Shown: in pieces, positions 1 to 54,298 of the stretch | Layout: every line of letters begins with the position of its first letter | How positions within the stretch are numbered: the stretch's first letter is position 1 | Translations under genes and position numbers: made by a program | Assembly: GCA_023212645.1 (NCBI GenBank) | Contig: JALBYC010000044.1 | Location: 1-54,298, forward strand | Length of the DNA stretch: 54,298 nt | Direction of reading: 5' to 3' | Origin: Farysia itapuensis | Lineage: Eukaryota > Basidiomycota > Ustilaginomycetes > Ustilaginales > Ustilaginaceae | Notes under the pieces: generated by a model | What the model saw: only the letters and a program-made list of their open reading frames with translations | Told to the model about the DNA's origin: nothing | Database searches by the model: none

Positions 1-3000
1 CGAATCTGCGAAACGCGATTGCTCCGCCATCAGGGCTTAGCGCGGCAAGCGGAGGTCATGAGCAATAACTTATGACCGTCGAGCATCTTGTCCTGGCAAC
101 AGAAGAGAGAATCATAAGGCCGTCTTGGTGCAAAAAGTCAAAAGGTGCCTGCGGGTATACTGGGCCGGGCCTGGCAAAGCTGGCGGTGCTGCAGGCTGTC
201 TGAAACTCGGTTTATGAGCCCTCAGAGTGTGTCTGAACAGCGTCGAGAGCCAGCGTTGCGAGCCAGCGTCGAGAGCGGGCATATTCGCTCTTGTATGCAC
301 CAAGCCAAGCAGATGACTGGCAGCCTAGCCAAGCTGACGGTTCTGCAAGCTGTCTGAAACTCGTTTTCCGAGCCTTCAGAGCGTGCCCGAACAGCGTCGA
401 GAGCTAGCGTCGCGAGCCAGCGTCGAGAGTTGGCATATATACACTGCAAAAGCTTTTAGACTTAGTCTTGTGCAAGCTTCCTGGAATTCATGTGCACCTG
501 TGATTCTGCACGTCCCTGTACGATATGTACGATTCTGTACCCTGTCAATTTGTCAGACTGTTGATCCTGTCCATTCTGCATTCTGACCGCGGGCGTCTGT
601 GGCAAATTGCTGCTCAAACCAGCAGCTGCCACTCGTGAAAGCTTGTGTCTGAAAGGGGTGTATCTGCCGCATCTTAGCCTCTGTCAAACTGACAGTAGAA
701 CGCTGTGTGACTTTGACTTGCAATGCAAGTATGGGGAGGAGAATGCAAAGCCGTAAGCTCGACGTTTCGTGTCTCTGCTCGTCACGGAGTTGGAGTCATG
801 TGTCAACGCTCCAGCAAGATGTACTCACAGGTGTAAATCATACAGCACGATCTTCCAACAATCCTAAGTCCTTGTTGACTGAGTTGAGGCTATATTACTG
901 AGCCTAACAAATATTGACAATACGAGAATGATGAAGTATTACAAGGAAGGAGTGGGCGAGTGAATAGCAATGCATTCAAGTAATTGCAGAGATAGAGCTC
1001 CTATTGGGGGGAGGGAATGCACAGCCCCTTGCAGCCTTCTGACAGGGCGAGCGAGCTTGAGAAGAGGACAGGACAGAGAAGGGTTGTGACTGATCCTACG
1101 GGAAACAATCGCTGTGAGATTAGAAAACCAAGAAACAGTGTCGACCACGTAGGGCTGCTCAAAGGGCGGTGTACGTACACTTTCTGTTGTACCGCAAGGA
1201 GAGGTCGTCATGTAAAAGGAGAGATGCAAGGATATTCCAGAGAGAAAAGTCGAAGGGGATCAAGACTGTGAAGCATCGGGGAAGTGCGGCTTCCAGACGG
1301 TGTCGAGAATTCTACAGTGGGAGAATTGTCAGAGCAGCACCTTGCTAAGCCTCCCACAACACTTCATGAAGGACTTTTGCGTTGCTGTAGTCGCCTGAAA
1401 CATCGGATGACGGCGACTTAGATCGCAAGGCGTCAGTATACAGCTTGTAGCAAAGACCGATTGTTCCGACAAAGTTGCGTAAAAAACGCTAGCAAGCGGA
1501 CGAAGCTGTCGTGAAGAATTTGCGATTGCGCTCGTTTCGACAGCCGATACGTGAGGGTTTGGGATCCAAGTTATACGCTGGGCCAAAAGTCGCAAATTGT
1601 ATTCAAACGCTAGAGATCCTGGAGACCTTTGTCGACCTCTCTTGGCTATGTCGAGTCCTCGTCTGTGGCCTTTCGTGCCCCTTTGCTCAGTAGGATGTGT
1701 CTGTCAGCTTTGGCGTTCCAGCCGCGACATGTTCTGCAATGTGGTAGGGCGACGCCATGTCAGCGAAATGAACTTCCAGCGCAAGAGCGTCCTGGAAGTA
1801 GAGTGCGTCATGCTTGCGAGTAGCTGTCAGAGGAGGAAACGAGACGTGTGATATATAAGTCGCGCTTCCTTTTGGCCCTCAGTCGGAAAGACTGCGTGGT
1901 CTTGACTTCCAGCCATGAAATTAGAGCCCCATGATGACATTATAGCTGATCAAGACGAGGCGTAGCTAGAAATAAGCCTAATTAGTCATAGGCTCAGAGA
2001 AAGATGGCAGATCAACAAACCCTCGCTGACTTCGATCCGTTCAATGGAAGTCGCGCTAATCACATCTGGCGACTGGGTCAGAATCGATGCCTGTGCTGTT
2101 AGTTTTGAGGAGGCTGTGGCCACTGCTATGCGTGGGTCTAATACTGCCTTGCTGGACAGCTACGGAAGGTGATAGGCAGCGGGGAGACAAGATACAAGAA
2201 CTCGGTTATTCCGAGAGGCTTGTCGATAGCTGGATCTCTAAGAGGCTCTGCTGTGCTTGCGAACCAAGAGCGATAGTATTGTAGACTGTCTGACTGGGTG
2301 AGAAGCAATGCATACGCAGAGTTGCGCCACCAATCGGGAGGAGGAACCGTGCTAGCCGTTATTGGGCGAACCCTTTGATGTCGTGTAACCATTTGACAGC
2401 AGAATAACAAGTGTCTCGCTAGCAATGTCGGGTATGCGAGTGCCATGCTCAGCAAAGTGAATGGAATGCTTTGCTAATGCTGCTTTACAACTCAAAGGTA
2501 GCTTGTTGATAGCTCCAAGAAGAATAATGGGCTGACAGTGAGCATAAACCTGGACCGATTGCTTTAGCCTTCGAAGGCACTCTAACGACCGCATACCACA
2601 AGCAAGCCCAGGTGTTCCTGCGAAAAACCGAAGTCTTCTATGATTTGAGCTGCGCTGTCCAAGAGGTCCATGACCTGATGACCGGATAGTACCTTGTGTT
2701 ACTGGTGGAGGAAGGTGTCCATCGTCATCGTAGCCACTTCGATGGTTGTTTTCGGGATCATGGATTGACTGTCTCCTGTTCTGGAGTGTCCGATAGTCAC
2801 GCATAGAGCAGGCTCCCTCGAAGAAAAGCAATGATCTTTCGAACGTCTTTGCCTTCGGAGACACAAGGCTGGCTTGTTTGCATCCTTTCAGCGCTGCGAC
2901 ATGTTGAAGGCGGTCTAGCATTGCTAGGCAGATGGTGTAAAGTCTTATCAAGACAAGCATAGGCAGCGTTGTTCCAAGAAGAGGCGGGTGAGGTGTAGGG

Positions 3001-4449
3001 TTCCGGTGGACGATCTTTTCCGGCTTGTGACACGAGTCTATACGAGTATTCGCAGCTTCAGAGGCAGCAGATAGAAATGCTCTGGAGAAACGTGACATGA
3101 CAGACAGTGTAGCAATGTCTGAATGTCGCTGAAAGTCTGTAGACAAAGGCGTGGCCGGGTAATTGGGGTCGATCGTACGTGGAAGCGCCTTTGTCTGCAG
3201 AGTCTCGTGTGCGTTTATAGAGGCTATAGAGGAGACTGTGCAGGCAGTCCGACTACGACGTGTCGTTGGCAGAAAGACCTGCGCCAGCTGCAGGGGCCGA
3301 TTACAGCCTTGGTGGCGGTGACGGATCACATAGAAGCGAAGAATTAGGTTGACTCCTGAAGTAGACTTGCGAGGACGAGGGCTGAGCTATAGATCTGTCA
3401 CATGTCGAATAGGGTTGAACTGGACAACACTTGAAGTAAGTCTTGGCTCGGTGCTTCTCGACAGACTGGACCAAGTAATTCCTCTTTGCAAGTTGAATGG
3501 ATGAAAGCGTTGTGCAAAAGATCTTGGTGACCAGAGAGGTCGGAACGATAAGGGTGTAAGAGGAAAGGTTTTTCGCAAAGGCGTTTTCTTCCATCGACCG
3601 GTAGAGCGTCGCCTTTGTTAAACACTGTTTGTTGAAGTAAGTTCTGGTCAGAGGAGCTCACGCGATAGGCCGCATCCTGACGGTCCGCTTGTCGATCCGT
3701 GCTTCCAGGGCTCGAACTTTAGAAGATCGGAGCTTAACGCCGAGTCGGAGACCTTAAAGAGAGCGCTACGAGCACGGGATCTTGTTATTCGCATGTGCTG
3801 AGGAGTCTAGCAGCAGTCAGTTACCGCAGGCGCCCCGAGTGATATCAAAGGTGTCACTCATCAAATATTGTCCTGCCTCGCATTGACGGTTAGGCTTGCG
3901 ACTAGCGAAGTCAGGTCAGATGGCGCTATTGTCTTGAACGATGATATACTCGTGTCCCTTGACACTCAGAACCGTCTAGCTGCTCGATCGCTGAGCTTGA
4001 TGCATACAAGGAAAACTCAAATATGTTTGAGTGAGCTGGCCAGCTTGTCCTCCAGAGTTCGTTGCTGGGTCAGCGGCTGCTTGTCGGCCAGCTTTTATTG
4101 GTGTACAGCGGTCAGATAACTGTAAAATTGTCCTTGGACACATGTGCAGAATGTAGCAGCATACTCACGCATGTGATGCGAACAGCTAGCGGGCGCGCGC
4201 CATACTTGACAGGTGAACATCGGTGCTCCGTTGTCACCTCGGTGGGCAATGTGAACGGAGAAAAAAGGCAAGTTCCTATTCTAATTGCGGCTGACTTTAG
4301 GGTGTGTGTCTCTCTGTGCGTGCTGGTAGCATCTGAGACGCAGCTCAAAGGTGGCTCAGTTAAGCTTTACACCCAACGCTGAGCCAAAGAAGGTCCTGGC
4401 TACTGGCAGCATGGCTGCTGTGGCCAACCTGAAGGTCTAACATACAGTA
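1..4449. other. Gene-poor, repeat-derived left flank
   Basis: About 4.4 kb in which I find no supportable gene. Reading frames on both strands are short, start mostly at non-ATG codons and show no domain I recognise. The longest, on the minus strand at 2352-3329, opens only at GTG and has no recognisable motif. The texture differs from the gene-dense remainder: no Ser/Ala-rich coding bias, many stop codons in all frames, and scattered near-duplicated words. The left end holds an explicit duplication (168-438). A TATA-like stretch lies near 1849 and a 32-codon ATG frame at 2004-2102. I read this as decayed mobile-element or subtelomeric-type DNA, but no terminal repeat or transposase was identified. 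Confidence 0.5.
168..438. repeat. Two-copy tandem repeat, 154-bp period
   Basis: Positions 168-284 and 322-438 align without gaps at an offset of 154. About 16 of 117 positions differ, and 11 of these are transitions. Each copy carries the short word AGCGTCGAGAG twice, so there is a nested sub-repeat. No coding frame is shared between the copies. The 37-bp spacer between the aligned blocks may be the diverged remainder of the unit. Confidence 0.8.
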
Positions 4450-4457
4450 TCACGTGA
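4450..4457. promoter_or_regulatory. Palindromic TCACGTGA E-box upstream of the J-protein gene
   Basis: The perfect palindrome TCACGTGA lies 94 bp upstream of the chosen ATG at 4552. CACGTG cores are bound by bHLH factors such as Cbf1 and Pho4-type proteins in fungi. Function here is inferred from sequence and position only. Confidence 0.4.
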
Positions 4458-4551
4458 TTTGCCTCGAAACACCTTCGTGCTTTCTCAAAGACGCGGCTGG
4501 AGATACTCCACACAAACATCCCAACTTTGCAAGGGGGATGACGATAGCGAG

Positions 4552-5958
4552 ATGAAGGTCGACGTACTGCAGTTCACGTCGCTATTGACGTGGTGGTGGC
4601 TGCCGTCGCTTGGATCACGGGTGCTGCTTGGCTTTTGCTATTCGGCTGGGATCCTGACCAAGCCGCCTGCCGAAGCGTACCGGCGTCGAAACAACCACCT
4701 CCAGCTCTCACGCACGGTTGTCATCATCGCCACCCTCGTGTTTCAATTACTGTCGTCCATCTCTGCGCAGCCGCCGAACTACTATCAACTACTGGCGCTA
4801 CCCTTGGATGTTGACGCTGAGGGAGTCAAGCGTTCTTTTCGCGCACTGGCGCGACGATATCATCCCGACAAAGCAGGCTCGCAAGGCGAAGAGTTCTTTA
4901 TTGTCCTTCGTCGAGCGCACGATGCACTTTCCGACCCGGTCAAGCGGTTTGCATACGATCGCTTCGGGCCACAAATCACAGACTGGAAGGAGTGCGAGAC
5001 GCCACGCGACTTTATGCGCAAAGGCCTGACAGGTCTGGTTGCGTTCTATACAATCAATCCGGCCATGTATGCTATCTTTGGTTACCTGAACTCGCGTTCG
5101 GATGGGATTTCGTTCTGGCGCTTGGCCAGCCTATTTGCACTGCTCAGTATGGAGCTGACGATACTTATCTCTCCCGACTACCCGGTCTGGCTTGCGATCT
5201 TGATGCCCAACACCACGATTCACGACTTGTTGACGCTTGCACACTCGCTGTTTCTCAACTTTTTCTTTGCGTCGCTGCAGCTCAGTGCTGCGCTGGACGT
5301 GCTAGAGTACGGAGAAGAGTCTGGTCCAGCACGCGATGCGAAAGCAAAGACAGAGACGATCAAGCGCAATATGGACATTGTGCGTCTCAAGTCGCAGTCG
5401 ATAGATAAGGCTGCCGAAGTGATTACGCAGAGCTTTATGCATTCGCTCGCGGCTGAGATGCGACCGTTTCGAAGCATAAGCCCGCCAGAGGAGGGTCGAG
5501 GACAACGAAGCAAATCACCCGAGGAAGAACGCATCTTTGATCATATCCACGACGTATTGCTCACCCGTGGTGTACTGCATCGACAACCTCAGCTGGCCCA
5601 ATTGGCAGCGGAGAGCATACAAGCCCCCTTACCGACGCGACAAGAAGTAGAAGACAAAAGTGCGGGGACCGAAGAACGAGATGTGGAAGAGGCACAAGTG
5701 ACAGACAGCTCGACAGCGACGGCAGATGACAAGCAAACGCCGGACGATTCCAGCAATTTAGATGCGGCGAGCGAGACGTCGATCTGCACGCCAGATCGAT
5801 GGGTCGAGGTGAGAGAAGAAGAGAAGGATGGTGCAGAGGGTCCAGACAATCACGAGGGCCACGAGGGCGAGAATGGTTCTGGACCACAGGATGTTCAAGT
5901 CTTGTCTCGCCCACGCACACGCTCGATTACAGCTAGTCCCACCAAAGCGTCAAATTAA
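4552..5958 (+). CDS. Multi-pass membrane J-domain (DnaJ/Hsp40) protein
   Basis: 468 residues. A J domain at about residues 76-140 carries the HPD tripeptide (104-106) that stimulates Hsp70 ATPase, so the protein is a J-protein co-chaperone. The J domain is flanked by hydrophobic segments: about 10-34 and 53-72 before it, and about 158-179, 188-206 and 211-250 after it. This places it in a membrane, most likely the ER, where it would recruit Hsp70 locally. The C-terminal 200 residues are acidic, Ser/Thr/Glu-rich and probably disordered. No Gly/Phe region or zinc finger is seen, so it is class III. The frame extends upstream to 4459 only through a TTG; ATG at 4552 gives a start just before the first hydrophobic segment. 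Its client or pathway cannot be deduced. Confidence 0.85.
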   Translation: MKVDVLQFTSLLTWWWLPSLGSRVLLGFCYSAGILTKPPAEAYRRRNNHLQLSRTVVIIATLVFQLLSSISAQPPNYYQLLALPLDVDAEGVKRSFRALARRYHPDKAGSQGEEFFIVLRRAHDALSDPVKRFAYDRFGPQITDWKECETPRDFMRKGLTGLVAFYTINPAMYAIFGYLNSRSDGISFWRLASLFALLSMELTILISPDYPVWLAILMPNTTIHDLLTLAHSLFLNFFFASLQLSAALDVLEYGEESGPARDAKAKTETIKRNMDIVRLKSQSIDKAAEVITQSFMHSLAAEMRPFRSISPPEEGRGQRSKSPEEERIFDHIHDVLLTRGVLHRQPQLAQLAAESIQAPLPTRQEVEDKSAGTEERDVEEAQVTDSSTATADDKQTPDDSSNLDAASETSICTPDRWVEVREEEKDGAEGPDNHEGHEGENGSGPQDVQVLSRPRTRSITASPTKASN

Positions 5959-6716
5959 AACCTACATGGCGTGTCCATCGATTTGATGTGTGGCTTGGAT
6001 GAGAAGCTCTATTATGGCCTGTCGATCCTTGTTGCCAAGCGGAAGCATGTCTCTGTTATCCCTGACTCGCGTGTCGAAGCGGAGTGCCAATGGGCGTTGG
6101 GGGAATAATGACAACAAGAAAGAAAAATGAAATTCTATTTTCCATCTGGGGCCTGCATGCAGCCAAACCCCGAAAAGTAGGAGAGTAAGCGACAGCAGAG
6201 CGTGCCTGACAGCAGACACTCATGACTGCGATTTCTTCCTTTTTCGCGGCTTTGTATTCACGTGCCGCCCAATTACTCTCTTCATTTCCAACTCCCTCGC
6301 CGAGCGCGGCATATACACGCCACCCCTTGTTTCCCCCTTCCCTTTGGCATCAGCGGTCGTTGTGTGTGATGTATGGACTGGCACTTGTGCTACATGCTGA
6401 GAGTATATGTGCAAGAGAGATCGGTTTGTGCGTGCGCGCGCGCGCACTTGGCTTTCGCTTAGTGGCACACGGGACGCCCAAAAATGGCGGGCGGCTGTCG
6501 CTTAGCCGAGAGGGCAAATTGTAATGGTTCGAATACAAACTGGCTAAGACAGTGTCATCGCGCTGCATTTATCCGAAAACAATCCACGCTTTGGCTCACG
6601 TTCGGTCAGGATTTCATTTCCACCACCACCACCATATACCACCAACGAGAGCCTGAGAGAGAGCTTTCCGTAGGCCTCGGATCACGCACATACGTTGTCG
6701 TCTCCTCAACACCACA
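5959..6716. other. Long upstream region of the GPCR gene
   Basis: A 758-bp spacer between two + strand genes. It contains an alternating purine-pyrimidine tract (6427-6447), a CACGTG core near 6259, and CCA-trinucleotide and pyrimidine-rich runs close to the GPCR start. A 100-codon ATG frame (6222-6524) has no recognisable domain and I do not call it a gene. No tRNA or other RNA gene was found. Confidence 0.5.
6427..6447. repeat. Alternating purine-pyrimidine (TG/CG) tract
   Basis: 21 consecutive alternating pyrimidine-purine bases, mostly CG with flanking TG/CA steps, about 270 bp upstream of the GPCR start. Such tracts can adopt left-handed Z-DNA under negative supercoiling. Any regulatory role is inference. 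Confidence 0.7.
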
Positions 6717-8678
6717 ATGGCGGCGAGGAGCGACATCGCCCTGGAGGCGCTTCAGGCCTACTTTGACGACCCGTCCGTCAGATCCATAGCTTCATCCAAC
6801 ACCTCCGATCCCAACGTCACCTTTCATCATGAAAGCGTCGGCAGCACAGGCAACAAGGTTGACATGATTATCTGCTGCTTTTCCTTTGCCGGCTGTCTGG
6901 CCATCATATTCCCCTACGTCTTTCAGAGACGCAGTCGAAAGCTACGCCATTCCTTGATCTTGGGTCTGGCCACCAGTGACCTTGTGACGACCATCGTCAT
7001 CATCATCACCACTTCCCTCTTGCTTGCCAACGTCAACTTGGTCCAAAATGGCGGTGCTTGCACCTTTCTCGGCTACGTCCTCTCCACATCCATCTTCACG
7101 CAGCACTTGTGGAACTTGGCCATTGCCGTGGTCACCTACTTGATCTTGGTCCACCCACTTTCTTCGTACACACTCGCCGTCGAAAAGCATCTCGGTTGGT
7201 TTGCACCCCTCTTCTGGGTGGCTGCCTTTTCCGTCGATGCTGTTGCGTTCAGCGTCGGTGGATTTGGGTTTCGAGGTGGCTACTGCAGTTTCAGCACCAA
7301 CTTTTACTTTTCCTCCATCTTCCAGTTCGTGCCACGCGCCATCGTGTTTGTCGTCATCCTTCTCCTCTACACGCATCTCTTCTTCTTTCTTCGACGCACA
7401 AATCTTTTCAAGAAAATCGGCAGCTCTTCTCGCGGCAGTCGCGCCAAGGCCGCCTCCAACCAGCAGCACGACTCCATCCGGGCAGAGCCCAAGCAGGATC
7501 TCGCATCAGCTGTTCCCGAGGTCTCTGAGCGTTCCTCCACCGCTGATCACACATCTGCCAACAGCGAGACGAGCAAACAGACGTTCAAGACCCGCATGTT
7601 CCCTGTCTTGCACAAGAACGATCCCTCTGCCGTTGCACACGACACGCCGCGCCGCCGATCCTCTTCCTTTGCGGAAAAGGAGGAAGGCATTGAGCTTGCG
7701 CCTCTCACTCCACCTGCACTCAATCACACCGCCTCGCTTGCGCAAGCCAGATCCAATTCGACCTTGACGCAAGATCCCAACTCGCCACTCATCGATCGTC
7801 GATCTCTCGAAGACACGGATACCGACGAGGACTCCATATTGCAAATAGAGACACCGCGACCGATGAAGCCGCGCAAAGATTTGGCGGATTTCAGCCTCTT
7901 GACGCCAGCGGTGGAACACTTGAAACACAACACAGCGCCACGCAACGGTGCTGGCCTTTTGGATGCGCTCGCCATGGGCGACGACGATGTGGCCAAGTTG
8001 CGAGGCGGTCCGACTGGCAGAAGAGGAAGTGCGGTGCAAATCATGCCTGGCGAGGTAGTGGTCGAGATGCCTACCAAGGAAGAGTTTGATCAGGCCGTCG
8101 GTGGCGATGATTGGAACTGGGGTATGGACGTTGGCGGTGGCAAAGGATCGAGAGGCACAAAGGGTCGAAACCACGTGACGGCGAGTAACGGTCTGACCAC
8201 CGGCACGAGTAGCACAAGCTCTGACGACGAGAATGGAGTCGACTCGATCGGAAGCACGTTGAATCGACAAGCTTCGCTACTGCTCTTGCTCTATCCAGCG
8301 GCGTACTGCCTGCTCTTCTCCATCTCAATGGCGCGGCTGATTGTGGACATGGTGAACCCAACCGCGTCGGTGCGCAACTCGCACGATGCTCTGCATTCCC
8401 TTTCCCGCTGGCTCATTTTTGCACAGGGCGCCATTGACGCCATTATCTTCCAGCTGGTCGAGCGACAATTCCGCCAGCGTATGAAGAAACGCCGTCGTCG
8501 GGCGATGGGCGAGAATGTAGCCGACTCGGTCTCGATCAAGTTGGGACGAGCTACGGTCGAGCACATTCGCAAAGGTTGGGCATCCGTTCACCCACGGCAT
8601 CGCAGTCAGGGCGGCGCCATGACGCCCGAAGAGCACGACCAACGCCGCAATCAATCTCAGTCCTTACCACACGCCTAA
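6717..8678 (+). CDS. Git3/cAMP-receptor-like G protein-coupled receptor
   Basis: 653 residues with seven predicted helices: TM1 49-69, TM2 78-104, TM3 114-145, TM4 159-181, TM5 199-226, TM6 about 519-546 and TM7 about 562-582. Between TM5 and TM6 lies a hydrophilic third intracellular loop of about 290 residues rich in Ser, Arg and Asp. This layout matches yeast Gpr1 and fission-yeast Git3, which couple nutrient sensing to Galpha and cAMP signalling. Cys114 at TM3 and Cys190 in the second extracellular loop could form the usual disulfide. TM6 has the LYP motif common in this family. The tail after TM7 starts with a strongly basic cluster and is short. It is not a Ste3-type pheromone receptor, which lacks such a loop. 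The ligand is unknown. The ATG at 6717 follows a pyrimidine/CCA-rich leader. Confidence 0.8.
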   Translation: MAARSDIALEALQAYFDDPSVRSIASSNTSDPNVTFHHESVGSTGNKVDMIICCFSFAGCLAIIFPYVFQRRSRKLRHSLILGLATSDLVTTIVIIITTSLLLANVNLVQNGGACTFLGYVLSTSIFTQHLWNLAIAVVTYLILVHPLSSYTLAVEKHLGWFAPLFWVAAFSVDAVAFSVGGFGFRGGYCSFSTNFYFSSIFQFVPRAIVFVVILLLYTHLFFFLRRTNLFKKIGSSSRGSRAKAASNQQHDSIRAEPKQDLASAVPEVSERSSTADHTSANSETSKQTFKTRMFPVLHKNDPSAVAHDTPRRRSSSFAEKEEGIELAPLTPPALNHTASLAQARSNSTLTQDPNSPLIDRRSLEDTDTDEDSILQIETPRPMKPRKDLADFSLLTPAVEHLKHNTAPRNGAGLLDALAMGDDDVAKLRGGPTGRRGSAVQIMPGEVVVEMPTKEEFDQAVGGDDWNWGMDVGGGKGSRGTKGRNHVTASNGLTTGTSSTSSDDENGVDSIGSTLNRQASLLLLLYPAAYCLLFSISMARLIVDMVNPTASVRNSHDALHSLSRWLIFAQGAIDAIIFQLVERQFRQRMKKRRRRAMGENVADSVSIKLGRATVEHIRKGWASVHPRHRSQGGAMTPEEHDQRRNQSQSLPHA

Positions 8679-8854
8679 AACTCCGGACCCCGCCTTTTTC
8701 CACCACATACCTGGGATCTCTAGTCTTTGTTTTAGCACTGTTGTTTTTTTGTACTTGTAACACGTATCGCTCTTTACCCGCATATTTCACGCGATCTTTA
8801 CCCTCTCAGGAGTGTTTCGTTATGGCGGTGGGGGAGAAAGTGTCTCGAGTTTCG

Positions 8855-9619
8855 TTAAAAGTGTTTGAGTTTCGTGGGACGGTTGTCGGGTGCGAAGAAG
8901 CCGAGGAGGCCTACGGAGCCAAAGATGAGGAGGTAGGAGCCAAGGGAACCGGCTAGGGCGCCTGTCCAGCCTATGGTGCGTATGTTGAGGGCAGCCCAGG
9001 CTTCGGCGCGGGAGGTGAGGTTGGTGAGGTAGGTTCGGAAGGCGGTGGATTGGGCGGGGGTGAGGGTGAGACGGGATACGATGGAGTCGATGGTGGTGCT
9101 GCCTGCGTAGGCGGCCGGGGTAGGGGTGGTGGAGAGGCCGATGTGTTTGGCTGCTTGACTAATACGTGTTGCCAGCGAGAGCGGAGGAGGAGGAGGTGCA
9201 CCAATGGGCGATAGCGTGACGAGTAACGCAGTCCATCCAATGACAATACACGCTGTCAGTGCCGGAATAGCCCATGCCAGGTGGGGGTCGTTGGTCCAGT
9301 CTGTATACCCAGGTTGATGCCCACGCGCTGGTAACAGAATCACGTAGGCAAACAACCCCACCGTGGCAAGCAAAAATGCCAGAGCAACACCACCAATCCC
9401 CCCCTCCCACGTCGACACCACGCCCAACGACAACGAGTCACCCACATGACTCACCACCTGGAAATACCACACCAACCCGCCGCCCAACACGACATACTTG
9501 AGCTGCTTGCGCAAATTCACCAACGACTTGGAGTTGGGCGTCGTCGTCTCCACCACCGTCGTCGTCGAATTGGTCGAAGAGGTACTGGACAGTGCGGGTG
9601 AATTCGGTATCGTCGTCAT
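8855..9619 (-). CDS. Four-helix membrane protein of unknown function
   Basis: 254 residues from ATG at 9619; the frame continues upstream to 9754 only via a TTG. A Ser/Thr-rich N-terminus (1-35) precedes hydrophobic segments at about 39-57, 71-97, 116-137 and 217-243. Between the third and fourth lies a soluble segment of about 75 residues with a run of prolines. No catalytic or transport motif was recognised. The gene is convergent with the GPCR gene (176 bp apart), and its start is 144 bp from the stop of the next minus-strand gene. The codon texture and uninterrupted helices support a real gene; its function is unknown. Confidence 0.65.
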   Translation of the reverse strand: MTTIPNSPALSSTSSTNSTTTVVETTTPNSKSLVNLRKQLKYVVLGGGLVWYFQVVSHVGDSLSLGVVSTWEGGIGGVALAFLLATVGLFAYVILLPARGHQPGYTDWTNDPHLAWAIPALTACIVIGWTALLVTLSPIGAPPPPPLSLATRISQAAKHIGLSTTPTPAAYAGSTTIDSIVSRLTLTPAQSTAFRTYLTNLTSRAEAWAALNIRTIGWTGALAGSLGSYLLIFGSVGLLGFFAPDNRPTKLKHF

Positions 9620-9763
9620 TTCCCCCACAGCGCGAAAAAAAGATGGTGTCACAAACCAACAACGACGTCTCAACTCAAATCCAGCCCCAAGAGAAAAATC
9701 ACCCAAGTTTCGGTCTCGTACGAAAATAATATCATGGCCAGGGGAGGGGGGCAATGCTTGTTA

Positions 9764-12169
9764 CTAGCGTAGTAAGAGGCCGAGTTGGCCCGAGTCTTGG
9801 GCGCGATTGGGGCAATCTTCGCTTTCGGAGCTGCTGGACCACTGATCTGCGTCGTCCCAAGCGGGGTTCCAGTGGGAGGGACGTTGTCGGGCGCGGGGTT
9901 TGGCGTTACGAGTGGAAGCAGGGGTGGTTGGTTGGACTGTGCCTCCACGTGCGGCAACGAGGGAGCGGAACAGCGCCTGTCTTCGCCACAGATCGATGTC
10001 GTGGGTCAGTTGGGCTTCCTGGTGCGTGCCGGAGCCGCGTTTGGAGCGCCAGACGACGCGTGTCTGAGCGCGGTGGAAGAGCTTGTGTAGCGCGTCGTGC
10101 TCGAATCTGCTGATGCAGCGCAAAGTCAAGCTGGGCGCCGAGGCGGTCAGTGTTGCCTCCCCCGTGGCGGCCGCACTGACGGGGAGTGGCGAGAAGGAAA
10201 TGGAAATGCTGGAGCCATGCAGTGCTTCAAGGGCAGGCATGAGCGCGTTGGCGGCAATTGGACTCTCGGCTACATCCACATGCTGCACGGCCAGCAGCGG
10301 CCAGATTGACTCGGATGGGGGCAGGGAAATCTCACCAGCCCTGGGTCGTTGCCGATACATGTCCAGTCGCCAGCCCTTGACGGTGATCCAGCGAAGTTTC
10401 CAGGTAGCGAGGTTCATGCGTGCGGCAGCCGCTGCTGCTGCGCGTTGTTTTGACGACTCGCTCTGCTTGCCACTCTGGCTTCCTTCTTCCAGCATGTACA
10501 CCCATCCTTCGTAGTACGGCTCGAGGAGGTCAGAGTCGGGATGAGGGCCGGGGATGGAATCGCGCACGGCATCACGAACAAAGTCGGACGTGAAGCAGGG
10601 CGTGTAGACGCGTTCTGTGGGGACAAACCACTGCAGCTGGAGCATATCGTAGGGACGGAGCTTGCAAGCCGCTGCCGACTTCCAATCCTCCAAAACACAC
10701 CCTGTGGTCGATGAGAGTACGGAGAAGCGTTTGGAGAGAGGGTGCGCGACGTCTTCGACCGGCGTCGAGGCTTGCCTGCTGCGGTCAGTCCAGGTTTTGC
10801 TCTCGGTGAAAGTTTTGGATGGCTCGTTTTGTGGGTCGGCGTCGACGAGGGTGGTGGATGGCGAGACGGGCCGCACGTCGCCTTTGTCTGAATCGCTGAA
10901 GATGTGCATCAGATCCTGCGGTACTTGACGCCTTTGTGCGGTCTCTGGGATCAAATTTGGCCGGCCGCGCGGTCGCAGGGTGGCTTCGTTGGCACTGCTT
11001 GGTCCAGCTTGGGCATCCGCGGCTGTGACTGTGCGCGATCGAGGACGCGCCGGTGACGCGTTGGATGCAGCCTCGGTGCGTGCAAGCAACTCTTCTGCTT
11101 GAGTACCCCACTTTGAGCCGGTGCGGTCATCTGTGAGGAGCAAAAGACTGTCGGAGGAGGCGTTGCTCACCGTCTCATCGCGCGAGACGATGGACGGCGC
11201 GACGTTGACCTGTCCATACGGGTCCGTCGTTGTGGGTGCCAAGGGTCGCGACGACAAAGAATGACCGCTGAACTCTGCATGTTCTGGCGGGACTGCATTC
11301 AGGGAAGCAGTAGATTGAGACCATTGGAGGAGCAAAGCCTGGGCTCTCTGTTCTTCCTGTTTTGCCTGCAGGTTCCCGCGTACGAGCGAGGTGTCGAGTT
11401 GAACACTGTCGTCGGAAGAGGGAAGCGAGTTGGTGGTGGTACGGCTATGAACGCTGGTCAGCGGGTCATAGGCGCTGATAGCACGCGTAGACGAGCTGCT
11501 GGCTATCTCGCGCGATCGCAGACGAGAGGGGGATGACGAGAGTGGCTGGTAGAGATCGTTTTGAGCTTTGCCACTGCGCTTTTCGGCGGGATTGGCTACA
11601 TTTGCGCTGTTCTTGCCGGGCGACCAGTGGGAAGCCAGTGCGGAGAGGGCAGCTCTGTGCGGCAGCGAGATGAGAGTCTGGCGAGGCGAGGTGGTGTTGG
11701 TGGAGGAGGAGAAGGAGGCGGCGTTCTTGATCAGCGTCGGTGCCAGATCGGCTGGCAGAGGGGTTGTGAATACGGTGGGAAGACTGTGATTGCGTTGCTT
11801 TGTCATGTGCGCGTTTCCCGCGGCGAGTGCCTGTTTTGCATTGAGCGTGGCATCGGTGGCGTCGAGATAGAAGCGGACCGAGTGGGTAGGATCGTGCTCA
11901 GGGGCGCGTGCATGATGGAGAGCTGCATCCTTGATCGAAGCCATGGTCTGACTCGAAGTAATATGAAAGCGCAGCCATACATCCTTGGGCACGATACGCA
12001 CATAGATGGGGAACTGCACCTTTGGCCAAGCAGCCTCGCGCGACAGACTCGACTCGGGCATGATGGTGTGTTGGTTGGACACAGGCATGTCCTGTTCCTG
12101 TGCGCTTCGTGCTTCGTGCTTCATTATGCGGGGAACCGAATCTAACACGACTGGACCCCTATTTTGCAT
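9764..12169 (-). CDS. Large protein with a PH-like domain and N-terminal beta-grasp-like region
   Basis: 801 residues from ATG at 12169. Residues about 47-105 look like a ubiquitin/Ras-association-type beta-grasp fold (alternating hydrophobic strands, 'VWLRFHITSSQTMASIKDAAL'-like pattern). Residues about 110-520 are low-complexity, rich in Ser, Thr and Arg, and probably disordered. Residues about 553-700 resemble a pleckstrin-homology domain: an opening GWVYML strand, a TWKLRWITVKGW strand, then a terminal amphipathic helix before LFHRA. A poly-Ala insertion sits in the first loop. PH domains bind phosphoinositides or proteins, so a membrane-proximal or signalling adaptor role is plausible. 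I do not recognise an orthologue with a known job. The start is 73 bp from the divergent LEA2-like gene. Confidence 0.65.
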   Translation of the reverse strand: MQNRGPVVLDSVPRIMKHEARSAQEQDMPVSNQHTIMPESSLSREAAWPKVQFPIYVRIVPKDVWLRFHITSSQTMASIKDAALHHARAPEHDPTHSVRFYLDATDATLNAKQALAAGNAHMTKQRNHSLPTVFTTPLPADLAPTLIKNAASFSSSTNTTSPRQTLISLPHRAALSALASHWSPGKNSANVANPAEKRSGKAQNDLYQPLSSSPSRLRSREIASSSSTRAISAYDPLTSVHSRTTTNSLPSSDDSVQLDTSLVRGNLQAKQEEQRAQALLLQWSQSTASLNAVPPEHAEFSGHSLSSRPLAPTTTDPYGQVNVAPSIVSRDETVSNASSDSLLLLTDDRTGSKWGTQAEELLARTEAASNASPARPRSRTVTAADAQAGPSSANEATLRPRGRPNLIPETAQRRQVPQDLMHIFSDSDKGDVRPVSPSTTLVDADPQNEPSKTFTESKTWTDRSRQASTPVEDVAHPLSKRFSVLSSTTGCVLEDWKSAAACKLRPYDMLQLQWFVPTERVYTPCFTSDFVRDAVRDSIPGPHPDSDLLEPYYEGWVYMLEEGSQSGKQSESSKQRAAAAAAARMNLATWKLRWITVKGWRLDMYRQRPRAGEISLPPSESIWPLLAVQHVDVAESPIAANALMPALEALHGSSISISFSPLPVSAAATGEATLTASAPSLTLRCISRFEHDALHKLFHRAQTRVVWRSKRGSGTHQEAQLTHDIDLWRRQALFRSLVAARGGTVQPTTPASTRNAKPRARQRPSHWNPAWDDADQWSSSSESEDCPNRAQDSGQLGLLLR

Positions 12170-12242
12170 TTAAGCGAAAATAACACTTTTTTTTCTTTTC
12201 ATTTCGTGTTACCTGCGTGTGTGCACAACCAACACCAAAATC

Positions 12243-13277
12243 ATGTCGGCAGCTGATGCATACAAGCACAGCTATGCAAAGGCAAACGACGAGGAAGAAG
12301 AAGAAGAGGAAGACGACTGGAACGTCTACGATGATTTTAACATGACAAGACCCGCGGTTAGTCGCATATCAACCACTTCTAGGCAGCAGGATGTCGCTTT
12401 TGGCGATGACAAGCGCAGGTCGCTGCTACCGTCGGATGCGTTTGGATTCGACGTACGCAATGCCGACCCACGTCGGTCGATTGTGCATCAGGAGCCGAGC
12501 TATCGAAAGTCGGCGGCGACGATGAGCGGCATGGGTCCTGCGCACGCCGAGGGCACGACCGGGATCGAACTCATCACTGTCCCCGCCCTCGGCACCGAAT
12601 ACACCAAACAGGAGCTACGCGGAATGACGAGCGCAAGTCGTCGCAGAGCAAAGCGGTCCAGCCGCAAAAGCTCGTGGCGAATGTGGGTCAGAGGTCAGGA
12701 CCATTTGTGCGGCTGGCTCAGTCCGCGTGTTGCCGTGTTTGTTGCCTTTTTTCTGCTTGCAGGGCTGGCCGTGTTGCTGTACTTTGTCATTCCGCGTGTG
12801 CCGACGCTGGCCATTCTCAGCGCTGCGCCCGTCACCGCTGTACCCAATGGTGCTTCCATGGACGTCCATCGCAGCCCCACGAATTTTAGCATGGATATGG
12901 AGTTCAATCTCCGTGCGGACAACAAGGCCAGCTGGATCCCCACCTCGCTCACATCCCTCCAGATGCAGGTCACTGACCTGTCCACCTCGAAGCTCGTCGG
13001 TCAAGGCACCCTTGCCTCGCTCCATCTGCCCGGTCGCAAACAGACGACGTTCAAATTCCCAGTGCACTACTCCTACCTCTCCCTCAACACCAGCGGCGAC
13101 CAGACCTGGCAGGACTTTTACACAGCCTGTGGACCTACTATCCAAGGCACTACGCGGCCTACGCTCAACCTCGGCCTGAAAATCTCCATGCACGTCTCCG
13201 GCCTGCTGGGCACCAAACTCACCTACACCCAGATCGGCAACGTCGTATGCCCCTTTACCCTGCAAAACTACCAGTAG
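12243..13277 (+). CDS. LEA2-like single-pass membrane protein
   Basis: 344 residues from ATG at 12243; the frame opens upstream at 12219 only with GTG. The N-terminus has a run of Glu/Asp (17-24) and a basic patch (132-145) just before one transmembrane segment at about 161-182. The C-terminal 160 residues form a beta-rich domain. Its hydrophobic pattern (NFSMDMEFNLRADNKA..., later LGLKISMHVSG) resembles the LEA2/WHy fold of late-embryogenesis-abundant and NHL proteins, as in fungal vacuolar Tag1-type proteins. Topology is probably N-in with the LEA2 domain in a lumen or outside the cell. Molecular function is unknown. The gene is divergent from the PH-like gene and convergent with NOC3, with only 78 bp between stops. 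Confidence 0.65.
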   Translation: MSAADAYKHSYAKANDEEEEEEEDDWNVYDDFNMTRPAVSRISTTSRQQDVAFGDDKRRSLLPSDAFGFDVRNADPRRSIVHQEPSYRKSAATMSGMGPAHAEGTTGIELITVPALGTEYTKQELRGMTSASRRRAKRSSRKSSWRMWVRGQDHLCGWLSPRVAVFVAFFLLAGLAVLLYFVIPRVPTLAILSAAPVTAVPNGASMDVHRSPTNFSMDMEFNLRADNKASWIPTSLTSLQMQVTDLSTSKLVGQGTLASLHLPGRKQTTFKFPVHYSYLSLNTSGDQTWQDFYTACGPTIQGTTRPTLNLGLKISMHVSGLLGTKLTYTQIGNVVCPFTLQNYQ

Positions 13278-13355
13278 CCTCTCTCTCCCCTTTTACACAC
13301 ACACGCACACATATCGCGCAAGGACAATTGATATTTTGAGAAACGAATGGGGGAA

Positions 13356-16340
13356 TCAGTGGGTGGGTTGGTCGTGGGCAAGGGCGTAGAGTTTGAGCAC
13401 CGACTGTTGTACCTGGTCGTGTGGGGAGGCGCTGAGCAGTGCCAGTTCCCATACAATGCTCTGTCCCGAGGTGAGCACTTGACTCGTGTTGAGGTTCTTG
13501 CCCAGTGCGTCGTACGCTCCATTGCGCGATTTGTCCTGAAGGTCGAGCAGTCCCCTCTGCGACGAGTCTGAAGCGGACGTGCTGGGTGTTACCAACAGGT
13601 GACCGACGAGTGCCAGTAACTTGCACACTGCCGCAGGGTGCGATACGTGTAGAGCAACTATGCAGAGTCGCTTGGCAAATCCAGCCAGGGTCGACGCATC
13701 AAACCTTGTGCGCGCACGCACCAAGATGGCGCGCAAACTGTCCAACGCCAACTCCAACAACCCCACCCCCTGCACCGCCCAACTCGCCTCGTTGATAAAG
13801 GGAATGTAGAACAAGACGTGGTAAAAGTGCGACAGCAGGTCGGTCAAGTCGAGGTTGAGCATCGACGTTTCTGCCTGCCCCAAAAAGAGGTCAAAGGTGG
13901 TTTTCAGCGCGAGGATAATGTGGCGAATGGTACGGGTCAGGGTGGACTGATCAAGCAAGACGTTGTGCAATTCATGCTCGCTTTCCGACTCGCTTTCGCC
14001 GTCGTTGTCGTCAGCACGGGCTGTGTCAGTGTCGAGCGTGCCGGCGTTCAGAGCAACGTGTTGGCGGAGCACGTTGAGCAGGTCGCGGAAGAAATCGACA
14101 TTGACCCGATGAGCGTACATGCTCAAGCCCTTGAACGCACTCTCCAGTACGCCAAGTCCTACTCCTCCCACGGGTGGCATCTTGAGAATGGTGAAATACA
14201 GCACAAAGACGAGCTTGAGCGTCTCGGTTTGACTGCGTTCGCGCTCTTCCAGATCGATGGTTGCTTCTGCCTCCTTCATCTCGGCCTGGATTCGTTTGAG
14301 CTCCTTTTGCGCTTTGACCTGTTTCTTGCTTAGATGCTGGCCTTGACCCTTGCGTACTTGTTGCGGGGTGGCTTTGCCTTTGCCTGCCTTGTGTGCTTCG
14401 CGTGCTTTCATGGCCGCACGTCGGTCTTGGGCTTCTTTGCGTGCTTTCGCCGCATCCTTGTCCGGATCGGTCGAGTGGGTTGTACTCGAACGCTTGTTGC
14501 CCAGTTCGTCGCGCAGTCGCAGGTCGAGCAGGATGTCGAGCACTTTCGAGTTGACCTTGTACTTGCGTTCTTTGGTCATGCGGTGGATGAGACGCACGAC
14601 TTCGAGTGAGACATCACCCTGACGGTCGTCGCGGACGGTTTGCTGTACCGCGCTGAAACAGTCCATCTCCTCAGCCCCCCACGTTCTGCGCGACATGCGC
14701 GAGACCAGCACGGAGAGAATGTTCTGCCGGTAGTTGAAGTGGGTCGCGCGCGTTGCGAGCGTGGTAAACACGCGCACGACGGAAGTCTGCAACGGCGTGG
14801 TGGGTGTAGTCTGCTCGGCTTGACGCGACCGCTGTGCATAGGTCCCCTTTAGCTCCGCCTCGCACAGTTCGAGGTACTCGCGGTAAATCGACACCAGTGC
14901 CGCCTCAAACTCGCGACGTCGAGCGACATCCTGTCCTACCTTCTCCGCCGCTTCCGCCTCACTCAGACTACGGATCCTATAGCCGGGCAGAATGTCGACA
15001 AACACGGCCAAGAGGGAGAGAATGGTGAGCTGACGAATCGTCGGGTCCACTTGCAGCTTGATTGGTCGAGGTGGCGTGGTGCCTAGGGGCTTGGCCTTGT
15101 ACGCCTGCTGTTCCAGTCGAATCTCTGGAATCTTTTCCGGCGGCGCTTGCACCGTTGGTGCTGCAAATACCATGAGCCGCTTTAGAAAGCCGATGTTGAC
15201 TTCGGGATCGGCAATGACCTGCGATGCGAGCGAGGCGATCTGATTGCGTGCGAGCAGCACCGTTTGCGTCTTTGCAGCGGCCAGAGCTGCTTTTTGTGCT
15301 TTGGGTGTTGCGGATGTGGTGGGTGCGGGGAGGCGGCATGCGTGGCTGGTGAGCAGAATCTCGTACGGCGCTGTCAGGTTGAAGCGCGAAGAGTGCGTGA
15401 TAGAGGTGCGGGGTTGTGCTGCTGCTGCTGCCTTGCGTTCTGCTGCTGTCTGCGCTGCTTGCTGCGCAGCTGCGAGTGTCTCTGGGCTGTCCTGTCTCGC
15501 CGGAATCGGCTGATGCACCGCTCGATTCTCCTCCTCGTCCGAAGTGACAGACATATCGTCGTCATCATCATCATCGTCTTCGAGTTTGCGCACGGGGAGT
15601 TTGGCAGCTAGTCGATGAGCACGAGCGAGTTGATCGACGTGGTCCTGACGTTCTCGTCGCTTGCCCAGTCGCGCCATGTAGGCCAATTCCGCATCCTGCG
15701 CCTCCCCCGCTTTCCTCTTCTGCGCCACTCCACGCACAGGTGACAAAGACGAGGATGAACTAGACCCCACATCCTCTCCCTCGGACACTTCGCTATACTC
15801 CTGGAAATTCTCCCCCGATGGCACCACCTTCACCACTTCGCCATCGTCGCTGTCGTATTCGCTGCTGGTATCGCTTCGGTGTCGTGAGGCGGCAAGTTGC
15901 TCCTTACGCAGCTGCTCCATCTCCTTTCGATCGCTCCGTTTCAGCTGTTTGGCTTTGGCTTTGGCGTCCTTCTGCGAAACCTCTAGCGCTTTATTCCGCT
16001 CCAGGCCGGCTAAAAACGCCAACTTGGACGCGGAAACCGTCTTACTCCGACTTCCTTCCTCTTGCGCCCGCTCCTCCTCATCGTCATCGTCGCTGGTGAT
16101 TTGCGAGACTTCGTCAGAATCAGGCTGGTAGTCTGGCTCTTGATCCTCCTCGCTGCTGTGCAATGCATCGTTTCGCCGCGGGGGACGCGCTCGACGCCGC
16201 AACGAGTATATGTCATCATCACCATCATCGTCGTCGTCAGCCCGATAAACCCGCATGTCCATAGCAGCGACATCTCCATCCCCCCTCTTCGACGTCGGTC
16301 TGTGTGCACGTCGCTCACTCGTCCGACCTGCTTTCCCCAT
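13356..16340 (-). CDS. NOC3: Nucleolar complex protein 3 (Noc3)
   Basis: 994 residues from the chosen ATG at 16340 (MGKAGRTSER...); a slightly earlier in-frame ATG at 16373 is possible. The first 300 residues are highly charged with Asp/Glu and Lys/Arg tracts and coiled-coil character, as expected of nucleolar proteins. The NOC3 region begins at about residue 375 (NIGFLKRLMVFAAP) and includes FVDILPGYRIR, typical of Noc3. The CBF/Noc HEAT-like domain follows from about 700 (TETLKLVFVLYFTILK). Noc3 pairs with Noc2 in maturing 60S pre-ribosomes and has also been linked to replication licensing. There is no intron in the frame. An Ala/Gln-rich run near residues 270-310 is encoded by CTG/CAG-like triplets. 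Confidence 0.92.
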   Translation of the reverse strand: MGKAGRTSERRAHRPTSKRGDGDVAAMDMRVYRADDDDDGDDDIYSLRRRARPPRRNDALHSSEEDQEPDYQPDSDEVSQITSDDDDEEERAQEEGSRSKTVSASKLAFLAGLERNKALEVSQKDAKAKAKQLKRSDRKEMEQLRKEQLAASRHRSDTSSEYDSDDGEVVKVVPSGENFQEYSEVSEGEDVGSSSSSSLSPVRGVAQKRKAGEAQDAELAYMARLGKRRERQDHVDQLARAHRLAAKLPVRKLEDDDDDDDDMSVTSDEEENRAVHQPIPARQDSPETLAAAQQAAQTAAERKAAAAAQPRTSITHSSRFNLTAPYEILLTSHACRLPAPTTSATPKAQKAALAAAKTQTVLLARNQIASLASQVIADPEVNIGFLKRLMVFAAPTVQAPPEKIPEIRLEQQAYKAKPLGTTPPRPIKLQVDPTIRQLTILSLLAVFVDILPGYRIRSLSEAEAAEKVGQDVARRREFEAALVSIYREYLELCEAELKGTYAQRSRQAEQTTPTTPLQTSVVRVFTTLATRATHFNYRQNILSVLVSRMSRRTWGAEEMDCFSAVQQTVRDDRQGDVSLEVVRLIHRMTKERKYKVNSKVLDILLDLRLRDELGNKRSSTTHSTDPDKDAAKARKEAQDRRAAMKAREAHKAGKGKATPQQVRKGQGQHLSKKQVKAQKELKRIQAEMKEAEATIDLEERERSQTETLKLVFVLYFTILKMPPVGGVGLGVLESAFKGLSMYAHRVNVDFFRDLLNVLRQHVALNAGTLDTDTARADDNDGESESESEHELHNVLLDQSTLTRTIRHIILALKTTFDLFLGQAETSMLNLDLTDLLSHFYHVLFYIPFINEASWAVQGVGLLELALDSLRAILVRARTRFDASTLAGFAKRLCIVALHVSHPAAVCKLLALVGHLLVTPSTSASDSSQRGLLDLQDKSRNGAYDALGKNLNTSQVLTSGQSIVWELALLSASPHDQVQQSVLKLYALAHDQPTH

Positions 16341-16478
16341 GGTTGTGCGTAATGAGCATATTTCCATAGCCATTAATTTTCTCAGAAATAGTTGGCGCGA
16401 AGAAGAAAAAAAATCCCTCAAAAATCTCGGAATTCGGCCAACGCTGCAGTGATATTGGGCAGTCTACAATGTGGGGGG

Positions 16479-19400
16479 TCAGTAGAGCGAGCCTTTGAGA
16501 CTACGAGGCCAGCCATAGTCCATCATCTCGTCGTCCCAGCCAGGCGGTAGTTCGAAAGAGGTTCTTTTATCCGCACGCTTCTTGATCGCTTTGGCACGTG
16601 CAGCTGCGACACTGTTGATCGCAGCAACCGCGTTTCGGCCACCTCCCGTCTTGCTGTCCCAGATACCCGGTCCGCCCGGCAAGTTGACCAGAATGTGCCG
16701 AGGACGTGGCGTGCCTGTCTTGCTCGTGGCTGAGGCAGCTGGCCACAGATCTTTCTCGTCGGAATCGTTGTCTTCGTCATAATCGTCGCCGTTGCGTCGG
16801 CTTGTTGCGCTGCTTCGCACCAGCCGAGGAGGTGCCTTTTTCGGTGCGGTAGGTTGAGCTGACCCTGCATAGCGACCTGCCACCGTGCTTCGGCGCTTAG
16901 AGGCAGTCGATGGCAATTTCGGTGCACGCACTGGCTCCTGGTCATACGAGGAAGACATCTTGCTGGCCGCTCGAGACGTTGCTTTCGACTCTAGACTGGC
17001 ATGCACCACTTCCTGTCCAGCGGCACGCGTCGTTGCACGCTTCTTCTGCATGGCCGTCTTGAGTTCTTCTTCTTCCAGCTCTTCTGCGTCCAGATCCGAG
17101 TTCTCTTCGTCCTCCTTGTCCGAGCCGCCCTCGGCCGCTGCATCCGATTCGTCGCTGACGTCGAATTGCCACACCCGCCCTTCCCGAGGTCGTTCTGGAC
17201 GTACGCCCAACTGTGGAAGCGGCACCACTGCCAGACCGCGAGCATCGGGGCGTCGAGGTAGCCATGGAGAAGGCACAGGCGTGCTGATGCTTGCGTTCAT
17301 CGCCATACGCTTGCTCATGGGTGAGTGGGTCGAAGGCACGCTGCTCGATGCGTGCAACGACGAGACAGACTTGTTGGTCGCCGGCGACGTTGGCTCGCCA
17401 AGCGACGACGACTTGTGCGAGAGCGTGCTCTCCGGCGACTGGCTCCGCATCTTGGGCGAAGAAACCATTCGACCAGCCTCGGGCGATGCGCTCGTCTCTG
17501 GCGGGCTTGTTGGCTCAGCCACCAGTGGCAATGCCGGCTCAGCGAGCTTCTTGCCGCCATCTTCGTTACCACTGCGCACCGTGCGGTCGCTGTCTGCAGT
17601 TGCCTTGCGCATAATCGAACCCACAGCTCGGGCCAGAGGATTCTTTTCAAACGCCGAGTCGCGTGATGTAGACACAACGGCAGAAGGAGTGGTTGTCCCC
17701 GAGTTGTTGGCAGCAGCCTTTGTGCCCTTGCTCGTCAGGTCAGCAGACACATCTGCGCTGGTCGAAGTAGCACCGGTGAATAGCGCAACTGAAGTACTTG
17801 CCTGTCGTCGCTGCGTGTTGCGGCGATTCTGAGCAAGCACCTCTGCTCCAAGAGCGGCCACTTCGTCCTCGTGTCTCTTGCGAATGATTTCGGCTTGGTT
17901 GGCGCTCAGAGCAAGACCGGGAGCAGTGTGACGCGGAGTGGTATCCCCAGCAGCTCCCTGATGAACTTTTGTGAGCAGCTGGCTGCCAGACATTGGCGTG
18001 TTCTTGTCCCCAACCGATACTTCCGAGATGATCGACGCATCCATGGCCGGTGCTGCCGCATCCAGATTGGGAGACCTTGATAGGGGTCCTGCTTCGCTGA
18101 GGGGAGCAGGTTGATAGAGTCCTTCGATCAGCGAAGGTCTGCGGGTGCTACCGTGATCCGATGTTTGTGGCGCCATGGCAATCTCTGCAGGCTGTGTTGA
18201 CGCCTCTTGCTCGGCACTTGCCAACAAGGGCGATGTAGTCTGCAGACTGTCCTTTCGCTCCGTCGCTTTGGCCGGTGCGAGTTCCATTGCGGTGGCCATT
18301 GGATCACCCATCTCTGAGGGGGTCTCCATCACAGCCATAGCAGGATCGAAGTCCTCTTGCGCGGGAGTACTACCTTCCTCTTCCTGTGCTGCTGCTTCGC
18401 GTTCCAGACGAGCTCGTTCCTCACGTTCTCGTCTGCGACGACGCACCCAGGCCATTCCAGAGCCGTCGTCCTCTTCGTCTTGCTCGGCAGCCATAAACGC
18501 CGAGAGACTCTTGTGATCCGTGTCGTTGGGCGTTGTAGCGAGCGAGGCTGGGTTGCTTCCACCCAGGCTGCGACGTGAAGCTTCTTTGGCAAGTCCGGCG
18601 AAACCCCACTCGATGAATTCTGGCTCCTCGGTATCGACGTTATCGTTTACGCGGCGTGCACGGATCTTGGTGCCATCGGGCAAAGTGACCATGCCCGTGC
18701 CTCCGGGGCGGGCTAGGCGAATAAGTTGCCGTCGACGTGCACGCTCGTCTTCGTCACCCGAGCTGACAGCTCCGCTGCGAGAGCGAGACCGTCTGCGGGG
18801 CTGTGACTTGCTACGTTTGGATTTGATGGACGAGCTGGATGCTCTTCCGCGAGCATCGTCGTCCACGTCAGAGGATGCGGACAGCCTTCGGAGCGCGTCT
18901 GAGCTAAAAGCTTCGGTAAGGCTGCTGGTGCTCTTGCGGTGGAGACTGCCACCGTCGTCTTGGTCATCATCGCCGCCAAAGCTGCTGACGCTGCCTGTGC
19001 GTGGAAGTTTAGTGCGCCGAGACGACTTTCCTGTGTAGTACTGAGACGTGAAGACGGCAGGAGGCATGCCCATCAAATACCACTTGCCCTTCATCATGGA
19101 CTTGGTCTCTTCATCGTCTGTGTCGTAATCCGAGTCGGAGAGACTGCTGTCGTTGAGGTCGTCCTCAGAGATGCCGAGTGGCAGCGGATGACCGTGGCTG
19201 TCTAGTACTGGAGGTCGACCGGTCAGAACAGGTGCACTTGGCTGAGGTAGAGGTGCAAAGCGGATGCGGTTCTGTTCCGACGTTGGCGATTTGAGACTGG
19301 ATTCTGCGGCGCTGCTAGACGCCCCAAGCACGTCGTTGCCAGGTATGGCTAAGCCGGTGCTATTATTCATGCTGCTGGTGGAAGAAGATTGGGTAAAAGA

Positions 19401-20201
19401 GCTGACGCTAGGCACCGTCTCTTGAGAGGCGAAGCGATGACGATCTAGAGGTGGACGTGTTCGGTCAGCGCTGCCAAAGCTGGAGCCACGAACCGAGCGT
19501 GGAGCGGTACTGATCTGTCCGCTGACGAGCGCCTGCGCTGCAGCCATACTGCGTCGGGTATTGATAATGGCATTGAGGGCAGCAAGCTCTTCTGGATCCA
19601 TGGGATCTTCGGCATCGGCGCCATTCTCTACCGATTTTCTGCTGCTGGAAACGGATTGTCGTTCATCGTCGTCGTCCGAGTCGTCGGCCCTGTTTGATTT
19701 CTTGGACGAGGACGACTTGCGACGCTTGCGTTCTGTGCTCTGCTGAGCGGGTATACTGGAGGAGCTGAGCGGGCTACGCGCAGACGTCTGGAAGCTGAGA
19801 TCGCTCAGGCCGAGGTAGAGAGCTTTCTTCGGGATTCCCCATACCTTTTCGTCGCTCTTGCTTTTTGGTTTGATGCTCTCGCGCTCCTTTTCTCGCTCTC
19901 TCTCGCGCTCGCGTTCCTTTTCCTTGGTCTTGCGTGATGGGACGGCTGGGATGTGTGTTACGACGGGTGCGAGAGGCGACTGTTGCGGATCGGTGGCATA
20001 GATGAGACCCTTGTAGGTGCGTTTGCGGGCATTGAGCAAGATCGAGGAGCGTGGATAGCCGTGTACGTCGACGAGCGAGGTAGCAATGGTGAGTGCGACC
20101 GAGGCCGAAGCTGGACCTAGCTCGATGCTGCTGGGACGGCTGTTGCGAGGCGATGGCACAGACGCAGGTTTTGGCAGGTTGGGAGGCAGGACCAGGCTCA
20201 T
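16479..20201 (-). CDS. 1240-residue, mostly disordered protein of unknown function
   Basis: Opens at ATG 20201 and runs without intron. Three ordered-looking blocks stand out: the N-terminus (about 30-75, with hydrophobic strands around VDVHGYPRSSILL and KGLIYATDP), a short motif near 375 (GKWYLMGMPPAVFTSQYY), and the extreme C-terminus (about 1190-1240, GPGIWDSKTG and PPGWDDEMMDYGWPRS). The rest is Ser/Arg/Glu-rich low complexity, including an alternating Arg-Glu helix at about 95-110 and RS-rich stretches near 470. Such anchored short motifs in a disordered chain suggest a regulator or scaffold that binds partners. No catalytic domain was found. Its stop is 138 bp upstream of the NOC3 start, so the two minus-strand genes are adjacent but separate. 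Confidence 0.6.
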   Translation of the reverse strand: MSLVLPPNLPKPASVPSPRNSRPSSIELGPASASVALTIATSLVDVHGYPRSSILLNARKRTYKGLIYATDPQQSPLAPVVTHIPAVPSRKTKEKEREREREREKERESIKPKSKSDEKVWGIPKKALYLGLSDLSFQTSARSPLSSSSIPAQQSTERKRRKSSSSKKSNRADDSDDDDERQSVSSSRKSVENGADAEDPMDPEELAALNAIINTRRSMAAAQALVSGQISTAPRSVRGSSFGSADRTRPPLDRHRFASQETVPSVSSFTQSSSTSSMNNSTGLAIPGNDVLGASSSAAESSLKSPTSEQNRIRFAPLPQPSAPVLTGRPPVLDSHGHPLPLGISEDDLNDSSLSDSDYDTDDEETKSMMKGKWYLMGMPPAVFTSQYYTGKSSRRTKLPRTGSVSSFGGDDDQDDGGSLHRKSTSSLTEAFSSDALRRLSASSDVDDDARGRASSSSIKSKRSKSQPRRRSRSRSGAVSSGDEDERARRRQLIRLARPGGTGMVTLPDGTKIRARRVNDNVDTEEPEFIEWGFAGLAKEASRRSLGGSNPASLATTPNDTDHKSLSAFMAAEQDEEDDGSGMAWVRRRRREREERARLEREAAAQEEEGSTPAQEDFDPAMAVMETPSEMGDPMATAMELAPAKATERKDSLQTTSPLLASAEQEASTQPAEIAMAPQTSDHGSTRRPSLIEGLYQPAPLSEAGPLSRSPNLDAAAPAMDASIISEVSVGDKNTPMSGSQLLTKVHQGAAGDTTPRHTAPGLALSANQAEIIRKRHEDEVAALGAEVLAQNRRNTQRRQASTSVALFTGATSTSADVSADLTSKGTKAAANNSGTTTPSAVVSTSRDSAFEKNPLARAVGSIMRKATADSDRTVRSGNEDGGKKLAEPALPLVAEPTSPPETSASPEAGRMVSSPKMRSQSPESTLSHKSSSLGEPTSPATNKSVSSLHASSSVPSTHSPMSKRMAMNASISTPVPSPWLPRRPDARGLAVVPLPQLGVRPERPREGRVWQFDVSDESDAAAEGGSDKEDEENSDLDAEELEEEELKTAMQKKRATTRAAGQEVVHASLESKATSRAASKMSSSYDQEPVRAPKLPSTASKRRSTVAGRYAGSAQPTAPKKAPPRLVRSSATSRRNGDDYDEDNDSDEKDLWPAASATSKTGTPRPRHILVNLPGGPGIWDSKTGGGRNAVAAINSVAAARAKAIKKRADKRTSFELPPGWDDEMMDYGWPRSLKGSLY
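19885..19925 (-). repeat. Arg-Glu-encoding CT-rich simple repeat
   Basis: A CT/CG-rich imperfect repeat inside the disordered-protein gene that reads, on the minus strand, as an alternating Arg-Glu run at about residues 95-110. It probably forms a single charged alpha helix and is likely to vary in length between strains. Confidence 0.6.
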
Positions 20202-20709
20202 GACCGACAGGGGACTGCTGACCTGCGGCGAGCCACTGAGGATGAGGATGCGCAGTAAATGGCGAACAACAAGGTAATTAGGGAATCAAAGATGGTGGTG
20301 GTGGAGTGCCCGAATAGGCGGACAGGTGGAAAAGCTATCACGCAGCACATGCACACGCGCAGTGGCACTTTTTGCTTGGCACGCACGTCTCTCGTACATT
20401 TTGGATTGTGATTCTAGAATCCGCTCCGACGAAATCACAATCAGCAGACCCTGCCATGAGCCATCTCAACTCAGCCATGGTGCACAATCCACGGCATCGG
20501 CACATCCGATCAACGGCTTCTTGGCCATGCAGCTGAAACTAGCTTTTGCGAAATCACATCGATAGCCAAACTGTGATGGTAACGTGGACGCGAGCTTGCT
20601 GATCTGCGCTAATCACGAATACGCTAATTGCGCTAATCGTGAATGCGCTAATAGCTAATTGCGGGGAGATAAGTGGAGGTCTAACACTTGAAGGGCATTT
20701 CTTCACAGC
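20202..20709. other. Divergent intergenic region with smut-type AATCACGAAT repeats
   Basis: A 508-bp spacer between the disordered-protein gene (-) and the amidase gene (+). Its right part holds clustered GCGCTAAT words (20607-20664). Upstream are AAATCACA words near 20435 and 20550. No open frame with a recognisable domain and no RNA gene was found. It must contain the promoters of both divergent genes. Confidence 0.55.
20607..20664. repeat. Clustered GCTAATC(A/G)(C/T)GAAT-type repeats
   Basis: Five imperfect copies of a CGCTAAT core occur within 58 bp; two continue as CACGAAT and CGTGAAT, which are near reverse complements around the variable bases. They lie 46-103 bp upstream of the amidase ATG. 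From memory, similar AATCACGAAT arrays are frequent in promoters of Ustilaginales; that statement was not checked. Confidence 0.6.
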
Positions 20710-22710
20710 ATGCACAGAGCACTTCGCACTCTGTTCTGTACAACGATCATGAGCCAGCATCAGCCAGACTATTCGCGATGCACGACATGGCAGGAGATTG
20801 TGCAGGAGCATGCAAGATCCCTTTACATCCCAGCCGAATTGCAATGTGACGATCCAGCTCTGACACACTGGCGCGAACAGGCCAACAAATCCATGGACCC
20901 ACCGTCCGAGAGCGAGCCAGGGCCTAAGCTTGCCACGTTGCTCGAGTCGCTGCCGTCCTGTATGAGCATTCTGAACTCTGCAGTGCATGCCAAGGTCAAA
21001 GGTAAAGACGCTACCGAGGTTGTGTCCTTGCTCAAATCGGGTCAGCTTTCTGTCGTCGAGACGACCAAGGCGTTTCTAGCAAAGACGGCGCTGGTGCATC
21101 AGGCCACCGGTTGTCTATCCCACTTCTTCTACCACGAAGCATTGGAGCGTGCTGTAGAGCTGGACGCAAAGCGAGCCAAGCATGCCACGATGGGTACGCT
21201 TGACCAGCTTGGCCCCATGTTTGGACTGCCGATCAGTATCAAAGGGCATCTCACGTATGCGAGGAAGGGAAGTCAGCGCGGATTCGTGTTTGACGTGCTG
21301 CCAGATCCGGCCTCGCATCCGCTTGTACAGCGCAACTTGACGCCGGAGCAGATTCAGCTGCTCACACAGACGCAGGGCGGATACATCAATCATGCCATGG
21401 AGCACGCGCATCTTGTACAGTTGCTGCTAGCGGCCGACGTTGTCATTCTGGGCAAGACGACCATGCCACAGGGCATTATGCATTTGGACGACAGAAGCAA
21501 TCTATACGGTCAAACGCTCAATCCTTGGAACCTGGCTCTGAGTCCGGGTGGATCAAGCGGGGGCGAGAGCGCCTTGGTGGCTGCAGGTGGGACGTTGATG
21601 GGCGTAGGTTCTGACATTGGCGGATCAATACGTCAGCCATCGGGCGTGTGCAATCTGTACGGTCTGCGACCAACAACGCAACGACTACCCTACGCTGGTG
21701 TACGGTCGACCATGCCCGGGAATGAAGGCGTTACATCCTCCCTCGGGCCCATGACACTTTCGCTGCGCGATGTCGAGTTGTTTATGTCGAGCGTTGTCAA
21801 CGACAAGACTCGGCCATGGGAACGCGAGCACTCGGTTCTACCCCTGCCTTGGCGCAAGAGCGTTTCCAACCCGCGCACAAAGCCTCTGATTGTCGGAGTC
21901 ATGTTGCACGATGGCGTAGTGCGGCCCACTGCACCCATTCGCAGAGCAATGACACACTGGATCGCCAAGCTGCAACAGTATCCCGAACAGGTCGAGCTAC
22001 GATTCTGGGACCCGAGCGATTTGCATAGCCGTGCATGGGATTTGATCCGCTCACTCTACTTCATGGACTCTGGCAAGCTGTTTCACCTGCTGGCACGAGC
22101 TACGGGGGAGCCGCTGCTTGCACTGACCCAATTCATCCTCGGTGAACCATACGTACGTAATGCACAGCACGATCTTGACTCTGGTCACAAAGGAGAGGCC
22201 AAGTTGGAGGAAATGTCGACAAGCGAGGTGTGGGCGCAGGTACGTCTGCGGGAAGATTTGCGGAAGCAGTTTCTGGCCCACTGGAACGCGTCCGGGATTG
22301 ACTGTCTGCTGTGCCCGGTGATGGGCAGTGTTGCACCGCGACCGGGCAAGATCCGATACTGGGGATACACGAGCGTGTTTAACCTGGTCGACTATCCGGG
22401 GGTGGTGATGCCATCGGGAATGTTTTGCGACAGTGCGCTAGACGAGCGAGCCGAACGCTTCCCGCAACCAGGCGAGGCGGAGTTGGACTTGTCGCGTGCG
22501 CCGCTTGCCGAAGCCCGAGCGGCCAACGACGACAAGAACACGCTGAGCGAATTCGACCAGGAAAACGCACGAGAATACCAAGAGCATGCGCGTGTCTTTG
22601 ACGGAGCACCCATCGGTCTCCAGCTCATCGGTCGACGATACCAGGATGAAGAACTGGTCCAGTATGCACACTTGCTCGAGCGTCTTGTGCGTGGACCCCA
22701 ACCAGCGTAA
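20710..22710 (+). CDS. Amidase-signature family hydrolase (acetamidase/general amidase type)
   Basis: 666 residues. The amidase-signature catalytic triad is visible: Lys178 in GLPISIKGH, cis-Ser282 in the SPGGSSGGES loop, and nucleophile Ser306 in GSDIGGSIR. The 24-residue Ser-Ser spacing matches the family. An extra segment of about 30 residues lies between the Lys and Ser motifs compared with fatty-acid amide hydrolase. Fungal members hydrolyse acetamide and other aliphatic or aromatic amides to acid and ammonia. Substrate cannot be fixed from sequence. The first ATG at 20710 is used; Met14 (20749) is an alternative that removes a short hydrophobic N-terminus. It is the first of four + strand metabolic genes and sits below the GCTAATC repeat cluster. 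Confidence 0.88.
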   Translation: MHRALRTLFCTTIMSQHQPDYSRCTTWQEIVQEHARSLYIPAELQCDDPALTHWREQANKSMDPPSESEPGPKLATLLESLPSCMSILNSAVHAKVKGKDATEVVSLLKSGQLSVVETTKAFLAKTALVHQATGCLSHFFYHEALERAVELDAKRAKHATMGTLDQLGPMFGLPISIKGHLTYARKGSQRGFVFDVLPDPASHPLVQRNLTPEQIQLLTQTQGGYINHAMEHAHLVQLLLAADVVILGKTTMPQGIMHLDDRSNLYGQTLNPWNLALSPGGSSGGESALVAAGGTLMGVGSDIGGSIRQPSGVCNLYGLRPTTQRLPYAGVRSTMPGNEGVTSSLGPMTLSLRDVELFMSSVVNDKTRPWEREHSVLPLPWRKSVSNPRTKPLIVGVMLHDGVVRPTAPIRRAMTHWIAKLQQYPEQVELRFWDPSDLHSRAWDLIRSLYFMDSGKLFHLLARATGEPLLALTQFILGEPYVRNAQHDLDSGHKGEAKLEEMSTSEVWAQVRLREDLRKQFLAHWNASGIDCLLCPVMGSVAPRPGKIRYWGYTSVFNLVDYPGVVMPSGMFCDSALDERAERFPQPGEAELDLSRAPLAEARAANDDKNTLSEFDQENAREYQEHARVFDGAPIGLQLIGRRYQDEELVQYAHLLERLVRGPQPA

Positions 22711-23047
22711 AATGCGGGGGAGGCGGCAATATGCACCAACCGGAAAAGTCCAGGATCGGCGAAAAAATTTATTTTAAAGCGCGAAGAAATCTAGATTTCC
22801 GAACACCGACGTCACCCCCGCCTCCAACAAAGCTGCCAAGAATGCTACCATCAACCTCGCTTGGACAACTCGTTAGCGAAGCGCCATGGCCGGGTATCTC
22901 TTCTCCAGCCCCGTGCGGGCCCCCACACTTCTAGAAGTACCCTGTCTGCTTTCTGCATAAATAGCATGCCTCTTGCCGGGCGGCCTTCTCCTCTCTCTCA
23001 AGCTACACTTGTCACACAACACCTTGGAAGACGCAAGACAACCAACA
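22711..23047. other. Amidase-GH43 intergenic region
   Basis: A 337-bp spacer holding the amidase 3' end and the GH43 promoter. An AT-rich patch (AAAAAATTTATTTTAAAG) lies at about 22763-22780, and a TATA-like GCATAAATAG lies about 90 bp before the GH43 start. No gene was found in it. Confidence 0.5.
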
Positions 23048-24103
23048 ATGTGGACTGGAATGAAGACATGGCTTGCGACAGCTTGCGTGGGTGCACTGGC
23101 GCTGTGCGCTAGCTCGAGCCCTGTGCCACGAACGCAATTGGCCAAGCGGGCGGACCCTTACGTCGGATACGGGTTCTTCTACTTTATCGGCAACAACCCG
23201 GGCGAAGAGCGGATCTTTGCCGCTGTCAGTCAGGGAAACAGTCCGACGGCGTGGGATTTGGTGAATGGGGGTGATCCGATTCTGACGTCGACCGTGGGTA
23301 CGCAGGGTGTGCGTGATCCGAGTGTCACACTGTCGCAGGATGGATCGACATACTACCTGCTTGCGACTGATCTCAACATTGGATCGGGCACGTCGTTCGG
23401 AGACGCATCGACGCACGGCTCTCGCAGTATCGTTGTGTGGGAGTCGAACGATCTCATCACCTGGTCTGGTCCGCGTCTACCCCAGTTGATGGACTCAACA
23501 GCCGGTGACGTATGGGCTCCCGAGGTACTGTACAACTCGCGCACGGGCGAGTACGACGTCTTTTACTCGAGCCAGCTGTTTAGCACTTCCGACCCGGACC
23601 ACACCGCCTCGTCCTACCACCGAATCATGCGCAGCACCACGACCGATTTCGTCAACTTTAGCAACGGCGAAGTGTACATTGACCGAGGAGGAGACTCGAT
23701 TCTCGACCTGACCTTCCTGCGCGGTAACGATGGGCAACTGTACCGCTTCATCAAGAACGAGAACCCGACGTCGGACCCATACCCGCTGACCGTGTACCAG
23801 GAGGTGTCCTCGGACGGCACCGCTGACGGCAGCTGGACGAAAGTCACGGAGAACATTGGCGCCGGCTCGATCGGGTCCAATGAAGGTCCGACGTCGTTCT
23901 TGGACAACACCGATCCATCTACCGCCTGGCTGTGGGTGGACGAGTACAACAACCGTGGCTACGTCGGTCTGAGCTCCTCGGACCCAGCTCAGGGCGGATG
24001 GACGTACCAGTCTTCAGCTGCCTCCCCCTCCAACCACGCCCGCCACGGCACCATCCTCCCCCTCACTCAAACTCACTATGACAATCTCCGATCGCAAGTC
24101 TAG
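23048..24103 (+). CDS. Secreted glycoside hydrolase family 43-like protein
   Basis: 351 residues from ATG 23048; a Met four codons later (23060) is equally possible. A signal peptide covers about residues 5-22 (WLATACVGALALCASSS). A Lys-Arg pair at 33-34 follows, typical of Kex2 processing, so the mature enzyme would start near ADPYVGYG. GH43-type five-bladed propeller features are visible: VRDPSVTL with a following YYLLATD strand, IVVWESNDLITWSGP, and WAPEVLYN. The general acid and base were not assigned with certainty. Family members cleave arabinan, arabinoxylan or xylo-oligosaccharides, which fits a plant-associated fungus. A TATA-like GCATAAATAG lies about 90 bp upstream. Confidence 0.8.
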   Translation: MWTGMKTWLATACVGALALCASSSPVPRTQLAKRADPYVGYGFFYFIGNNPGEERIFAAVSQGNSPTAWDLVNGGDPILTSTVGTQGVRDPSVTLSQDGSTYYLLATDLNIGSGTSFGDASTHGSRSIVVWESNDLITWSGPRLPQLMDSTAGDVWAPEVLYNSRTGEYDVFYSSQLFSTSDPDHTASSYHRIMRSTTTDFVNFSNGEVYIDRGGDSILDLTFLRGNDGQLYRFIKNENPTSDPYPLTVYQEVSSDGTADGSWTKVTENIGAGSIGSNEGPTSFLDNTDPSTAWLWVDEYNNRGYVGLSSSDPAQGGWTYQSSAASPSNHARHGTILPLTQTHYDNLRSQV

Positions 24104-24323
24104 ACAGCACTTTTACAATTCACCTTTTTTCTCTCTAAGGCTTATCTAACGTTCTAACGCCCATGTGTGCGTGTGTGTGTGATCGCGCGTATGCGGCAAT
24201 TGCGGGGGTGAGAAAAAGTCGGAGGTGGTAACCTGTCACGTCCCCCCTCCGCTTGGTATCCACCCTAAAATGAAATAACCGCTTTCCACCATTTTGCCAT
24301 ATTGTCGTCGTCACAAGCACAGC

Positions 24324-26159
24324 ATGATGGGAGGTAAGACCGAGTACGACGCGATTATCGTTGGAGCTGGACCGTCTGGGATAGCAGCAGCTGCACGGTT
24401 GGAGCTGGATATGGGATTGACCAACGTGTTGGTGGTGGAGAGGGGTGGCGAGGTGGGGGGGACGTGGTATTGGAATAACTACGCCGGGGCAGCTTGCGAT
24501 GTGCCTCCGAGACTGTACAGCTACAGTTGGCATCAGAAGAAGCAGTGGAGCAAGTTTATGGCTGGACAGGCCGAGATGCAGGCCTACCTGGGCGAAGTTG
24601 CGCACCGCTTTGGACTGGCGGACAAGACCAAGTTTCGAACCGAGGTGTATGCTGCCCACTGGGACGAGACTAACGCGCACTGGCACGTCAAGTACCGCGA
24701 CGTCCACCACAGCGACCAACAGCAACAGCAACAGCAACAGCAACACCATGGGAGTGCGACTGCTCGAGTTCTGGTCAACTGCTCGGGTGCGCTCAGCGTC
24801 CCGCGCGAGTGCGATGTTGATGGATGGCAGGATTTTGCAGGACCGCTATTCCACTCAGCCCGGTGGGACGCCAGTGTCGACCTACGCGGTAAGAACGTCG
24901 TCGTACTAGGCAATGGTTGTTCGGCCACGCAGATTGTACCGAGTATTGCACCACGCGTCAAGAGTGTGGTGCAGATTGTGCGGGCGAAGCACTGGTACGC
25001 GCCTACGCCTGAAGACCCCTCCCGTGCGCCGGCAGTCAAATGGCTGGAACTCAACCTCCCCGGCTTCACCCTGCTAGAACGCGCCATCTTCGCCGTCCTC
25101 ATCGATGTACACTTTATCCAGGCCTGGAACAAGGAGGGCAAATCAGCCCGACAGCGATTTGCCGATACATCGATCAAGTATATCAAGACAGTGGCGCCGG
25201 AACGATACCATCACCTGCTCATCCCAAGCCAGCAAGAATTACAGGTCGCCTGCAAGCGCCGCATCTTCGACGACGCCTACCTGCCCTCGCTCAACCGGGA
25301 GAATGTGGAGCTGACCAACGATCCAGCCGTGCGGATCGGCAGGGAGAGTGTAACGCTCAAGTCGGGAAGAGTGCTCCCCGCCGACGTGATTATCCTCGCG
25401 TCGGGCTTCAAGACGGCCGATACCAACGTGCAGATGAACGTCACCGGCCGAAACGGCGTGGAACTCAACCAGCTCTGGGCCAAACAGGGCGCACCCCAAG
25501 CCTACCGCTCCACGATGGTGCACAACTTCCCCAATTTTTTCCTCATCTGGGGGCCTAATGCGGTAACGGGCCATTACAGTGCGATTTTCACCATCGAGGC
25601 AAGCACGCGCTTCATGTCGACTGTTTTGCGTCCGATCTTCAACGAAGTTGGCGGCGGCGGCGGAGCAGGTCGGCGGTCGGAGGGCAAGGCGGTGGAAGTG
25701 ACGGCCGATGCACAGGAAAAGGAGGGGGCGATGATTGAACACCAGATGCGCGGGCTGATCTACTCGTCCGGCTGCAAAGGGTGGTACACCAACGACGCGG
25801 GACGGGTGAGCACGCTCTACCCTGGCTTTCAGCTGACATTTGCCTGGCGTAGCGACCACCCGATTGTCTCGGATCTGCACTACACCGGTCTGCACAGCCA
25901 GAGGCCCTCTGCCTCCTGGCCGTACACCAAGCAGCTGGCCTCGGCGCTACGCATTGGCGACGTGCCCGAGTACCGCTCTAGCAAACTCGCCGCACGCTCC
26001 ACTCTGCACAGAGCGCTGGTCAACCCGATCTACGCCGGTGTCGGCTATGTCGCCACCCAGATGCTCCTCTTCTGGGTCTACGTCCTGGACGTTAGCTTCT
26101 TCTACACCCGCACCGAACGTGACTACGAGCGTCTCAAACAGCGCGCACTGACCTGTTAG
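24324..26159 (+). CDS. Baeyer-Villiger-type flavin monooxygenase
   Basis: 611 residues from ATG 24324; the frame opens upstream at 24294 only with TTG. The FAD-binding Rossmann motif GAGPSG is at residues 14-19. The class-B fingerprint FxGxxxHxxxWD is present (FAGPLFHSARWD), followed by the NADPH-binding GNGCSATQ. Later comes FPNFFLIWGPNAVTGH, also typical. Such enzymes insert oxygen into ketones or oxidise heteroatoms using NADPH and O2. The C-terminus has a hydrophobic stretch (about 570-590) that may anchor it to a membrane. A run of nine Gln after the first third is encoded by CAA/CAG alternation. The substrate is unknown. Neighbours are the GH43 gene upstream and MET2 downstream. Confidence 0.88.
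   Translation: MMGGKTEYDAIIVGAGPSGIAAAARLELDMGLTNVLVVERGGEVGGTWYWNNYAGAACDVPPRLYSYSWHQKKQWSKFMAGQAEMQAYLGEVAHRFGLADKTKFRTEVYAAHWDETNAHWHVKYRDVHHSDQQQQQQQQQHHGSATARVLVNCSGALSVPRECDVDGWQDFAGPLFHSARWDASVDLRGKNVVVLGNGCSATQIVPSIAPRVKSVVQIVRAKHWYAPTPEDPSRAPAVKWLELNLPGFTLLERAIFAVLIDVHFIQAWNKEGKSARQRFADTSIKYIKTVAPERYHHLLIPSQQELQVACKRRIFDDAYLPSLNRENVELTNDPAVRIGRESVTLKSGRVLPADVIILASGFKTADTNVQMNVTGRNGVELNQLWAKQGAPQAYRSTMVHNFPNFFLIWGPNAVTGHYSAIFTIEASTRFMSTVLRPIFNEVGGGGGAGRRSEGKAVEVTADAQEKEGAMIEHQMRGLIYSSGCKGWYTNDAGRVSTLYPGFQLTFAWRSDHPIVSDLHYTGLHSQRPSASWPYTKQLASALRIGDVPEYRSSKLAARSTLHRALVNPIYAGVGYVATQMLLFWVYVLDVSFFYTRTERDYERLKQRALTC
24717..24743 (+). repeat. CAA/CAG repeat encoding nine glutamines
   Basis: Alternating CAA and CAG codons inside the flavin monooxygenase gene, between the first FAD region and the FxGxxxHxxxW motif, probably in a surface loop. 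Likely length-variable between strains. Confidence 0.85.
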
Positions 26160-26253
26160 ACTTCCGTATGACTCGATTTCCTTTTATTAATTTATTTTTT
26201 GTATATTTTATTTTCCGTCGATTTTTTCTTCTTGCTCTTGGACACGACGAACG

Positions 26254-27963
26254 ATGGCGGCTGAGATGGACCATCTGATGGCCGCTCCTCGGGAGATGAG
26301 CGGACCGACATCACCGCAGTCGAGCATGTTGGGGAAGAAGCAGCGGTATCTGCTGTTTCCGAGCTTTACGCTCGAGTCCGGGGTGGAGTTGGTCAATGTG
26401 CCGGTCGCGTTTCAGACGTGGGGGCAGTTGGCGGCCGATTCGCGGGACAATGCGTTGGTGGTGTGCCATGCGTTGACTGGGTCGGCGGATGTCGAGGACT
26501 GGTGGGGGCCGTTGCTCGGTGTGGATCGACTGTTTGATCCGAGCCGGTACTTTGTTGTGTGCTGCAATGTGTTGGGCAGTCCGTATGGGTCTGCGTCATC
26601 GTGCACTGTGAAGCATGGCGAGGTGGGCGAGGGGAGTGCGCCTGCGTGGAAGGGCGAGGGGTGGTGGGGGCCCGAATTCCCCGCGACAACGGTGCGCGAC
26701 GATGTGCGGATCCAGAAGCAGGTGCTCGAGTTCCTGGGCGTCGAGAGCGTTGCTGCCGTCGTCGGTGGGTCAATGGGCGGGATGGCGGTGCTGGAATGGC
26801 CTCTCGTCTTCCCCACCCGCTGGCCAGGTCGAGTGGACAGCACGCAGCAGCAGCAGCAGCGCTACATCCACGCCATCGTCCCCATCGCCACATCTGCCCG
26901 TCACTCGGCCTGGTGCATCTCCTGGGCAGAAGCACAACGCCAGTCCATCTACTCGGACCCGCTCTTTCAGCACGGATACTACCCGCCGCACCAACCACCG
27001 CGCAACGGTCTTTCCGCAGCGAGGATGGCCGCCCTGCTCACCTACCGCTCGCGCGATAGCTTCGAATCCCGCTTCGGTCGCCGTATCGGTAAGGGCCTCA
27101 AACAGGGCGTTGCCGCTTTGCCAGATGCAGCGCAGACAGAGCAGAGTCACTCGCTCGATCGACAACGAAGACAGTCGCTCGCACAACACGCTGCCGACGC
27201 ACACAACGAGGGGAACCTCTCCCCCCGTGTCCACCCAACCGACATCATCATTCCCACACCATCGCTCAAACCCACGGCCACGACACCTCCGATGACTCCA
27301 CTGGCAGAGCCACCGGCAGCAGCATCGCCGCGCGGACTTGTCGAGCCATTCTCTCCGTCGTCAGCTCCACAGGTGTTTTCCGCACAGAGCTACCTCCGTT
27401 ACCAGGGAGACAAGTTCGTCAACCGCTTCGATGCGAATTGCTACATCCACCTTACGCGCAAGATGGACTCGCACGATGTCGCACGTCGTCGATGGGGATG
27501 GTCCTACCCCACCCGCACACAAGGCACACCACCAACCTCCACCGACGAAGAAGATCAAGCCCTCACCAACGTCCTCGATTTCCTCAGCACCCCCTCCCCC
27601 TCCCCCTCCTCCGCGGCACTACCACAACCACCTGCCGTACTGATCGTCAGTATAGAGTCAGACGGTCTCTTCGCTCCCCCAGAGCAGCAACTCCTCCACA
27701 CCTTGATTCGTGGCTCCCACTTTGTCTCGGTCAAATCCACCGACGGTCACGACGGGTTCTTGCTCGAGTTCCAGCAGATTAACACCCACGTTGGTGACTT
27801 TCTCCGCCAACAGCTTGCATTCATCTACGCCAGACCGGCAGTCCTCCCACCACCAGCGCCCACTCCGGCTCAACAGCTCACAGAGTCAAACGGCACTACG
27901 GCGAATGCCGTCGTCGTTAAGGAAAGCGTCTTTGGCGAAGTAGAAGACGTCACACGCTGGTAG
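26254..27963 (+). CDS. MET2: Homoserine O-acetyltransferase
   Basis: 569 residues. An alpha/beta-hydrolase-fold acyltransferase that transfers acetyl from acetyl-CoA to L-homoserine, feeding sulfide incorporation for methionine. Family motifs: LVVCHALTGSADVEDWWGPL near 69-87, the nucleophile elbow GGSMGGM with Ser173, a catalytic Asp in IESDGLF, and His in DGHDGFLLE near the C-terminus. An insertion of roughly 90 low-complexity residues separates SFESRFGRR from FSAQSYLRYQGDKFVNRFDAN. This makes the protein longer than yeast Met2 (486). The upstream spacer is only 94 bp, very T-rich, and contains no CACGTG core. The gene is convergent with SMC5, stops 75 bp apart. Confidence 0.93.
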   Translation: MAAEMDHLMAAPREMSGPTSPQSSMLGKKQRYLLFPSFTLESGVELVNVPVAFQTWGQLAADSRDNALVVCHALTGSADVEDWWGPLLGVDRLFDPSRYFVVCCNVLGSPYGSASSCTVKHGEVGEGSAPAWKGEGWWGPEFPATTVRDDVRIQKQVLEFLGVESVAAVVGGSMGGMAVLEWPLVFPTRWPGRVDSTQQQQQRYIHAIVPIATSARHSAWCISWAEAQRQSIYSDPLFQHGYYPPHQPPRNGLSAARMAALLTYRSRDSFESRFGRRIGKGLKQGVAALPDAAQTEQSHSLDRQRRQSLAQHAADAHNEGNLSPRVHPTDIIIPTPSLKPTATTPPMTPLAEPPAAASPRGLVEPFSPSSAPQVFSAQSYLRYQGDKFVNRFDANCYIHLTRKMDSHDVARRRWGWSYPTRTQGTPPTSTDEEDQALTNVLDFLSTPSPSPSSAALPQPPAVLIVSIESDGLFAPPEQQLLHTLIRGSHFVSVKSTDGHDGFLLEFQQINTHVGDFLRQQLAFIYARPAVLPPPAPTPAQQLTESNGTTANAVVVKESVFGEVEDVTRW

Positions 27964-28038
27964 CCCCCACACCCGCGGTATATCATCAAACGCGAAAACC
28001 GTATTCGCATTCTGGCTAGTTGTGGGAATGTGCGCGCA

Positions 28039-31000
28039 TTAGTGAGGGAGGGAAATGGCACGCAGTGTAGGATCAAGGCCCATGGCGCGTTTGCGTTGAC
28101 GCAGGACCGAGTCAAAGGTAAACCTGTCTTCCAACCATTCGCCGTTGTTGACCAGCAGCACTTTCTGCCGCTCATGACAGCGTAAATCCGGCAGAAGCTT
28201 GGGGGTGATGAGAAAGTACTGCGATGAATCCGACTGGCAGGTAATGTTGACAATGTGGTTGTGCGCTGCACGTTCGGCCTTGCTGTCCATGCCCTGATTA
28301 ATCTCGTCCACCAGCGTAAACGGCGATCGCGACAACTGCAGCAGCGACATGACGTACATGATTGTACTCAGTGCCTTTTCCCCCCCGGACTGATGGTGAC
28401 CCGACAGCGGCGCCAGCTCCTCGTTGTTTCGGAACTTGACCATGATCTCCAGCTTCCACTTTTCGAAATCGGCGTCTTCCCCAATCCGCAGCTCGCCCGC
28501 CAAGCCCAGGTCGTCAAACGCCTTCGAAAAGCGTTTCGACACTTCAGCCACTACACGACGCAGCTTTGGCTCCCACTTGCCCCGCACTGATGACATCTTG
28601 GCCTGCACATCCGTCTGAGCCTTGGCCAGGTCGGTAATGGTTCGAGTGACGGCTGCAATCTCCTCTTTGCGTCGAGTGTACTGCCGAATCACTTCTGGCT
28701 GCACGCCTTCCGCCAGCTCCAGCTTGGACATTTCTGCGCGCAGCTCGCCCGTACAGCGGTCGAGGTTGAGCACCTCTTCGTCATCCGGATCCAGATCGGC
28801 AACCAGATCGCCAGCTCGATCAATCTTTTCCTGTACCGATTCGCGCAGAATGTCGGCATCTCGACGCGCCGCCTTGGCCTGGCGGTTGGCTGCTTCGCAC
28901 GCTTCCATGAGCGCAGTCTCTGACTCTTCCAGCTCCTTGATCATGTTCTCCAGCATGGCAGACGTTGCGTCCCACTGCCACTTGTGCAGCTGCGCCTGGT
29001 GCTTGCGGTCGCAAAGTTGACTGATCCCCACTACGAGCGCTTGGAGGTCCTGCATCTTTTCGCATCGTGTGGCGGTCAGCGCACGTACGGCCTTCATCTC
29101 GCGTGCGCGTCGCTCTTCCATCAAAGGCTCCTTCTCTAGACCCGCCAGCTCCTTGGTTTTAACTTCAATCATGACCCGATTCGCGTCCCATTGCTTTTGT
29201 GCTCTCGCCATGTCGTCGCGTTCGGCTTTGAGCTCCTTGGCCTGATCCTGCAGCTGCTCGACTTTCTTGAGCACATCTTGCTCCTGCTTCATCAACTGGC
29301 CTGTCTGTGACTCTAGCTCCTGGCGCTTGGCGTACAGCTCTTTGATCTGATCTCCAATGCGCGACTGGGTTGCTCGGTCGACGGATCTGACCAAATTCCG
29401 AGCTGGATTGATCTCTCGCGACAGCGTCTGTCGCAGATCAGAGCCATACCGCGATGTGTTGATGGTAAAGTTCTCCATGCCAATGACGAATCGCTGAAAG
29501 TGGCCCGACTGCTCGATTCGTTCCATATCGACCTGCGTGTTGAGGGAAATGGCGATGCGATGCAGGTTGCTCTGCTTGCACAGATGTACCAGCACATCGA
29601 CTGGTCCGTCGACAAAGTCGATCGCGTAGCCGTCGAAACCAAACGAGCCAAGCTCCTCGCGCGGCACGTTGGGCATCATGCTGTTCATCATGATCCCTTC
29701 CACTTCGGCAATCGTGACACGCAGTCTGAGCTTGTCGAGCAGCTCGCGCGTAAGCAAGTCATAGTCGGCTCGTGTCTGACATACGATTGTCTTGAGCACA
29801 TTCCAGGGTATGCATGACTCTACGGCGCTGGCGTACTGCGTGTTTTTGACCTGGATCTCGAGCACGATTGGGTCGTAGACCGGTCGTCTGAACAGATGCT
29901 GATGATCTCGGATCCAGAGCGTGGCCTTGTGGACCTGGTCATCGGATTGGCGGAGCGCTTCAAACCGTTGTTCGCGTACATTGTCGAGGGAAGCCAGTCT
30001 GGTCCGAAGCGAATGCGTCGACTTTTCAATCGTCTGACTTTGCAAGGAGATCTCGTTCTTCTGCTGGGCCAGGTCGCTCTTTTGCAATTGCAACTGACGC
30101 TCGCGATTGCGGATCTCGGTGAGTTCCTTGTTGAGCGTGCTTGTGTCCTGTGCGATGGGCTTGTCACCCATTTGCGCTTTGCGATCCTGGATTTCGGTGC
30201 GCAAATGTTGCATACGAGTCTTTCGGTTCTGCTCGCGCTTGTTGAGGGCACTGATGGCAGCATGCTTGTCGTCAATCTCTTTGCCCAGCTCCTTGATCCT
30301 TTCTACGAGTTTCTTGCGCTTGCCCTCGTCGCTCTTGTGCGTTGAGTCGAGACGCTGCAGCTCCAATTTGACTTTGCCCGTCTTGTCTTCCAGGTCGGTG
30401 CGCTTCTGCCGCAAAGGCTGGCCGCGCTCGGCAGACTCTCGCAGTTCGCGTCGTGCCTGTTCACGTCGAGCTTTGAGCTGGTCTAGTTCCTTTTTGGCCA
30501 TGTTGTACTTTGCCATTGCGACCATGACGTGCAGCTTTTCGATACGCTGTTCGATCTGTTCGCGCTCTTCGAATCGCTGCACATCGACTTCGAGGGCTTG
30601 GTTGCGTTGCTCGAGATGCGATACGTTCTGACGGTATTCTTTCAGCTTGGCCTCGAGCTGTGTGGCCGTTTTGCCGTACTCGATGAGCGCATCATGCCAT
30701 CGGACAAGTTTTGCACCTCCTGCTGCTTTTTGCGTCTCTACCAGTCGTTTTGCGTCCGTCATTCTGGCGAACTCGGCCACCTTGTCCTGGGGCAAAAAGG
30801 AGCAGAGATTGGCGACGTCGATGTTGTAGTCGCTCACCAGTTCGACGACTTTGCTCTGGGTGCTGGAGCGGCCATCGATGAACCAGTCGCTCTGATTGTT
30901 GCTGGTCGAGATGCTTCTCTTGATGACCCTGTTGGACTTGTTGGGCCAGTTTTGAAGCTCGATTTCGATCCAGGCGTCTGTCTTGCCAGCTTTGACAAAG

Positions 31001-31653
31001 GAGCTGACGGTTTTCGCTCTGCCCAGTACGGCAGGCGAGCCACCGAGGCCGAGGGCAATGGCACAGGCGATGCTGCTCTTTCCCGTTCCGTTTGGCCCGC
31101 AGATCATGTTGAGATAGGGACCGACACGAAAGTCGACGGCGTCGTAGGTGAGAAAGTTGTGGAGCGAGATGCGACGGATTGAGCCGGGCAGGAAGCCGTC
31201 GGCAGAGCGTTGACCGCGCTGCACTTCGCCGACCTGATCCGCAGCGCTGCTTTGTGGTTCTTCCTCAGCCAAAAGCGACTCTTCCACCTCTTGTACAACG
31301 TCGTCTTCGTCGCGTGCTGGTGAAAGCACGGCGGAGTCGACGCGCGCCATGCCGTTCGTCTTCCTCCGCTTGCCTGGCAAGTCATCTTGGCTGTCGTTGA
31401 GCGCGTCGCCGTTGGGCGTAATTTGGCTGCTGGACGCGAGAACTTGCAGATGCGATCGTTTCGGCTGTTGATGGACCAGACCTGGCTTTTGAGGAGAGAT
31501 GCTCTTTGGACGGCGCGGTTCAGCCTTGATGCGACTTGGACCACCAGCCGATACGCTCTGGGACTGAGACATGGGCAGCGTGAATGGGTCCTCGTTCTCG
31601 TCTGGCGTGGGTATTCTTGCAGTGACTCTGCTTCTTTCTAGTTTGACGACCAT
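28039..31653 (-). CDS. SMC5: Structural maintenance of chromosomes protein 5
   Basis: 1204 residues from ATG 31653. The ABC head is split: an N-terminal part with Walker A GPNGTGKSS (about 185-193), and a C-terminal part with the signature QSGGEKALST (about 1087) and Walker B FTLVDEINQGMD (about 1112). Long coiled coils flank a hinge at about 590-750. The N-terminal 150 residues are a disordered extension. The hallmark NFLTYDAVDF and the NQGMD variant distinguish Smc5 from cohesin and condensin SMCs. With Smc6 and Nse subunits, including the SUMO ligase Nse2, it acts in homologous recombination and replication-fork repair. It is intronless. Confidence 0.95.
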   Translation of the reverse strand: MVVKLERSRVTARIPTPDENEDPFTLPMSQSQSVSAGGPSRIKAEPRRPKSISPQKPGLVHQQPKRSHLQVLASSSQITPNGDALNDSQDDLPGKRRKTNGMARVDSAVLSPARDEDDVVQEVEESLLAEEEPQSSAADQVGEVQRGQRSADGFLPGSIRRISLHNFLTYDAVDFRVGPYLNMICGPNGTGKSSIACAIALGLGGSPAVLGRAKTVSSFVKAGKTDAWIEIELQNWPNKSNRVIKRSISTSNNQSDWFIDGRSSTQSKVVELVSDYNIDVANLCSFLPQDKVAEFARMTDAKRLVETQKAAGGAKLVRWHDALIEYGKTATQLEAKLKEYRQNVSHLEQRNQALEVDVQRFEEREQIEQRIEKLHVMVAMAKYNMAKKELDQLKARREQARRELRESAERGQPLRQKRTDLEDKTGKVKLELQRLDSTHKSDEGKRKKLVERIKELGKEIDDKHAAISALNKREQNRKTRMQHLRTEIQDRKAQMGDKPIAQDTSTLNKELTEIRNRERQLQLQKSDLAQQKNEISLQSQTIEKSTHSLRTRLASLDNVREQRFEALRQSDDQVHKATLWIRDHQHLFRRPVYDPIVLEIQVKNTQYASAVESCIPWNVLKTIVCQTRADYDLLTRELLDKLRLRVTIAEVEGIMMNSMMPNVPREELGSFGFDGYAIDFVDGPVDVLVHLCKQSNLHRIAISLNTQVDMERIEQSGHFQRFVIGMENFTINTSRYGSDLRQTLSREINPARNLVRSVDRATQSRIGDQIKELYAKRQELESQTGQLMKQEQDVLKKVEQLQDQAKELKAERDDMARAQKQWDANRVMIEVKTKELAGLEKEPLMEERRAREMKAVRALTATRCEKMQDLQALVVGISQLCDRKHQAQLHKWQWDATSAMLENMIKELEESETALMEACEAANRQAKAARRDADILRESVQEKIDRAGDLVADLDPDDEEVLNLDRCTGELRAEMSKLELAEGVQPEVIRQYTRRKEEIAAVTRTITDLAKAQTDVQAKMSSVRGKWEPKLRRVVAEVSKRFSKAFDDLGLAGELRIGEDADFEKWKLEIMVKFRNNEELAPLSGHHQSGGEKALSTIMYVMSLLQLSRSPFTLVDEINQGMDSKAERAAHNHIVNITCQSDSSQYFLITPKLLPDLRCHERQKVLLVNNGEWLEDRFTFDSVLRQRKRAMGLDPTLRAISLPH

Positions 31654-31888
31654 ATTGCGCGTCTACAATGCGGGCATCGCGCTGAATGAAAGAGTGATGG
31701 GGGGAATGAAGGGGTACTGCTGCGCATTTGCATTATCATTATCGGAAGCTTTGCCGACACAAAGGGCCCAAGGTCCGCTAAAAAATAAAAAGAAGACGCG
31801 TAAATTGCCCACTTTTCTAACACACGCGCGCGTCTCGCTCGCTCCCCCAAATTACAATACCGCTATGGGCACACTATATATACACTGG

Positions 31889-33022
31889 CTACATGAACCG
31901 CCTGGAACCGCTGCCAAAGCGGTCACCAAGAGCATTGGCATCAGCGAGCAGTTTCCCCCTCTTTTTCTCGTCCATCAGTTTCCCGCCTACGCTGAGCGCC
32001 GAATCGCGGTCCCAGATGGTAGGTGCGCCGTTCCGTCCGTTTTGCAGGTCGAGATCTTCCCGTTCTTGACGCGTCAATTTGCGTTCCTTGTCCGGCTTGT
32101 CTGTGCTGTGGCGTTTGCGCTGGCGTCTTCTTTCACGCTCCGAGTCTGCGTCTGCGTCTCTGCGCGATGAGTGAGAGTGACGATGTCGATGGCTTCGGTC
32201 GGGAGAGCGTGAACGGTGCCGCGAGTGTCGTCTTCGCTCAGGACGATCGTCGGAACGGTGTCTGTCCTTTTCCTCTTTGCGCTCCTGTCGCCGCTTTTCA
32301 CGATGCTCCTCGATCAGGCTCTTTTCTTTTCTTTGCGCCTTGACCTGCTCTTCTATGACTTTATCGCGACGGGCCTGGACTTCACGCTCCAGGACGGCGG
32401 CACCTGCTTCCTTCTCTGCCGCTGTACTGCTGATGCCAGCCGCTTGGTCTTGCAGTCTTTGCAGCCGTTGTTGTGGTGTTTCTGTCCATAGACTCGTGTC
32501 GGTGTTTTCTCCCGTAGCGCCACTTCGGGCGGAGACACGCGGTGCAGTTTGCGCGAATCCGCGCGATTTGAGGCTGAGTGGATCGCCAGCTACGCTCTGC
32601 AGCGACGCACTATTGCTCACAGAGGGCGGAAGGAGCATCCAGTCCGGTCGTGAATTGGCAGCTTTCTCAGCAGCTCGGTCTGCTTCCTAAACCACAAAGT
32701 GCATTGACAAAATTCAACGGTCCGCCGTCAGTACCACATCTCTGTTGTTCTGGGAGAGCGGCGGTGAGCTTACCTCTTGTGCTTGTTTGCGCCTAGCTTC
32801 TCGCTCGAGGAAGTCCCGTGCACCTTGACCGACCGCACTGCTGAGGTCTGTGGAAGATGGTAGAGCTGGGCCGACTTGTTGTTCGTCGTCAGTGGAGCTG
32901 CTGCTGTCATTGTCGGACGTCGCTGTTCTGCGGAAGCCAGCTGGGAGAGAAGGGCCTGCTATGACTCTTTGCGCTGACGTGCTGGATGAGCGATGCCGCC
33001 CTGTCGCGGTTTGGCCAGACAT
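31889..33022 (-). CDS. GPALPP/DUF3752 nuclear protein, two exons
   Basis: Complement of join(31889..32686, 32774..33022), 348 residues. Exon 1 starts at ATG 33022 and contains the family's GPSLPAGF and VGPALP motifs. Splicing an 87-nt intron joins it in phase 0 to exon 2, giving ...QAQEEADRAAEKAANSRPDWMLLPP; the DWMLLPP motif is diagnostic of DUF3752/GPALPP1. The C-terminal half is a charged coiled coil with an RS/RH-rich block, then a conserved TIWDRDSAL-like segment and a basic end. The RS character suggests a nuclear, perhaps spliceosome-linked, role. Function in this family is poorly known. It is divergent from a WW/FF splicing factor. Confidence 0.85.
32687..32773 (-). other. Intron of the GPALPP/DUF3752 gene
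   Basis: 87 nt, donor GTAAGC after GAG, branch-like TACTGAC, acceptor TTTAG. Removing it joins the GPALP-containing and DWMLLPP-containing frames in phase 0. Confidence 0.85.
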
Positions 33023-33164
33023 GGTTGAGAGAGCTGTCAAACAGAGCCACGATTCAACCACCCTTTTTTGGGCCGTTTCTTCTCAAAATTCCACTCAAAA
33101 TCCGGGCTGCAATAAAGGTTGCGGAGTCTTCTTTCACCTTTGGACATTTTGCGTGGCAGCTAGC
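33023..33164. promoter_or_regulatory. 142-bp bidirectional promoter of two splicing-related genes
   Basis: The whole spacer between the ATG of the GPALPP gene (-) and the ATG of the WW/FF gene (+). It must contain both start sites. No TATA box was seen. No strong palindromic element was recognised. Confidence 0.6.
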
Positions 33165-35377
33165 ATGGCAGCGGACGGGAGGCGTAGGTCGCTCGCCCCA
33201 GGCTGGACAGAGCACGTGAGTCCAACTGGCAGACCGTACTACTACCACGCAGCTTTGGGTAGGAGCACCTACAAGCGTCCTCATCTCAAACGGGAGAAGC
33301 CAGTGTCCAAGCTGAACGTGCCCGGTACAGACGGCTGGCTCCGCGTACGTACCAACAGGGGCAACACATTCTACTTCCACCCCGAAAGCAGACAGTCAGA
33401 GTGGACAGCGCCGCCTGAGATTGCAGACGCGGTCGAGCAGTTGCACGCTGCAGAAGCACGGCAACAGGCCGAAGCGCAAGCGTCGCTGACACGACAAAGG
33501 GCCGAGCTCAAGCGCAAAGCAGAGCACGGCATCCCCATCACCGAGTTCGAAGCGACCAGTGCAGAAAGCGACAAAAAGGCGCGTCTCGACGAAGACGACG
33601 CGCAGGACGGCCAGAACGATACGCAAGAGGCACACCCTACCGCACCACCAGCTGATGAGGAACAAGACGACGCAGAATGGCAGCGTCAACTAGCAGCAGA
33701 AATGGCAGCTGAAGCCGAATCAGCAGACGAAGATGCAGACGGACCAGAAGAGACACAACAAAGCACACATGCAGCGCCGCCAACACAGGATCTAGAAGCT
33801 CTCAAGGCGGCCTTCTACGCCGATCTGACTGCCCTCAACGGCACTGCCAAGGAAATCAACCCCATGGCGCCATGGGATCTCGAGCTGCCCAAATTCAACC
33901 AACAAGCATCGCTCTCACATCTACCCGCCAAAGAGAGGGAGGAAGCATTCAACCAATGGTGCAAGCTGCGTATTCGCGAGAAGCGAGCTGCCAAAACTGC
34001 CGCCGGACCTTCTCCTTCCACCTCTTCAGCGCAGGAGAGCTACGAGCGTCTTTTGAGAGAAGAAGTCCGATCTACCCGGACAAAGTGGCAAGATTTCCGC
34101 TCAGCGTTCAAACGTGATGCAAGGTTTCGCTATTTTACCTCAGACAAGGAACGGGAGAAGCTGTTTGAATCGCATCTCGTGCGATTGGGTGCAGAGAAGC
34201 GAGAGGCTGCTGAACGAGCATCCGAAGCCTTCTCCCAACTCTTGTCCGATACCATGCCGGGCCGGTTTCGCGACAAGGTAGCGGCTGCTGTCAAAGCGGG
34301 CAAAGAGGAAAAGGAGGCTGCAGCTGGCGTGTGGCTCGAGGCGAAACAGACACCTGGCTTAATCCAAGACGAACGATACGATCAAGTGGGCAGCTCCACC
34401 CGCAGGCTGGAGCTGTTTCAGCTGTGGGCTCGAGGCGAAAAGCGAGTAGAACGCACGCCACCCAAGCCAGATGTAGACGAAACAAAGCCAGCACAACCCA
34501 TGTCGAAACACAATGCGACCCAAAAGGCGTTGCGAGAACGGGAGGAAAAAGTGCGACTGGAGCGCGAGAGGATGATGCGACAGAATAGGGCAGCCTTCGG
34601 ACAAGCAACGCGGCAAGACAGCAGGCTGACATTTCAACAGCTTGTCGTTGACAGCATTCGAGATGCACAGATGGACAAGGCGACAGCTATGCGACACATG
34701 TCGAGGGATGCCCGCTTTGACGCTCCGGGACTAAGCGATGCAGACAGACTAGGTTTGCTTGACGAACACATGGCGCGACTTTACCAGAAGCAGCAGTCGA
34801 GACTGGACCGCATCTTTTCTCGTCATGCACGTGGTCTCGACGCACATCAAGACGACGTTCTCGCTTTAACGATGCAAGACGAAGAGCTGAGTCACGGCGC
34901 ATTGCGGTACTTTCGCGAGAATGTAGAGGCGATGGAGAGGGAATACCAGCGTTGGGACCGAGAGCGTCAGACTCAGGCTCAGCAAGACTTTCTGCAGATG
35001 CTGCGCGAAAGTGCCTTTGTCGACTTTTGGGGCCGCTTAAAGAATTCTGCCTCAACCGCAGACAAGGCTCAAGGGGAGGACAGTGACGACGAGAACGGTG
35101 GTGCACTGCTCGACATGGCCGCCAAGGTGGACCTGAACGAGATCCAATCCATTCTCCGAGTACGTGTGTATGCAACGCAGAACCCTGACGATGCTGTAAC
35201 TGACTTCGCTTTTTTTTTCTTCTCAGGGCGATGCACGCTTCAAAGCATTCTCGCACAAACCACACTTGCGAGAAGACTGGATCCGTGTAAGTGCTGCGCT
35301 CAAGAGTGTGTGAGAGAGAGAGAGAAGGCTCAGGCTGACAATGTATATAGCAACATCTTTCGAGTCTGGCCAATTGA
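33165..35377 (+). CDS. WW- and FF-domain splicing/transcription factor (TCERG1/Dre4-like), three exons
   Basis: join(33165..35159, 35227..35286, 35351..35377), 693 residues. Two WW domains lie at about 11-40 and 56-86; the first has Tyr in place of the second Trp (STYKRP). FF domains follow at about 285-342, 345-415, 485-540 and a last one from about 607 to the end. The last FF domain is completed only after splicing: ...IQSILR then GDARFKAFSHKPHLREDWIR then QHLSSLAN stop. Proteins of this type bridge proline-rich splicing factors and the phosphorylated RNA polymerase II tail. Human TCERG1, fission-yeast Dre4 and budding-yeast Urn1 are the closest in layout; Prp40 is the alternative. An in-frame extension upstream to 32850 has no ATG-supported coding character and overlaps the divergent gene. 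Confidence 0.88.
35160..35226 (+). other. Intron 1 of the WW/FF gene
   Basis: 67 nt, donor GTACGT, branch-like AACTGAC, a long T-run and acceptor TCTCAG. Removal links SILR to GDARFKAF, restoring an FF-domain sequence. Confidence 0.85.
35287..35350 (+). other. Intron 2 of the WW/FF gene
   Basis: 64 nt, donor GTAAGT, branch-like GCTGAC, acceptor ATATAG. It leaves a 60-nt middle exon and a 27-nt terminal coding exon. If it is retained, the protein ends eight codons later with a different tail. Confidence 0.7.
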
Positions 35378-35454
35378 AATTGCACGTTACTTTACTTCAC
35401 GTGGCTGATCGATGATCGGATTATTATTATTATTTGAAGAAGAAAAAAAAGTGT

Positions 35455-35487
35455 TGCTTTGCTTTGCTTTGCTGTGCTTTGCTTTGC
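35455..35487. repeat. Imperfect (TTTGC)n array
   Basis: Six to seven copies of a TTTGC/TGTGC pentanucleotide in the region upstream of the PUF gene, next to an ATTC repeat. Probably length-variable. Confidence 0.75.
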
Positions 35488-35697
35488 ATTCATTCATTGA
35501 CACACGCACGTTACTCCTGAACGTGAACCCTCTTCTTGCCTCTCGCTTCCTCCTTCTGCCTCGCTCTGTCCCCTTGTCGCAAGAGGAGAGCCCCCAGTCT
35601 CCCAACCACTAGCATCTGTATCATCATTCACATCCTCAAGCACTCCCTGTACAACAACACACATCGCATCTCTCGCATTTCTCTCATCTCTGCATTG

Positions 35698-35756
35698 GTA
35701 TGTATTGCACCGCACTGTCTCTTTTGTTCCAGCTACTGATTCCCAACCCCCGACAG
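35698..35756 (+). other. Possible 5' leader intron of the PUF gene
   Basis: Donor GTATGT, branch-like CTACTGAT and acceptor CGACAG enclose 59 nt upstream of the PUF ATG. A later CAG at 35801-35803 is an alternative acceptor. Based on splice-site pattern only. Confidence 0.35.
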
Positions 35757-35828
35757 CCTCCTTTTGTACATCTGCTTCCGCCCATGCTTGTTTGCTAACA
35801 CAGCTACATCTCACACACCCACCATACC

Positions 35829-38492
35829 ATGTCGGCCCAGCATGGCGAGAACGGTGTCACTGCCTCTTCTGTCTCGCTTTCCGAGTCGACTCCGTCCATG
35901 ATTCCTTCGCAAGCGACAACGACCGATTCGTCTCTGCATTCTCCCTCGGAAGCAAGTCCGAGCGTGGTCCACAAAGCTGTCGATGCGAATGCCGACGATG
36001 ATGCTGTGATTCAGGCGCACATTGAACGCAAGCGCATCGAGCATGAACAGCAGCGCGCCGAACAACGCAAAGCCTTTGAACAGCAAATGGCTCTCCTCGA
36101 ACAACAGCAGCGCGAAGAGGAACGAACTCTCCTCCGACAGCAGAGCGCCAAGGACAACAACGACGCTGTTGCCGTATCAGCTCCTGTAACTCCCCCTAGT
36201 CAGGCCGCACCTACTGCCGGCTCTCTTGCAGGTCAAGCTGTTCCCACATCTCTTGCCGACAAGGCACACCTCTACCGATCCATGCCCACATCCCGCAGAC
36301 ACTCCAGAGAAATCAGGACCGACACGGCCGACGAGCTGTCGGACGCGGTCAAGAACATCACCCTCGATTCTAAACCCTCCACCGGCTCAGTCGAAAAACC
36401 CAGCGGCGGCGGCGGCAAATCTGGTCCTGCGCAAAGTGACGGCTATACTCCGGCCTTTCTCTTTGACGATGAGCTGGACAATGAAGACTCGGCGTTTGTG
36501 AAAAAGTACAACCTCAACCGCGATGATGACAAGTTCCCCATCCTGGTTCAGCGCGACAGCTTTCCGGATGTCTTGTCCACCACGGCGGGGGCCAAGGCTG
36601 GCGATTCGGCCGAGTCTACCAGTCGACGTGGATCTCGTCAGTGGACTCAGTTGGGAGCTAGCGATGCTGCTCTGGCCGCTGCTGCCGCTGCCGTCAATCG
36701 CAAGCCAGACCTGGGCCGCGATGAGTCTCTCTTGGCACACAAGACTTCCCCCCCGCACAGTGTCTCGGGTACCAGTACGCCTTTCCCAGCCGGCGCTCGT
36801 TCCGGCACTCTGCCATTGCCATCACCATCTCCGCGACTCCCTCAAGGTACGGGCTCGGCTCACAACGAAGCAGCTCGCGCAGGTACGGGCTCTCGCTTCG
36901 TCAACACAGGCGGCCTCAAAGCTGGAGCTCCTCGCGACGCCAGTTTCCCCCACTTCAACTTGAGCGCTTTTACTGCCTCGGGCGCTGAAAGTCCGAGTCG
37001 ATTTGGCTCCTACTCACCGAGCAAGTTTGACTCGGCCGAAGCGGGACGCACCAGCCGACCTGCTTCGGGTCTGTTTGACGCATTCAATCCAACAGCTGGC
37101 GCCAACACACCTGGTTCGGTGTACCCAACAGACAAGTACTCGATCGGTATGGCTCCACCCATGGCAGGCAAACCGGCGCGCAAAGCTGAGCTCGACGTCG
37201 CAACTCGTCTCGAGGATCTGCAGGGGGAAATCTTCGCCCTCTGCAAGGACCAGCATGGATGTCGCTTCTTGCAGAAGAAGCTCGAAGAGGGAAGCACGGC
37301 GCATCGAGACATGATTTTTGCCGAGACATTCCCGCATTTTGCCGAGCTGATGACGGATCCGTTTGGCAACTATCTGTGTCAAAAGATGCTCGAGTACTGT
37401 ACGGACGAGCAGCGTAACTTGATTGTCGAGTCGGTGGCGTCAGAATTGGTCACCATCTCGCTCAACATGCATGGCACGCGGGCGGTGCAGAAGATGATTG
37501 ACTTTCTCTCCACCTCGCGCCAGATTCACTCGATCATTGTTGCGCTCTCGATGAACGTGGTGACGCTGATCAAGGATCTGAACGGCAATCATGTGATTCA
37601 GAAATGTCTTAACCGCTTAGGCGCCGAGGACAACCAGTTTATCTACAACGCCGTGGCGGCGCACTGCGTCGAGGTTGCGACGCATCGACATGGATGCTGT
37701 GTGTTGCAGCGGTGTATTGACCATGCCTCTGAGGGTCAGCGGGTACAGCTGGTGGCCGAGATTACCTACAATGCGCTCTCGTTGGTGCAGGATGCGTTTG
37801 GCAACTACGTCGTGCAGTACGTCCTCGACCTCAACCATCCGCGCTTTACCGACGCCGTCGTGCGCCAGTTTGTGGGCAACGTCTGTCTGCTCTCGGTGCA
37901 GAAATTCAGTTCCAACGTGATGGAAAAGTGCATCCGCGTGTCGGAGCCGGGTGTGCGCAAGCAGCTGGTGGAGGAGCTGCTCAACCGGACACGGCTGGAG
38001 AAGCTGCTGCGCGATTCTTTTGCCAACTACGTAGTGCAGACCAGTCTGGACTATGCGGATCCAGTGCAGCGCATGCGACTGGTGGAGTGCATTCGACCCA
38101 TTCTGCCCGTCATTCGTAACACGCCGTACGGCAAGCGGATCCAGAGCAAGTTGCAGCGGGATAACCTCGACTTTGGACCGCCCAACGGGGTAGTGCCCTA
38201 CTCGGTGATGCAGGCAGCACACCAGCAGCAGATGCACGCCATGAGCAGCAGCAACAGCGGCCCTGGCTACTACGCACAAAGACCCATGCATCCTCACCAC
38301 CACCACCACCCCGCCATGTACGCCGATGCAAACCACCGACCCACCCACCCCTCTCCCCGTCCACCCATGCTGCTGCAAAACCAACGTCCTCCCCTCCCCC
38401 CACCACCACCCAACAACAACACCGCCACCACCACGTACAACTACCCCAAACCACCACCTGCATCTTACAACCGCGAGTTTCACAACTACTAG
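35829..38492 (+). CDS. PUF4: Pumilio/PUF RNA-binding protein, Puf4 type
   Basis: 887 residues. The PUF domain spans about 450-778 with eight helical repeats. Their RNA-reading helices are visible in order: DQHGCRFLQ, DPFGNYLCQ, NMHGTRAVQ, DLNGNHVIQ, HRHGCCVLQ, DAFGNYVVQ, QKFSSNVME, DSFANYVVQ. The set matches budding-yeast Puf4 more closely than Puf3 or metazoan Pumilio. Such proteins bind UGUA-containing 3' UTRs and promote mRNA decay or repression, with ribosome-biogenesis mRNAs being classic Puf4 targets. The 450-residue N-terminus is disordered and has a Gln/Glu-rich coiled coil at about 65-105. The C-terminal 100 residues are His-, Pro- and Asn-rich low complexity, suitable for granule formation. 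Confidence 0.92.
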   Translation: MSAQHGENGVTASSVSLSESTPSMIPSQATTTDSSLHSPSEASPSVVHKAVDANADDDAVIQAHIERKRIEHEQQRAEQRKAFEQQMALLEQQQREEERTLLRQQSAKDNNDAVAVSAPVTPPSQAAPTAGSLAGQAVPTSLADKAHLYRSMPTSRRHSREIRTDTADELSDAVKNITLDSKPSTGSVEKPSGGGGKSGPAQSDGYTPAFLFDDELDNEDSAFVKKYNLNRDDDKFPILVQRDSFPDVLSTTAGAKAGDSAESTSRRGSRQWTQLGASDAALAAAAAAVNRKPDLGRDESLLAHKTSPPHSVSGTSTPFPAGARSGTLPLPSPSPRLPQGTGSAHNEAARAGTGSRFVNTGGLKAGAPRDASFPHFNLSAFTASGAESPSRFGSYSPSKFDSAEAGRTSRPASGLFDAFNPTAGANTPGSVYPTDKYSIGMAPPMAGKPARKAELDVATRLEDLQGEIFALCKDQHGCRFLQKKLEEGSTAHRDMIFAETFPHFAELMTDPFGNYLCQKMLEYCTDEQRNLIVESVASELVTISLNMHGTRAVQKMIDFLSTSRQIHSIIVALSMNVVTLIKDLNGNHVIQKCLNRLGAEDNQFIYNAVAAHCVEVATHRHGCCVLQRCIDHASEGQRVQLVAEITYNALSLVQDAFGNYVVQYVLDLNHPRFTDAVVRQFVGNVCLLSVQKFSSNVMEKCIRVSEPGVRKQLVEELLNRTRLEKLLRDSFANYVVQTSLDYADPVQRMRLVECIRPILPVIRNTPYGKRIQSKLQRDNLDFGPPNGVVPYSVMQAAHQQQMHAMSSSNSGPGYYAQRPMHPHHHHHPAMYADANHRPTHPSPRPPMLLQNQRPPLPPPPPNNNTATTTYNYPKPPPASYNREFHNY

Positions 38493-38744
38493 CTCCACCC
38501 TTGTCCGCGGCGTAATTCTCACCGATTGTTTGTTTCTAGAGTTGCGTGCTGTGCGTGTGTGCACGTGAGCCTTTTTCAATTTGTAATCACAATATCCATC
38601 AAGATTGCCGGAATTTGGGATCGCGTGCAGCTGGGTGCGGTGGTGGTGGTGGTGGGAGGGTGTGTTCTTGCAACCATCCTTTCGTTTGCCCTTTTTCGGC
38701 CTTTTCCTCTTCCACACCCGCGCGCAGTGGGGAGAAGAGAGAAG

Positions 38745-40064
38745 ATGTCTCGTCCGGGGAGGATGCGGCATCCTTTACCACAAGTGCCGACTGCAGCTGT
38801 TCGATCGCACGCCGCTGTTGGCGGAGGGCATCGGGCCACTTCGACATCACCACGGTTTTACCAGCAGGGAACGAGTTGTTCCTCGTCGCATCCTTCGCCC
38901 GCATCGACGGTGTCGAGCGTGGGCGGAGGCAGCAGTAGCAGTAGCAGTACCTCGAGTCAGGCCAGTCTCACCACTCCGCCTGACTTGCTGCTTAGCGGCA
39001 ATATCTTGGGTCATGCCGGGCTCAAGCTTAGTCCACAGCATCATCCAGCGCCGGTGAATTCCTGGAATGGCATGCTCCTTCGTCCTCCCGGTGCACCTAC
39101 TCACCGTCACCTGCGCACAGACGAGATTCACCGACGAAAGCAGTTGTTGCGCACCTTACCGCCTATGGGGGTATGGGAGTTGCCTTCAAGTCCACCGGCC
39201 AGTCCCAAAAGGCGGACCACCGCCGCGGGTGCGATAGCGGAACGACCGGTGAAACGGCCGAGAACGACGAGCCAAGACAGCACCAGCGCCAACGCCAACG
39301 CCAACGATGGTGGGGGAGAGGTGGTGGCGGTGAGGTATCGTAGTGCGGCGCGCGAGTTGAAGCATTCCGCCGATGCGCGTGCTTCCGTACACTCGACCTC
39401 GCAACCCTCCTACCGTGCAGCACGACCGACGCAACTCGCTGCACTGGAACAACTGGATGCAGTCCTCCTCTTCTGCTTCGCCTTCTGGCTCGACGATACC
39501 GCCGCCCCCGCCGCGGATGGGCGGTGCATTGCCAAAAATTGGATCTCCCTCTTTGGCCTCCTACGCTACGCCACCCATGCCCAGACAGACCTCGCCAACC
39601 CAGCCCTCCTGGGTCTCTGTCGTCTGATTGAATCCGTCGTACTCCGCAAACTACACGCACACGACGCTTCCCTCCTTCTTCTTGGCCATCCGGACTCTGG
39701 TGGTGAGGAAGTCGCTCGCCTCGCTCGTCAACTGTCGGCTGATCTGTCCCGTTCGGATCGTCTCCTCGCCCAATCACGGCTCACACTCACCCTCGCAGCC
39801 CTGGCAAACGACTACCCGGACACCTTCCAAGCCGCCCTTACCCCCACTTCGACCAACGAGGTGGCTGGAGCAGCAACGGTGCAAATGTGCCGCCGAAACC
39901 TCTCCTTTCCCCTCGACGCAACGTCGTCCATCCCCCAGGTGGTTGCGTTTGGCAGGTCCATGGTCGAAGAACATGCGCGCAGAAACCACGTCGCCGCCTT
40001 CACCCTCGTCGACCCCACTCAACCACCACCACCACCACCAGCCCCCCTCGCCGCTCCTCAATAA
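38745..40064 (+). CDS. Protein with AF4/FMR2 C-terminal-homology-like domain
   Basis: 439 residues from ATG 38745; the frame extends upstream to 38526 only through a TTG, so that extension is dropped. The first 190 residues are Ser/Pro/His/Gly-rich and basic. From about residue 196 an ordered helical domain begins: AARELKHSADA, then LEQLDAVLLFCFAFWLD, then NWISLFGLLRYATH, then LLGLCRLIESVVLRKL. This order and spacing resembles the C-terminal homology domain of human AFF1/AFF4 (KKLKHNADA, YLDAVVSFIECG, ETVDLIKYTMKLK, LTVLCLRCESLLYLRLFKL). That domain dimerises AFF proteins in super elongation complexes. The likeness is by eye and from memory; identity is low. The C-terminus ends in a poly-Pro stretch. 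The alternative is an unrelated helical protein. Confidence 0.6.
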   Translation: MSRPGRMRHPLPQVPTAAVRSHAAVGGGHRATSTSPRFYQQGTSCSSSHPSPASTVSSVGGGSSSSSSTSSQASLTTPPDLLLSGNILGHAGLKLSPQHHPAPVNSWNGMLLRPPGAPTHRHLRTDEIHRRKQLLRTLPPMGVWELPSSPPASPKRRTTAAGAIAERPVKRPRTTSQDSTSANANANDGGGEVVAVRYRSAARELKHSADARASVHSTSQPSYRAARPTQLAALEQLDAVLLFCFAFWLDDTAAPAADGRCIAKNWISLFGLLRYATHAQTDLANPALLGLCRLIESVVLRKLHAHDASLLLLGHPDSGGEEVARLARQLSADLSRSDRLLAQSRLTLTLAALANDYPDTFQAALTPTSTNEVAGAATVQMCRRNLSFPLDATSSIPQVVAFGRSMVEEHARRNHVAAFTLVDPTQPPPPPPAPLAAPQ

Positions 40065-40205
40065 CCCCGTCCAGCATTTTCCCCCTTCCCCCCTTCCTGT
40101 CTGCATTCGTCCCTTTTTGTCTGTGCATATTTCTATCTTCCGCTTCCATCATACACGTACCCAGCTCATTATCTCGCATCTCGCATTCGCCTTGACATTC
40201 TCTCA

Positions 40206-40218
40206 ATATATATATATA
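40206..40218. repeat. (TA)n run between convergent genes
   Basis: A short AT dinucleotide run in the 178-bp spacer between the AFF-like gene (+) and RFC1 (-). It may serve 3'-end formation of one or both genes; this is inferred from position. Confidence 0.5.
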
Positions 40219-40242
40219 ACGTTGTTAGCCCTCCCCCTAGCT

Positions 40243-43071
40243 TTACTTTTTCGCCTTGGCCTTGGCTTTGCCCTTGGCAGCGGCCGCCGAGGTTTTGGGT
40301 TTCTTGACCAGCTTGTCCTTAGTCAAGTCGTCATCCGCCTTGTCGTCTTCCTCCTCTTCGTCTTCGGCGGGGAGCGTTTCCTCTTCCACCACATCCTCCA
40401 AGTCTGGCGCAGCTTCTTTGGCCACCTTGCTCATCTTGCCGCCTGCAAAGTCGCTCGCCTTGTTAAAGGCGATTGGATGTGAGCCGGCGTTGTACTTGCG
40501 CGTGAAGCCAGCCTTGACAGCACTCGGAATGCTCTTGCCCAAATACTCGGCATTGTTGGGCTCGATCCCCAACTCGAGAATGGCTTCTCGATCTTCTACG
40601 CCCAGATAGTAGTCGTCCATCAGGCCTATCACCTCTTCAACGCCCTCTGCGCCGTTCTTGACCATGGGCTGGATCAGCAACGGCCACATGCTGGGCAAAT
40701 AATGCTGGCGTAGGTCGTGTCGGGATCCAGAGCATACCAGTCGCATCTTGGCCTGCAGGTCCACCACTGCGCGCGACAAACGTTGCTGCTTCGAGTTCTG
40801 CCCAAGCCAGCTGGGAAACGATGGGAATCCGCCCTCCGTGCCGCCATAAATAAAGGAACATGGCTTCACTGTCGAAACAATCCCATGCAGAGGCATCAGA
40901 GACCAGTGCATTTCACTGCCGTGAATCATGCGGTCCACAATGTCTCCATCGGAAATGCTCTCGGAAGCTTTCTTGAGCAGTTCCAGATGCTTGTACGTCT
41001 TGAGCGTATCGTTGGGCTCGCGCGAGGCACGTACAGGTCTCGCTTTGATGTAGTTTTCAGCCACCATGAGCGGTACGATGGCATGGTCCTGAAAGTAGAG
41101 GTCCGTCTTGTCGTTGAGTGTCTTGCGCGAAGTATGGCTAAACATGTAGGGCGAGCTGAGCTCGGAATACAGCGAAAAGGGGGTATGCATGCCTGGCTTG
41201 GAGTTCTCAGCGCCCAAGGCCTGTGACTCGTCAAAGTCCATGCTGGACTTGGACAGTTTCCACGTGCTGAGCATATTAATGACTGAGCGAATGTCGCCTT
41301 GCGATGCCTCGATGAGCTGTCCCATAACCTCTCCCTGCATCTTGATCTTTTCCCTAAAAGCGATCGACATCATGCGAGATCGGACTTGCGCAGCGTCTGG
41401 CTTGCGGAAACTGAGATTGTAGGTGGTGTGGTCAAAGGGACGCATCTTTTGGTTGCGTCGGTCGTTGCAAATACAGATAATGGGTACTTTGGTCTTCTTG
41501 ATCAGTGCGTTGATTGCGCCAACGCCTCCACGGTCGCCTCCCGACATACCGTCAACCTCGTCCATGATGAGAACAGTGCGATCGTGAATGCGAACGCCGT
41601 CAGGTCCGACGCCAGTGTCCATCTTGCCGCCCGAATACCAGCTGTCGAGTGATTTGTTGTTGATAGTGTCGAGCAGCATGGACTCAATGAGTTTCTTGCT
41701 TCGAGCGTCGCTGGCGTTGAATTCGAGGGGAGAGTAGCCTTCCATCTTGGCTACGAGATGGGCAGAAGTAGTTTTGCCAATTCCTGGCGGTCCAGAGATG
41801 AGGACGGCGCGATATACATTCATGCCGGTGGGGCCGGGTTTCTTAAAGTTGCTCTTGTACGAGCTGGGCCAGGCTTTGAGCCATCCGGCCAGTTTCTCGA
41901 CAGCGGCCTTGTTGCCGACCAAGTCCTTCATCTGCTTGGGAGCGTATTTGGTAGTCCAAAGCATACTGTCGTACGTGGCTGGGTCGACCTTGACATCTTT
42001 GGGTGGCGCTGCCATACTCTTGGCGACTTCCTGGATCTTTTTCTCTTCCTCCTTGATCTTTTGCTTTGTCTTTTCGTCGAGAGCGCCGGCGCCTCTGGTA
42101 CGGATGAGGTCCAGGAAGCCGTCCTCGTCCAAAGTGGCAATCTTGTTCTTTTGTATGGACTCGAGTTTCTTGGGGCCAGCACCTTCTCCAAGGATCACAT
42201 AGGAAGTTTTGGAGGAGGGCGCACCCGTGATTCGAGCTCCATATCGTTTGCCAAGGTCCGTCGCCTCCTCACGGCTGATGGAAGACAGCTCGCCGGTAAA
42301 GACGAGGGTCAATCCAGCAAGACAGTTTGGCTGACCTCTGGGAATCTCTTTCGACCCAGGTGCAGATGGTCCAGCGGCACGTTTGGCAGCAATCTCTTTC
42401 CAAGAGGCCTTCTTGTCAGAGTCATCTGCTGGTGGTGGGGCGTCTGTCTTGGCTTGCTGCTTGGCTACAGATTTAGCAGGAGCGGCAGGCTTCGGCTTTG
42501 GCTCGATAAATTCATCGTCGTCATCATCTTGTATCTCTATGGCTGTTTTGGGAGCTGGTTTGGAAGCAGCAGGTTTTGGCTCAGGCTTGACCTTTGTGCC
42601 GGCAGCCACCTTTTTCGGCGCTGGCTCTGGTACAAAGTCATCCTCGTCGTCATCTTCATCTTCCTTGTAAGTCTTGCGCTTTACGGCAGACTTTCTTGGA
42701 CTCTTTTTGGCAGTCGATGTCGGGGCAGGAGCGGGTTCATCGTCTGAGTCATCAATCACCATGGGCGTACGACGGGAACCAGAAGGAGCCTGTTTCGCTG
42801 ACGCAAAGTATTTTGACTTGGAAGGCGATGTATCGGCACTCTCCGTCTTCTGAACAGGACAAGACATGATTGGATGAGGATTCAGGATGATGTGCGGAAT
42901 GGAAAGAGGATCATGACTTACCTTTGCACTTCCGTTGGTGAGTGATTTGTTGGGGCTGGGTGTCTCTGCCTGTGATGAAGAAGCCGATGATGCAGTTTTA
43001 GCGCCTCCAAAGAAGTTAGCCAAAGAAGCCTGTCCCTTTGGCAGGGGTGCTGACTCTTTCTTTGGCGGCAT
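40243..43071 (-). CDS. RFC1: Replication factor C large subunit, with one in-frame intron
   Basis: Complement of join(40243..42849, 42922..43071), 918 residues. The N-terminus has a PCNA-interacting (PIP) box QASLANFF at about 14-21. A BRCT domain follows at about 219-300 (GLTLVFTGELSSI, then TSYVILGEGAG). The AAA+ clamp-loader module has Walker A GPPGIGKTT (about 401-409) and Walker B LIMDEVDGM (about 478). The RFC1-specific C-terminal domain ends in acidic and then Lys/Ala-rich tails. It loads PCNA on primer-template junctions with Rfc2-5. A 72-nt intron with perfect borders interrupts codons after residue 50; because it has no stop and is a multiple of three, the uninterrupted frame also reads through (942 residues). 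It is divergent from RGP1 with 194 bp between starts. Confidence 0.93.
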   Translation of the reverse strand: MPPKKESAPLPKGQASLANFFGGAKTASSASSSQAETPSPNKSLTNGSAKVSHDPLSIPHIILNPHPIMSCPVQKTESADTSPSKSKYFASAKQAPSGSRRTPMVIDDSDDEPAPAPTSTAKKSPRKSAVKRKTYKEDEDDDEDDFVPEPAPKKVAAGTKVKPEPKPAASKPAPKTAIEIQDDDDDEFIEPKPKPAAPAKSVAKQQAKTDAPPPADDSDKKASWKEIAAKRAAGPSAPGSKEIPRGQPNCLAGLTLVFTGELSSISREEATDLGKRYGARITGAPSSKTSYVILGEGAGPKKLESIQKNKIATLDEDGFLDLIRTRGAGALDEKTKQKIKEEEKKIQEVAKSMAAPPKDVKVDPATYDSMLWTTKYAPKQMKDLVGNKAAVEKLAGWLKAWPSSYKSNFKKPGPTGMNVYRAVLISGPPGIGKTTSAHLVAKMEGYSPLEFNASDARSKKLIESMLLDTINNKSLDSWYSGGKMDTGVGPDGVRIHDRTVLIMDEVDGMSGGDRGGVGAINALIKKTKVPIICICNDRRNQKMRPFDHTTYNLSFRKPDAAQVRSRMMSIAFREKIKMQGEVMGQLIEASQGDIRSVINMLSTWKLSKSSMDFDESQALGAENSKPGMHTPFSLYSELSSPYMFSHTSRKTLNDKTDLYFQDHAIVPLMVAENYIKARPVRASREPNDTLKTYKHLELLKKASESISDGDIVDRMIHGSEMHWSLMPLHGIVSTVKPCSFIYGGTEGGFPSFPSWLGQNSKQQRLSRAVVDLQAKMRLVCSGSRHDLRQHYLPSMWPLLIQPMVKNGAEGVEEVIGLMDDYYLGVEDREAILELGIEPNNAEYLGKSIPSAVKAGFTRKYNAGSHPIAFNKASDFAGGKMSKVAKEAAPDLEDVVEEETLPAEDEEEEDDKADDDLTKDKLVKKPKTSAAAAKGKAKAKAKK
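42850..42921 (-). other. 72-nt in-frame intron of RFC1
   Basis: Donor GTAAGT after AAG and acceptor TGTTCAG. Its length is 3n with no stop codon, so retention would insert 24 residues (VSHDPLSIPHI..., non-charged) into a Lys/Ser/Glu-rich disordered region. The inserted residues are unlike their surroundings, which supports splicing. Confidence 0.8.
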
Positions 43072-43265
43072 GGCGTGCGTGTGTGCGTGTGAGTGTTGGC
43101 TAAGACGAGGACGATGGCGGCTTGTGGAGCGGCAAAGCGCGATGTATTCTTTTGGCGTTGGATTGTTAGATCAAAAATTTCCTGATATCCGTTGATCGTT
43201 GATCCGTTTTGACAGCGAAATGACAGCTCAAAGCCATCATATTCTCCACCATACATGACCTCGAA
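43072..43265. promoter_or_regulatory. Bidirectional promoter of RFC1 and RGP1
   Basis: A 194-bp spacer between two divergent ATGs. No MluI-cell-cycle-box (ACGCGT) was seen despite RFC1 being a replication gene. An AT-richer centre (TTAGATCAAAAATTTC) is a candidate nucleosome-free site. Confidence 0.5.
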
Positions 43266-45659
43266 ATGGCGCATCACTCGGCCTTGCGGGTGACGATCAA
43301 GCCGCATCAGTCCTCCTTCTTTGCCGGAGAAGACTTTGTCTGCGATATCACTTTCACCAATACCCATCCTGCTGCAGCAAGCACTTCCCGCCTAGCACAG
43401 AACATCCCAAAGCCCAAATCGCATGGCAAATCGCAAAGCGTCGATGTTCGCTCACTCGGTCTACAGAACGGTCATGCCGACGCAAGCCAGGCCGACAAGG
43501 CAAAGAGTGTGCTGCGGGAGCTCAGTGGAGAGGTGCTGCCCACCCGCAAGCGTCTGATCGGGAAAGGAGAGCCGCCTTCATCATCCCAGTCCTTCATGCA
43601 TCCATGGGCCTTGCAGCCACATCAGCAGAATACAGCTACTCCACCGCGTCATGCCAAGTCGGCCTCCATTGCTGTTAGTAAGCCAGGAACATCGTTGGGC
43701 TTGGGACACCCCTCCGCTCCGCCAAACTCGCAAACACCTGATGCAACTGCAGCATCGCCCACCCCGCCTTCCAGGATATCCTCTTTGCCTACCCCAGCAC
43801 GACGTGCGCCGTCTGCCTCCATATCCTCCGACCATCCTCATTCGCGCAAGAAATCCATGGCTCAGATACAGGCGCAAGACTTGACTGAAGCCTTTGAACT
43901 CGACCGCCATCCCGACTTTCACACCTCCTCAGCCTCATCTTCGACCCCTACCACACCGGGGATCATGGAAAAAGCATCCGAGTTCTACAAGCAAGGCCGT
44001 AACGACACAATGGAGAGCGTGTTCCGAGACTCGGTCAACGATTGGTCAGCTAAGAGATCAAGCGGTCTCAGTCCAATCTATCCTACCTCGGACTCGCTGC
44101 CCATCGACTCCGAAAAGATCCTCTGGTCCTTTGTTCAGATCGGTGGTACAGTCGAGATTGACGAGAGTCTGATTAAGCCGGGCGACTTTGAAAATCTCAA
44201 GCGAAGACTGGCGTATGGTGATGTCTCGGGTGCCAGTCCCTCACCTGGCGCATCTCGGACCATTGGCGGTGGCGATCTGGGACATGCTCAAGGCTCGGCC
44301 GATCGAAGCTCAGGTTGGGCATCCTATCTACGCGGTCCCTTTAGCGGCAGTAGCTCGAGCACTCGACACTTGCGCACCGGATCGACTCTGCAGGATTCTC
44401 AGGAGCGCACATTGCAGAGTCGAGCTGTGCCCACTTTCGCCACTCTGCCCAGCATTCTCGCCGTCGACCTGACGCTATCACCTGGCGAAAGCAAGACGTA
44501 CACCTTCAAGATCCATCTCCCCGTTGACCTGCCGCCTTCATACCACGGCAAAGCCATTCGGTTCAACTACAGCCTCACCCTGGGCACCAACCGACTGGAT
44601 ACCCAGGCAGGCACAGCACGTACCCAGAAAAGTCGTCTGATTCAAATCCCCATCCGTATCTACAATCACGTAGGCGCGGCTGGCTTTCGCCCCTTTTACG
44701 ACCTGATGAATCCAGTGATCTTGACGCGAGAGGAGGCCATTGTGCAGGTCCAGCACTCCTCGGGTGTCGGGTGGTCTGGCGACGGTACGGGTCGGAACGT
44801 GTCGGGCAAGCAACCGTCGGTGCAGACGCAGAGACTGAAACGGACCGAGCTGGAACAGTATGCCAAGAAGCTTCTCACCACATCCGTGCAAGTTGCAGAG
44901 ACGGAAAAGAGTGGCATGTCAACTTCGACGTCGCATTCATCGCTGGAGACGTGCAAGGCGGCTGTCGAGGTCCTGACGCGCACGTCAGGTAAAGTGTCGT
45001 ACGACATCTCCAAGGACGGCAAAGTGGCCGCTGTGCTGACGCTTGTCAAGTCCAAGTACCGACTGGGTGATACGGTGGTGGGTGTGATCAGCATTAACGA
45101 AAAGTCGTCGATGGCGCGAATTGCGCGCTTCGGCGTCACACTCGAGACGTATGAAGAGGTGCAGCCTAGTATTGCCACCTTGCCGGTTGGTAGAATGTCG
45201 CGTGCGACCAAGGTCATTCACGCCGAACACCACGAGAGTGTCTTGGACAAAGGTCGGGCCAGCTTCAGTCTTCCCATCCCTAGCGGTGCTGCACCCGAGT
45301 TTGTCACCAGTGGAGTCAAATTAATCTGGCTAGTTCGACTCAGCTTCCTCACAATCTCGAGCACCACACAAGCACAGAGTTCAACAGCAGCTGCGCTGAA
45401 AGGTGCCAAACTGCCTCCTCCCCCGCACCTGGTCCCTGGTCCGACAGACGGCTACTCGCGCTACCACATCAGTCTGACCGCACTGCCAAGTCTCGCAGGC
45501 TCAGCTTCTTCTGCCCTCGACGCTGGTTCTGCTTCCACCTTGGCTACGTTGGGCTACGCCCCGGAAACCAAGCTGGAAACCGTCGAATGCGCCGTCCCCG
45601 TCACCGTGCTTCCCACCAACACCGGCTTTAAAGTCCGCGACGCCGAGTTTTACGCCTAA
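43266..45659 (+). CDS. RGP1: Rgp1-family subunit of the Ypt6/Rab6 exchange factor
   Basis: 797 residues. The N-terminus (LRVTIKPHQSSFFAGEDFVCDITFTNTHP) is the arrestin-like opening strand region of the Rgp1 family. After about 250 disordered residues, the Rgp1 core resumes: ILWSFVQIGGTVEIDESLI, then LTLSPGESKTYTFKIHLPVDLPPSYHGKAIRFNYSL, then KDGKVAAVLTLVKSKYRLGDTVVGVI, and a C-terminal arrestin-like domain. With Ric1 it forms the guanine-nucleotide exchange factor for Ypt6 (Rab6) on Golgi membranes. It is longer than budding-yeast Rgp1 because of Ser/Pro-rich inserts. The start ATG 43266 is the first in frame after an upstream stop-rich region. Confidence 0.85.
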   Translation: MAHHSALRVTIKPHQSSFFAGEDFVCDITFTNTHPAAASTSRLAQNIPKPKSHGKSQSVDVRSLGLQNGHADASQADKAKSVLRELSGEVLPTRKRLIGKGEPPSSSQSFMHPWALQPHQQNTATPPRHAKSASIAVSKPGTSLGLGHPSAPPNSQTPDATAASPTPPSRISSLPTPARRAPSASISSDHPHSRKKSMAQIQAQDLTEAFELDRHPDFHTSSASSSTPTTPGIMEKASEFYKQGRNDTMESVFRDSVNDWSAKRSSGLSPIYPTSDSLPIDSEKILWSFVQIGGTVEIDESLIKPGDFENLKRRLAYGDVSGASPSPGASRTIGGGDLGHAQGSADRSSGWASYLRGPFSGSSSSTRHLRTGSTLQDSQERTLQSRAVPTFATLPSILAVDLTLSPGESKTYTFKIHLPVDLPPSYHGKAIRFNYSLTLGTNRLDTQAGTARTQKSRLIQIPIRIYNHVGAAGFRPFYDLMNPVILTREEAIVQVQHSSGVGWSGDGTGRNVSGKQPSVQTQRLKRTELEQYAKKLLTTSVQVAETEKSGMSTSTSHSSLETCKAAVEVLTRTSGKVSYDISKDGKVAAVLTLVKSKYRLGDTVVGVISINEKSSMARIARFGVTLETYEEVQPSIATLPVGRMSRATKVIHAEHHESVLDKGRASFSLPIPSGAAPEFVTSGVKLIWLVRLSFLTISSTTQAQSSTAAALKGAKLPPPPHLVPGPTDGYSRYHISLTALPSLAGSASSALDAGSASTLATLGYAPETKLETVECAVPVTVLPTNTGFKVRDAEFYA

Positions 45660-45826
45660 CACACCACACACGTACACAGAGGGTTTTTCCTCCAACAATT
45701 GCGAGCGGGAATAGGGCCCTTAATAGAAAGAAGCCGGTACAACAGGCACTAAAGAATCAAGAGAGAGAGAGTGGGAAAAGTACGACGTCCAAGAGTTCCG
45801 TAGGGGAGAAGGGGTGGCTGGGGCGT

Positions 45827-47485
45827 TTAGTATCGGCCGCCTCGTTCAGACATTTCCGGTGCGAGGTCTTCCGGGTCGATAGTTTGGAGGATGGTGTCTT
45901 TGATGCCTGGGAAGACGGTGCGGTAGGCGTCTACACCAAAGATCATGTCGAGATGTTCGTAGTTCTGCAGTTCGACAGTGTGGATCATCTCGACGTTGCG
46001 TTCATAGCGCTGGATGCGCTGCACGAGCGGCTTTCCGAGCACGAGGTGGTCGATATCGCCGTAAAAGATCGAGTGGGGAGGGAAGTTGCGTGGGAACCAG
46101 GGTTCGGTGATGCGTGGATCAAAGATGCAGCCTCGGTGGGAGAATCCAGACATGTACCAGTAGAGCAGTTCAGACGACGTCGGCACGGGTACAGAGCGGA
46201 AGATTTTCGGTTTCTGTCGCGAGACCCAGTTGTGATCGTGGAAGCCAAACAGGAAGGCAAAGATGACGTAGGCAATATGACCGAACCAAAAGGCGGGCAA
46301 AAACGCCTGAGCGATGCCAATGGCAGGCATAAACTCGCGCACACCAAAGATCAAACCCCACCACTTTCGCGAACGGAACTGACGCATGAGCGAAAAGGGG
46401 AATTTTCGCAGCACCGAGCCAGCATACACCGACGGGCCGAGAGCGACAAAGCAGGACAACTTTTCGGCAATCTCGGGGCAGATACCGGGACTTAAGGCGA
46501 GGTACATGGAACCGGAGCCCTGAGAGTGTCCCACATACGCAAGCTGAGGTCGACCGGTGGCGGCAGTAATGTAGTCGACGACATCGCGAAGATCAAAGGC
46601 AAGTTCCTTGAGACCCCAAGCCCAGAAGCGGGGGTCGTTTCGAACATACTCGGTGTGGCCAGCCTTGAAGTTGGAGCGAATGTTGGTGATCCAAACGTCA
46701 AAGCCCTGGTCTACGAGCCAGAAAGCCATGGAGCGTTCTTCGCTGACGATGAAATGGGAAGAATTGCAGAGAATACCGTGCTGGAGTACGACGGGGTAGC
46801 CGACGCCGGTGCCTCGTCGAGGGTCCGAGATTCGATGAGCTTTGAGGATCCAACCACCTTCAGTGACAATTTCGTGCTCGTCACACTGATAGCCCCAGAA
46901 TTCGGCGTAGTAAGCAGGTCTGCCTGAGCCACGCTCTCCCGTGATGCGACGTTCGTACTCGCGATCCGTCTTTGCTTTGGGTGGCGACTTTTTGAAGGGG
47001 TTGAAGTAGACAAAGTAGGCGGCAAAGAGGACCGTGCCGAGCGAGGAAGTGCTGATGGCAAAGGAGAGAGCCTGTCGGAAGTTGAGACGCAATCGCTGCA
47101 AAGTACCATAGTGACCGTAATCTGCGACAACATGGTCGAAAAAGGGCATCTCTAGCGGAGATTCATCCTGATATCCGCCAAACGTGGGGTCAAAGAAAGC
47201 CTCCTCATCCGTGTGCGGGTAGGGTTTGGAGCCGGGATCGCCACGCACTTCTACATCGCGACGGGGACGGATGGGTCTGGTCTGTCTACCTTGTAGGTCA
47301 GAGGCGTCGTCACGAGCGCGAGGCAATTCGGATTCGGTGTCCTCTTCTGCTTCGTGTGGCTCGACCACACGGTCATCAAAAGGGTCGCGAGAGTTGGATG
47401 CAACAGGTGGCTGCTCGGTGCTTGTCTCTGAAGCAGGGCCCGAAGGACGCCTTCTGGCACTGTAGTCGATGAACCCTGATGCCAT
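45827..47485 (-). CDS. Membrane-anchored acid lipase/steryl ester hydrolase-like lipase
   Basis: 552 residues from ATG 47485; an earlier in-frame ATG at 47596 would add a Pro-rich 37-residue leader that looks untranslated. After a disordered N-terminus, one transmembrane segment lies at about 135-158 (LGTVLFAAYFVYF). The AB-hydrolase-associated lipase region follows: HEIVTEGGWILKAHRI, oxyanion-hole HGILCNSS, nucleophile elbow GHSQGS (about 318), catalytic Asp in GDIDHLVLG (about 473) and His in NYEHLDMIFG (about 511). This matches yeast Yeh1/Yeh2/Tgl1, which hydrolyse steryl esters and acylglycerols at lipid droplets or the plasma membrane. A second hydrophobic stretch (FGHIAYVIFAFLFG) lies in the lid region. 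Confidence 0.88.
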   Translation of the reverse strand: MASGFIDYSARRRPSGPASETSTEQPPVASNSRDPFDDRVVEPHEAEEDTESELPRARDDASDLQGRQTRPIRPRRDVEVRGDPGSKPYPHTDEEAFFDPTFGGYQDESPLEMPFFDHVVADYGHYGTLQRLRLNFRQALSFAISTSSLGTVLFAAYFVYFNPFKKSPPKAKTDREYERRITGERGSGRPAYYAEFWGYQCDEHEIVTEGGWILKAHRISDPRRGTGVGYPVVLQHGILCNSSHFIVSEERSMAFWLVDQGFDVWITNIRSNFKAGHTEYVRNDPRFWAWGLKELAFDLRDVVDYITAATGRPQLAYVGHSQGSGSMYLALSPGICPEIAEKLSCFVALGPSVYAGSVLRKFPFSLMRQFRSRKWWGLIFGVREFMPAIGIAQAFLPAFWFGHIAYVIFAFLFGFHDHNWVSRQKPKIFRSVPVPTSSELLYWYMSGFSHRGCIFDPRITEPWFPRNFPPHSIFYGDIDHLVLGKPLVQRIQRYERNVEMIHTVELQNYEHLDMIFGVDAYRTVFPGIKDTILQTIDPEDLAPEMSERGGRY

Positions 47486-47737
47486 TTGCGCCGAGGGGGA
47501 GGGGAGATGGTGTGAGCAAAGGGGAGAGAAACAAGGGGGCGGCAATGGGTTGCGGGGTTGAGAGACAGGCAATGTGCAGCGCAGATCGCCCGCCATTTTT
47601 CACTATTCAAATTCAGCCCATTTCTAAATGCGGAGTTGTTCAGTTTGTGCTAAGCGAGACGCCAATTTTGAAATCACGATTTATTCTCGCGCAAAGAGTG
47701 TCCACCCACCGCGCCCTTTTTCACGCCCAATCTGTGT

Positions 47738-50700
47738 TTAGGCATCAGAGTCAGAGTCAGAGGCACTCTCGTCAGAAGAGCTCTCAGAGTGAACCAGGTC
47801 GTCGTGACCACGCGCAGAGACACTCGCGTCTGGGTTGCCAAACTGCTCCAGCTGCTGTTGCAGACGAGCAATCCGTTCCGCCTCTTCGCCTTCGTCTAGG
47901 TTCTTTTTCTTGATTCCGCCCGTGCCGCGTTTGCGTCCATCGAGCGGTGCCGACTTGCCGTTGCCCTTTTGAGGTACCGCAACCGGCTTCTTGGGTCGCA
48001 CGACGTACTTGTACAGCTTGTACAGCGTCCTTGGAGAAAGTTCGTCAATGTCGAGCTCAATCTCTTCTTCGTCGTTCTGGTTGGGTGGTTTGTCCTCGTT
48101 GATGATCCGGATCGCTCCGTCCAGACGCTCTTCCGACAGCTCGGTAATCTTGGCGGCCAGCTCCTCTTTCTGTTCGTAGGTCACGTTTCGGATGTCTTCG
48201 TCGCTGTCCTTTCGACTTGACACTTTCTTGGAGCTGGATGGTGAGGCTTGCTGTGCTGGCTGTGGCTTCTTTTTGGGTGCCGTCTTGGGTTTCTTGGGTG
48301 GCAGGTAGTCTGCAGTAGCTCCAGCGCCCGGGCTGCCAGTCGACTTTGTCTTGCTGCTGCTGCTCTTCTTCTTCAGACCGGCATCGCTCGCCTTGCGCTT
48401 CATGCCACCTTTCTTGGCTTTTTTGCTCCCAGAGCTGGCATAGCTTTCCTGCAACGAAGCGAGCATCGCCTTGGTGTTGGCAATCAGAGCTGCACTCTGA
48501 GGGGTCTTGTTACCCTCTAGCATGGCCAGTGTACCAGACAGTTGTGAGATCTGTTCTTGAAGCGTGGCCAAGAACTCGGGGCTCACTCCGTCGTCATCCT
48601 CATCGTCGTCTTCATCCACGTCGCTCTCCTCGTAGTCAGCAACCATGGGCGGAGGCACCGGCTTTCGCAGCATCTTTTCTTCGTACACCTTCTTTAGCTT
48701 GTCGCCCATAATATATACGTCGGAACCCGGCGGGTTAAAGGTAAAGCAGTTTTGAATCAGGAGCTGCATGTCGGCATCAAAGTCGTCTGCATCCGCGTAT
48801 TTGCCAGCCCGGATGTTTTTCTGAATCTGCTTGAGCGAAGTCGGTTTCTTGATCATCTCAAAGTACACCGGCGCCCAGTCAAAGTCCATGGAGGGAATGT
48901 CGTAAAACACCCAGGCGACTGCTTCGTGCGTAGGCTTGAGCAGATCGTCAATCACCCGCGTGCAAAAGCGCAACTCTTCCCCTGCCACTTTGGCCCAGTA
49001 AGCCTCTTCGCGTGCTGTCATCTTGCCTCCCTTCTTGGCTGCTTTGCGCTTCGCAGCTTTGCGCATCTCCGAAGTAGAGCTCTGCGGCTCGTTTGCATAG
49101 GGCAAGTCTTTGGGCGGTGGTGGATGAATCTCTCGCTTTGGTCGACCACCAACATCGGACTCTGAGCGGCGAATCGTCGGCACGGGATTGGATGGTCGAC
49201 GAACACGTGCTTCGACCACTTCGGCAGGCTGCGACGCCGGCGGTACATCCTTCATGTACTTGTCGAACGCTGCCTCCAGCACCCGCGCGTTCTCTGTATA
49301 CGGACTCTCTGGACCGTTGAAAGTAGCGCAGTTGACAAACACCTGGCGCACGTCTGCGTCAAATTCCGAGATCTGTTTGTAGACGTCTTGCGAAGGGTCG
49401 AGGTTAAACTGCGATGCCTGCTTCGCCTTGTCACCTGGCTTGGAATTCGGCTTGAGTACCAAAGCGGTGAGGGCCAGCTTGATGTCGATCGTACCAAAGT
49501 CCATTGGCTTGGTGATGATCTGGTGATACTGGGGAATACCGAGAGCTACAGCATCTACGGGCTTGAGGAATGCTAGTGCCTCACGACGACCCTTGAGAGA
49601 CTTGAGTGTGCTCTGTGCAAACTTGAGCTGAGCAGCGTTGATGTCCATCGGTCCTTCGTACGGTTGAGCTGGTTCTGCTCGCGCCTGCTCCTGGAATTGA
49701 ATTGCTGAGGGCGTCTGACTATCTTCCGCCTTGGCGCGGATCTCGCTCACCAATTCTGCGGGGTGTGCACCGGCATTGGACAAAGGCTCAGCCGTTGGAG
49801 GAACCACAGGAGCAGCCGACGTTGGAGCCACATCCGACATGACAACGTCCTCAGCAACGGCGTTCTCGGCGGCGGGTACGGGTGCAACATCCCCAGGAGC
49901 GACAGGATCATTTGCAATGGGAGCAGATGATAGTGGGGCGGAAGCGACTGGCATTTCACTCTCCCCAGACCTTGACGCTGCCAATGAGCTTTCCACAGGT
50001 GCAGATGGCACTGGGACTGAGCTTTCTGCTGGAGCAGAAGGCGCCGCAGGCGAGCTTTCCACGGGTGCAGAAGGTGCCGAAATTGAGCTTTTATACGATG
50101 CAGTGGTGGGCGCTGGAGCTGAGCTGTCTGCAGAAGCATTCAACACTGGCTGTGCAATCTCTTCGGAGGCATACGATGCTGTCGGCACGGAAGCTGAGCT
50201 GTCTGCAGAAGCATTCAACACTGGCTGTGCAATATCTTCAGAGGCATACGATGCTGTCGGTACGGGAGCTGAGTTCTCCAGCGAAGCACTTGCCACGGGC
50301 TGCGCGAGCTCTTCAGAAGCGGGGAGAGCTGGCATTGCAGGTTCCAGAGCCGGCGCCGGGTGCATAGCTTCTGCGGCTGCCGAAGGTGCTGAGGGTGCGT
50401 TATCGAGTGCTGGCGCAGGGTCTTGACTTCCGCTGACGACACTGGCAGAGCTAACGAGGCTTTCAGCCTCAGGCTTGGCGACAGGCGTAGCAGCAAGATC
50501 GTTGACAGGGCTCTGCTGCGTAGGATCAGAGCTCAGAAAGGTGGAGCTCTGAGAGACCAATGACGGTTCAGTGTTGATAGAGCTTTCGCTTGCAATGACG
50601 GTCGGTTCCTGGGATGCGACGGCAGGTGCTGCCTTTTCGGGCAACGGCGCAGAAATGGATGACACTGTCTCGGTCGGGGGAGCTGTCTCTGCGGGGCCAT

Positions 50701-50755
50701 TCATGGCAGTCTGCTGTCCATTTGGCTGAGCTGCGTTCATGTGATAGTCCGACAT
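47738..50755 (-). CDS. BDF1: BET-family double bromodomain protein
   Basis: 1005 residues from ATG 50755. The first 370 residues are Ala/Ser/Pro/Glu-rich and repetitive. Bromodomain 1 is at about 378-505 with the acetyl-lysine Asn in NCATFN; a loop of about 25 residues is inserted. Bromodomain 2 is at about 593-695 with NCFTFN. The extraterminal (NET) domain is at about 857-922 (EQKEELAAKITELSEERLDGAI... then LSPRTLYKLYKYV). A Lys-rich region links bromodomain 2 to NET, and a Ser/Asp/Glu-rich phosphorylatable tail ends the protein. BET proteins bind acetylated histones H3/H4 and recruit TFIID and other factors. It is intronless and divergent from the coiled-coil gene. Confidence 0.94.
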   Translation of the reverse strand: MSDYHMNAAQPNGQQTAMNGPAETAPPTETVSSISAPLPEKAAPAVASQEPTVIASESSINTEPSLVSQSSTFLSSDPTQQSPVNDLAATPVAKPEAESLVSSASVVSGSQDPAPALDNAPSAPSAAAEAMHPAPALEPAMPALPASEELAQPVASASLENSAPVPTASYASEDIAQPVLNASADSSASVPTASYASEEIAQPVLNASADSSAPAPTTASYKSSISAPSAPVESSPAAPSAPAESSVPVPSAPVESSLAASRSGESEMPVASAPLSSAPIANDPVAPGDVAPVPAAENAVAEDVVMSDVAPTSAAPVVPPTAEPLSNAGAHPAELVSEIRAKAEDSQTPSAIQFQEQARAEPAQPYEGPMDINAAQLKFAQSTLKSLKGRREALAFLKPVDAVALGIPQYHQIITKPMDFGTIDIKLALTALVLKPNSKPGDKAKQASQFNLDPSQDVYKQISEFDADVRQVFVNCATFNGPESPYTENARVLEAAFDKYMKDVPPASQPAEVVEARVRRPSNPVPTIRRSESDVGGRPKREIHPPPPKDLPYANEPQSSTSEMRKAAKRKAAKKGGKMTAREEAYWAKVAGEELRFCTRVIDDLLKPTHEAVAWVFYDIPSMDFDWAPVYFEMIKKPTSLKQIQKNIRAGKYADADDFDADMQLLIQNCFTFNPPGSDVYIMGDKLKKVYEEKMLRKPVPPPMVADYEESDVDEDDDEDDDGVSPEFLATLQEQISQLSGTLAMLEGNKTPQSAALIANTKAMLASLQESYASSGSKKAKKGGMKRKASDAGLKKKSSSSKTKSTGSPGAGATADYLPPKKPKTAPKKKPQPAQQASPSSSKKVSSRKDSDEDIRNVTYEQKEELAAKITELSEERLDGAIRIINEDKPPNQNDEEEIELDIDELSPRTLYKLYKYVVRPKKPVAVPQKGNGKSAPLDGRKRGTGGIKKKNLDEGEEAERIARLQQQLEQFGNPDASVSARGHDDLVHSESSSDESASDSDSDA
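50118..50325. repeat. 75-bp tandem repeat inside BDF1
   Basis: Two nearly identical 75-bp units (50118-50192, 50193-50267) plus a diverged third. On the minus strand they encode a 25-residue unit with YASE(D/E)IAQPVLNAS as its core. The period is a multiple of three, so copy-number change preserves the frame. The two first units differ at only a few bases, which suggests recent duplication or gene conversion. Confidence 0.85.
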
Positions 50756-51163
50756 GATTGCTGTAGCTGTACTGCCAAATGTGAGATGGATGGATGGATG
50801 TGGAAGGGAGGAAAGGAGTGAATCAATGTGGCACGGGCGGATCCGACAATTTCAGAAGGAATCCCAAGTCGCGTGTTCCGGGATTTTTCTTCCTTTCGAC
50901 GGTGACTTTCGACCTTGGCGCGCAATTCATAATCAGCATTACAAACACGACGGTCAGAATTGATCGAAGCTGACTGTGGCCCGATGTAGAATCGGGAGAT
51001 GGGCAACTAACATTCGTCAAAATTTGGTCGAACAAAAGAAAACGCAAAAAAGTGGCTTCTCCTCGTCACCCTTGTCGCACAACTCAGCACCCACTGCGCA
51101 CATCCTTGGTCTGTACGCACCCGTCGCGTGCATGTCTAGCCGTCTGGTTAGCAATCACTCGTC
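50756..51163. promoter_or_regulatory. Bidirectional spacer of BDF1 and the coiled-coil gene
   Basis: A 408-bp divergent spacer. It holds a short ATGG repeat (50785-50799) in the BDF1 leader and otherwise mixed sequence. An ATG at 51132 in another frame precedes the start of the coiled-coil gene and would be a short upstream frame. No RNA gene was seen. Confidence 0.45.
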
Positions 51164-53344
51164 ATGGGAGTCGGCTCAGTCATCTGGGAAGGTCTTGGTG
51201 GCCTCTTACACCCAGGACACCAGACAACCAGCAGTGCGTCTCATCCGATGCAGTCCCTCTTCAGCCGGCCAAGAGAGATGCCGCTGCCTCTGACACCCAT
51301 CTCGGTTCTGCGCTCCTTGGTTCAGCTTGAAGACCTGCAAGCGCTCCTGTGGGCATGGCTCATCGTTGGCTTGCTCGTCCTGGTCGCATACTGCACCAGT
51401 CCATCCGAGGCATCCTTCAAGCCCTTTCTCACCGACTTTGTCTTTCGCGAACGCCTGCGTTTGCTTCACAATGACAATCTCACTGCTCCCGTATCTCCAC
51501 CATCCGGCCTGGCGGATGCCAGCACTAAGCCAGATTCTCCTGCTTCGCATTCCAACAGTCTTGGCTATCTGGCTACCGCTCGTTTCTCTTCAACTTCACC
51601 ATTTGCTCTCGCCTTCAGGTCCAAAGTGTCATTGTCTGTGCGCACGCCACCATACACACGCACAGATATGGCTCTGTTCTCAGTCGTCACTATGGCACAC
51701 AGCATGCCGCTGTATCAGACCACCGACTTGCCCTCACGTCAAAAGGCAAAGTCAGACGGCACGTCTCAGCACACTTCGGTCTTTGTTGGAGCTTTTGGCA
51801 AATGGTGGGTGCTTGGCTACGGTATCCCCGACTTGCTCGACCCGAAGCAGAAACAGCCGAAACAGGAACGTATCGAGCTCGAAGAGAATCGTGCGGATCT
51901 GCCAGAATGGGGTGTCTTGGAAATGCAGACTGCCGATCTCGAAGCAGAATCGCCAACTGTTTTTGCGCACCAGTCTGACACTAGCGATGCAGGACATGGC
52001 ACCTCTCGTCGCCCAGACTCTCCACTAGCCTCTCGTCCGCCTTCGCCTGTCCAACAGCATGAAGCCATAGACATCGACGACGCTCACGGCGACAGTGTCT
52101 GTCTTGCCGATCTGGTTGCACAGTCTCAAGCCGAGCTCATCGATCTGCAAGATCAGCTGGATCAAATCAAGCTGGCGTCGTCACGCGCATGCGAAGCTCT
52201 CGAAACAGACCTCGAAGACATCAGATCAAAGAAGAGGGAGGAAGAAAAGGCCAGAGCTGATACCAAGGCTCGCACAAAAGCACTGGACGATAGCAAACGA
52301 CAAGTGGAAGGAAACCGCCGAGATGCAGAGCGACGTCTCAAAGCCGTCAACACCGCCATCTCGCTCAAGCAAAACAGCATCACCACCAAAAAGGATAACA
52401 TCGACAGCCTCTACAAACGCCAAACATCTCTCTCCGAAAAAATCCAGGCAAGTACAGACCGTCGCAAAGAACGTTCAGAGGAGCTCGGAGCGCAAATTGC
52501 TCAAGCTGAGGACCGAATGACAACACTCAAGAATGAGATTGCGTCGCTTCACCAACAAGTCGAAGAGGCTCAACACGCTCTGGAAACGGAGCAATTCAAC
52601 CTCAACGCAGCGTATGACCTGGCCCACTGGAGAGAAACCCACAAGCTCGACCCTCAGGTCCCGCCTTGGACAAGCGTCCGCGATCAAGACCCTCGAGGCT
52701 TGTCGGATCCCGCCTTGGCCTACCTGCCCTATGCGCAGGATCCGTTGGTTGACACCCTCACGCGCATGGAAGAGTATGGACGCCATCCTGAGATGTACGC
52801 AAGCTCCAATGGGATTGCCCCTCCTGACGCGTTCAGTGAGGTGGTGCCGGACAAGAGGCCACGCGGTCTTGGTGCCAGCGTGTTGCGAAACGCCTTTCGT
52901 CGTGCTACTGCCGGAACTGGCCCAGAATCTACCGGCTTCTCGCCCTCTAATCCAAAGACGGGCGTGCCAGCATCTACCTCGTTGCAGAGTGTTTCTGATT
53001 TCGAGGCAATCAAGCAAGCTTTTCAGCCCACTGTTGCCTCTGAAGAGGATGGTCGGAGATCGTGGTCAGCTTTCGACATGTGGCAATCGGACATTCGCGG
53101 CGCTCAACACCGCTTGCAGTGGGCCGAAGGTGCTGGCAATGTCAGTGCCGATTCACTCCCACACTTTGCCACCAATGCCGACTTTTCCCCTCTCGATCGC
53201 AGTACAAGTGCTGGCGCCGATCCAAAGAGCGTTCGCGATCAGGTTGCCCTGTCCGACGCCGAGCATCTGCGCAACGTGTCCAAAGTCAAGCGCGCCTTCC
53301 GATGGCCTTTCCGACCCACGCCGGTTCAAGAGGATCTTGCCTGA
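51164..53344 (+). CDS. Membrane-anchored coiled-coil protein of unknown function
   Basis: 726 residues. One transmembrane segment lies at about 60-77 (LLWAWLIVGLLVLVAYC). A soluble N-terminal region follows, with LALFSVV-like and VFVGAFGKWWVLGYGIPDLL strands (about 165-225), which look like a small folded domain. A long Lys/Glu/Arg-rich coiled coil covers about 317-479, beginning QAELIDLQDQLDQIK. The C-terminal 250 residues are mixed, with a basic end (VKRAFRWPFRPTP). The layout suggests a tether or organiser on an internal membrane, but no known family was recognised. The ATG at 51164 is the first in this frame. Confidence 0.65.
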   Translation: MGVGSVIWEGLGGLLHPGHQTTSSASHPMQSLFSRPREMPLPLTPISVLRSLVQLEDLQALLWAWLIVGLLVLVAYCTSPSEASFKPFLTDFVFRERLRLLHNDNLTAPVSPPSGLADASTKPDSPASHSNSLGYLATARFSSTSPFALAFRSKVSLSVRTPPYTRTDMALFSVVTMAHSMPLYQTTDLPSRQKAKSDGTSQHTSVFVGAFGKWWVLGYGIPDLLDPKQKQPKQERIELEENRADLPEWGVLEMQTADLEAESPTVFAHQSDTSDAGHGTSRRPDSPLASRPPSPVQQHEAIDIDDAHGDSVCLADLVAQSQAELIDLQDQLDQIKLASSRACEALETDLEDIRSKKREEEKARADTKARTKALDDSKRQVEGNRRDAERRLKAVNTAISLKQNSITTKKDNIDSLYKRQTSLSEKIQASTDRRKERSEELGAQIAQAEDRMTTLKNEIASLHQQVEEAQHALETEQFNLNAAYDLAHWRETHKLDPQVPPWTSVRDQDPRGLSDPALAYLPYAQDPLVDTLTRMEEYGRHPEMYASSNGIAPPDAFSEVVPDKRPRGLGASVLRNAFRRATAGTGPESTGFSPSNPKTGVPASTSLQSVSDFEAIKQAFQPTVASEEDGRRSWSAFDMWQSDIRGAQHRLQWAEGAGNVSADSLPHFATNADFSPLDRSTSAGADPKSVRDQVALSDAEHLRNVSKVKRAFRWPFRPTPVQEDLA

Positions 53345-53503
53345 GGTGGATCTCCTAGGATTTTTGTACTCTTCTGCCACTACCATTCACATGTATCCAT
53401 ACAGCGGCTCTGGCGGAATGCACACGCTGCATATGGATCGAAGTGGCTGACTAGCCATTATGGCAAACATTGTGTGTATTACATGAGGTTTTGCTACATT
53501 GCG

Positions 53504-54298
53504 CTAATCGTCATCGATCCTTTCGTCTTGCATTGATTCAAAGAAGCCGATCACGCTGAAGCTCTGAGAATTCGAGACATCGTCAACATCGTCGTGATCT
53601 TTCGAGACGCCATCGTCGCTGCCTCTCCCACCTCTGCCTTGGTACTCGGCGCTGTCCCTCTTGCGTCTACGATTCCTTTTGTCGAGAATAGCTTGCTTGA
53701 GTTTCGAGAGTCTCTGTTCATGCGTTCCTTCCGAGCTTGGTGATCGCGATGCCAGGATGGAACAGTAGATGTCTTGTGCTACTGCAACCGCGGCATCTGT
53801 CAGAGACGACATTGACGAGCTGGCCTGGCTGTCCAGCGCCGGAGGGAAGGGAATCTTGGCAAAGTTTGTCCCAGGCATAACCATTTGATCTGCCCTCGTG
53901 TCGACTTGCCGATATGTAAGCTGGATCAGAGGCTTGTGCTTGTCGTCTTCAGCAGGCTCTTCAGAACCACCAGAAAGGCGAAGCAATTCGTCAATCACCG
54001 GTGTCAGGACTTTAGATGTCGAAAGCGTTTCCTTGGATGCTTCGGTCTGTATGTAGTAAACGTATTGACCTTTGGGACACGAGAAGGTGCCTTCGCCCAT
54101 CATGAGGACCAAGACTGTGTTTTGGTTATCGGCGACAGAGCCAGGAGGGAAGACGATCAGGCCTGTTTCCTGTGTAGATGCCTCGCTCGCTGAGTCTCCC
54201 GGCATCCTCATATGAGAGCGAAAGTCGATCGAATGCCGTAGCACAAGTATGCCTCGGTGTGTGCCGCCATTCTCGATCCCACTTGCTGCTTCTGTGTC
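53504..54298 (-). CDS. MRS6: Rab escort protein (GDI superfamily), C-terminal part, cut by window edge
   Basis: The frame is open from the window end to the stop at 53504, so the start and the FAD-fold-like N-terminus lie outside. The visible 265 codons begin within a GGTHRGILVLRHSI segment, followed by GLIVFPPGSVADNQNTVLVLM and GTFSCPKGQYVYYIQT. These match the C-terminal strands of Rab escort proteins (human CHM, yeast Mrs6: a 'LRH' strand, then PP...HPV, then a C-x-x-G-x-Y strand). Rab escort protein presents newly made Rab GTPases to geranylgeranyltransferase II. The tail is basic and then acidic, unlike Rab GDI, which is shorter; Rab GDI is the main alternative. The frame upstream of 54244 has no ATG within the window. 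Confidence 0.75.
   Translation of the reverse strand, partial: DTEAASGIENGGTHRGILVLRHSIDFRSHMRMPGDSASEASTQETGLIVFPPGSVADNQNTVLVLMMGEGTFSCPKGQYVYYIQTEASKETLSTSKVLTPVIDELLRLSGGSEEPAEDDKHKPLIQLTYRQVDTRADQMVMPGTNFAKIPFPPALDSQASSSMSSLTDAAVAVAQDIYCSILASRSPSSEGTHEQRLSKLKQAILDKRNRRRKRDSAEYQGRGGRGSDDGVSKDHDDVDDVSNSQSFSVIGFFESMQDERIDDD

What the first reader, a model, noticed from the sequence alone, without database searches (positions are those of the whole stretch)
38745..40064. Possible fungal AFF4-like C-terminal homology domain protein
Seen: from residue about 196 the blocks AARELKHSADA, LEQLDAVLLFCFAFWLD, LLRYATH and LLGLCRLIESVVLRKL occur in order. Known: in AFF1/AFF4 the C-terminal homology domain has LKHNADA, YLDAVVSFIECG, LIKYTMKLK and LCLRCESLLYLRLFKL in the same order; it dimerises the scaffold of the super elongation complex. 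From memory, fission yeast has an Ell-Eaf partner (Ebp1) described as distantly AFF4-like. Inferred: this gene could be the basidiomycete counterpart of an elongation-complex scaffold, probably unannotated because identity is low.
Basis: partly seen in the sequence, partly recalled or inferred. Interest (0 to 1): 0.75.

Follow-up and report, generated by a model that had tools for sequence, protein, structure and literature searches.

The report
Smut-fungus relative of elongation-complex scaffold AFF4
This uncharacterised fungal gene encodes a protein whose C-terminal half is predicted to fold like the dimerisation domain of AFF4, the human protein that holds together a complex that speeds up RNA polymerase II, and it is probably the smut fungi's counterpart of the fission-yeast protein Ebp1.

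The parts
38745..40064 (+). protein-coding ORF, 439 aa, no intron needed; distant Ebp1/AFF4-CHD family protein
39054..39215 (+). residues 104-157: conserved N-terminal island (VNSWNG ... EIxRRxxLLxxLP ... LPSPPxSP, then KRR) in an otherwise mostly disordered half; one short predicted helix (125-137, block pLDDT 77 and 83)
   Evidence: present in 18 of the 20 rows of A3; P0017 and P0019 have no N-terminal part in their records; P0010, left out of A3, breaks off after VNSWN
39207..39263 (+). residues 155-173 KRR...KRPR: basic clusters, possible nuclear localisation signal (inference from sequence)
39312..39995 (+). residues 190-417: helical domain with the AFF4 C-terminal homology domain fold
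   Evidence: Ebp1_C match at residues 234-303
39345..39464 (+). residues 201-240: LKHSADA ... LEQLDAV block, the stretch with detectable sequence similarity to AFF4
39741..39764 (+). residues 333-340 DLSRSDRL: near-invariant charged segment (D333, L334, R336, D338, L340 in 20 of 20 rows) in the helix that seems to correspond to AFF4 alpha6
   Evidence: register to AFF4 tentative

Best explanation
The gene encodes a smut-fungus member of the Ebp1/AFF4-CHD family. The C-terminal half folds like the AFF4 CHD. The N-terminal half is mostly disordered apart from one conserved island and basic clusters. Most likely it works as a small scaffold of a reduced super elongation complex: the N-terminal island binds a partner (ELL is the candidate) and the CHD self-associates or docks another subunit, so that ELL-EAF is held at elongating RNA polymerase II. 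Shown here by computation: gene, conservation, predicted fold, in-register Ebp1_C similarity in three members, EAF gene in the genome. Inferred: nuclear location, ELL binding, self-association, role in elongation.
Against: All Ebp1_C scores lie below the cut-off of 26 bits, and 18 of the 21 family proteins gave no Ebp1_C hit. No hit to AFF4_CHD (PF18876) in those calls. No Foldseek match reached E 0.001. HHalign probability 8%. No ELL found. The N-terminal island shows no significant similarity to AFF4's ELL-binding peptide: 134 of 300 shuffles score as high. AFF4 dimer residue F1014 falls on His304 (His in 18 of 20). No interaction data of any kind.
Confidence: 0.78

Rival explanations
1. True homologue of the CHD, but retooled: the domain serves another nuclear or RNA-related complex in smut fungi, not ELL-EAF.
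For: Dimer residues and part of the handle do not look kept; no ELL-binding peptide shown; ELL not found. AFF4 CHD is reported to bind RNA better than DNA (PMC7026398, citing another paper), so other uses of the fold are possible.
Against: EAF is kept in the genome. The nearest profile is that of an Ell-binding protein.
Confidence: 0.15
2. Unrelated helical-repeat domain that resembles AFF4 CHD by convergence (TPR-like folds are common).
Against: The three AFF4 entries stand about 7 Z units above the next row in two models. The sequence block LKHxADA...LDAV coincides in place. An independent library names Ebp1_C.
Confidence: 0.05
3. Chance motif resemblance in a spurious or unrelated ORF.
Against: 32 positions invariant over the window protein and 19 homologues, and the fold and shuffle tests above.
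Confidence: 0.02

Closest known systems
Ebp1 C-terminal domain (Pfam PF21204, Ell binding protein Ebp1)
   Same: In-register profile similarity in three divergent members, one of them over profile positions 79-253 of 255; C-terminal position in the protein.
   Different: All scores are below the curated cut-off; 18 of 21 members show no hit; no Ebp1 sequence was at hand for a direct alignment; Ell binding not shown.
AFF4 C-terminal homology domain / THD (Pfam PF18876; PDB 6r80, 6k7p, 6kn5)
   Different: 17-19% identity, no PF18876 hit; the AFF4 protein ends near residue 1163 against 439 here; the alpha5 part of the handle looks shortened or missing; F1014 corresponds to His304; the alpha6-like segment is charged (DLxRSDRL).
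ELL-binding segment of AFF4 (ELLBow, PDB 5jw9)
   Same: A short helix followed by a proline-rich stretch lies in the N-terminal half of the fungal protein too.
   Different: No sequence support.

Membership tests
AFF4 CHD fold | predicted structure matches AFF4 CHD entries above unrelated helical proteins | tested here: met
   and repeat on a second member
AFF4_CHD (PF18876) | profile match | tested here: not met
   no match at E<=10 for the window protein or its domain piece; the AFF4 sequence itself scores 411 bits
AFF4 CHD | dimerisation | not testable with these tools
   no complex prediction available for this
AFF4 CHD | dimer-core residues F1014 and Y1096 and handle alpha5/alpha6 | tested here: inconclusive
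   F1014 aligns with His304 when anchored without gaps on E296/E1006; Y1096 near Ala332 with uncertain register; no coordinates at hand
Ebp1_C (PF21204) | score at or above the curated cut-off (26 bits) | tested here: not met
   22.2 (window domain) and 14.7 (P0014) bits, 24.0 (P0019) bits; 18 of 21 members no Ebp1_C hit
Ebp1_C (PF21204) | consistent in-register similarity | tested here: met
   profile position 79 falls on the Leu of the EQLDAV block in all 3 hitting members; only 3 of 21 members hit
super elongation complex scaffold | EAF partner in the genome | tested here: met
super elongation complex scaffold | ELL partner in the genome | tested here: inconclusive
   PF10390 none (the tool states that this does not show absence); PF07303 weak hit is an SMC-type coiled coil
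super elongation complex scaffold | ELL-binding peptide | tested here: inconclusive
   134 of 300 shuffles as good
super elongation complex scaffold | P-TEFb and AF9/ENL binding segments | not tested
   none

The most novel reading that the evidence does not exclude
Smut fungi carry a miniature AFF4 (about 400-670 aa) in which the CHD fold is kept but the dimer contact is rebuilt: alpha5 of the handle is lost and an invariant charged DLxRSDRL/HxHD surface replaces the hydrophobic core. It would then scaffold ELL-EAF as a monomer or through a different contact, suggesting that the scaffold is older than its dimerisation.
Probability: 0.3. Interest if true: 0.55.

Novelty: new member of a known kind. 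Interest (0 to 1): 0.42.

Why it matters
It extends the AFF4-type scaffold, known from animals and (recalled) fission yeast, to smut fungi in the Basidiomycota. The homologues that carry a source's name are called hypothetical, uncharacterised or, once, chloride channel, and Pfam does not label any of the 20. If right, a reduced elongation complex may have been present before ascomycetes and basidiomycetes split (inference), and its minimal parts can be studied in one small protein.

Tried and rejected
ELL search: PF10390 gave nothing. PF07303 gave one weak hit (E 0.057, below cut-off) in a frame that reads as an SMC-type coiled-coil ATPase, rejected; the same search also rang, below cut-off, in 5 of 14 control prokaryote genomes. 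PF21204 searched over the genome gave nothing, not even the window's own sub-threshold gene, so that search is insensitive at this divergence.

Deeper sequence bridges: three protein searches returned only this family, with no Pfam label in any row; each scored only about 8,000 candidates. No Ebp1 sequence could be obtained, so there is no direct Ebp1 alignment. Searches of PDB sequences with the window protein (best E 0.71, a designed protein) and with profile A1 (best E 0.98) gave only chance rows and did not list AFF4. Scans of the family also gave chance Pfam rows in single members (TetR_C_36, YedD, Zn_finger_prot, PhaC_N). HHalign in global mode gave a meaningless alignment.

The N-terminal island as an ELLBow equivalent looked tempting by eye (hydrophobic spacing LLxxL against ILxxM, then proline-rich) but failed the shuffle test.

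Papers: searches showed, in the rows listed (for only the top 15-20 of 4,050, 25 and 97), no paper on Ebp1 as an Ell-binding protein or on basidiomycete AFF4 relatives. The fission-yeast paper (recalled) and the other AFF4 CHD structure paper are not held. This is absence from one open library only. What I know of S. pombe Ebp1 beyond the Pfam name is recalled. Read: PMC7026398 parts 1 and 2 of 5 and found passages; PMC5290273 found passages; PMC11113081 and PMC12652325 found passages that had no bearing on yeast Ebp1.

Full report
The observation. The ORF 38745-40064 (+) reads 439 aa from an ATG; the frame is open further upstream, but homologues with a complete N terminus share the beginning at this ATG. 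Protein searches returned 16 homologues, then P0017 and P0018-P0020, 20 in all. Eight carry a named source: Sporisorium reilianum, S. graminicola, Kalmanozyma brasiliensis (two records), Ustilago sp., Pseudozyma hubeiensis, Thecaphora frezii, and one record filed under chicory.

Anatomy. The N-terminal half is low in complexity and mostly predicted disordered (pLDDT under 50 for residues 1-100 and 153-185 among others), except for a conserved island at residues 104-157 with a short helix at 125-137 and a run of basic residues. The C-terminal part is helical from 190 to 413; of the 23 ten-residue blocks from 191 to 420, 16 have mean pLDDT 88 or more, and the weakest are 371-380 (47) and 381-390 (63). 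The most conserved ten-residue blocks are 231-250, 261-310, 331-340 and 401-410, and the island block 101-110. Thirty-two positions are invariant over the 20 rows of A3 (window plus 19 homologues), all in the C-terminal domain; the N-terminal half cannot score there because several records lack it.

Sequence. Pfam hmmscan of the window protein lists one family at E up to 10 among 24,736: Ebp1_C, E 3.2e-4, 20.5 bits, cut-off 26; the domain alone gives E 1e-4, 22.2 bits. Of 17 whole proteins scanned (E up to 1) only the window's own hit Ebp1_C. Of 9 domain pieces, the window and P0014 (E 0.019, 14.7 bits) hit. Of P0017-P0020, P0019 hit (E 2.8e-5, 24.0 bits, profile 79-253 of 255). So 3 of 21 members hit, all with profile position 79 on the same Leu of the EQLDAV block, and 18 of 21 do not; 8 of those 18 were scanned only as whole proteins with long disordered parts and 7 also as domain pieces, the other 3 being P0017, P0018 and P0020. 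No AFF4_CHD match appeared. HHalign of the fungal domain profile (20 rows given, 18 kept) against AFF4 CHD scored 26.3 over 29 columns (P 0.0041, probability 8%); 0 of 300 shuffles reached it, and the reversed sequence scored 12.2. Sequence alone is suggestive; together with the fold I take common descent as highly probable.

Partners. The genome holding the window (G000, 13.7 Mb, 53 contigs) encodes an EAF protein: 489 aa read from the locus from its first ATG, PF09816 E 2.1e-14, 54.2 bits over a cut-off of 26. ELL was not found with PF10390, and the PF07303 hit is an SMC-type coiled coil. Because the same tool also missed the window's own gene with PF21204, the missing ELL says little.

Mechanism. 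In AFF4 the CHD dimerises through alpha4, alpha5 and alpha6, with F1014 and Y1096 at the centres of two hydrophobic cores (PMC7026398; I read parts 1 and 2 of 5 plus found passages). Anchored without gaps on the shared Glu (E296 here, E1006 in AFF4), F1014 falls on His304, which is His in 18 of 20 rows. From that Glu, AFF4 runs 38 residues to its disordered loop (from Gly1045), while the window model's helix ends after 17 (residue 313) and the Thecaphora one after 22; so alpha5 seems shortened or absent. The helix that seems to correspond to alpha6 carries DLxRSDRL, with D333, L334, R336, D338 and L340 identical in 20 of 20 rows. These points suggest that any self-association differs from AFF4's; they rest on sequence anchors, not on coordinates, and the register in alpha6 is tentative. 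ELL binding in AFF4 uses a 50-residue segment, a helix followed by an elbow (PMC5290273, passages). The fungal island resembles it only by eye; 134 of 300 shuffled ELLBow peptides scored as high. I therefore propose, without proof, that the island binds a partner and the CHD holds the complex together.

Known or new. Ebp1 as an Ell-binding protein with its own Pfam domain is known (one search names it); that it was described as part of a rudimentary super elongation complex in fission yeast is recalled, the paper is not held. Nine paper searches (listed under Tried and rejected) showed nothing on basidiomycete members in the rows listed, within that open library only. The finding is a new, divergent member of a known kind.

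Noticed in passing
P0002 (homologue of the window ORF): A protein of this smut-fungus family is recorded as Cichorium endivia L1887_58617, longest contig 53,264 bases; most likely fungal contamination in a plant genome assembly (inference).
   Followed up: no
P0015 (homologue, Pseudozyma hubeiensis): The homologue is named 'chloride channel protein 3'; no chloride-channel family appeared in the Pfam scan of the family. Probably a misannotation.
   Followed up: partly
window 47738-50755 (-): BET protein: two bromodomain stretches and an extra-terminal domain, another transcription regulator about 8 kb from the gene.
   Followed up: partly
window 35829-38492 (+) and 40243-43071 (-): The immediate neighbours are a Pumilio (PUF) RNA-binding protein and the large subunit of replication factor C (RFC1).
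   Followed up: partly
window 28039-31653 (-), 32850-35408 (+), 43266-45659 (+): An SMC-type ATPase, a WW/FF-domain protein and an Rgp1 homologue.
   Followed up: partly
window 16479-20201 (-), 9764-12169 (-), 51164-53344 (+), 22973-24103 (+), 12219-13277 (+): 5 of the 18 other long ORFs scanned (1240, 801, 726, 376 and 352 aa) have no Pfam match at E<=1e-4.
   Followed up: no
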